The notes under the pieces: model-generated
What the model saw: only the letters and a program-made list of their open reading frames with translations
The model's database searches: none
What the model was told of the DNA's origin: nothing
Shown here: in pieces, positions 1 through 36,704 of the stretch
Position numbering within the stretch: the first letter of the stretch is position 1
Layout of the letters: each line of letters begins with the position of its first letter
Translations under genes and position numbers: made by a program
Assembly (NCBI GenBank): GCA_034189135.1
Contig: JAXHVO010000029.1
Coordinates: forward strand, 1 to 36,704
Direction: 5' to 3'
From: Thermodesulfobacteriota bacterium
GTDB taxonomy: Bacteria > Desulfobacterota > Desulfobacteria > Desulfobacterales > JAUWMJ01
Length of the DNA stretch: 36,704 nucleotides

Positions 1-112
1 GGTAGCCAAGATTTGATTTACTACTGGCTGCCATCATTTTGAACGGTAGTAATTTAATGAACGAACATAACCAACCGGCTGGCTCGTAAAACCATGACTT
101 TTCGTTCAGGCA

Positions 113-553
113 CTAACTAAACCACTTTGTAACTGTTGAAACAGGAACAACAAAAGCGGCACCCATTCCGATACCAACCAGGATACCAAAATATGTATAA
201 AGATGCCACGGCGTATTTATACCAAAACTTAAACCGTAGCCGAGCGCAACAAACAGGGCGCTGATTGCTATAATGAATCGCGGTCCATACCTGTCGGCTA
301 ACCGTCCCGTGATAATGGAAAATATTCCGTGAATTACCATGTAAACAAAAACAACTCCGGTTGTTATTGCTCTACTCCAGCCAAGACTCATCGACACAGG
401 CTTCACAAATACTCCAAAGGAATAATATGTGCCATAAAGGATGAATACCAGTAAGAAGCCCGTTATCACCACGATCCAGCTCTGGATAATACTATTTCTA
501 TCCGCTTCTTCAATAGCGGCGTGGCTGAAGTGATTTCTATCTGTGATAGGCAT
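113..553 (-). pseudogene. Truncated MFS permease (N-terminal part only)
   Basis: The 146-residue reading frame begins with the N-terminal transmembrane helices of a major facilitator transporter of the monocarboxylate/oxalate-formate type. It has the conserved loop GRLADRYGPR between helices 2 and 3 (about residues 83-92). It stops at TAG (113-115) just after the helix 4 end VTKWFS, where intact family members of about 400 residues continue with a basic loop. In another frame directly downstream (from about position 110, reading leftwards) the translation PERKVMVL resembles that expected loop, so a frameshift followed by further decay is likely. The gene is last in a minus-strand set with the acyl-CoA synthetase and IclR genes. 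Its original substrate was probably a carboxylate. Only 112 bases remain to the window edge, so the fate of the rest cannot be seen. Confidence 0.65.
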
Positions 554-620
554 CTGTGTTTCCTTGCTCTATTATTTATATATCCTGATCATCTCAAAGC
601 TGCGAATAACTCCAAAGCCG

Positions 621-690
621 CCCGCATGACAAGGCGCGAGGAGGGCGAATAGCCAGCCTATTTAACCGACGAGCAACGCAGTCATGCGGG
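621..690. repeat. Inverted-repeat element between MFS remnant and acyl-CoA synthetase
   Basis: Perfect 10-bp arms, CCCGCATGAC (621-630) and GTCATGCGGG (681-690), enclose a 50-bp core. The right arm overlaps the last codons and the stop of the acyl-CoA synthetase gene, so the element may have supplied the present C-terminus. It looks like a short dispersed stem-loop repeat. There is no T-run, so it is not a typical terminator. Confidence 0.55.
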
Positions 691-2100
691 ATGAATCGGC
701 TCAATAAAATGTGAAGTTATTTTTGAGCAAGCCCTCAGGGTGTAGCTTCGCAACATGGACAGGGCCTGGACGCTCTCAACCGGATCGTTGAAAACCGGGA
801 AGGAATTGATTGCTTTTAACTGATCGATATGGCGCCTTTCCGCAAAAAAGCTGAGCCCTATCGGTTTTTTTGCCGCATAACTTATCTTTTTGAAAAGATC
901 CAGCAACTTATCCGGCGTAGCGATCTCTTCTCCAAGCATTTTGGACATTTCCGGCCCATACGCAAAAGACAGCGCCATACCGTCGATATCATCCAAAGCC
1001 AGACATTGTTCCAGAGCAAAGATTAAAGCCTCAATACTGTGAATATCACCAAAATCCATCGGATTTGACATGCGGATTACGCCGCCGCGGCGAAAGCTTT
1101 CTATCTTTCGAATAAGTGTTTCCGGGAGCGCCGGACACTTAAAACCATACTTATCGCATGCGTCTCCCAGGATGACCGAGAAGCCTCCAGAAAGAGATAT
1201 GGCCACCAGACGGTCACCTTTAAGCGGTGGCAGGCGAAGCGCCTTTGCACAGACCGTCATTTCGTGAATGCTTTGTACTTGAATGATTCCTGCCTGCTTA
1301 ATGGCGCCTCTTACAACACGATCATCGTTTGACAGCGCTGCCGTATGTGATTTGGCAACTTCAGATGCCGTACGGCTTACATTTGATTTAAGCATAACGA
1401 TCGGTTTTGAGGATCTTTTGGCTATACGCATTAATCTCCTGCCGTTATCAATACTCTCCAGATATAGATGGATTTGCTCAGTATCTTCGTCATCAATCAG
1501 ATACTTAATGAGGTCTATCTCATCCATGTCCAGTTTGTTGCCGGCACTGATGACCTTTGCAAAACCGATATGTTCGTCTGAAAAATAGTGAGCGGTTTGG
1601 TTGGCGACACCGCCGCTTTGAACGATCAGGCTTACAGGGCCTTTTTTGAAATTATGCGTATTTATCGGATTAAAAGGCGTGCAAAGCCCGGATTCCGTGT
1701 TGATAACCCCAATGCAGTTGGGACCGATAAAACGGATATTGTGTCGCTTTGCTGTTTGGAGAAGATCTTTTTCAACAGAATTGTTTGTTTCCTGAAATTC
1801 CCGATATCCACCGGTGGAGATAACCGCATGGCGGATGCTCTTGCGGCCACAGATATTCAGTGTTTTTGCAACCTGATTGGCCGGAACAAGAATCACGGCA
1901 AGATCAATACTTTTAGGTAAAACCTCTGGATCGGTGATAATATCCCTGCTGCACACCGTTCCCCGGTTTTTTCCTACAGGATAAATCTTACCTTCGAACC
2001 CCATTTCCAGGCAATTGGAAACGATGTTTTTTGCCAGGTTTTGCGGTTGACTGCTCACTCCGAAAACCACTATACTTGAAGGATAAAAGAACTGTCTCAT
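682..2100 (-). CDS. ADP-forming acyl-CoA synthetase, alpha-type subunit (CoA-binding + CoA-ligase domains)
   Basis: The protein of about 472 residues has an N-terminal CoA-binding Rossmann domain (SIVVFGVSS near residues 9-17) and then succinyl-CoA-ligase-like domains. The family's phosphohistidine is present in KSHTAAL (His about 252). The family interconverts acyl-CoA + ADP + Pi with acid + ATP + CoA in the cytoplasm. The length matches stand-alone alpha subunits (about 450-470 residues), not the fused form of about 700 residues, and no ATP-grasp beta subunit is seen in the window. I chose ATG 2100 because MRQFFYP-SSIVVFG matches how this family usually begins; a TTG at 2109 overlapping the upstream IclR stop is possible. 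The gene is probably translationally coupled to the IclR gene. The substrate is unknown. Confidence 0.85.
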   Translation of the reverse strand: MRQFFYPSSIVVFGVSSQPQNLAKNIVSNCLEMGFEGKIYPVGKNRGTVCSRDIITDPEVLPKSIDLAVILVPANQVAKTLNICGRKSIRHAVISTGGYREFQETNNSVEKDLLQTAKRHNIRFIGPNCIGVINTESGLCTPFNPINTHNFKKGPVSLIVQSGGVANQTAHYFSDEHIGFAKVISAGNKLDMDEIDLIKYLIDDEDTEQIHLYLESIDNGRRLMRIAKRSSKPIVMLKSNVSRTASEVAKSHTAALSNDDRVVRGAIKQAGIIQVQSIHEMTVCAKALRLPPLKGDRLVAISLSGGFSVILGDACDKYGFKCPALPETLIRKIESFRRGGVIRMSNPMDFGDIHSIEALIFALEQCLALDDIDGMALSFAYGPEMSKMLGEEIATPDKLLDLFKKISYAAKKPIGLSFFAERRHIDQLKAINSFPVFNDPVESVQALSMLRSYTLRACSKITSHFIEPIHPA

Positions 2101-2105
2101 CTTTA

Positions 2106-2894
2106 TCAAATTGTTCCGGTTGTCTTATTAAACCCCAACCTGTCTGATATTCTTTTTGCCGCCTTTACAGCCATTTTACCGAATTTAGCCTTATCTTTCG
2201 ATCTGAAAGTGAATATAGGGGCTGCAATGCCGATACAACCCACCAGTTCACCGCGAAAGCTAAAGATAGGCGCGGCGATTCTGCGAACGCCCATTCTCAG
2301 CTCCTGGTTTTCAAAGGCATAACCATCTTTTTGAACCAGTGGCAGGTTATCTTCCAATTCGCTCAAATTGGTAATAGTATGCTCTGTTACAGCCGGAAGA
2401 CCAATTTTATTCAGAACGTTTCTTCTTTTCACGGAATCCATATGTGCCAGATAAACCTTGCCGACGCCAACGGCATGGAAATACGGATAAACGCTTCCCA
2501 CCCGTGAATACAAATTAACCCCTTCGCTTCCCTCGATTCGTTCCAGCAGGATGAGCTGGTCACGATCAAGGGTGGACAGCTCAATGGTTTTTCTTGTTTT
2601 TTGAGAGAGATCTTCCATAAATGGCCAAGCTACGGAGCGAAGGTTGATTTTATCTTGCATCTGGTTACTTAGGTATAAAAGTTTCATACCCAGCCGGTAA
2701 TGGCCCCTTTGTTCAGCCCTGTCCAGGATTCCCCTGTCGCACAGCGTGTTCAGAATCCTGACAAGAGATTGCCGTGGGATTCGGACTTTGCCCATTATTT
2801 CAGAGAGGGTAAGGTCTCTCTCACTGACAGCCATAAGCTCGATTACATCCAACGCCCGTTCGACTGCAGGGGCTTTTTTTTGGTTGACTTTCAT
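2106..2894 (-). CDS. IclR-family transcriptional regulator
   Basis: 262 residues, the normal size for the family. A winged helix-turn-helix lies at about residues 15-60 (LTLSEIMGKVRIPRQSLVRI forms the recognition region). An IclR effector-binding domain follows (about 75-255), with the typical HAVGVGKVYLAH block and a C-terminal segment on sulfonylating/small-ligand-binding-type folds. The gene is divergent from the sigma-54 activator gene and first in a minus-strand operon with the acyl-CoA synthetase. Its own upstream region carries ATACC/GGTAT dyads (2900-2938), so autoregulation is likely. The ligand is probably an aromatic or aliphatic acid or CoA ester; this is inferred from the family and neighbours. 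Confidence 0.93.
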   Translation of the reverse strand: MKVNQKKAPAVERALDVIELMAVSERDLTLSEIMGKVRIPRQSLVRILNTLCDRGILDRAEQRGHYRLGMKLLYLSNQMQDKINLRSVAWPFMEDLSQKTRKTIELSTLDRDQLILLERIEGSEGVNLYSRVGSVYPYFHAVGVGKVYLAHMDSVKRRNVLNKIGLPAVTEHTITNLSELEDNLPLVQKDGYAFENQELRMGVRRIAAPIFSFRGELVGCIGIAAPIFTFRSKDKAKFGKMAVKAAKRISDRLGFNKTTGTI

Positions 2895-2899
2895 AATAT

Positions 2900-2938
2900 T
2901 ATACCATATATGAGAAATGAAATACCTAATATGGTATA
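2900..2938. promoter_or_regulatory. Candidate IclR operator dyads
   Basis: A perfect 10-bp inverted repeat, TATACCATAT (2900-2909) and ATATGGTATA (2929-2938), sits 5 bp upstream of the IclR start codon. A second, overlapping dyad shares the right half: ATACC-TAATAT-GGTAT (2922-2937). Three ATACC-type half-sites in 39 bp suggest binding of an IclR dimer or tetramer. Function is inferred from position and symmetry. Confidence 0.6.
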
Positions 2939-3092
2939 TTGCAGGGAGGTGTCAAGGGAAAAAAGAAGGAGATTGTCTCGATATTGGTGAACCTCTGGCT
3001 GATAATCAAGTATTTCCTGCTACTTTTAAGTTTCTTGTTTTACATTGAAATTAAAAAGGTTTGTTAAATGGATGGCGGTGCCAGTGTAATTT

Positions 3093-3133
3093 AGCCCTTA
3101 TAGGGCTTTATGCAAGCCACCGGCTTGGCCGGT
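3093..3133. repeat. Two adjacent perfect hairpins in the 2895-3292 intergenic region
   Basis: AGCCCT-TAT-AGGGCT (3093-3107) is followed 11 bp later by ACCGGC-TTG-GCCGGT (3119-3133). Both have 6-bp perfect stems and 3-nt loops. No T-tract follows, so a rho-independent terminator is not supported. The pair looks like a short dispersed repeat or paired transcript hairpins. Apart from these, the IclR operator and an AT-rich leader before the activator gene, I see nothing else in this roughly 400-bp gap. Confidence 0.45.
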
Positions 3134-3292
3134 TGACTTATAACAAAAACAAACAGTTGTGAAATTTCAGTTGAATGGTAGCACTCGAACATATGAAAAT
3201 TTTGCTTCCAAATAGTAAAAATATACATTTATAAAAAGAGAGAAATTAAAGTTCTAAAACGCTTGTAGCGGAATTTAAGAGGAGGAGCTGAA

Positions 3293-4759
3293 ATGACAAA
3301 CAATTACAGAGATTTTGGCGAGTCTTCAGTGGTCGATAACCAGCGCAAACTATCACAATTTGACAATATCACAGAGGAACTCATTCTAACAGCAATCGAT
3401 AACATCTATGACAGCGTTATTCTCATAAACACTGACGGAATCATTCAGTTCATGAGCAAAAATTATGAGGATAGATTTATGACATCAAGGAAAAAGGCTA
3501 TTGGACAGCACATTACTACACTCATTCCAGATGCCCGCCTTCCTAGAGTCTTAGAAACCGGGAAAGCGGAGATAGATTTTGCTGCTAAAATAAACGGCAG
3601 ATTTCGGATTATCTCCCGGATTCCTTTGAAAAGGAAGGGGCAGGTAATCGGTGCGCTCGGGAAAGTGATGTTTTGGAAAAGAGAGAAGATTTTGGATTTC
3701 TATAACTATTGGAAGGTGTCTCAGCCCAAGGCAGAAAGGCATTCCCTTTATGATTTTTCTTCGTATGATATTGAATTAGCTGACATAATTGGTAAATCAG
3801 CTGAAATTAAACGTTCCAAATCTGTAGCTGCTCTGGCGGCCCAAAACGATTGCAGCGTCTTGATAGAGGGTGAGTCCGGCACCGGTAAAGAATTATTTGC
3901 TAAGGCTATTCATCGGATAAGCCGCCGAAGGGAAAATGCCTTTGTCTGCGTCAACTGCGCAAGCATACCCCACGAACTTTTCGAATCCGAACTTTTTGGA
4001 TATAAGCCAGGAGCCTTTACAGGCGCTTCTATGAAGGGAAAAATCGGAAAGTTTGAGGCAGCTCACAAGGGCACGATTTTCCTCGATGAGATCGGCGACC
4101 TGGATCTGAGTATTCAGTCAAAACTATTACGAACGCTTCAGGAAAAGGAAATTGAGAAGATCGGCACCCGGCATCCGATAAAGATAGATTTCAGGGTAAT
4201 CTGTGCCACGAACCAAAAGATCAAACAGCAGGTTCAAAAAGGATTATTTAGGTTAGACCTTTACCACCGAATAAACGAGTTTGAGATCGAACTTCCTCCA
4301 CTGCGTACCATCAAAGAGGACATTCCTCTTCTTGTCGACTATTTCATGAATATCCTGAGGGAGGAGGCCCGGAACAAGAGAAATGTGATCTCGGTATCTA
4401 AAGATGTCTCATGCATGCTGCAGAATTATGACTGGAAGGGCAACATTCGGGAACTTAAAAATGTCATTCAGAGAGCGTTTGTTTTCTGCATGGGCTCTCA
4501 AATCGAAATAGAGGATCTTCCTCCAAACTTTATTAAAACTGTTTCGGACTCTGTTTCGAATAAATTTTCCTCCAAGAAGCCGATTCTTTCACTAAAGTGT
4601 GTTACTGAACTGGCCGAAAAGCAGGCGATCATCGATACTTTAAGGCTTACCGGAAACAACAAGGTAAAGGCCGCAAGGTTATTAGATATTCACCGTACAA
4701 GTCTCTATCAGAAGTTAAAAAAATATGGTCTTGACAAACCAGAGCCTACCCGGAATTAA
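3293..4759 (+). CDS. Sigma-54-dependent transcriptional activator (PAS, AAA+, Fis-type HTH)
   Basis: 488 residues. A PAS-type sensor domain lies at about residues 28-125. The AAA+ domain follows with Walker A GESGTGKE (193-200), the sigma-54-contacting motif GAFTGA (240-245), Walker B TIFLDEIGDL (261-270) and the arginine-finger block FRLDLYHR (319-326). A Fis-family helix-turn-helix covers about 445-485. There is no receiver domain, so it probably responds to a small molecule through the PAS domain rather than to a kinase. The start has a strong ribosome-binding site (GAGGAGG). The two -24/-12 promoters downstream (5013 and 20198), each with an identical dyad about 220 bp upstream, are the obvious targets. 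The gene is divergent from the IclR gene. Confidence 0.95.
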   Translation: MTNNYRDFGESSVVDNQRKLSQFDNITEELILTAIDNIYDSVILINTDGIIQFMSKNYEDRFMTSRKKAIGQHITTLIPDARLPRVLETGKAEIDFAAKINGRFRIISRIPLKRKGQVIGALGKVMFWKREKILDFYNYWKVSQPKAERHSLYDFSSYDIELADIIGKSAEIKRSKSVAALAAQNDCSVLIEGESGTGKELFAKAIHRISRRRENAFVCVNCASIPHELFESELFGYKPGAFTGASMKGKIGKFEAAHKGTIFLDEIGDLDLSIQSKLLRTLQEKEIEKIGTRHPIKIDFRVICATNQKIKQQVQKGLFRLDLYHRINEFEIELPPLRTIKEDIPLLVDYFMNILREEARNKRNVISVSKDVSCMLQNYDWKGNIRELKNVIQRAFVFCMGSQIEIEDLPPNFIKTVSDSVSNKFSSKKPILSLKCVTELAEKQAIIDTLRLTGNNKVKAARLLDIHRTSLYQKLKKYGLDKPEPTRN

Positions 4760-4794
4760 AGTCGTTCAGCCATTTGGTGAAATGCTCCTGCTGG

Positions 4795-4812
4795 TGTCGT
4801 GAAAAATCGACA
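4795..4812. promoter_or_regulatory. Candidate upstream activating site, block A
   Basis: Inverted repeat TGTCG-N8-CGACA, 218 bp upstream of the -24 element at 5013, a distance typical for sigma-54 enhancer-binding proteins. The same dyad occurs at 19973-19990 at almost the same distance from the second promoter. Binding by the activator encoded at 3293 is inferred. Confidence 0.65.
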
Positions 4813-5012
4813 TGTATTAGATTGGCAGCAGCTCTCCTGTAAAATCGATTTTTCTTATTAAACTATGTAGTTATAGAAACAGTTAAAAACCATCTGTGGA
4901 ATTTTATCTACATTTTACGTTGGTATTGAATTTCTTTCTTCACAGCTTTCAAACAGCCGTATTATTAGCATTTTCAAAAGGATGAAAGTTGATCCCCTCT
5001 TTTTCAAATCGC

Positions 5013-5028
5013 TGGCATTCTTCTTGCA
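5013..5028 (+). promoter_or_regulatory. Sigma-54 (-24/-12) promoter of block A
   Basis: TGGCATTCTTCTTGCA matches the consensus TGGCAC-N5-TTGCA with exactly 10 bases between the GG and the GC. It lies about 180 bp upstream of the TRAP DctP gene. The leader contains a 13-bp perfect palindrome, GCGTTATTAACGC (5149-5161), whose role is unknown. The 4760-5209 gap holds only this promoter, the enhancer dyad at 4795 and a further TTTCA/TGAAA dyad shared with block B. Confidence 0.85.
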
Positions 5029-5209
5029 GCATATTCTTACATTAGTTGGCTGATCTGCGAATTTGGCGACCTATTGCAGTGACCAAAAGAGATTTAAACA
5101 TTTTAAGTATAGGCGTTGGCATTTGGTATGTGGAACAGTCCAATTTCAGCGTTATTAACGCAATAAACCCAAGCATTTAAACGCAGGGAAAACACCAAAA
5201 GGAGGAGAA

Positions 5210-6283
5210 ATGATTAAACAATTTTCATGGAAAAAAATAGTTGGCTTGTTGGGCGTCCTTATTTTGGCGGTATTTGCAGGACAGATTGTTTTTAATGGAG
5301 AAGCGGTAGCTGCAGAGAAACAAAAATACAAGAAGGTAACTCTTGTCATAAACACCTGTACGGGTAGGGGAACGGACGCATATTTGTGGGGAAAGAAAAT
5401 TGCTGAGTTGACCAAGAAGTATACTGACGGGAGAGTGAGAGTTAAAGTTTTTGCAAGAGGGGAAGTATACAAGACATATCATGATATATCAAAGGCCCTT
5501 TTCAGCGGGGGCAGCGATATGATGATCAATGTTCATTCAAGTTTTGTCACTGCCGGCGTTAAAAAATATGGGATCTTTGCCGTACCCGGCCTGCTTGTTC
5601 CATCGCCTGAAGAAAAATTTTTTGGTGAACGTGTTAGCCGTTTCTGGAAAGATCCTAAAGGGGGTGGTGTGCTCCGGCGTGAATGTGAGGCAAAAGGCGT
5701 GAAGCTGATCGGTGACATGGCTGAGACATTTCCCGTTGTCCTTTTTTTCAAAAAGTCTTGTAGGATGGATGAAGTTAAGGGGCTCAAACTTCGTGTGGCT
5801 GCGAGCAAGGGTTACAGGCTCGTCATGGAACATCTGGGAATTGTTGCTGTGCCGGTCCCATATGCCGATACTTATACCGGCCTGCAGCAGGGATTAATTG
5901 ATGGTGCCGTTACCGGTACACAATATTATAATCACGGGAAGTGGTATGAGGTTTGTCCCTATGTAATGGAAATGCCCATCAATACAATTACACTTACGTT
6001 TGCTGCTAATTTAAAAAAATGGAACAGCCTCAGTAAGCAACTCAGAGATCTCCTTGAAAAGGTGGTAGCTCCTGAAGCCCATCAGTATGTTACCGAACTG
6101 ATTGATAATAAAATGTCGACTATGAAAGGCGAATTAGAGGGAAAAGGCGTTACATTTTATAGATGGTCTGATGAGGAGAGCAAGGCACTGGATAACTGGT
6201 ATCCCCAATGCTGGAACCAGTTCCGTAGCGACTATGGTGACACCCTTGTTGATGCGGCCATGCGAGCGAGGAATCTTCGTTAA
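5210..6283 (+). CDS. dctP: TRAP transporter solute-binding protein, DctP family
   Basis: 357 residues. It has an N-terminal signal peptide (hydrophobic stretch IVGLLGVLILAVFAG, cleavage probably after EAVAA near residue 35) and a DctP-type binding fold. Diagnostic segments are the central MDEVKGLKLRVAASKGYR, which includes the substrate-carboxylate arginine region, and GLQQGLIDGAVTGTQYY. It would deliver an organic acid from the periplasm to the membrane subunits encoded just downstream. The ribosome-binding site AGGAGGAG is strong. It is the first gene after the sigma-54 promoter at 5013, so uptake is induced together with catabolism. The ligand cannot be told from sequence. Confidence 0.93.
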   Translation: MIKQFSWKKIVGLLGVLILAVFAGQIVFNGEAVAAEKQKYKKVTLVINTCTGRGTDAYLWGKKIAELTKKYTDGRVRVKVFARGEVYKTYHDISKALFSGGSDMMINVHSSFVTAGVKKYGIFAVPGLLVPSPEEKFFGERVSRFWKDPKGGGVLRRECEAKGVKLIGDMAETFPVVLFFKKSCRMDEVKGLKLRVAASKGYRLVMEHLGIVAVPVPYADTYTGLQQGLIDGAVTGTQYYNHGKWYEVCPYVMEMPINTITLTFAANLKKWNSLSKQLRDLLEKVVAPEAHQYVTELIDNKMSTMKGELEGKGVTFYRWSDEESKALDNWYPQCWNQFRSDYGDTLVDAAMRARNLR

Positions 6284-6432
6284 GCAAGAGAAGTCGGGGG
6301 TTATCGGAAAGGGCGTGTGTATGGCTCTGAGTTGCCGGATGAATTTGATCGTCGGTCTGTCGATGACGCGATCCGGAACTGATACGGAAACCGTTTAATG
6401 TTCTTTAGCGTAGTAGCTAAAAGGGGGGAGCC

Positions 6433-6954
6433 TTGGAAAACCGATTTGTTTCAATTATAGACAGGTATGAAAAGTGGCTTAGAAGTATCGGAAAGGTCGT
6501 TGACACCCTATCCGCATATTTATTTTTAGCGGTCACCCTTTTTGTGGTTATTGAAGTATTCTGCCGCTACTTTTTTAAAAGCCCGCACGACTGGTCCGAC
6601 ATCATGGTTGTTTACACTGTTTTGTTTGTCGTCTTTCTTAACATCGGTGCGGTAGAAGAGGAGGAAAGACATATATGCCTGGATCTAGTCAATCTAAAAC
6701 TCCGTGACAAATGGAAGCGCAGAACGGATATGTTCAATTGTCTGGTTTCTTTTTCGGCATGCGGTATCATGGCATATTTTGTTTTTAACAACTTTATCTA
6801 TCTTGTTCGTGCCGGCGGTGGTTATGAGACAAGCATACCGATGCCGGACTGGCCACCATCTCTTGCCATGCTCATGGGTATGATAATGGGTATGATCGTG
6901 AGCCTGGGAAAACTGTTTAGACTGGTTTTAGACAGGCCGGTCGGCAAAGATTGA
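6433..6954 (+). CDS. dctQ: TRAP transporter small membrane subunit, DctQ family
   Basis: 173 residues with four predicted transmembrane helices and the family pattern VEVFCRYFF...W in the first half (FCRYFFKSPHDWSDI). The start codon is TTG, supported by GGGGGGAG four bases upstream; no ATG fits the conserved N-terminal length. It forms the membrane complex with DctM (6994). The 149-bp gap after the binding-protein gene shows no terminator. Sodium-driven carboxylate uptake is the family role. Confidence 0.9.
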   Translation: MENRFVSIIDRYEKWLRSIGKVVDTLSAYLFLAVTLFVVIEVFCRYFFKSPHDWSDIMVVYTVLFVVFLNIGAVEEEERHICLDLVNLKLRDKWKRRTDMFNCLVSFSACGIMAYFVFNNFIYLVRAGGGYETSIPMPDWPPSLAMLMGMIMGMIVSLGKLFRLVLDRPVGKD

Positions 6955-6993
6955 CATGGAATAGATGCGGCAATTCAGTTAAGGAGAAAATAG

Positions 6994-8280
6994 ATGGAAT
7001 ATTCTTTGGTTATAGGCATTGGTCTGATTATTGTAGCTTTTAGCACAGGAGCTCCCATGTTTGCAGCCATGACCTTGGGGACTACAGTGCTTTTTATCAG
7101 CTATGCGCAATTACCGGGTCTGAGTATGGCTCAACAGGCGATAAGTTCGATAAGCAGTTTTACCCTGGTTGCCATACCCCTTTTTATCCTGCTTGGAAAT
7201 ATTATGGCAAGGTCTGGCGCAGCAGCCGCCCTGTTTGATCTGGTAAGGGTTTTTCTCGGACATTTAAGGGCGGGACTGGGAATGGTGACTGTATGGGTGG
7301 CGGCGTTGTTTGGCACCATGTGTGGTTCCGGGGTGGCCACGGCTGTGGCTGTAAGCAGCATTGTGGTTCCGGAAATGACAAAATCAGGTTATAAACGGGA
7401 GGAATGCGCTGCAATTTGCGGGGCTTCGGGACCGCTGGGTCTGCTTATTCCGCCAAGCGTGGGTGCCATCATTCTGGCGGAGATTCTTGAAGTGCCGGTT
7501 GGAAAGGTCTTTGCAGCTGGTGTTTTTCCCGGTATTTTGACCGCAGCTTTGCTCTCCATTGTCTGCTACATCAAGAATCGTAACAACCTCGATATTAAGA
7601 TTGAACGTGAGCATACATGGAAGGAACGGAGAGTCGCGATTTGGCGGTCCTTACCGACCCTGCTGATCCCAATGTCCCTTTTTGGTGTGATATACGGCGG
7701 AATAGCGACACCCACTGAGGCAGCCGGAACATCCTGCGTCATAGCCCTTATTGTTGGGTTCCTGTTCTATGGCAAGATCAAATGGAAGGACATGAAGGAT
7801 ATCGCTCGCAGCTCTCTGATTTCCACAACGTCTATTTACTGCATCGTATTCGGTGCCGTTATTTTCGGGCGTTCACTCGCCTATATGGAAATTCCTCAAA
7901 ACATAGCAATGCTCACAATGGAGTTGGCGCTCAGTCCTCTCACTTTCATGTTTTTCTTTTTGGTAATATTTTTTCTGTTGGGCATGATTTTTGATGCCTT
8001 TGCTCTCATGTATGTCTGCCTGCCGCCACTGGTGTCAACCTTTAGCCATTTCGGTTTTGATCCGGTATTTATTGCCATCCTTTTTATTCAAATCGTGATT
8101 GTTGGCCAGTTAACTCCGCCGGTGTGCATAACACTGTATGCCGCTGCTTCCGGTGCGGGAGCCCAATCAAGTTCCACGATAAGGGCGGCGTTGCCCTACC
8201 TGATCGCTGCAATAATCAGTTGTATACTGGTTTTAATTTTGCCCCGGATAGCGCTTTTTTTGCCGGGTTTGTTAAAATGA
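6994..8280 (+). CDS. dctM: TRAP transporter large permease subunit, DctM family
   Basis: 428 residues, the standard length, with about 12 hydrophobic helices. Recognisable blocks include IPLFILLGNIMARSG, the GSGVATAVAVSSIVVPEM segment and PLGLLIPPSVGAIILAE in the first half, and the repeat-related VGQLTPPVCITLYAA near the end. It is the ion-coupled translocation subunit. The order P-Q-M is canonical and the ribosome-binding site AAGGAGAA is good. Two lipoate-ligase-like genes follow after an 87-bp gap without a visible terminator. Confidence 0.95.
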   Translation: MEYSLVIGIGLIIVAFSTGAPMFAAMTLGTTVLFISYAQLPGLSMAQQAISSISSFTLVAIPLFILLGNIMARSGAAAALFDLVRVFLGHLRAGLGMVTVWVAALFGTMCGSGVATAVAVSSIVVPEMTKSGYKREECAAICGASGPLGLLIPPSVGAIILAEILEVPVGKVFAAGVFPGILTAALLSIVCYIKNRNNLDIKIEREHTWKERRVAIWRSLPTLLIPMSLFGVIYGGIATPTEAAGTSCVIALIVGFLFYGKIKWKDMKDIARSSLISTTSIYCIVFGAVIFGRSLAYMEIPQNIAMLTMELALSPLTFMFFFLVIFFLLGMIFDAFALMYVCLPPLVSTFSHFGFDPVFIAILFIQIVIVGQLTPPVCITLYAAASGAGAQSSSTIRAALPYLIAAIISCILVLILPRIALFLPGLLK

Positions 8281-8367
8281 ATTAAAGGAATGGACTACTA
8301 TGGGAGTGGACGCCTCGGGTATTTGAAATGTGGAAGGAGTTGAATAAACATTAATGGAGGAACTCAC

Positions 8368-9498
8368 ATGACTGAAAAATGGAGACTAATCGAACTTGAG
8401 GCTGAGTCCGTGGCACATTTGAACATGTCTGTACGGCCGGCAATCACAAGAACGGTGAGTGAGGGAAAAGCCGGGAGCACGCTGGTTATAGCGACATTTG
8501 AGAAAAAATGCGTTGGGATTTCCTACTACAACGATGCCTTTAAAGATGTAGACATTAAGGCAGCCCGAAAACTGGGAATATCGTTCAAAAGGGGCGCAAT
8601 AGGCGGAGGAGGGTCGCTTTATATAGACACCGGCATGATGTTTTGTCTCCTATACCTTGATCGAAAAAGCCGCCTGGTGCCGCAGTCTGACGAATTGATC
8701 ATTATGAAAGTGATGGCCGGAGTTGCTGACGAATTCAGTAATGCCTTTAAAGTCCCGATCAGGTTTCGTCCCTTGAACGATGGTGAGATTTGGGATTTTA
8801 AAAATAAAATGTGGAAGAAGTTAATTCCATCCAGCATTGTCGGTATGGGGGATGCCATCATAGTCGCCGTGGCGATACAGGTAACACCAAGCGATGTCGA
8901 TATCGCACAGAAAGTGATCACGCCTCCCAGTGAAAAGTTTACCGACAAACAGGTCAAAAGCGTTTCTGAGCGTATCGGTAGTTTTGAAACCGCCATGGAA
9001 AAAGCACCTTCAATGGATGAATTGGGGAAAGCCGTCCGTTCGGCTGTGGAAAATAGTTTTAATGTTGCGTTTTATCCAGGTGAACTTACACCGCTTGAGA
9101 AAGTCTATAGTGAAGAATCGCTTCGACTTTATGATAATGATAAATGGCTTTATAATAGATCTGAATTAAAATTTGGAGATATTGGAACGGAAGAGTGCAT
9201 CGGAGAAAAGATCATTAAGGTGCCGGGCGGCCCCTTGCTGAGGGTAACTTTGGTGCGCCATGGTGATCTCCTGAGGGACATCCTGTTCACCGGCAGCCTT
9301 CATGCTTCACCTAATGATGCTTTTAAAATGTTGGAAGATCTTTTAGGGGGCATCAAGCTAAGCGGAGAGAATATCAGAGACATAGTGGAAGAATTTTACC
9401 AAAGAGATATTAAGACACCCATGATTACAAAGGAGATAGTATGTGAAGCGATTTTGATGGCGGCTGAGAACAGTCGAAAAGTGGCTAACCAATTATAA
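8368..9498 (+). CDS. Lipoate-protein ligase A-like protein (copy 1)
   Basis: 376 residues. By eye it follows the whole LplA two-domain plan. The N-terminal catalytic domain has GGGGSLYID (about 79-87) at the place of the LplA motif RRxSGGGAVxHD, and RPLNDGEIW (134-142) at the place of the ND motif. The C-terminal accessory domain has a block (RHGDLLRDILFTGSLHASP, 297-315) resembling the LplA segment with DSLNPAP. The catalytic-lysine region is altered: a Lys-Lys pair is separated from the later G-x-G by five inserted residues. The family adenylates a carboxylic acid and transfers it to a protein lysine. No lipoyl-domain protein, E2 or GcvH is encoded in the window, so the acceptor or substrate is open. 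A close paralog lies 13 bp downstream. Confidence 0.7.
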   Translation: MTEKWRLIELEAESVAHLNMSVRPAITRTVSEGKAGSTLVIATFEKKCVGISYYNDAFKDVDIKAARKLGISFKRGAIGGGGSLYIDTGMMFCLLYLDRKSRLVPQSDELIIMKVMAGVADEFSNAFKVPIRFRPLNDGEIWDFKNKMWKKLIPSSIVGMGDAIIVAVAIQVTPSDVDIAQKVITPPSEKFTDKQVKSVSERIGSFETAMEKAPSMDELGKAVRSAVENSFNVAFYPGELTPLEKVYSEESLRLYDNDKWLYNRSELKFGDIGTEECIGEKIIKVPGGPLLRVTLVRHGDLLRDILFTGSLHASPNDAFKMLEDLLGGIKLSGENIRDIVEEFYQRDIKTPMITKEIVCEAILMAAENSRKVANQL

Positions 9499-9511
9499 AG
9501 GAGAAATTGAA

Positions 9512-10633
9512 ATGGAAGAAAAATGGCGGTTTCTTGAGATGGATGTACCAAGTTATGTTGATATGAGCGTTACCCTAAGACCGGCTATAGCGAAGGCCAA
9601 GAGCGAGGGTAAGACAGCAAACACAGTTGTTATTTGCAGAATGAAAGAGAAAAGCCTGGGGATTTCCTATTATAGTGATTCCATGAAAGATGTTGACATA
9701 AAGACGGCTGAAAAAATGGGGATTGATGTGAAACGACTGGGTTTATCCGGCGGCGGGTCGGTTTTCATAGACGATAGTTGTCCTCTCTGCCTTGTTTATG
9801 TCGACAGAAACGATCCAAATTTGATTCAGCCTGACGAATTGCTGATGATGAAATTTTTATCAGGTATTGCGGATCAAATGAGCAAAGCTTTTGAGGTTCC
9901 GATCAGGTTTCGTCCCCTGAACGATGGTGAGATATGGGATATGGAATTGAAAAAGTGGAAGAAAATCATACCGGCCAGTATTTCCGGGATTGGGTCGGCT
10001 ATTCAGATCGGAGCGGGTGTACAGATCAGGAGCACAGATGCGAAAATCGCCCAGAAGATTATTACACCGCCTGCTGAAAAGTTTGTGGATAAACAGATAA
10101 AGAACATTGAAGAGCGCATCGGAAGTCTGGAAGGTTATATGGGAGAAGCGACTCCTTCTGTGAAAGAAGTGAGCAATGTCTTGAAAGTGACGGTAGAAGA
10201 ATGTTTTGGTATCAAGCTGGTGCCGGGTGAGCTGACGAATCTGGAGAAGGAATACATCGAGGAATCCAGAAAATTATATGACAATGATAACTGGCTCCAC
10301 AACAGGTCCGAACGAAAGTTCGGAAAAATCGGGCCGGGAGCAAGCAAGGGCGAGGCGGTGGCAAAAGTACCAGGAGGGCCTCTGCTGCGGGTAACATTGC
10401 TTAGAAAGGGTGATCATCTGCAAGATATCCTTTTTACAGGCAGTCTTCATGCCAGCCCTGTTGATGCCTTTAAAAAAATGGAAGATTTTCTGAAAGGAAT
10501 CAAACTGAACCCGAACGAAGTGAAGGCTAAAGCGAAAGAATTCTATAAGGATAGTAATATAAAAACACCGATGATTACTTATGATTTTGTCGCAAATACG
10601 ATTTTCAATGCTGCAGAAAACAGCCGGCAGTAA
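9512..10633 (+). CDS. Lipoate-protein ligase A-like protein (copy 2)
   Basis: 373 residues, clearly paralogous to the preceding protein over its full length (shared ISYY.D, VPIRFRPLNDGEIWD, KVPGGPLLRVTL, FTGSLHASP). The LplA-type motif is LSGGGSVFIDD (about 78-88), closer to the consensus than in copy 1. The lysine region reads KKIIPASISGIGSA, again with an insertion before the SG. It starts 13 bp after copy 1 with GGAGAA upstream, so the two are co-translated and may act as a heteromer. It precedes the BcrC/BcrB-like genes. Protein-lysine acylation or simple acid adenylation are both possible; which one is unknown. Confidence 0.7.
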   Translation: MEEKWRFLEMDVPSYVDMSVTLRPAIAKAKSEGKTANTVVICRMKEKSLGISYYSDSMKDVDIKTAEKMGIDVKRLGLSGGGSVFIDDSCPLCLVYVDRNDPNLIQPDELLMMKFLSGIADQMSKAFEVPIRFRPLNDGEIWDMELKKWKKIIPASISGIGSAIQIGAGVQIRSTDAKIAQKIITPPAEKFVDKQIKNIEERIGSLEGYMGEATPSVKEVSNVLKVTVEECFGIKLVPGELTNLEKEYIEESRKLYDNDNWLHNRSERKFGKIGPGASKGEAVAKVPGGPLLRVTLLRKGDHLQDILFTGSLHASPVDAFKKMEDFLKGIKLNPNEVKAKAKEFYKDSNIKTPMITYDFVANTIFNAAENSRQ

Positions 10634-10696
10634 TACAATTTAGGAAAGATGGTGTGACGGGAAAATATTTAGATAGTCGGAGAGAGGAAAAAGAAA

Positions 10697-11839
10697 ATGG
10701 AAACAATCTTGAAAAAAATTGCGGATATAACATCTGATCCATACGCCTATGTTGTCGGCATTAAGAAGGATAGCGGTAAAAAGATTATAGGCTGCTTTCC
10801 GATGTTTGTACCCGAAGAAATTATACATGCTGCAGGGATGATGCCGGTTGTAATCTGGAGGGGTAACGAGCTTGTAACCTGGGGGCATTCCCACGTGCCA
10901 CCATATGACTGCGGTATTACAAGAAGTTTTGTTGATGATGCTGTTAAAGGAAGGCTCGAGTTTATGGACGGCATGGTATTTCATATCAGGCAGTGCCTGC
11001 AGGCCGGAGAATTTCCACTTATCATGGAACGAAATGTAAAGCCTGATTATCTTAAAATACTGAACTTTCCGCCTATTTATCCCGGAGCTGCCGCAGCGGA
11101 ATTTACGATGCTGGAGATGGAATCCTTTAAATCATCCATTGAAAAATTTGCAGGAAAAAAGATAAATGATGATGATCTTGAAAACAGCATTAAGGTATAC
11201 AATAAAAATCGTGATTTGCTTGAAAAAATTTATCAGATAAGAAGAAAAAAACCGGAAATATTAAAAGCCCGGCAAGTGATGCAGATTGTATGGTCAAGCA
11301 TGATGATGCCAAAGGAAGATAATAATGATCTTCTTGAGGAACTTATTGCCGGCATGGAGAAAGCTGAAGTAAAATCGCGTCCTGAAAGTCTAAAAGTTAT
11401 TCCTGTGGGATGTCTTTGCCAGACGATGCAATTCGACATTTTAGATATGATCGAAGATTTGGGAATGATTATTCCTGATGACGATCTGTTTGTCGGCTCA
11501 CGTTATTTTGCAAATAAGGTCCGGCTAAACGGCAATCCGCTTGAATCGCTTGTTGGTCGCTATTTGAAAAAAACTCCTCTTTGTCCTACAAAGGGGATCT
11601 GGGATATTCACTGGGGAGATGAGGCGATAAAAAAAATGAAGGCCAATAACGCTAAAGGCATTATCAGCGTCCTTGTAAAATATTGTCCCCCCCATTCATG
11701 TTATTACCCTGATTTTAAGAGTAAAATGGAAAGCGAGGGCGTGCCGGAAATCATGATACAGATAGAACATGAGATAATTTCGCTTGAAAGCGTGAAAACA
11801 AGGTTGCAATCATTTGCCGAAATACTGGGGGGTGTATAA
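10697..11839 (+). CDS. Benzoyl-CoA reductase / 2-hydroxyacyl-CoA dehydratase family, BcrC/HgdB-like subunit (copy 1)
   Basis: 380 residues, matching BcrC and HgdB lengths. Typical blocks are GCFPMFVPEEIIHAAGMMPV (33-52), PYDCGITRSF with Cys72, the D-G-M-V-F-x3-Q-C segment with Cys99, and near the C-terminus KYCPPHSCYYPDFKSK followed by IEHEIISLESVKTRLQSF. The conserved cysteines are those that bind the [4Fe-4S] cluster in the family. The enzymes accept one high-energy electron from an ATP-driven activase and reduce, or dehydrate, an acyl-CoA. The stop overlaps the next start by one base (TAATG), so it is coupled to the BcrB-like partner. A paralog lies at 29102. No activase is adjacent to this copy. 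Confidence 0.88.
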   Translation: METILKKIADITSDPYAYVVGIKKDSGKKIIGCFPMFVPEEIIHAAGMMPVVIWRGNELVTWGHSHVPPYDCGITRSFVDDAVKGRLEFMDGMVFHIRQCLQAGEFPLIMERNVKPDYLKILNFPPIYPGAAAAEFTMLEMESFKSSIEKFAGKKINDDDLENSIKVYNKNRDLLEKIYQIRRKKPEILKARQVMQIVWSSMMMPKEDNNDLLEELIAGMEKAEVKSRPESLKVIPVGCLCQTMQFDILDMIEDLGMIIPDDDLFVGSRYFANKVRLNGNPLESLVGRYLKKTPLCPTKGIWDIHWGDEAIKKMKANNAKGIISVLVKYCPPHSCYYPDFKSKMESEGVPEIMIQIEHEIISLESVKTRLQSFAEILGGV

Positions 11840-13098
11840 TGAATAGTCATTACAAGGTAAACCGTCTTGAAACTACTAATGAAATAAGACCTTTGGTGGA
11901 TAAGCACTGGTCTGACTTGAGAGCAGCCAAGGAGAGAGGAGAACAGGTGGCGTGGGCATCCGGCCCGTCGTTTATCTTCGCTTATGCCATGGGAATGAAA
12001 TGCCATTTCATGGCAGGTTACGCTGCTTACTGCGGTGGAATCGGGGCAGGTGAAGAAGTGCTGAGAGTGGCGGAGTTGGCCGGGGATCTCCCTGAATCAT
12101 GCTCATATCACAGGTTGCACATGGGCATGGGCGAGGCGATAAAACGCGAAATTCCCATAAACCCACAAGCGATTCTTCCAATGCCCGACTTGATGGTAAT
12201 AGGCCGTCTATGTCCTGAGATGTCTCATTATGCGGAGGGGCTTTACCGGCGCTTCGGCGTTCGCGTGTTGCCTATTGACATGCCTGTTGTTTTTGACAGA
12301 AAAGATATGGCCAGGATCAGGAATTTTGTTTACAAACAGTTTCAAGAAACGGTTATACCGACATTTGAAGAGGTTTGCGGAAAACCTTTTGATTATGACA
12401 GGATGAGTGAAATTTTGAAAGTGCTGAAAGAGGTTGCCACTTTAAGAAATCAATGCTGGGAATATTTTAAAACCAAACCCACGACTTGGACCCTGTGGGA
12501 TTACGGCGTAAGCATAGCGCCGGTCTTTTATCTTATGGGAAATCCCGTTGGCGTTGAATATTATAAAAAACTGCTCAAAGAGCTTTCTGAAAGAAAGAAA
12601 AAAGGCATTCCGGCTATAGGCCCGGACGGTGAAAAATACCGGTTATACTGGGACGGCTGGCTGCCGTGGGCATTTTTAGGAAAATTTATGCGAAAGTTTA
12701 CACCATATGGAGCTGTTTGCCTTTGCGGCAAATACCCCTGGGAATTTTTCCCCCATCCGGAACTTATCGATCCCGAGCATCCTGTAGAGACATGGACGGA
12801 TCTATATTATGGAGAAGAGAGCCATCTTATGTATAATTTTTCACCAAAAGGCACCATCGAATTAATCGGTGAGCTTATCGAAGATTATTCTCTTGACGGA
12901 ATGGTTATGTTCTCTTCCAAAACGTGCCGGGTCATGAACCTTTCTCACCATGAAATTATCGATGTTCTGGAAAAAAAATATGGTGTTCCGGGAGTTATCA
13001 TAGAAGGTGACATGATTGATTCGTCGATGATTTCAGATTCACAGATAGAGACAAGACTTGAAGCTCTTTATGAAATGATAGATTCGAGACGAATGTAG
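11839..13098 (+). CDS. Benzoyl-CoA reductase / 2-hydroxyacyl-CoA dehydratase family, BcrB/HgdA-like subunit (copy 1)
   Basis: 419 residues, shorter than HgdA (about 480) and close to BcrB. Three family cysteines are visible: CSYHRLHMGM, GRLCPEMSHYAEGLYRR and FSSKTCRVMNLS. The C-terminal signature GDMIDSSMISDSQIETRLEA corresponds to the end of this fold. It should pair with the upstream subunit, each carrying a [4Fe-4S] cluster. The ribosome-binding site GGGGGGTG lies inside the preceding gene. Whether the reaction is ring reduction or alpha/beta-dehydration of a 2-hydroxyacyl-CoA cannot be decided; the C-then-B order matches bcrCB of Thauera-type reductases. A close copy lies at 30249. Confidence 0.88.
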   Translation: MNSHYKVNRLETTNEIRPLVDKHWSDLRAAKERGEQVAWASGPSFIFAYAMGMKCHFMAGYAAYCGGIGAGEEVLRVAELAGDLPESCSYHRLHMGMGEAIKREIPINPQAILPMPDLMVIGRLCPEMSHYAEGLYRRFGVRVLPIDMPVVFDRKDMARIRNFVYKQFQETVIPTFEEVCGKPFDYDRMSEILKVLKEVATLRNQCWEYFKTKPTTWTLWDYGVSIAPVFYLMGNPVGVEYYKKLLKELSERKKKGIPAIGPDGEKYRLYWDGWLPWAFLGKFMRKFTPYGAVCLCGKYPWEFFPHPELIDPEHPVETWTDLYYGEESHLMYNFSPKGTIELIGELIEDYSLDGMVMFSSKTCRVMNLSHHEIIDVLEKKYGVPGVIIEGDMIDSSMISDSQIETRLEALYEMIDSRRM

Positions 13099-13225
13099 AC
13101 ACAACGACTGAACTGTGATTGAGATAAACCCCCGGGCTATGCATGGGGACTCCCGGAGTTTGATATTTCCGGGGATATAAGAAAACCTCCTCAGATGTGA
13201 AACGGTTAAGGCATAAAGCGATGAA

Positions 13226-13306
13226 AAGATTTTCAGGGAACCGGAAAGGCAAAAAGAGTGTAAAGTAATGGAAGCACATTTTATGCCTGATCATGTTCAT
13301 GTGTAG
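13226..13306 (+). pseudogene. Remnant of an IS200/IS605-type TnpA transposase
   Basis: An open stretch from 13226 ends with ECKVMEAHFMPDHVHV and then TAG (13304-13306). The H-x-M-P-D-H-V-H block is the HUH catalytic signature of the IS200 family, normally followed by further coding sequence with the catalytic tyrosine, which is absent here. An upstream in-frame stop (13214-13216) and the lack of an N-terminal region show decay. GC-rich near-palindromes at about 13129-13165 could be left-end hairpin debris. The remnant lies in the 599-bp gap between the BcrB-like and HMG-CoA-synthase-like genes. Confidence 0.65.
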
Positions 13307-13520
13307 TTATGCAAATAATATTTATGGCGGTTATAGTCCACCATGCCGAAAACACCGGGTGAGCGTGTAGAAAAGTTCAAAAAGATAAGACTTTCTAATG
13401 TCACCGATGAAACATGGTTATTAAAATAGCTTTTGATGCCAAGTTTTTCTTCCCAATACTTTTTTTCATTTATCTCTGACATATTGTCTGATCAATTATT
13501 TTCGATATATTTGTTACTGC

Positions 13521-13563
13521 TTTATCGGGTCCTGGTTCAGCGATAAAACACGGATATCGTGTT
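13521..13563. promoter_or_regulatory. Cluster of dyads upstream of the HMG-CoA synthase-like gene
   Basis: TTTATCG (13521-13527) and CGATAAA (13541-13547) form a perfect 7-bp inverted repeat with a 13-bp spacer. It is followed immediately by AACACG-GATAT-CGTGTT (13547-13563), a perfect 6-bp dyad. No sigma-54 site is visible here. These may be operators or transcript hairpins for a sub-operon starting at 13697. Between the IS200 remnant and 13521 I recognise nothing with confidence. Confidence 0.4.
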
Positions 13564-13696
13564 ATAAATAAGCTGCAATCAGTAAAAAAATGTGTCTTAC
13601 ACCGATAATTTTATTGGTTTTTCAGGAGGTTACCATTTGTTATACTGGTGATTAAATAATTATAAAAGAAAGTTATTATTTAAGAGGGGGTATTTT

Positions 13697-15154
13697 ATGG
13701 TTGGTATCCGTTCGTATGGGGCATATGTTCCACGCTATCGATTAAATAGAAAAAAAATATTTGAAGCCATGGGCTGGCTGAATTCGACAAATCTAGCTAT
13801 GTCTACGGGAGAGAAAGCTGTTGCGAATTATGATGAGGATAGTATTACCATGGCTGTGGCTGCAGGTATGAACTGTATCGGCCTGATTGAAAGAAAAGAT
13901 TTAGATGGTGTATATTTTGGATCTACCTCCATGCCTTTTCTGGAGAGACAGAATGCAGGTATCATAGCAACAGCCCTTGGGATGGACGAAAACGTAAGAT
14001 CTGCCGATTTTTCAGGGTCTTTAAAATCCGGTACTGCTGCTCTTATTTCATCCTTAGAGGCTGTGGGTTCCGGCGGCACTAAAAATATGGTTGCATGCGC
14101 GTCCGACTGCAGACTGGGAAAGATGGGGAGCCCCCAGGAGATGCTTTTCGGCGATGCCGCGGTGGCTTTTCTGATAAGTGATGAAGATGTTGTTGCTGAA
14201 TATAAAGGCTCTTTTTCTGTTACCTGTGATATCGGCGATCATGTACGGGGAAAAAACACACAGTTTGACAGACAGTGGGAGGATAGATGGATCAGAGATA
14301 TGGGATATGAGAGCCTGATTCCCAAGGCGGTTAATGGACTTTTGAACAGATATGATCTTTCAGTAGATGATTTCGCAAAAATAATTTATAGCTGCTACTA
14401 TAGGGCCGCAAGGAAAAAAATAAACAAAAAACTCGGTTTTGATCCTGAAAAAGTGCAGGGCATTATGATGGACGAAATCGGAGAGATGGGATCAGCTCAG
14501 TCTCTTGTAATGCTTGCCTCCGCTTTGGAGACCGCGGAACCGGGCGATAAAATTCTGGTTGTAGCTTATGGAAGCGGATGCGATGCCCTTTATTTTGAAG
14601 TTACGGAAAAGATAAAAGATCTTAAGGAACTTTGTGGGGTTTCTTATCATTTGGAAAACAGAGCCGAACTGGACAGGTACGAAAAATATTTGGCCTGGCG
14701 TCATATTATTCCAATAGATACCGGATTAAGGGGCGAAGAGGATTTGTTGACCCGCTGGTCGTTTATGTTCAGAGTCAGTAGGGCGGCGCTCGCCTTTTGC
14801 GGGAGTAAATGCAAGAAGTGCGGCACACCACAGTTCCCCCCCCAGAGGGTATGCGTCAATCCTTCATGCGGAGCAATTGATGAGATGGAGGATTATTTTT
14901 TTTCAGACAAAACCGCAAGGATTGGGAGCTTTACCGGTGACAACCTGGTGGTATCCATGAACCCCCCCCAGATATACGGCAATATTTTTATTGATGGTGG
15001 GGGGAAGGTGATGATGAATTTTACCGACTGTGACCTTGATGCACTCAAGGTGGGCTCACCTCTTTATTTTAGTTTCAGGATTAAATATTTCGATTCCAAA
15101 AGAGACTTATACAGATATTTCTGGAAAGCGATACCGATGAAGGAGGTGAAGTAA
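13697..15154 (+). CDS. HMG-CoA synthase-like thiolase-fold protein fused to a DUF35 Zn-ribbon/OB-fold domain
   Basis: 485 residues. Residues 1-300 follow the HMG-CoA synthase / KAS III thiolase fold (GIRSYGAYVPRYRL at the start, FGDAAVAFLI near 151-160). Residues 365-485 form a DUF35 rubredoxin-like Zn ribbon plus OB fold with cysteines at 372, 375, 386 and 391 (CX2C-X10-CX4C). The synthase active-site residues appear lost: SGSLKSGTAAL (106-116) has Leu where the nucleophilic Cys of xxACYGGTAAL should be, GSTS replaces GTES, and YSCYY replaces the FHxPF histidine segment. The next gene, a thiolase, starts two bases after its stop, so the two probably form a thiolase-DUF35 complex, as in benzoylsuccinyl-CoA thiolase BbsAB. 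A structural or CoA-shuttling role is inferred. Confidence 0.85.
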   Translation: MVGIRSYGAYVPRYRLNRKKIFEAMGWLNSTNLAMSTGEKAVANYDEDSITMAVAAGMNCIGLIERKDLDGVYFGSTSMPFLERQNAGIIATALGMDENVRSADFSGSLKSGTAALISSLEAVGSGGTKNMVACASDCRLGKMGSPQEMLFGDAAVAFLISDEDVVAEYKGSFSVTCDIGDHVRGKNTQFDRQWEDRWIRDMGYESLIPKAVNGLLNRYDLSVDDFAKIIYSCYYRAARKKINKKLGFDPEKVQGIMMDEIGEMGSAQSLVMLASALETAEPGDKILVVAYGSGCDALYFEVTEKIKDLKELCGVSYHLENRAELDRYEKYLAWRHIIPIDTGLRGEEDLLTRWSFMFRVSRAALAFCGSKCKKCGTPQFPPQRVCVNPSCGAIDEMEDYFFSDKTARIGSFTGDNLVVSMNPPQIYGNIFIDGGGKVMMNFTDCDLDALKVGSPLYFSFRIKYFDSKRDLYRYFWKAIPMKEVK

Positions 15155-15155
15155 A

Positions 15156-16361
15156 ATGGCAACAGGGATAAAAAATAAAGTCGTGATTCTGGGTATGGGC
15201 TGCAGCAAGTTCGGCGAACGATGGGACAAGGATGTCGATGATTTAATGATAGAATCGTTTCAAGAATGTATAAAGGATGCGGGTATAGAAAAAAAGGATA
15301 TCGATGCCTGCTGGTATGGATTATACTTTGACGAGATAAGCGCAGGTAAATCAGGCATCCCCCTTTCCCAGGCATTGAAACTTCCCTTTATTCCGGTTAC
15401 ACGTGTTGAAAATAAATGCGCAACAGGAAGCGAGGCATTCAGGGGCGCATGTTACGGAGTTGCATCCGGAGCCTATGATATCTGTTTAGCCATGGGTGTC
15501 GAAAAGTTGAAGGATACCGGATTCGGGGGTCTGCCGGGGGGCTCCGTAGACGGGCAGATGGAGGTGCTTCTTGGAGCAGACAGGACCGCACCCGGCGCCT
15601 TTGCCCAGCTTGCTTCCGCATATGAAGCCGCCTTCGGTATTCCGATGAAAAAGATAAAAGAGGCCATGGCACATATATCCTGGAAGAGTCATCAGAACGG
15701 TTTTAAAAACCCCAGAGCGCATTTGAAAAATACACCTTCCATAGAGAAAATACTCAATGCGCCGATGATAGCTTATCCTTCGGGGCTTTTCGACTGTTGC
15801 GGAGTGAGTGACGGTTCTGCCGCGGCTATTGTAACTATTCCTGAAATTGCAGAAAGCATAAAGAAGAACCAGGAACTGGTTTACGTTAAATCGGTCCAGA
15901 TTGCATGCAGTTCAGGTGAAGAGGGGATGTATACGGACTGGGACGGGTCAAATATAATATCTACGACCAGGGCTGTGACAAAGGCTTATGAGGAAGCAGG
16001 AATCAAGAATCCCAGGGAAGAGATAAGTATGATGGAAGTTCATGACTGTTTTTCCATAACCGAGCTTGTCACTATGGAAGATCTGCAAATATCTTCCAGG
16101 GGCAAGGCTGTAGATGATGTGTTAAACGGCTTTTATGATCTGGACGGTACCATACCCTGCCAACCGGACGGAGGGCTGAAATGTTTCGGCCATCCCATAG
16201 GGGCATCAGGAATAAGGATGCTTTATGAGATGTACAGCCAGCTTTTGGGAAGATGGCCTGAAGATCGTAGAGTCAAAGATCCTAAGTTTGGTCTTACCCA
16301 TAATCTGGGAGGATTTCCAAACAGAAATGTCGTTAGTGTCTCTATAATCGGAAAAAAATAA
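15156..16361 (+). CDS. Thiolase (acetyl-CoA acetyltransferase, SCP2/BbsB-like)
   Basis: 401 residues. The acylated nucleophile is Cys88 in VENKCATGSEA. The second-half motifs are MEVHDCFSITEL (His296, Cys298) and FGHPIGASG (His346), with the final HNLGG block. This is the SCP2-thiolase arrangement rather than the classical FadA one. It would cleave a 3-oxoacyl-CoA with CoA, closing beta-oxidation. The upstream DUF35 fusion protein is its likely partner. The ribosome-binding site AAGGAGGTG overlaps the end of that gene. All catalytic residues I can recognise are present, so this is the likely active subunit. Confidence 0.92.
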   Translation: MATGIKNKVVILGMGCSKFGERWDKDVDDLMIESFQECIKDAGIEKKDIDACWYGLYFDEISAGKSGIPLSQALKLPFIPVTRVENKCATGSEAFRGACYGVASGAYDICLAMGVEKLKDTGFGGLPGGSVDGQMEVLLGADRTAPGAFAQLASAYEAAFGIPMKKIKEAMAHISWKSHQNGFKNPRAHLKNTPSIEKILNAPMIAYPSGLFDCCGVSDGSAAAIVTIPEIAESIKKNQELVYVKSVQIACSSGEEGMYTDWDGSNIISTTRAVTKAYEEAGIKNPREEISMMEVHDCFSITELVTMEDLQISSRGKAVDDVLNGFYDLDGTIPCQPDGGLKCFGHPIGASGIRMLYEMYSQLLGRWPEDRRVKDPKFGLTHNLGGFPNRNVVSVSIIGKK

Positions 16362-16518
16362 ACGGGGCGTATAATGTGAGCGCGTATCTTCAGGTAGCGA
16401 GAAAGGGCGAAAAATATTTTGACCTGTGCGGACATGATTGGACACAACCTGAGGAACTAACGGCTAAAATCTCAAAGCAGCATTGGTTGTTGGGGAAGTC
16501 GTGAATAAGGAGAACAAA

Positions 16519-17301
16519 ATGAAATTTGAAACAATCATATATGAAATAAAAGATAATATCGGGTGGATTGCTTTAAACAGGCCTGAAGTACTTAATGCTA
16601 AAAATGAAATTTTAAGGAGAGAACTGAGCACTGCGGCTGACATGGCCGGGAGAGATGATGAAGTTCATGTTATTGTTATTACAGGCACAGGGGAAAAAGC
16701 CTTTTGCGCAGGCGCAGATATTAATATGTTTACAGAGTGGAACACGGCTGATGCTATTGCGAGTATAAAAAGTGAAAAACGGGAAGTCCAAAATGTAAGG
16801 GAATTGATCAAACCTGTAATAGCCATGGTAAACGGACTTGCCCTTGGGGGAGGGTGTGAACTGGCCTTGGCCTGCGATATTATAGTCGCTTCGGAAAAGG
16901 CGCGTTTCGGGCTGCCTGAAGTAAGTGTCGGGGTGATACCGGGTGGGGGAGGAACCCAGGTTCTGCCCAGACTGGTGGGAGAGAAAAAAGCAAAAGAGCT
17001 TATCCTGACGGGAGATTTAATTTCTGCCGAGGAAGCGCTGAGTTTAGGTATGATTAACAAGGTAGTTTCCCATGACCAGTTGAGGGATGCGGTTGAGAAG
17101 ATAGCCAGGAAAATAAGGGCCAAATCTCCGGTAATATTAGAGCTGGCAAAGATTGCGGTGAATAAATCTCTGGATACCCCCTTGTCGGCAGGTGTTGAGA
17201 GTGAAAAAGAACTTTTTGCCATGTGCTTCGGCACAGATGACCAGAAAGAAGGCGCAAGGGCTTTTCTGGAAAAAAGGAAACCGGATTATAAAGGAAAATA
17301 G
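16519..17301 (+). CDS. Enoyl-CoA hydratase/isomerase (crotonase family)
   Basis: 260 residues from ATG 16519, chosen because AAGGAG precedes it and MKFETIIYEIKDNIGWIALNRP is a normal family start; an upstream in-frame ATG at 16483 would add 12 unlikely residues. The oxyanion-hole segments AFCAGAD and NGLALGGGCELAL are present. Both hydratase glutamates are visible (GGGCELAL and FGLPEVSVG). It adds water to a 2-enoyl-CoA in the cytoplasm. It follows the thiolase gene by 157 bp and is separated from the next dehydrogenase gene by a palindromic element. Confidence 0.93.
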   Translation: MKFETIIYEIKDNIGWIALNRPEVLNAKNEILRRELSTAADMAGRDDEVHVIVITGTGEKAFCAGADINMFTEWNTADAIASIKSEKREVQNVRELIKPVIAMVNGLALGGGCELALACDIIVASEKARFGLPEVSVGVIPGGGGTQVLPRLVGEKKAKELILTGDLISAEEALSLGMINKVVSHDQLRDAVEKIARKIRAKSPVILELAKIAVNKSLDTPLSAGVESEKELFAMCFGTDDQKEGARAFLEKRKPDYKGK

Positions 17302-17314
17302 AAAATATATATAA

Positions 17315-17588
17315 TCAGAAATTTACAAACTCATTATGAGGTTAACTTAAGGCATAGGGCAATTATATTTAAAAGTGTCTGAAACTCGCGTATTAGTAAG
17401 CGTAAAGAAAGAACTTGGATCAATCCTTTCATATAAAACAAGCTTACGACGGCATTTTCCGACTCATAGAAAACATTATTTAAATTGTCGTTCTTTCTTA
17501 ACGCTTACTAATACGCTCAAACAGTCAGCCATTTTAAATCTAATCACCCTATACCTCAAGTTGCTTTTTGCAGTTTGTAAATTTCTGA
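17315..17588. mobile_element. 274-bp near-palindromic MITE-like element
   Basis: Perfect 17-bp terminal inverted repeats, TCAGAAATTTACAAACT (17315-17331) and its complement (17572-17588), bound the element. It is flanked by a TAA direct repeat (17312-17314 and 17589-17591), consistent with a target duplication. Inside, a second 26-bp inverted repeat matches 25 of 26 (17389-17414 and 17490-17515), and the stretches between also pair imperfectly, so almost the whole element can fold into one hairpin. It encodes no protein. It fills the 318-bp gap between the hydratase and dehydrogenase genes. Confidence 0.8.
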
Positions 17589-17619
17589 TAATTCAGAGTG
17601 CATTATTCCCGACAAGACT

Positions 17620-18771
17620 ATGAATATTGGTGATCTAAAGACAGTTTCAGTTATTGGTGCAGGCGACATGGGGCATGGGATCGCAGAGGTAGCTCTTCTT
17701 GCTGGCTATAAAGTTTTTTTAAGAGACATTAAACAGGAGTTCGTGGACAAAGGGGCACAACGGATAAAAGACAGTCTCAAGAAGCTCCTTGCAAGGGGAA
17801 ATCTGGCACAGGAGCTTTATGATACGATAGAGTCCGGTTTGCTTGCCCCTGTAATGGACATGAAAGATGCTGTAAAGGATGCCGACCTTGTAATCGAAGT
17901 TGTTCCTGAAGTAGTTGGATTAAAAAAAGATGTTTTTGCAGAGGTCGAATCTTTTGCACCGCATCATGCTATTCTCGCTTCCAATACATCTTCGATATCG
18001 ATAACTGATATTGCAACAGCTACCACAAGACCTGAAAAAGTTGTTGGACTCCACTTTTTTAATCCTGTTGTGATTATGAAGCTGGTAGAGGTTATCAAGG
18101 CGGAAAAAACCTCCGAAGAAACGATGGATGTGGCATATGAGTTCTGCCTCAAGATCAACAAGATTCCGGTAAGAGCGGAAAAGGATGTTCCAGGTTTTAT
18201 AGTAAACCGTATCAATGCTCCGGCCCATATACTCCGAGGCTGTTTTCTGGATGATGGAATCGTCGAGCCGGAAGAACTCGATGCGTTGATGAGAAAAGAG
18301 GGTTTTCCCATGGGACCTTGCGAACTACTTGATTTCGTGGGACTGGATGTTCACAGGCATGTATTATTATACTATGCGGAAAATCTACATTCCGATTATA
18401 AACCTTACCGTGCTTTGGATGAACTAGTTAATGCCGGAAATTATGGGAAGAAAACCGGAAAAGGATTTTACGACTGGTCAAAAGGGAGACCTGATATTGA
18501 TCTTTCAAAGGCAACGGACAAGATTGATCCCCTGGATATCACTGCTGTTCAGATCAATGAAGCCACCAAGCTCGTGGAAATGGGGGTTTGTTGTCTAGAA
18601 GATATCGACGTTGCGATTTTAAATGCCGGCGGGCTCAAAGTCGGTCCTATGGAAATTGCTAAAAAGATTAATCCAGCGGAACTTACCTGTCGTTTGGAAA
18701 AACTGGACGAAAAATTCAAGAAAGAGATTTTTCAACCGACCGATACGATCAGGAAAGGTACATACCGGTAG
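17620..18771 (+). CDS. 3-hydroxyacyl-CoA dehydrogenase, NAD-dependent (long form)
   Basis: 383 residues. The NAD-binding motif is GAGDMG (13-18). The catalytic Ser/His/Asn set is visible in SNTSSIS (121-127), LHFFNP (His145) and FIVNRIN. Two consecutive 3HCDH C-terminal domains explain the extra length over the form of about 285 residues. It oxidises a 3-hydroxyacyl-CoA to the 3-oxo product used by the thiolase. No convincing ribosome-binding site precedes ATG 17620, which lies 31 bp beyond the MITE-like element, so the insertion may have altered its expression. MNI at the start agrees with the family. Confidence 0.93.
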   Translation: MNIGDLKTVSVIGAGDMGHGIAEVALLAGYKVFLRDIKQEFVDKGAQRIKDSLKKLLARGNLAQELYDTIESGLLAPVMDMKDAVKDADLVIEVVPEVVGLKKDVFAEVESFAPHHAILASNTSSISITDIATATTRPEKVVGLHFFNPVVIMKLVEVIKAEKTSEETMDVAYEFCLKINKIPVRAEKDVPGFIVNRINAPAHILRGCFLDDGIVEPEELDALMRKEGFPMGPCELLDFVGLDVHRHVLLYYAENLHSDYKPYRALDELVNAGNYGKKTGKGFYDWSKGRPDIDLSKATDKIDPLDITAVQINEATKLVEMGVCCLEDIDVAILNAGGLKVGPMEIAKKINPAELTCRLEKLDEKFKKEIFQPTDTIRKGTYR

Positions 18772-18897
18772 TATAAGGCTTTAACCATCACAAATCTGAA
18801 CCATGCAGTGTGTTAAGGAAGGATTCGATTTGGAAATGAACCTGTAGGGCAAACACCGGGCATGTGAACTCTTACGCATGAAGACAGGAGAGAGCGA

Positions 18898-19755
18898 ATG
18901 AATATTGATAAGGTTTTTATTATCGGCGCGGGTTTGATGGGTAGCGGCATAGCTCAGGCTTGTGCCCAGTCCGGCATTGAGGTGATTCTTAACGACATTA
19001 ACCGGAAGGCTGTAGATAATGCCCTGAAGAACATTGAGTGGTCTGTCAGCAAGTTTGTAGAGAAAGGGAAGCTTCCTGAAACTAAAAAGACTATTCTGGG
19101 CCGCATTAAAACGGCTACCGATATGTCACAGGTTGCTGAGGCCGCTTTGATCATTGAGGCCGCGTTTGAAAACCTTAAGGTTAAGCAGGAGATATTCAGG
19201 AAACTAAATGAATGCTGCGATCATGACGTTTTGTTGGCCAGCAATACCTCTACCATACCCATCACAGAACTTGCAGCCGTAACCGAACGTCCTGACAAAG
19301 TATTCGGCCTTCATTTCTTTAACCCTGTTCCAATGATGCAGGCGGTGGAGGTTATAAAGAGTGTCAGCACTTCAGAAGAAACTATGCAGGCCGGCATGGA
19401 TTTAGTCAGGAAAATAGGAAAGGAACCGATACGTGTAGAAAGTGATGTGCCGGGATTTTTACTTAACCGGATTAATCTTATAAGCTATGTTGAGGCGATT
19501 CGTCTATTTGAGCAGGGTATTGGGTCTGTTGAAGATATTGACAAAGGTTTCAGGCTTGCTTTCGGAAGAAAAATGGGACCGTTTGAGACCGGCGACATGG
19601 TTGGATTAGATGTATCTTATGGTGGTTTAAGTGCGATATATGAAGAAAGCAAGGATATTCGTTATTATCCTCCGCAGTTGTTAAGACGCAAAGTAAAGGC
19701 AGGTCAGTTAGGACGTAAGACAGGAAGGGGATGGTATAAATATACTAAAAGTTGA
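18898..19755 (+). CDS. 3-hydroxyacyl-CoA (3-hydroxybutyryl-CoA type) dehydrogenase
   Basis: 285 residues, the usual size of Hbd/PaaH-type enzymes. The NAD motif GAGLMG is at 10-15, the catalytic blocks are SNTSTIPI and LHFFNPVPMM, and FLLNRIN lies before the dimerising C-terminal domain. It is related to, but distinct from, the preceding dehydrogenase, which suggests two different hydroxyacyl-CoA intermediates. It starts after GACAGGAGAG and is the last gene of block A. The following 600-bp gap contains hairpins and the second sigma-54 promoter. Confidence 0.93.
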   Translation: MNIDKVFIIGAGLMGSGIAQACAQSGIEVILNDINRKAVDNALKNIEWSVSKFVEKGKLPETKKTILGRIKTATDMSQVAEAALIIEAAFENLKVKQEIFRKLNECCDHDVLLASNTSTIPITELAAVTERPDKVFGLHFFNPVPMMQAVEVIKSVSTSEETMQAGMDLVRKIGKEPIRVESDVPGFLLNRINLISYVEAIRLFEQGIGSVEDIDKGFRLAFGRKMGPFETGDMVGLDVSYGGLSAIYEESKDIRYYPPQLLRRKVKAGQLGRKTGRGWYKYTKS

Positions 19756-19759
19756 ATCC

Positions 19760-19813
19760 GGCAACGAAGTTGCCTTGGTCCGGTATGAGAAATCTACCCG
19801 CTTTAGCAGGTAG
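19760..19813. terminator. Hairpins at the end of block A
   Basis: GGCAAC-GAA-GTTGCC (19760-19774) is a perfect 6-bp stem with a triloop, five bases after the dehydrogenase stop. CTACCCGC-TTTA-GCAGGTAG (19794-19813) is a second stem with one mismatch. Neither has a strong T-tract, so termination or 3'-end stabilisation is a guess from position. Confidence 0.4.
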
Positions 19814-19881
19814 TGGTTTAATGCAAGAAAACCGAAGAAAAGACTTTTAACCCGAAATCGATATGACAATAAATTCGGTTA

Positions 19882-19914
19882 AACCTGGCTAAACCACAGC
19901 CTACCCGCAATTGA
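19882..19914 (+). pseudogene. Last codons of a second sigma-54 activator gene (remnant)
   Basis: The frame reads N-L-A-K-P-Q-P-T-R-N-stop (19882-19914), against G-L-D-K-P-E-P-T-R-N-stop at the end of the activator gene (4727-4759). The sequence after the stop also matches the region after the activator gene. Upstream homology fades quickly (stops and frame shifts), so only the 3' tip remains. This marks the duplication breakpoint. Confidence 0.6.
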
Positions 19915-19972
19915 AGTTGTTCTGATATTCTAAATGATTTTGAAAAGAAATTAGGTGAAATACTCCTGCTGG

Positions 19973-19990
19973 TGTCGAGAAAAATCGACA
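19973..19990. promoter_or_regulatory. Candidate upstream activating site, block B
   Basis: TGTCG-N8-CGACA is identical in arms and spacing to 4795-4812, and 225 bp upstream of the -24 element at 20198. It is embedded in a longer conserved block (shared CTCCTGCTGGTGTCG and AAAAATCGACATGT). It is probably bound by the activator encoded at 3293. Confidence 0.65.
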
Positions 19991-20197
19991 TGTTTTAGAT
20001 TAGCAACAGTTCTCATGAAAAATCGATTTAAATAATTATATTGAGCAGTTACGAATCGGAGAAAAAACCTGTGTGGAAATATATCTACATTCCATATTGG
20101 TCACTTTGGCATTGGATTTCACCCCTTGCAACTTTCAATCAGTCATATTGTTTGAAATGACAGTGGGTTGAAAGTTAATCCCTTTTTCCCGAGCCGA

Positions 20198-20213
20198 TGG
20201 CACTGTTCTTGCT
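20198..20213 (+). promoter_or_regulatory. Sigma-54 (-24/-12) promoter of block B
   Basis: TGGCACTGTTCTTGCT matches the -24/-12 consensus with 10 bases between GG and GC, and is stronger at the -24 element than the block A promoter. It lies 155 bp upstream of the PaaK-like gene. A perfect AACTTTCAA/TTGAAAGTT dyad lies upstream of it (about 20130-20176) and is partly conserved in block A. Confidence 0.87.
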
Positions 20214-20368
20214 ACATATTATAATAATCATCTTGCATTTCGAATTTACAATGGCTCGCGGGTTCTTTTCCGTCAATAATCGGTCCACGGTAGCAAATGA
20301 TACCGAATAAAACATATCTGTAAAGAATATAATTTCCAGGTAAGAAGATATATAGAAAGGGGGATATT

Positions 20369-21550
20369 ATGCACTCAGAAGCAGCGTTAAAAGACAAACT
20401 TCAGGAGCAAATGTTGCGGTTGAAAAAGCTTGAATTCTTTCAAAGCAGGTTTGAACAGTGCGGGGTCGAGCCGGAGGACATAAAGGATTTTAGTGATCTT
20501 CAACAGCTGCCCTTTATGACACGGAACGATCTAGAGAAGGATTTTTTCGATCTCAAGCCCCCTTACGGCAGTTTTTTCAATTCTGAGGTCATTCGGTTCA
20601 ATCTCACTCCAACATCGCGTGGGCTGTATCCTATTTACTATTCGGCAAGAGACTTAGAGACCATTGCCGCAGTTAACGCCAGTCTGATAGAGTCGGCCGG
20701 AGTGACGTCAAATGATGTGGTGGCAAATTGTATGGGGCATCATATTTTTGTGGCCGGCTTAATAATCAACGACTGTTTTCAAAAAATAGGCGCAAAGATC
20801 ATACCGCTTGGTCCCGGCGAATCGGAGCGGGCAATTGGTATTATCAATCAATATCGTGTCAGCGTTCTGATTGCCAACGCTTCTTTTGCAGTTAAACTCG
20901 GCGGACTTGGTGCAGATAGTATTCGGATAGTGCTGGCCGGTGGAGAGCCGGTGCCAAAGGATCAGCTAAAAGCAGTTTTTGGAGAAGAACTTATCGTTGC
21001 TGAATCATACGGGCTGGCCGAGTGCCTGCCGGTCGCAAGAGAGTGCCGTTTTCAAAACGGATCGCATATTGCCGAGGAGTTTGTTTTTGTCGAGATCATA
21101 GATCCCGAAACGGGTAACAATCTACCATGTGGTGAAAAAGGTGAGATTGTTGTAACCCATATTGACAAAGATGCCATGCCGCTTTTGCGATACAGGACTG
21201 GCGATCTGGCTGTATTAGAAGACAAGAAATGTCCCTGCGGCAGGCATTTGTCACTGCCAAAAGGTATTTTGGGGCGTATCGATCAGATGTGCAAGGTCAA
21301 GGGGGTCAAGCTTTACCCTTCCCAGGTGAGGGTTATTACCAGAATCTTCCCGGAACTTACCGGCAAGTACCGGATAAAGATAACGAAAAAGAATGCCACT
21401 GATTACCTGCAGATCACTTTTGAAGGAGATAAAAAAATAGACACGGACGTTGTGCGAGCTGCGTTGAAGCAGGGGTTGATCATCGAACCCAACGAGTTGG
21501 AGATCGTCAATGAGCTGGAAGATGGACCGATGGTTACCGATGAGAGGTAA
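20369..21550 (+). CDS. Phenylacetate-CoA ligase (PaaK)-like protein with degenerate ATP motifs
   Basis: 393 residues, somewhat shorter than PaaK (about 430). The fold is recognisable from LPFMTRNDLE near the start, AESYGLAECLP (A5-like), MPLLRYRTGDLA (A7-like) and a Cys-rich CPCGRHLSLPKGILGRIDQM segment typical of PaaK. However, the glycine-rich ATP loop (SSGTTGKP in PaaK) reads TPTSRGLYPIYYS (80-92), and the C-terminal end, where the catalytic lysine of PaaK-type LSGK/EGK motifs should lie, reads EDGPMVTDER. Acid:CoA ligase activity is therefore doubtful. It is the first gene after the sigma-54 promoter at 20198, with AAAGGGGG as ribosome-binding site, so it is probably important to the pathway. 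Confidence 0.8.
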   Translation: MHSEAALKDKLQEQMLRLKKLEFFQSRFEQCGVEPEDIKDFSDLQQLPFMTRNDLEKDFFDLKPPYGSFFNSEVIRFNLTPTSRGLYPIYYSARDLETIAAVNASLIESAGVTSNDVVANCMGHHIFVAGLIINDCFQKIGAKIIPLGPGESERAIGIINQYRVSVLIANASFAVKLGGLGADSIRIVLAGGEPVPKDQLKAVFGEELIVAESYGLAECLPVARECRFQNGSHIAEEFVFVEIIDPETGNNLPCGEKGEIVVTHIDKDAMPLLRYRTGDLAVLEDKKCPCGRHLSLPKGILGRIDQMCKVKGVKLYPSQVRVITRIFPELTGKYRIKITKKNATDYLQITFEGDKKIDTDVVRAALKQGLIIEPNELEIVNELEDGPMVTDER

Positions 21551-21622
21551 ATAGTGATTCATATTAGGTTGAGCTGTACCGCTGATGAAAGTACCAAACA
21601 TGTATTTTTAAACTTTTTATCT

Positions 21623-21656
21623 TGACGTCAAATACGGGTTTTGCGGCCTGACGTCA
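21623..21656. promoter_or_regulatory. Two TGACGTCA palindromes
   Basis: Two identical 8-bp perfect palindromes, TGACGTCA (21623-21630 and 21649-21656), lie 26 bp apart centre to centre in the 191-bp gap before the acyl-CoA dehydrogenase gene. They can also pair with each other as a stem. Operator or processing hairpin; function unknown. Confidence 0.4.
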
Positions 21657-21741
21657 TTTATTCTTAAGAGGGATTGAAAAAAGAGTTTTCTGGGTCATCA
21701 ATTTTGAGCCGCAGTTGTGCATAAAAGAATGAGAGGGAAAA

Positions 21742-22893
21742 GTGAATTTTAGATTATCGATAGAAGAAGAGAAGTTCAGAGAGGAAGTCCGTGAATATTT
21801 TGAGAGTGATCCGGATCTTGCCGCCAAAGCAAAAAAGGAAGTAAAATCAGGACAAGGCTTTGGGCCTTCCAGCTGGGCTATATTGAGAAAAGTCGGGAAA
21901 AAAGGCTGGCTTTGCCCTACTTGGCCAAAGAAATACGGGGGGTTGGAGTTGCCATACATATATCGATACATCATCCAGGAGGAGATGCACAGCTATTTTG
22001 ATATGCAAGGCACCGTAGGGGCCGGAATGGCCGGTCCGGTAATTTTGCGAAATGGATCGGAGGAACAGAAAGATAATTTTCTTATTCGCATCGCCAGAGG
22101 AGATATTGAGTTTGTTCTGGGATATACAGAACCGGAAGCAGGATCAGATCTTGCTTCCTTGACCATCACTGCGGAGGATAAAGGTGATCACTTTATTATC
22201 AACGGCCAAAAAATGTTCAACACCAGAGCTCACTGGTCCCAGTACCACTGGTTAGGGGCCCGGACCAAAGACATTAAGCCGAATCATAAGGGGATTTCGC
22301 TTTTTATTATTGATCTTAAAACGCCGGGAATCACCCTGACACCTTATTATACGGTGGGGGGGACAAGAACGAACGGTGTTTTTTATGACAATGTAAAGGT
22401 ACCCATGGATGCTCTGGTGGGAGAGAAAAATCGTGGGTTTTACTACATCCTGGAAGCCTTGGCCTATGAACGAATACTGACTGTTTCAGGGCTGAAACGT
22501 GATTTCGAGGCCCTGGTCGGTTATATCAACGCCGGGGGGCTTGGAAAGAACCCAATTATAAGGCAGAAAATCGCTGAACTTGCCATAGACATCGAGGCGG
22601 CCAGACTTTTTGTTTTGAAGGTCGCATGGATGCTGGATAAAAAGATTGTTCCGAGCCACGAAGCCGCCATGCTGAAAATTCAGGTCTGCGAAACGGAACA
22701 AAGGCTTGTAAATACCGCTATGGAGGTAATCGGTCCTTATGGAATGCTGAAGGAGGGATCTATATGGTCCCAAATCAATGGAAAATTCGAGTGGCGTTAC
22801 AGAGACAGCCTTGAATCATTAATCGTCCGGGGTACTTCGGAAATCATGCGAAATATTATCGCCGACAGAGGATTGGGTTTGCCCAGATCGTAA
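21742..22893 (+). CDS. Acyl-CoA dehydrogenase, large subunit of a probable heteromer (pair 1)
   Basis: 383 residues with the full ACAD fold: N-terminal helical domain ending in PKKYGGLELP, the flavin-binding beta domain (LGYTEPEAGSDLASL, FIINGQKMFNT), and the C-terminal helical domain ending in IVRGTSEIMRNIIADRGLG. In medium-chain ACADs the catalytic base is the Glu of YEGTS; here the position is Arg (VRGTS), so any base must be elsewhere or in the partner. GTG start after GAGAGGGA. The next gene encodes a second, divergent ACAD and starts 24 bp later, resembling PimC/PimD-type heteromers. It oxidises an acyl-CoA and passes electrons to ETF, not encoded here. Confidence 0.9.
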   Translation: MNFRLSIEEEKFREEVREYFESDPDLAAKAKKEVKSGQGFGPSSWAILRKVGKKGWLCPTWPKKYGGLELPYIYRYIIQEEMHSYFDMQGTVGAGMAGPVILRNGSEEQKDNFLIRIARGDIEFVLGYTEPEAGSDLASLTITAEDKGDHFIINGQKMFNTRAHWSQYHWLGARTKDIKPNHKGISLFIIDLKTPGITLTPYYTVGGTRTNGVFYDNVKVPMDALVGEKNRGFYYILEALAYERILTVSGLKRDFEALVGYINAGGLGKNPIIRQKIAELAIDIEAARLFVLKVAWMLDKKIVPSHEAAMLKIQVCETEQRLVNTAMEVIGPYGMLKEGSIWSQINGKFEWRYRDSLESLIVRGTSEIMRNIIADRGLGLPRS

Positions 22894-22917
22894 TAGATGT
22901 GAAGGAGAAATAAATAG

Positions 22918-24036
22918 ATGGATTTTGAGTTTTCCAAAGAAGAAGTGTTGCTTCAAAAAAGTGCAAGAGATTTTCTGGATAAAGAGTGTAAAGATATAGC
23001 AAGAGAGTCGGAAGAAACCAGTGAGGGCCATTCAAAGGAGATATGGGCGCGGATGGCTGAGCTCGGGTGGATGGGAATTGGATTCCCGGATGAATACGGT
23101 GGAATGGGTGGTTCTTTTCTTGAGCTTGTCATACTTCTGGAGGAAATGGGAAGGGTTTTGTTGCCTGGGCCTTTTATTCAATGCCCGATTTGCAGTGGTT
23201 TAGTGATTCTTGAGTATGGCTCGGAGGCACAGAAGAAAGAATTTCTGCCCGGCCTGATAGATGGAAGGGCTTTGACAGTGCCAGCCTTGGAGACACCTTC
23301 TTTTTATGCCGGGGAGCCAGCGATATCAGAAAGTCTGAAAATTAAGGACGGAAATTATATTCTCAGCGGAACAAGGCTCTTTGTCCCCTTTGCCCATATA
23401 GCGAACGGGTTTCTTGTAAGAACAGAAGGCAATGATGATCAGGAGATGCTGTTTTTTGTGGAAAGCAAAAGCCCCGGAATAAAGGTCAGGGTACTGGATT
23501 CAATAGATTCAGGCAGGTGGTGTGAACTCGTCATGGATAAGGTCAAAGTGCCGGCAGACAATATTATAGGAAAAGATGATGCAGGAGAGAAAGCGGTGAA
23601 AAGGATTAAAAACCTTGGTGCCATATCCCACGCCGCATTCGTTCTTGGGATGCTGGAGAAAGTCCTCGATATGACCACGCGATATGCTAAGGAACGTATG
23701 CAATTCGAAAGACCCATCGGTAGCTTTCAAACCATTAGCCATCAGATGGCGGAGATGGCCATTGATATCGAGCAGGTTAAATATCTTACTTACCACGCAG
23801 CTTGGAAGATCAGCCGGCATATGTCTGCAGACATGGAAATATCCATGGCAAAGGCCAGAGCAAGTGATGCTTCACGCCGCGTGTGCCTGCTGGGGGTCAA
23901 GATCCATGGCGGTATCGGGATCATTGACGAGTATGACTTGCAGCTCTATTTTCGAAGGGCCAAAGCCAACGAATTTGCTTTCGGAGACGGGGGTTATCAT
24001 CGGGAAATGGTGGCCGCAAATTTTCTTCGGCCATAA
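22918..24036 (+). CDS. Acyl-CoA dehydrogenase, small subunit of a probable heteromer (pair 1)
   Basis: 372 residues. MDFEFSKEEVLLQKSARDFL is the typical N-terminus; EYGGMGGSFLELVILLEEMG and the C-terminal HGGIGIIDEYDLQLYFRRAK follow. The flavin-domain motif TEPEAGSD of the partner is replaced by less conserved sequence (LETPSFYAGEP), and no EGT-type catalytic Glu is seen near the end. This degeneracy is typical of the second subunit in heteromeric ACADs. It follows its partner by 24 bp with GAAGGAGAA upstream. The same arrangement recurs at 32450-34967. Confidence 0.88.
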   Translation: MDFEFSKEEVLLQKSARDFLDKECKDIARESEETSEGHSKEIWARMAELGWMGIGFPDEYGGMGGSFLELVILLEEMGRVLLPGPFIQCPICSGLVILEYGSEAQKKEFLPGLIDGRALTVPALETPSFYAGEPAISESLKIKDGNYILSGTRLFVPFAHIANGFLVRTEGNDDQEMLFFVESKSPGIKVRVLDSIDSGRWCELVMDKVKVPADNIIGKDDAGEKAVKRIKNLGAISHAAFVLGMLEKVLDMTTRYAKERMQFERPIGSFQTISHQMAEMAIDIEQVKYLTYHAAWKISRHMSADMEISMAKARASDASRRVCLLGVKIHGGIGIIDEYDLQLYFRRAKANEFAFGDGGYHREMVAANFLRP

Positions 24037-24113
24037 TAGTGGCCTGAAACTTGGATAACGGTCCATCGTAACTGGAAGCAGTGAAGATTCAGAGCAGCAA
24101 AGGAGGTGATACC

Positions 24114-24908
24114 ATGGGGTTTGAGGAGATACTGTTTGAAAAGCGGGACGGCGTAGCGACGGTTACTCTGAACCGACCGGATCGATTAAATGCCTTTACA
24201 ACCGGCATGTATCAGAGACTTGCCGAAATTCTTGATGAAATTAAGAAAGACGATGAACTGGCAGTAATGGTCGTCACCGGTGCAGGAAAGGGATTTTGTG
24301 CTGGATCGGATGTTTCCGACCGTCTGGCGCGCCGGATGGAAAAGGGCTCTGAGGAAAGCCGTTTTGAAAGCCTGAAGCAGATTGGTGCCGTTGCTCTTGA
24401 TCTGGAGGATTTCGACAAGCCGATAATCGCCGCTGTCAATGGCGTTGCCGTTGGAGCCGGGCTTTCAGTCGCCCTTGCCGGTGATATTCGGATCGCCTCG
24501 GAAAAAGCGCGATTTGGCGCTGTATGGGTACGCGTCGGTCTCATTCCGGATTTGGGAGCCACCTACTCTTTGCCCCGAGTTGTCGGAATGGATAAGGCAA
24601 TGGAAATGACTCTAACAGGTGACCTTGTCAATGCAGAGGAGGCTCTGAAGATCGGCCTGGTGAGCCGTGTTTTGAAACATGATGAGCTGATGCCAAGGGC
24701 CGGTGAGCTGGCAGCCAGAATTGCAGAGGGCCCGGCCATAGCCATTGAGCTGACCAAACGAGGACTGCGAAGATCCTTGAACAACGACCTGAAGTCTCAG
24801 CTCGATTATGAAAGCTATGCTCAGAATATTTGTCGATATTCGACGGATCATAAGGAGGGGGTTCAGGCGTTTATCGAGAAAAGAAAACCTGAATTCAGGG
24901 GACGATAG
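24114..24908 (+). CDS. Divergent enoyl-CoA hydratase/isomerase family protein
   Basis: 264 residues from ATG 24114, selected because AGGAGGTGAT lies directly upstream. An in-frame GTG at 24081 would add 11 residues. The crotonase oxyanion elements are present (GFCAGSD, NGVAVGAGLSVAL). The two hydratase glutamates are not: GAGLSVAL replaces GGGCELAL and FGAVWVRVG replaces FGLPEVxVG. GLIPDLGATYSLPR carries an Asp at the position used by PaaG-like isomerases. It is therefore more likely an isomerase, hydrolase or C-C bond enzyme than a standard hydratase. It follows the ACAD pair and precedes a TRAP operon. Confidence 0.85.
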   Translation: MGFEEILFEKRDGVATVTLNRPDRLNAFTTGMYQRLAEILDEIKKDDELAVMVVTGAGKGFCAGSDVSDRLARRMEKGSEESRFESLKQIGAVALDLEDFDKPIIAAVNGVAVGAGLSVALAGDIRIASEKARFGAVWVRVGLIPDLGATYSLPRVVGMDKAMEMTLTGDLVNAEEALKIGLVSRVLKHDELMPRAGELAARIAEGPAIAIELTKRGLRRSLNNDLKSQLDYESYAQNICRYSTDHKEGVQAFIEKRKPEFRGR

Positions 24909-25107
24909 CACTTTTTGTTGTTGAAACAGAAAGATCTGATTGTTCCGAAATTTTCCAAGTTAGGTTTAATATAAACCCTTTTGCAGAGTTAAAAGAAGTA
25001 AAGTTATCATATTGGGGTAAAATGCTAACAGTTCTGGAGTTCGGTTATTGCAATTGGTTAAAGGCGATTTTGAAAAGTTGAGCATATTGGGTAAAAAGGC
25101 GGGACAC

Positions 25108-25302
25108 ATGAAGGGAAACGCATTAGGAGACTGGATAAAATCGAAGAATTGTAAACGCTGGCTGGCATGGATCGTATTGATTGCTGTTTTTTTCTTCATA
25201 GACAAACAGAAATATGCTTTTTATACCGTTCCATTATGGGGATTGTTGTTCATCGGTACTTGCTTGGCTTTTATCATTGTCCTGTTTATCTTGAGGGACT
25301 GA
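25108..25302 (+). CDS. Small two-helix membrane protein, unknown
   Basis: 64 residues from ATG 25108; an in-frame TTG at 25048 would add 20 residues and is less likely. There are two hydrophobic segments (WLAWIVLIAVFFFID and PLWGLLFIGTCLAFIIVLFI) separated by a short charged loop. I recognise no family. It lies directly before the TAXI-TRAP genes, so it may be an accessory membrane subunit of that transporter; the separate permease gene already contains a fused DctQ-like part. Position and topology are the only evidence. Confidence 0.55.
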   Translation: MKGNALGDWIKSKNCKRWLAWIVLIAVFFFIDKQKYAFYTVPLWGLLFIGTCLAFIIVLFILRD

Positions 25303-25447
25303 ACCCTATTTCTCATGAAAGATTTAACGTTATTTCCATGATTAAAAAAGGTTCCTCTTTTTATAAATTGACTAACGGAAGGAGGTGATTTGAGCAATTT
25401 TTAATAAATTTCCAAAGATGATTTTTTCATTAGAAAGGAGAGAAAAA

Positions 25448-26587
25448 ATGGGTAAAAAAAAGATATTTATCGGAATATACATTCTAATTATAGGGCTGGT
25501 TTTTTCTATGGTCTGCTTTGCCGGAGGTCCTAAGCCGCTGTCTGACGTGAAGATGCCCGAAAGTATCGTTTGGAAGGGGATGAGTTCACCTGGATCCGGA
25601 TACGATATACTTACACGTCCGGCACTGAATAATATTTCCAAGGCTTATCCCAAACTATCCATTCAGCATCTTCCGGGAGGTACCAAAGCCGGCTTTGACC
25701 GTGTGGAGAAAGATGAGGCACAGATCGCCACCGTCTACATCGGTGACGGTGCCTTTGCTTGGTATGGTAGGGGTGATTATAAAACACAATACAGGCATCT
25801 GCGTACATTTTACCAGTATGCACCAATGAGTACCGCTTTTATGGTAACTCTCAGGGATTCGGATATCAATGGTCTTAAAGATTTGGCCAACAAGCGCGTG
25901 CACATGGGGGTCGCAGGTTGGACCACGACAAGGAACTCACTGCCTCCTGCACTTAAACTACACGGAATTACTGTGAAAAGCATCCGGAAAAACGGTGGAT
26001 TTGTCTATTACGGCGCGATGGGGTCAGCCATGGATATGCTTTCGTCAGGCAAGCTGGATATTGTCACTCTGGCCAGTTTCCAGCCCATGGGGCTTGTAAC
26101 CCAATTAAACGAGACCCAGGGGATAAAAATCATATCATTTACCCCTGATGAAATCCAGGAATTCTGCATGGGAGCGCCGGGTTACGTTCCTGTCACCTTG
26201 CCTTCCGGTTTGTACAAGGGGCAGGAAAGCTGGCCCAATCCCACACCCACCATATGCGCATATACGGGCCTCTACCTTGTCAGAGATACCGTTCCCGAAG
26301 ATGTTGTTTATAATCTTCTCTGTGCCATATTTGCCGACGACGGCACCGCCTACAATGAAGCCCATCCGGCACTAAAGAATGTTGATTTTATCGCCAACGG
26401 ATATTTCAAGGATTACAACCCCGTTCCCCTTCATCCAGGTGCGAAAAGATATTGGAAGGAGCGCGGATCTAAAATTGCACCTTCATGGGTAGAAAAATGG
26501 AATACATGGCCGGCGTGTGAAAAAGGTATCGAGAACCTGGTTAAAAAGACAATCGACAATGGTTTTCCCATCAAATACTTGAAATAA
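25448..26587 (+). CDS. TAXI-family TRAP transporter solute-binding protein
   Basis: 379 residues from ATG 25448, with AAAGGAGAG upstream; an in-frame ATG 30 bp earlier lacks such a site. The signal peptide is KKKIFIGIYILIIGLVFSMVCFA. The mature protein begins a TAXI-type fold (WKGMSSPGSGYDILTRPALNNI, then LPGGTKAGFDRVEKDEAQIA), which binds small carboxylates or amino acids. The permease of the same system follows after 232 bp. This is a second TRAP system, independent of the DctPQM set in block A, so at least two different acids are probably imported. Confidence 0.88.
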   Translation: MGKKKIFIGIYILIIGLVFSMVCFAGGPKPLSDVKMPESIVWKGMSSPGSGYDILTRPALNNISKAYPKLSIQHLPGGTKAGFDRVEKDEAQIATVYIGDGAFAWYGRGDYKTQYRHLRTFYQYAPMSTAFMVTLRDSDINGLKDLANKRVHMGVAGWTTTRNSLPPALKLHGITVKSIRKNGGFVYYGAMGSAMDMLSSGKLDIVTLASFQPMGLVTQLNETQGIKIISFTPDEIQEFCMGAPGYVPVTLPSGLYKGQESWPNPTPTICAYTGLYLVRDTVPEDVVYNLLCAIFADDGTAYNEAHPALKNVDFIANGYFKDYNPVPLHPGAKRYWKERGSKIAPSWVEKWNTWPACEKGIENLVKKTIDNGFPIKYLK

Positions 26588-26819
26588 CCATAACTGCTTG
26601 TGACACACAACTTGGTCCAACAGAGATACATTTTACTGCCTTTGTACTCTGGAAAGCAGGGAATCAGATCAGTGTATGGAAAAGGTATTTTCATCTTAAG
26701 CTTATAGAGTCAACGCGGCTGTGTGGGGGATTTCTGGGGCATTACCCGGAGTCCCCTCTACCCTGTCGAAAAAAAAGAAGTTCGACCTAATATATGCTGA
26801 ATTGGGTGGGGAGTGGTAA

Positions 26820-28829
26820 ATGAGACCGAAGGAAGCACAACATGGGAGAAAACAAACAATGACGGAAAAGCGTAAAGAAGTGGTCAAGACAAATCAGAAG
26901 AATCAAGATATTCCCGGTAGTGCTACGGAACATCTCTTGTCCAGGGGGCCTGGCCCTTCAAGAGTCTTTGCATTTGTTATTGTCGGGTTTGTCAGCATTT
27001 TTAGTTTTTTTCACCTTTACACCGGTTTTTTCGGCCAACTGGAAATTTACATCAATCTTACATTAACCGTTTCCCTGATGTTGATACTTGCGTTTTTGTA
27101 TTATCCGCTTGGCCGTAAATCGTGGAGTGATCCGTTAAACAAGTGGTTCCTGGTTGACGTCCTCTTTATTTTAATCATAATCGCTGCACAGATCTATGTT
27201 ATTGTAGAGTATGAAGATCTGATCATCTACCGTACCAGCATGGCGAATAAAGCGGATGTCCTTGTGGGCGGTATCTATATGCTCTTGATACTCGAAGCCA
27301 CCAGACGGGTTTTAGGCTATCCCATTCTTGCCCTATGTATCTTTTTTCTGATTCAGAATCTCACTGCGCACTGGTGGCCGGGTTGGCTTAACGGTACCAA
27401 TGTCCCTTTGAAGGTCAGTGTCGAGGTGAATTTTCTCCAGGATAACGGTGTTTTCGGAGTACCGGTAAAGGTATGTAGCCAGTATCTGGTGTTATTTCTT
27501 ATTTTTGTTTCTATGCTTCTCGAGAGCGGTGCAGGGCAGAAACTGTTGAACCTTTCCCTTGCTCTGGCCGGTCGGTTGAGCGGGGGCCCCGCTAAAGTGG
27601 CGGTAATAGGTTCTTCCCTTCTCGGTTCGGTGCAGGGAGCGGCCACTGCCAATGTTGCCGGAACAGGAAGCTTCACCATCCCCCTGATGAAGAAGTCGGG
27701 TTTTTCCGCCAACATGGCGGGTGCTGTGGAGTCGGTGGCATCTTCCGGTGCCCAGTTGATGCCACCGATAATGGGTGCCTCTGCATTTGTTATGGCCGGT
27801 TTTCTGGGAGTGTCCTATACACGAATATGTTTGGCAGCAATCATCCCCGCATTGATTTTTTACGTCTGTACTTTTGCAACCATTCATTTTTACAGTGTCA
27901 GAAACGGATTTATGGGAATGCCGAGAGAACAGCTCCCCTCTCTTTGGAAAAGTCTAAAAGAGGGTTGGTCCGTCGTTATTCCATTTGTCGTACTGATATT
28001 CTACATTATCAAGGGGGTCTCTCTGTCCGTTTGTGCATCCAAAGGGATAATTGCCGTCATTATATGTACCATGATAGATCCTTCCACACGGTGGACGCCG
28101 GTAAAATTGCTGAAAACACTGGAATCGGGGGCCCGGCAATGCATCGTGGTTGTTATAGCTTGTACTGTGGCCGGAGTTATAATTGGAACCTTTTTTGTTT
28201 CCGGGCTTGGCGATACTTTAGCCCGTCAGATTGTTATGTCCAGCTACGGTATTCTTCCCGTTGCGCTTATTATTTGTGCTGTCGTTTCCTTGATTCTGGG
28301 AATGGCCATGCCGACAGTGGCTGTATATATCACACTACTTCTAGTTGCCGTTCCAGCGATGATTAAGATGGGCGTACCTGAATTTTCAGCCCATTTCTTC
28401 TGTTTCTACTTCGGTCTGCTTTCAGCTATTACACCGCCTGTTGCCCTTGCCGCTTTTGTGGCAGCGGGAATATCGGGAGACAGCCCGATGAAGACGGCCT
28501 TTACCGCATCACGAATCGCGATGCCCCTGTACATAGTTGCTTTTTTTCTACCTTATAATGCAGCCATGACATGGGGCGGCAGCGCTTTTGAAATTCTCGC
28601 AACGGTTGTTCTCGGTATTGTCGGGGCAATAGCCGTAGCGGCCAGTACGGCAGGTTTCTTGATAGTGAAAGTACGATACTGGGAACGGATTCTTTTTCTC
28701 ATCGGCGGCCTTGCCTTACTCAGCCCTTTTACCATTACGAGGCTGGCCGGAGCCGGTTTAATCATAATATGCGTTTTTACACAAAAAATTCAGCGAAGAA
28801 AATCCGTTTCCGTTGATGATCAAACTTGA
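26820..28829 (+). CDS. TRAP transporter permease, fused DctQ-DctM (4TM/12TM) type
   Basis: 669 residues, the expected size of the fused permeases that work with TAXI proteins. A hydrophilic N-terminus (about 45 residues) is followed by four helices and a DctM-like 12-helix part with GSVQGAATANVAGTGSFTIP, QLMPPIMGASAFVMAG and, in the second repeat, LGMAMPTVAVYITLL and SAITPPVALAAFVAAG. The start is ATG 26820 after GGGGAG; an internal ATG 39 bp later is an alternative. The stop lies within the left arm of a long inverted repeat. Confidence 0.92.
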   Translation: MRPKEAQHGRKQTMTEKRKEVVKTNQKNQDIPGSATEHLLSRGPGPSRVFAFVIVGFVSIFSFFHLYTGFFGQLEIYINLTLTVSLMLILAFLYYPLGRKSWSDPLNKWFLVDVLFILIIIAAQIYVIVEYEDLIIYRTSMANKADVLVGGIYMLLILEATRRVLGYPILALCIFFLIQNLTAHWWPGWLNGTNVPLKVSVEVNFLQDNGVFGVPVKVCSQYLVLFLIFVSMLLESGAGQKLLNLSLALAGRLSGGPAKVAVIGSSLLGSVQGAATANVAGTGSFTIPLMKKSGFSANMAGAVESVASSGAQLMPPIMGASAFVMAGFLGVSYTRICLAAIIPALIFYVCTFATIHFYSVRNGFMGMPREQLPSLWKSLKEGWSVVIPFVVLIFYIIKGVSLSVCASKGIIAVIICTMIDPSTRWTPVKLLKTLESGARQCIVVVIACTVAGVIIGTFFVSGLGDTLARQIVMSSYGILPVALIICAVVSLILGMAMPTVAVYITLLLVAVPAMIKMGVPEFSAHFFCFYFGLLSAITPPVALAAFVAAGISGDSPMKTAFTASRIAMPLYIVAFFLPYNAAMTWGGSAFEILATVVLGIVGAIAVAASTAGFLIVKVRYWERILFLIGGLALLSPFTITRLAGAGLIIICVFTQKIQRRKSVSVDDQT

Positions 28830-28958
28830 TGACTTCGTTAAAAGTCGAATTTCCCCACAGGGGTACGGAGCTAAGAGACAATAAGCAATAAAACAGGATG
28901 TTTTCTGAGTCCTCTGAAAGCTCAGCGGTGAAAAATGACTTTTTACGACGCCATCAAG
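28825..28958. repeat. 134-bp element with long terminal inverted repeats
   Basis: The 22-bp arms (28825-28846 and 28937-28958) pair with about four mismatches; the outer 7 bp CTTGATG/CATCAAG are perfect. The left arm overlaps the permease stop codon. The interior contains smaller dyads such as CCCC-ACA-GGGG. The form is that of a dispersed stem-loop repeat (miniature element) serving as an inter-operon spacer. The rest of the 28830-29101 gap shows only a good ribosome-binding site (AAAGGGAGG). Confidence 0.6.
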
Positions 28959-29101
28959 ATTGATGATCCCAAGTTTAAAGGGTAATGCCTGAAATGAAAA
29001 TTAAGTAGAAGAGATTCTTAAGTCGGCAATGGATGGTTTAATCCTGATTCCTATTTACGGAAAAAACCTAAAATCAATAACGAAAGGGAGGTATTTTTAT
29101 A

Positions 29102-30247
29102 ATGAAGCAGACGGCTATAAATAAATGTATGGAAATTTCAGAAGATCCATATCGCTACCTGAAGAATTTAAAAGAAGGAAACGGGCGGAAGATTATTTCC
29201 TGTTTTGCTATGCATATTCCAGAAGAACTGATTCATGCGGCAGGAATGTTACCGGTCATTGCATGGCGGAGCAATGAATCTGTAACGAGTGGGCATTCTC
29301 ATGTGGCACCTTATAACTGCGGTCTTACAAGAAGTTATATCGATGATATTGTTAAGGGAAAACTTGATTTTATTGATGGTATCGTTGTCAACAGAATGTG
29401 TTTGCAGGCCCAGGGGCTGCCGTTTATTCTGGAGCAGAATATCAAACTTCCTTTTTTAGTTTACCTGTCCTTGCCTGCCCTATACGGCGGTAAAGCGGTG
29501 CACGATTTTTTGTTGGAAGAAATGAATCGGCTGAAGGCGAGCCTGGAAGAGTATGGAGGGCGGAAAATTACAACCGAAGATCTTAACGCCACCATTGAAA
29601 CTTACAATAAAAACAGGAAACTGCTGTCTGAAATATATGATATAAGAAGAGAGAATCCAGGTATAATAAAAGCAAGAGAGTTGCTATCCGTTGTCCATTC
29701 CAGCATGCTTATGCCGAAGGAGGACAATAACGATCTTCTTCAAAAGGTAATTGATGAACTAAAAGCAAGAAAAGTTGATGAAAAGACCGTAAAAGGGTTA
29801 AAAATAATCATCTATGGTTCGTTATGCCAGACACCTCACCGAGAGCTTCTTGATATGATAGAGGAACTGGGTATGATAATTGTCGATGATGACATTTTTA
29901 TAGGGTCAAAATATTTTGCGAATCAGGTATCTGTTGGCAGCAACCCGGTTCAAGCTCTTGCAGACCGCTATCTGCTAAAGAACCCGGCATGCCCCACCAA
30001 AGGGGATTTGAAAACAGACTGGACCGATTATCTCATTGAAATGGCGGAAAAGAATGAAGCCAAAGCGATTCTCAGCCTGATGATCAAATACTGTCCTCCG
30101 CATATGTGCTATTATCCAGATATAAAAAGCAAGCTCGAAAAAAGTGGAATCTCGGAAATATTGATTGAGGTCGAACATGAGGTGATATCTATTGAGCAGG
30201 TCAGAACAAGATTACAATCGTTTGTCGAAAATATAGGAGGTGTATAA
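29102..30247 (+). CDS. Benzoyl-CoA reductase / 2-hydroxyacyl-CoA dehydratase family, BcrC/HgdB-like subunit (copy 2)
   Basis: 381 residues, collinear with copy 1 at 10697 over the full length (shared IPEELIHAAGM-P, GHSHV-PY-CG-TRS, MLMPKEDNNDLL, KYCPPH-CYYPD-KSK). The conserved cysteines of PYNCGLTRSY, VNRMCLQ and KYCPPHMC are kept. This copy belongs to a complete set: the BcrB-like partner and activase follow with 1-bp and 17-bp gaps, the same C-B-activase order as in bcrCBAD clusters. Divergence from copy 1 implies either a different acyl-CoA substrate or a second step of the same pathway. Confidence 0.88.
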   Translation: MKQTAINKCMEISEDPYRYLKNLKEGNGRKIISCFAMHIPEELIHAAGMLPVIAWRSNESVTSGHSHVAPYNCGLTRSYIDDIVKGKLDFIDGIVVNRMCLQAQGLPFILEQNIKLPFLVYLSLPALYGGKAVHDFLLEEMNRLKASLEEYGGRKITTEDLNATIETYNKNRKLLSEIYDIRRENPGIIKARELLSVVHSSMLMPKEDNNDLLQKVIDELKARKVDEKTVKGLKIIIYGSLCQTPHRELLDMIEELGMIIVDDDIFIGSKYFANQVSVGSNPVQALADRYLLKNPACPTKGDLKTDWTDYLIEMAEKNEAKAILSLMIKYCPPHMCYYPDIKSKLEKSGISEILIEVEHEVISIEQVRTRLQSFVENIGGV

Positions 30248-30248
30248 T

Positions 30249-31499
30249 ATGTCGGAATATAAATTAAACAGGCTTGAAACAACGAAACTGATAGGTCCTA
30301 TTGTTGATAATCACTGGGCCAATCTCCGGAAAGCAAAGGAAAATGGCGAGCAGGTGGCATGGTGTTCGGGTCCTATGTTTGCGTTTCCCTATGCAATGGG
30401 AATGAAATGTCACTTCATGGCAGGATATGCGGCGTACGCCGGAGGAAGAGGAGCGGCACAGCATCTACTGGAAGTTGCCGAAGGAGAAGGTGATCTGGTA
30501 GATGCCTGTTCCTACCATAAACTCCACATGGGAATGGCTGCTGCGGTGAAAAAAGGAATTCCGGTAAGAGAAGATGTAATTCTGCCGCTGCCGGATTTGT
30601 TGATAACCGGCAGGCTTTGTCCTGAAATGTCTCATTATGGAGAAGGGTTGTACCGAAGAATGGGTATTAATGTTGTGGGGATCGATACACCTCCCCCGGC
30701 AAGCCCATCGGAAGTTCATGACCTAGAAAGGTTCGCCGAAGGACAGATTCGGGAAAACCTTATTCCGGAGCTGGAAAGAATTTGCGGAAAACCGTTTGAT
30801 TACGACCGGTTAAGTGAAATCCTGGCTACACTCAAGGAAACAGCGATTATCCGAAATGAGTGCTGGGAGTATTTCAAGCTTAAACCATCTCCGTGGACTC
30901 TTTGGGATTATGGTGTAAGTATTGCTCCTGTTTTTTATATGATGGGCAGTCCCGAAGCTGTACCGTATTATAAAAAGCTTAAGGCGGAACTGGCGGAGCG
31001 TGCTGAAAAAAAGATCGGAGCTGTTGAACCGGAAAAGCACAGGGTTTACTGGGACGGATGGCTGCCCTGGGGTTTTCTGGGCAAATTCAGCCGTAAAATG
31101 ACCAGCCTGGGAATAGTGCCCCTGGTTGGCAGATACCCTTGGGAATTTTTTCCCCATCCTGAGACAATTGATACCGAGGAAGATCCGGTGAAATGTTTTA
31201 CAAAACAGGTATATTCCAACGGAGGACTGGCTAAACAGAACATGCCGAACATGAGTCTGCCGACAATACAAAGATGGATCGAGGATTATAAAATTGACGG
31301 TGTGATAATGTTCAGTTCCAAAACATGCAGAATGTGGAATCTGGGGCATCCGGACTTTATAAACGCAATTGAAAAGAAAAACGGTATTCCCGGTGTTGTA
31401 ATAGATGGCGACATGGTAGATGCCAGGATGAACTCTGATGCTCAGATTGAAACCAGGCTTGAAGCCCTTGCCGAAATGATGGAGGCAAGAAGGAAATAA
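30249..31499 (+). CDS. Benzoyl-CoA reductase / 2-hydroxyacyl-CoA dehydratase family, BcrB/HgdA-like subunit (copy 2)
   Basis: 416 residues from ATG 30249, with GGAGGTG in front; a GTG at 30240 is in frame but lies within that site. The family cysteines are CSYHKLHMGM, GRLCPEMSHYGEGLYRR and FSSKTCRMWNLG, with the terminal GDMVDARMNSDAQIETRLEA block. The sequence is very similar to copy 1 (11839) in the cluster-binding half and differs most around the region of residues 150-170 and 285-330. It should form the two-cluster heterodimer with the upstream subunit. Confidence 0.88.
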   Translation: MSEYKLNRLETTKLIGPIVDNHWANLRKAKENGEQVAWCSGPMFAFPYAMGMKCHFMAGYAAYAGGRGAAQHLLEVAEGEGDLVDACSYHKLHMGMAAAVKKGIPVREDVILPLPDLLITGRLCPEMSHYGEGLYRRMGINVVGIDTPPPASPSEVHDLERFAEGQIRENLIPELERICGKPFDYDRLSEILATLKETAIIRNECWEYFKLKPSPWTLWDYGVSIAPVFYMMGSPEAVPYYKKLKAELAERAEKKIGAVEPEKHRVYWDGWLPWGFLGKFSRKMTSLGIVPLVGRYPWEFFPHPETIDTEEDPVKCFTKQVYSNGGLAKQNMPNMSLPTIQRWIEDYKIDGVIMFSSKTCRMWNLGHPDFINAIEKKNGIPGVVIDGDMVDARMNSDAQIETRLEALAEMMEARRK

Positions 31500-31516
31500 T
31501 GATCGGAGGGTTAAAA

Positions 31517-32302
31517 ATGTCGTATTTTGCAGGAATTGATATAGGCTCCCTGTGCACCAAGGCCGTTATTATCAATTCAGACGGTAAGATTGTATCCTAC
31601 TCAATCATCAGAAGCGGTGCCGCTTATAAGGGTGCGGGAGAGGAAGTTTTAAACGATGCATTGTTACGTGCAGGGCTGAAGCATGATGATGTTTTGTATA
31701 CCATTTCAACAGGTTACGGAAGAGCAAGGGTGCCGATTGCAGACGGGCAGGTTACTGAAATTACATGTCACGCCCGAGGCGCAAACCATGTTTTTCCCGA
31801 AGCAGGCGCTGTTATCGATATCGGCGGTCAGGACAGCAAAGTGATCGAGATCGGTGATGATGGGCGGGTATTGAAGTTTGTTATGAACGATAAGTGCGCT
31901 GCCGGAACCGGAAGGTTTCTGGAAGTAATGGCAGGTACGCTTGAGGCTGATCTTGATGAAATGAGTGAATTCGCCCTTAAGTCAAAAAGAGATGTGGAAA
32001 TAAGCAGCATGTGTACGGTTTTCGCGGAATCAGAGGTTATCTCTCTCTTTGCCGAAGGCGCTGAAAAAGTCGATATTGCTTCGGGAATATACAGATCTAT
32101 CGCCCGAAGAGTTACAGGACTTGCGAGCCAGATTGTCAAAGGGAAGAAAGTGACCATGACCGGTGGCGTTGCAAAAAGCAAAGGTATGGTGAAAGCGCTT
32201 GAGAAAAATCTTGGCACTTTGCTTCTGGTTGCGGATGAACCACAAATAATCGGTGCCTTAGGAGCTGCTTTGATAGCAAAAACTAAATTTGATTTACAAT
32301 AA
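31517..32302 (+). CDS. Activase (BcrA/BcrD/HgdC family, ATP-dependent electron activator)
   Basis: 261 residues from ATG 31517, preceded by GGAGGG; an upstream ATG at 31499 overlaps the previous stop. The ASKHA-type nucleotide-binding motifs DIGSLCTKAV (8-17) and DIGGQDSKVI (101-110) are present. The cysteines that bridge one [4Fe-4S] cluster across the homodimer are Cys127 (NDKCAAGTGRF) and Cys166 (SSMCTVFAESE), the same numbers as in the HgdC activase. Two ATP drive one low-potential electron into the BcrB/C-like partner. It is the only activase in the window. A single small ATPase is more like the hydroxyacyl-CoA dehydratases than the BcrA+BcrD pair of classical benzoyl-CoA reductase. Confidence 0.95.
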   Translation: MSYFAGIDIGSLCTKAVIINSDGKIVSYSIIRSGAAYKGAGEEVLNDALLRAGLKHDDVLYTISTGYGRARVPIADGQVTEITCHARGANHVFPEAGAVIDIGGQDSKVIEIGDDGRVLKFVMNDKCAAGTGRFLEVMAGTLEADLDEMSEFALKSKRDVEISSMCTVFAESEVISLFAEGAEKVDIASGIYRSIARRVTGLASQIVKGKKVTMTGGVAKSKGMVKALEKNLGTLLLVADEPQIIGALGAALIAKTKFDLQ

Positions 32303-32449
32303 TGTCTTAATAATGACGGTCTCGTATAAGGTCAAAACGAGATACTACCGAGACAGAAGATACCTATAAATTATTGAAATCATAGGATCTACGCCTTCTC
32401 TGAACTGACAGGGACGGGAGCTGTATTCATCGTATTAAGGAGGTTGTTT

Positions 32450-33616
32450 ATGGATTTTTCTTTTACAAAAGAGGAGGAAAAGTTCCGCCGGGATGTGCGG
32501 GAGTTTCTTGAGAGTGAAATAAAGAAAGGAACTTTTACGCCAATGAGTAACGCATTTATGGAGTCATCTTCTTCCGACTTTTCTAGGCTGATAGCTGAAA
32601 AAGGATGGATAGGGCTTACTTGGCCGAAAAAATACGGCGGGAAAGGAAGTTCATTTGTTGTCAGGACCATATTAATAGAAGAGCTGCTCAGATACAGGGC
32701 ACCGTTAATCTACCATTTTGTGGGGGAACGTCAGATGGGGCCGGCGCTCATGCATTTTGCTTCAGAGGAGCTTAAGGATGAGTTTCTACCAAAGATAAAA
32801 AGCGCACAAATTTCGTTTTGTATCGGAATCAGCGAGCCGGACGCAGGGTCGGATGTCTCTTCAGTTTCCACCTACGCCCGTGAGGAAGGTGATTATTATA
32901 TTATTAACGGGCAGAAGATATGGACAACTCATGCTCACAATGCCGATTATATCTGGGTGATTGCTTTAACAGATCAAGAAGGCCCCAGTTATAAAAATTT
33001 AAGTGAAATAATTGTTGACCTTAAGAGCCCCGGAGTCACCATAAGGCCGCTTTATAACATGACCGGAAAGCATTCATTCAACGAAGTATTTTTTGATAAT
33101 GTGAAAATACATAAAAAATATCTCGTCGGTGAAAAAAACAGAGGCTTTTATCAGATGATGTCACAGGTCGATTATGAAAGATCGGGTATTGAGCGATTGA
33201 TGCAAAATTATCATATACTTGAAATGTCCAAAGCTTACATAAAAGAAAATAAAACACTTGCTTCCGATCCTGTTGTGCGGGAACAAATGGCACAGTTTGA
33301 AATCGAATTTGAAGTGGGCCGTTTGTTATGTTACCGGGTGGCATGGACTGTTGATCAAGGAATTATTCCCAATCTTGAAGCCGCCATCAGTAAAGCTTTC
33401 TGCACAAGGTATGAGCAGAGACTCGGAGATTTTGCCACGCATATCCTAGGTCAGTTCGGACAGGTGCTGCCGGGATTTCCGGATACACCTCTATCCGGCG
33501 AGATTGCTGAATCATACCTCTGGAATCCTTCTTATACAATGCAGGGCGGAACAACAGAGGTGTTGAAGACAATAATTGCAACAAGAGGTCTCGGACTTAA
33601 ATTCAAGAAAAAGTAA
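32450..33616 (+). CDS. Acyl-CoA dehydrogenase, large subunit of a probable heteromer (pair 2)
   Basis: 388 residues from ATG 32450, after AAGGAGG (an in-frame TTG at 32444 falls right after that site). The full ACAD fold is visible: TWPKKYGGKGS, the flavin motif IGISEPDAGSDVSSV, YYIINGQKIWTTHAH, and the end MQGGTTEVLKTIIATRGLGL. The canonical catalytic Glu of YEGTS is Gly here (QGGTTE), as in the PimC-like large subunits. It is related to 21742 but clearly different, and is followed by a second small subunit after 223 bp. The substrate is unknown; electrons go to ETF. Confidence 0.9.
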   Translation: MDFSFTKEEEKFRRDVREFLESEIKKGTFTPMSNAFMESSSSDFSRLIAEKGWIGLTWPKKYGGKGSSFVVRTILIEELLRYRAPLIYHFVGERQMGPALMHFASEELKDEFLPKIKSAQISFCIGISEPDAGSDVSSVSTYAREEGDYYIINGQKIWTTHAHNADYIWVIALTDQEGPSYKNLSEIIVDLKSPGVTIRPLYNMTGKHSFNEVFFDNVKIHKKYLVGEKNRGFYQMMSQVDYERSGIERLMQNYHILEMSKAYIKENKTLASDPVVREQMAQFEIEFEVGRLLCYRVAWTVDQGIIPNLEAAISKAFCTRYEQRLGDFATHILGQFGQVLPGFPDTPLSGEIAESYLWNPSYTMQGGTTEVLKTIIATRGLGLKFKKK

Positions 33617-33839
33617 ACTGAGAAACAAAATGAATAACCGTTCATCGTTTACGGTACCGGCTAACCAAAAAGAGAATTTTAATAGATTTTGGTAAAGATG
33701 GAGCTGCGAAAATAAAAATACCGGTATAAATCGCAGCAAATTATACTTATGTCGGCCGATTTTTCACATTTTGGGAAATAAAGATAAACTGTAAACAGAC
33801 AACCGTAGACGGGTAGCAAGACGATACGGAGGATTGATT

Positions 33840-34967
33840 ATGGACTTTAACTATAACAAAGAACAAAAAATGTACCAGGATTCGGCAAGAGATTTTTTTG
33901 TAAAAGAATGTTCTTTTGACCTGTTGCGGGAAATATTCAACACTGAAGAGGGATATTCAAAAGAACACTGGGATAAAATTGCATATCTCGACTGGACCGG
34001 CATGATCATAGATGAGGAATATAATGGTATTGGCGGAACCTTTCTCGATCTTTGTCCGATAATTGAAGAGATGGGAAGAGCCATGTTTCCGGGACCGTTC
34101 CTTGTCACTGCGGTTTCAGCGGCAGCCCTTATTTCAAAAGAAGGCGACGAACGGATAAAGAAAAAAATACTGCCCTTAATTTCAGACGGTAAAGCAATTG
34201 TTTCAATAGCTATAGGAGAAACAGGCACCGAAGCGGCTCCGGAAGATATTAAGACCACTGCAAAAAGAACAGATGACGGATATATTCTTAACGGCTCAAA
34301 ATTATTTGTTCCTTATGCCCATGTGAGTGATTACATAATATGCCTTGCTCTGGATGAATCCGTGCCCGGTGGAGGGCTGACGCTTTTTATGGTGGACGGG
34401 AATTCAAGTGGTCTTGAATGCACGCCCATTCCAACCTTTTCCGTTGATAAATACAGCAAGGTTGATTTCAAGGGAGTTAAGACGAAGCAGAGAGACATCA
34501 TCGGAACACCGGGCATGGGCTGGGAAGCGGCAGAAAAGCTACTGACTTTGGCTGCCGCATCCGCGTGTGTGCAAATGATAGGAGGAATGGAAAGAGTACT
34601 CGAAATGACGGTAGACTGGGTAAAAAACAGAAAACAGTTCGGAATGCCCATCGGGAGTTTCCAGGCTATACAGCATCATTGTGCGGAAATGGCCATTGAT
34701 GTTGAATCATCAAAATTTATAACATACCAGGCGGCATGGAAATTGAGTAAAACTTTCGATGCTAAAAGAGAAGTATCAATGGCCAAAGCATGGACAGGAG
34801 ATGCGTACCAAAGGCTGACAGCGACGGCGATTCAGGTTCACGGCGCAATGGGATTCACCGAGGAATATAATCTTCATTATTATTATAAACAAGCTAAATC
34901 GTTACAGCTCATGCATGGGGATTACCGTTATCACAGGCAGAAGGTCGCTAAGGATTCAGGATATTAA
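33840..34967 (+). CDS. Acyl-CoA dehydrogenase, small subunit of a probable heteromer (pair 2)
   Basis: 375 residues from ATG 33840, preceded by CGGAGG; the TTG at 33834 is less likely. The N-terminus MDFNYNKEQKMYQDSARDFF and the blocks EEYNGIGGTFLDLCPIIEEMGR and HGAMGFTEEYNLHYYYKQAK parallel the pair-1 small subunit. The flavin-binding motif is degenerate (IGETGTEAAPE) and no EGT glutamate is seen. It is probably a non-equivalent partner of the preceding large subunit. The next gene, an acyl-CoA synthetase, starts 33 bp later. Confidence 0.88.
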   Translation: MDFNYNKEQKMYQDSARDFFVKECSFDLLREIFNTEEGYSKEHWDKIAYLDWTGMIIDEEYNGIGGTFLDLCPIIEEMGRAMFPGPFLVTAVSAAALISKEGDERIKKKILPLISDGKAIVSIAIGETGTEAAPEDIKTTAKRTDDGYILNGSKLFVPYAHVSDYIICLALDESVPGGGLTLFMVDGNSSGLECTPIPTFSVDKYSKVDFKGVKTKQRDIIGTPGMGWEAAEKLLTLAAASACVQMIGGMERVLEMTVDWVKNRKQFGMPIGSFQAIQHHCAEMAIDVESSKFITYQAAWKLSKTFDAKREVSMAKAWTGDAYQRLTATAIQVHGAMGFTEEYNLHYYYKQAKSLQLMHGDYRYHRQKVAKDSGY

Positions 34968-35000
34968 ATCCTGAATTCAGCGATTAGGGGAAAAATAAAA

Positions 35001-36629
35001 ATGGAAAAACAACACGATACGATGGGGGAACTGTTAGAGAGGAATGCCGAGCTATATCCTCAACACCTTGCCGTGATAAGCGGAGAGAAAAGGATAACCT
35101 ATGCGGAGCTATATGCGGAGGCAAACAGGCTTGCTCGTGGATTTCTTGCGTTGGAGATCAGGAAAGGCGATAGAATAGCTTTGCTGATGGATAACAGGCC
35201 CGAATGGATTTCAATGGCGTTTGCTCTGGGGAAAATCGGTGCTGTTCTTGTACCAATAAACATTCGGTATCGCTCATACGAGCTCGATTATATTCTGAAC
35301 CATTGCAGACCGAAAATATTAGTAATGATAGACTCCTTTTTCAATACGGATTTTGTCAAAATGTTGTACGGACTTTGCCCGGAACTGAAAAACTCAGAAA
35401 AGGTTAATCCGTCTTTGGAAAAGTTTCCTTACATAAAGCAGATTTTTTGTTTTTCCGACGAAGAATTTCCAGGGTTATCAAAATACGCTGAATTGCCGGG
35501 ACGGACTGAGGAGGTCAACCAAGAAGATGTTACGGCGGCTGAAAGTCAGGTGAGTACTCATGATGCCGCTTATATTCTCTATACATCCGGAACTACCTCA
35601 TTTCCAAAGGGCGTTGTTTTGACACATGCCAATGTCTGTAAAAATGGTAAAAACATCGCCATCAGAATGCAGGTAAGCAGTAGCGACAATTTCTGGGTCC
35701 CGATTCCGCTTTTTTTCAGCTTTGGTTGTGCCAATGCTTTGATGACGGCGTTTTCAGCAGGCGCCTGTGTGGTATTGCAAGGGATATTTGATCCCGGTGA
35801 AGCATTGAAACTGATTGAAAGGGAAAAGTGCACGGTGATGTATGCAATGCCTACCATGTATCTTCCAATGATCGAGCATCCAGACCTTGGAGTGATTGAT
35901 ATTTCATCATTGCGAACAGGGTGCATCATCGGTTCTGCAGATAATATCAGAAGCGTCATTAAAAAGATGGGTGTGTCCAAAATAAACAACGGTTATGGAA
36001 TGACGGAAACAAGTGCTATCTGCTGTATGACAAACGTCAACGATTCGGAAGATGTTCGGATCAATAGTGTGGGCAAGCCGTTTTCCGGTGGATCAATCGT
36101 TATTAAAGAGCCCGATACATCAAAACGGGTTAAAAACGGACAAAAGGGTGAGATTTGCGTTAAAGGGTACAATGTAACCGGGAAGTATTATAATGATCCT
36201 GAAAAGACATTGGCGGCATTTGATGATGAGGGTTTTTTAAAAACAGGTGACATCGGTCTCATTGACATAAACGGCTGTCTTAGGTTTAAAGGAAGATATA
36301 AAGATATGCTCAAAACCAGTGGTATCAATGTTTCCACACTGGAAGTGGAAATGTTTCTTGAAACAAACCCGGATGTTAAAGAGGCTCAGGTTGTTGGCAT
36401 ACCCGATAAGGTAAAGCAAGAAATCGGCTTTGGGTTTGTGAAACTTTCACAGGGTTCGCGATGTTCGGCGGAAGATATCATCAATTATTGTAAAGGATCC
36501 ATAGCAAGTTATAAGATACCTAAATATATACGCTTTATCTCTGAGTTTCCCCTAACAGGAAGTGGTAAGATAAAAAAATTTATGCTTCGTGAACAGGCAA
36601 TGAAAGATTTGGGCATTACGGATGAATAA
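35001..36629 (+). CDS. AMP-dependent acyl-CoA synthetase (FadD-like)
   Basis: 542 residues, normal for the ANL superfamily. All key motifs are present: the P-loop YTSGTTSFPKG, the A5 motif NGYGMTETSA, the A7 motif LKTGDIGLID, and the C-terminal catalytic lysine in LTGSGKIKKF. It activates a carboxylic acid to an acyl-CoA through an acyl-AMP. As the only complete AMP-forming ligase here, it is the best candidate for the first intracellular step in block B. RBS AGGGG before ATG 35001. The next coding region begins 30 bp after its stop. Confidence 0.95.
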   Translation: MEKQHDTMGELLERNAELYPQHLAVISGEKRITYAELYAEANRLARGFLALEIRKGDRIALLMDNRPEWISMAFALGKIGAVLVPINIRYRSYELDYILNHCRPKILVMIDSFFNTDFVKMLYGLCPELKNSEKVNPSLEKFPYIKQIFCFSDEEFPGLSKYAELPGRTEEVNQEDVTAAESQVSTHDAAYILYTSGTTSFPKGVVLTHANVCKNGKNIAIRMQVSSSDNFWVPIPLFFSFGCANALMTAFSAGACVVLQGIFDPGEALKLIEREKCTVMYAMPTMYLPMIEHPDLGVIDISSLRTGCIIGSADNIRSVIKKMGVSKINNGYGMTETSAICCMTNVNDSEDVRINSVGKPFSGGSIVIKEPDTSKRVKNGQKGEICVKGYNVTGKYYNDPEKTLAAFDDEGFLKTGDIGLIDINGCLRFKGRYKDMLKTSGINVSTLEVEMFLETNPDVKEAQVVGIPDKVKQEIGFGFVKLSQGSRCSAEDIINYCKGSIASYKIPKYIRFISEFPLTGSGKIKKFMLREQAMKDLGITDE

Positions 36630-36659
36630 AATTTCCACACTAACCACAGGAGGTATCAA

Positions 36660-36704
36660 ATGAGAGGAAATGTTTTACGAAGAGCGGGTTTTATTTTTGT
36701 TTTA
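36660..36704 (+). CDS. Start of an exported or membrane protein (cut by window end)
   Basis: ATG 36660 follows the strong site AGGAGGTATCAA. Only 15 codons are present, beginning MRGNVLRRAGFIFVL: a short basic stretch then a hydrophobic run, as in a signal peptide. In this setting a further solute-binding protein is a reasonable guess, but the family cannot be told. Confidence 0.5.
   Translation, partial: MRGNVLRRAGFIFVL

Follow-up and report, generated by a model that had tools for sequence, protein, structure and literature searches.

The stretch of DNA analyzed here, which we call the window, comprises 36,704 nucleotides and represents contig 29 of a Thermodesulfobacteriota genome that totals 4.63 Mb. 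Its features are collected in Table 1. The window contains two neighboring genes, LA1 and LA2, that are separated by a gap of 14 bp, each with a clear GGAGG-type Shine-Dalgarno sequence ahead of it, and that code for proteins exhibiting 55% identity to each other. Synonymous sites were saturated when a dN/dS value was attempted for this pair. The two genes belong to a single co-directional run with the order DctPQM-LA1-LA2-HGD-D pair, in which the TRAP transporter genes (5210-8280) are located upstream and the HGD-D pair (10697-13098) downstream. This is the arrangement given in a preliminary description of this DNA, which had placed two full-length LplA-like proteins between a TRAP transporter and a BcrC/BcrB-like pair. 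The full length of both proteins is likewise borne out by intact open reading frames, by Pfam matches and, for LA1, by the alignment of its structural model with complete LplAs.

Table 1. Genes and gene groups of the window, with the basis of each assignment.
Feature	Position	Strand	Basis or remark
Sigma-54 activator with PAS domain, probable local regulator	3293..4759	+	
TRAP substrate-binding protein DctP	5210..6283	+	PF03480
TRAP small membrane subunit DctQ	6433..6954	+	PF04290
TRAP large membrane subunit DctM, ~90 bp 5' of LA1	6994..8280	+	PF06808
LA1, LplA-like two-domain protein, 376 aa	8368..9498	+	Weak Pfam/NCBIfam matches, AF2 model and fold search, clade-invariant K151/D138/R75
LA2, tandem paralogue of LA1, 373 aa	9512..10633	+	ORF and profile matches
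HGD-D subunit (HadC/BcrC-like), ~60 bp 3' of LA2	10697..11839	+	PF06050, 211 bits
HGD-D subunit (BcrB/HadB-like)	11839..13098	+	Profile matches
HMG-CoA-synthase-like domain fused to ChsH2-type zinc ribbon/OB fold	13697..15154	+	Profile matches; homologue near LA in L072
Thiolase (PRK06157 family)	15156..16361	+	Score above cut-off
Enoyl-CoA hydratase and two 3-hydroxyacyl-CoA dehydrogenases	16483..19755	+	
PLx, PaaK-like ANL protein, 393 aa	20369..21550	+	10 kb downstream of the LA genes
Two acyl-CoA dehydrogenases and second enoyl-CoA hydratase	21742..24908	+	
Second TRAP system: TAXI-type binding protein and fused DctM	25418..28829	+	
Second HGD-D pair and the cluster's only activase	29102..32302	+	Profile matches
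Two acyl-CoA dehydrogenases and ordinary AMP-dependent acyl-CoA ligase (ligase 35001-36629)	32444..36629	+	

The HGD-D pairs of this cluster score at most 205 bits against equivalog cut-offs of 421-750 bits for known BCR and HadBC subunits. For example, the subunit at 10697-11839 scores 196 bits with the NCBIfam HadC model (cut-off 700) and 172 bits with the BcrC model (cut-off 421). Two HGD-D pairs are present relative to a single activase. With two each of TRAP systems, HGD-D pairs and LAs, the cluster may serve two substrates. We also observed that the gene for the HMGS-like/ChsH2-type fusion directly adjoins the thiolase gene and that the same pair is present in the L072 cluster (4570-7189); this pair resembles the archaeal thiolase/DUF35/HMGS complex.

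Profile searches place LA1 and LA2 near LplA and well away from its equivalog. The Pfam LplA-B_cat model gives 35.8 bits for LA1 and 25.5 bits for LA2 (cut-off 27), and the LplB small-subunit model matches the C-terminus of both proteins, whereas the scores with the TIGR00545 equivalog are 41.5 and 37.7 bits, respectively, relative to a cut-off of 280. The comparison with the LplA structure that the preliminary description had proposed was undertaken with LA1, for which an AF2 model was obtained with a pLDDT of 83.5. A fold search with this model aligned 310-330 residues with complete LplAs across the two-domain fold, with Z scores of 27.4 to 1vqz, 27.1 to 6jom, 26.3 to E. coli LplA (1x2g) and 23.4 to 2art, which contains lipoyl-AMP. 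LA1 is thus modeled as a full LplA fold, with a catalytic plus an accessory domain.

We aligned E. coli LplA with 31 members of the clade that contains LA1 and LA2 (the LA clade), which has a mean column identity of 44%. Residues K151, D138 (the Asp of the ND motif) and R75 (the first Arg of the RR pair), in LA1 numbering, are invariant in 31/31 members, and N137 (the Asn of ND) is found in 28 of them, so the lysine and ND motif of LplA are both retained by LA. K151 corresponds to residue 134 of E. coli LplA counting Met and occupies the same alignment column as K138 of Mhp-Lpl, which hydrogen-bonds the carbonyl of acyl-AMP (PMC7186572). The matching lysine of E. coli LplA is reported, in work cited by that paper, to be essential for adenylation as well as transfer. 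The preliminary description had seen an insertion between the lysine pair and the S/G-G motif. This is not observed in the alignment, where WKKLIPSS of LA1 aligns gap-free with KKIMGAA and GKKVSGAA. An insert of ~6 residues is instead located ahead of the lysine, between the ND motif (N137 D138) and K151, and longer loops at this site are also present in Thermoplasma and E. coli LplA.

The modification is in the lipoate-binding loop, where RRxxGGGxVxHD is replaced by KRGAIGGGGSLYID in LA1 and by KRLGLSGGGSVFID in LA2; the corresponding loop of Mhp-Lpl is RRDTGGGAIYLD. Both LA1 and LA2 follow the pattern KR...GGGS[LV][YF]ID, in which there is one extra residue, the second Arg is lost and the His is changed to Ile, so that RRxxGGGxVxxD is not matched. 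The position of the second Arg is occupied by G in LA1, by L in LA2 and by V or T in other close members, and this lost Arg was considered as a possible counterpart of the BirA residue whose loss frees biotinyl-AMP. The loop also varies by subfamily within the clade, with TTGGTIYTAKG, TGGAPYWADPG, NPGGAIWGPDG and QPYYVNVGYPG as examples. The earlier claim of a modified active site therefore holds for the rewritten lipoate-binding loop but not for the catalytic lysine and Asp, which are intact.

The distribution of the LA clade was analyzed in a phylum sample of 297 genomes, with membership assigned by tree. Members are present in 15 of these genomes, several of which have two to four copies. 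A phylogeny of these proteins had been suggested in the preliminary description; in the tree the 31 members separate from sLpl(AB), their closest relatives seen outside the clade. The long branch of E. coli LplA groups with another long branch, which leaves its exact placement unsure. sLpl(AB) is the LipS1/LipS2-linked ligase that occurs with LbpA in sHdr sulfur oxidisers (PMC6067878, PMC10332631), and one sLpl-type gene (G000:C45:18458) is present in the genome studied here. Two scans of genome contigs for LA relatives returned none and two loci only, respectively, a search of viral contigs returned no LA relative, and a search of plasmids returned only a 25% identical haloarchaeal lipoate ligase.

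The genes that surround the LAs differ from those that surround sLpl. TRAP genes are located within five genes of 12 of the 29 LA copies for which neighborhoods were available versus none of 15 sLpl copies (Fisher 0.003), and acyl-CoA genes within the same distance of 14/29 LA copies versus 1/15 sLpl copies (Fisher 0.007). Many LA loci have neither type of gene nearby. The window order DctQ-DctM-LA recurs in L055, DctM-LA is found in L040, L058 and L059, LA-DctPQM in L039 and LA-TAXI-TRAP in L038. The richest match to the window is L072, with the order carboxylase, B12-dependent mutase, HMGS-like gene, thiolase, hydratase, acyl-CoA dehydrogenase, LA, PLx, acyl-CoA dehydrogenase, second LA, NifU-like protein and TAXI-TRAP; two LAs in a single locus are also observed in L056. 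LipS-type radical SAM genes were observed only in the L060-L065 group of these loci, and the LA genes are not linked to LipS1/LipS2 and LbpA in the manner of sLpl. HGD-D pairs were found beside LplA-like genes in the window only, among the loci examined. This result bears on the survey of co-occurrence with BcrB/C-like genes that had been proposed. The recurrent partners are TRAP and PLx, and a link specific to BcrB/C-like genes is not supported, its presence in the window being incidental.

Several side observations were made in these neighborhoods. A NifU_N-like scaffold protein adjoins LA in two loci (L056, 9112-9507, and L072, 14819-15250), and a gene for aconitase X (L040, 1878-3128) lies directly 3' of a DctM-LA pair. 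In another genome (L107, G508), two sLpl copies share one stretch with GcvH-like proteins and a LipS-type radical SAM gene, forming an sHdr-like lipoate cluster.

The absence of a lipoyl-domain acceptor from the window, as had been stated, was confirmed by tblastn, which detected neither a lipoyl nor a GcvH protein across the window and 33 other LA/PLx loci. As many of these loci are short contigs, this absence is only as good as the length of each locus. The same search found a lipoyl protein in 7 of 14 sLpl-type control loci. The genome itself has several GcvH and lipoyl-domain proteins on contigs other than the window, and its other LplA/LipB-type genes are located on contigs 45 and 136 together with its two best GcvH matches. 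LA1 and LA2 are LplA-like proteins that probably do not function as lipoate ligases for this pathway.

The stronger finding of the locus is PLx, which is located 10 kb from the LA genes. PLx represents a family of ~400 aa proteins that adjoins LA in L035/L071, L051, L072 and L103 and that is two genes away in L056. It aligns with PaaK (4r1l) over nearly the whole chain (238 bits). In ANL enzymes, motifs of the A3, A5 and A10 type serve ATP binding and adenylation, while motifs of the A7 and hinge type bind ribose and mediate the change to the thioester-forming step. An alignment with 17 ordinary PaaKs from the same phylum, most of which keep the A3, A5, A7, A10 and hinge motifs, revealed that these two sets have fared differently in PLx. 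The A3 P-loop SSGTTG is changed to SPSGQD, TPTSRG or SPGPKG and the GK of A10 to GP, losses that are observed in every PLx copy spanning these motifs, and the A5 Glu is kept only in the window copy. The A7 motif RxRTGD and the hinge GRxDxM are both retained, with RxRTGD and the GRxD of the hinge invariant. PLx also has invariant motifs of its own, GPGES.R and KxKGxK, and K309 and K314 of its A8 loop (MxKxKGxKxxPSQ) are conserved in every PLx copy and missing from all 17 ordinary PaaKs. These two lysines are possible phosphate ligands or acyl acceptors. With its adenylation motifs lost, its thioester motifs kept and invariants of its own, PLx gives the impression of a half-enzyme under constraint and not of a gene in decay, and judged by its motifs it probably no longer uses ATP. 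An AF2 model of PLx built with two sequences had a pLDDT of 43. A further observation is an ORF in L035/L071 (1266-2486) in which the N-terminal half of PLx runs in frame into a TRAP DctM-like C-terminal part, through either an assembly misjoin or a deletion between adjoining genes.

We analyzed the co-occurrence of PLx and LA in the phylum sample and in an order sample of 291 genomes, using wide searches in which scoring was limited to the six top-ranking candidates of each genome. PLx turned up in 12 genomes across both samples, all of which contain LA. Its profile scores of 488-752 bits (277 for one truncated copy) are distinct from those of ordinary PaaKs, which reach at most 268. All 10 of the 297 phylum-sample genomes with PLx are among the 15 with LA (Fisher 2.4e-15), a value to be read with the construction of the profile from copies near LA, a bias that spares only the copies from f29 and from G408, which represent two families. 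Counted by family, PLx is present in 5/7 families with LA versus 0/89 without (3.4e-7), and in three families (f17, f19 and f25) it is found only in the genome that has LA. In the order sample, the only 3 of 291 genomes that have LA are also the only ones that have PLx. When the profile-source genomes are left out, 6/6 phylum-sample genomes are concordant (5.5e-10 by genome), all of them kin from the single family f29 and thus not independent; in the order sample G408 has both LA and PLx outside of the profile-source set. In f29, PLx is a single gene that is unlinked to the several LAs of these genomes. PLx is absent from five LA genomes (G175, G150, G026, G020 and G094) in which all candidates were scored, indicating that LA there acts without PLx or has another partner. 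Overall, the co-inheritance of LA and PLx suggests a shared job in the activation of imported acids.

The preliminary description had proposed that these proteins adenylate a pathway acid, acylate a lysine of a pathway protein or bind an acyl ligand. From sequence, adenylation appears to be the best-fitting of these options given the lack of a linked acceptor, the TRAP and acyl-CoA neighbors and the co-inheritance with PLx. An adenylating fold that retains its lysine, a partner that lacks adenylation only, an adjoining importer and downstream acyl-CoA enzymes together make a split acyl-CoA ligase the simplest reading, in which the imported acid is adenylated by LA and then converted to its CoA thioester by PLx; we favor this reading tentatively. 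LA1 and LA2 would then be LplA-derived enzymes that adenylate carboxylic acids for organic-acid uptake and catabolism and not for lipoylation. The acid would be brought in by the TRAP importer and bound by LA in a pocket formed by the subfamily-specific loop, where it would react with ATP to yield acyl-AMP, which PLx would take over and convert to acyl-CoA. A single PLx may serve several LAs of differing specificity, some of which adjoin their own TRAP importer. Adenylation by LA, the hand-over to PLx, CoA as the acceptor and the imported acid as the substrate are all steps that we infer. The complete form of this proposal, a two-protein acyl-CoA ligase of two unrelated folds in which the LplA fold carries out adenylation only, an ATP-blind PaaK carries out thioester formation only and one PLx is shared by several LAs, is possible and more tentative again. 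Several points argue against a split ligase. The replacement of the second Arg by G or L in LA1 and LA2, and by V or T in close members, could mean weaker adenylation, and the hand-over of acyl-AMP between two proteins would be unusual. The cluster already contains an ordinary acyl-CoA ligase. PLx is missing from five LA genomes and unlinked in f29, and many LA loci are without TRAP or acyl-CoA genes.

Two other readings keep LA as an enzyme that activates an acid and differ in the role of PLx. LA may acylate a protein lysine in the style of LplA, with PLx as the likeliest acceptor and the acid as a covalent prosthetic or carrier group. LplA chemistry does end on a lysine, and K309 and K314 in the A8 loop are specific to PLx, but these extra lysines may just bind the phosphate of CoA or AMP, the loci yielded no acceptor resembling a lipoyl domain, and a catabolic substrate fixed as an amide is lost to the pathway; we regard this reading as unlikely. 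An equally doubtful reading is that LA, on its LplA fold, carries out both steps of an acyl-CoA ligase by itself, first adenylating the acid and then using CoA as acceptor, while PLx acts as an accessory subunit, a regulatory subunit or a binder of acyl-CoA. This would leave unexplained the strong conservation of the A7 and hinge motifs in PLx, although it does account for the LA genomes without PLx and for LAs that adjoin TRAP genes with no ligase nearby.

The remaining readings dispense with acid activation for the pathway. It is improbable that LA1 and LA2 serve unlinked GcvH or E2 proteins as ordinary ligases of lipoate or octanoate. They do have the LplA fold and catalytic lysine, and GcvH and lipoyl-domain proteins are available in this genome, but the lipoate-binding loop is rewritten and the equivalog scores are 41 and 38 versus 280 bits. 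An ordinary lipoylation role is also made unlikely by the other LplA/LipB-type genes, which share contigs 45 and 136 with the best GcvH proteins, and by the fact that no clade member has a linked acceptor. Very unlikely is a role of LA as a non-catalytic sensor of the imported acid that tunes the TRAP system or local regulators, since its active-site K, D and first Arg are invariant in a clade whose mean column identity is 44% and no DNA-binding or signalling domain was found in LA. This reading takes its support from the TRAP genes that adjoin LA and from a histidine kinase and sigma-54 regulator that adjoin LA in L105 and are a few genes away in L035.

We know of no earlier case in which a biotin/lipoate-ligase fold and an ANL fold divide the two half-reactions of an acyl-CoA ligase between them, and the open-licence literature searched contained nothing on a lipoate ligase with TRAP, on a lipoate ligase with benzoyl-CoA reductase or on split acyl-CoA ligases. 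The proposal would be categorically new only if the split mechanism holds. If so, it would provide a function for a clade that databases would misleadingly label 'lipoate-protein ligase', and in uncultured Thermodesulfobacteriota the loop variants would represent modular activators, each specific for its acid. Should the mechanism prove wrong, a concrete and cheap biochemical test is still offered by the co-inheritance of LA and PLx and the link to TRAP.

Relative to known systems, LA resembles LplA (E. coli LplA, Thermoplasma LplA/LplB, TIGR00545), with which it shares the two-domain fold, the catalytic lysine, the ND motif, the first Arg of the RR pair and a lysine of the accessory domain. 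LA is unlike LplA in its rewritten lipoate-binding loop, in the loss of the His and, in LA1/LA2, of the second Arg, in having no neighboring lipoyl acceptor and in scoring far under the equivalog. The sLpl genes adjoin LipS-type radical SAM and GcvH-like genes, whereas LA often adjoins TRAP and acyl-CoA genes. The HGD-D pairs and activase of the window are in line with HadBC/BcrBC, but these pairs score far below every equivalog cut-off and linkage to HGD-D is not a general feature of the LA clade. Finally, in regards to PLx, its near full-chain alignment and its A7 and hinge motifs are those of PaaK (4r1l, 2y4o, 2y27), whereas the loss of the P-loop and of the A10 Lys, the loss of the A5 Glu outside the window copy and the motifs GPGES.R and KxKGxK set it apart.
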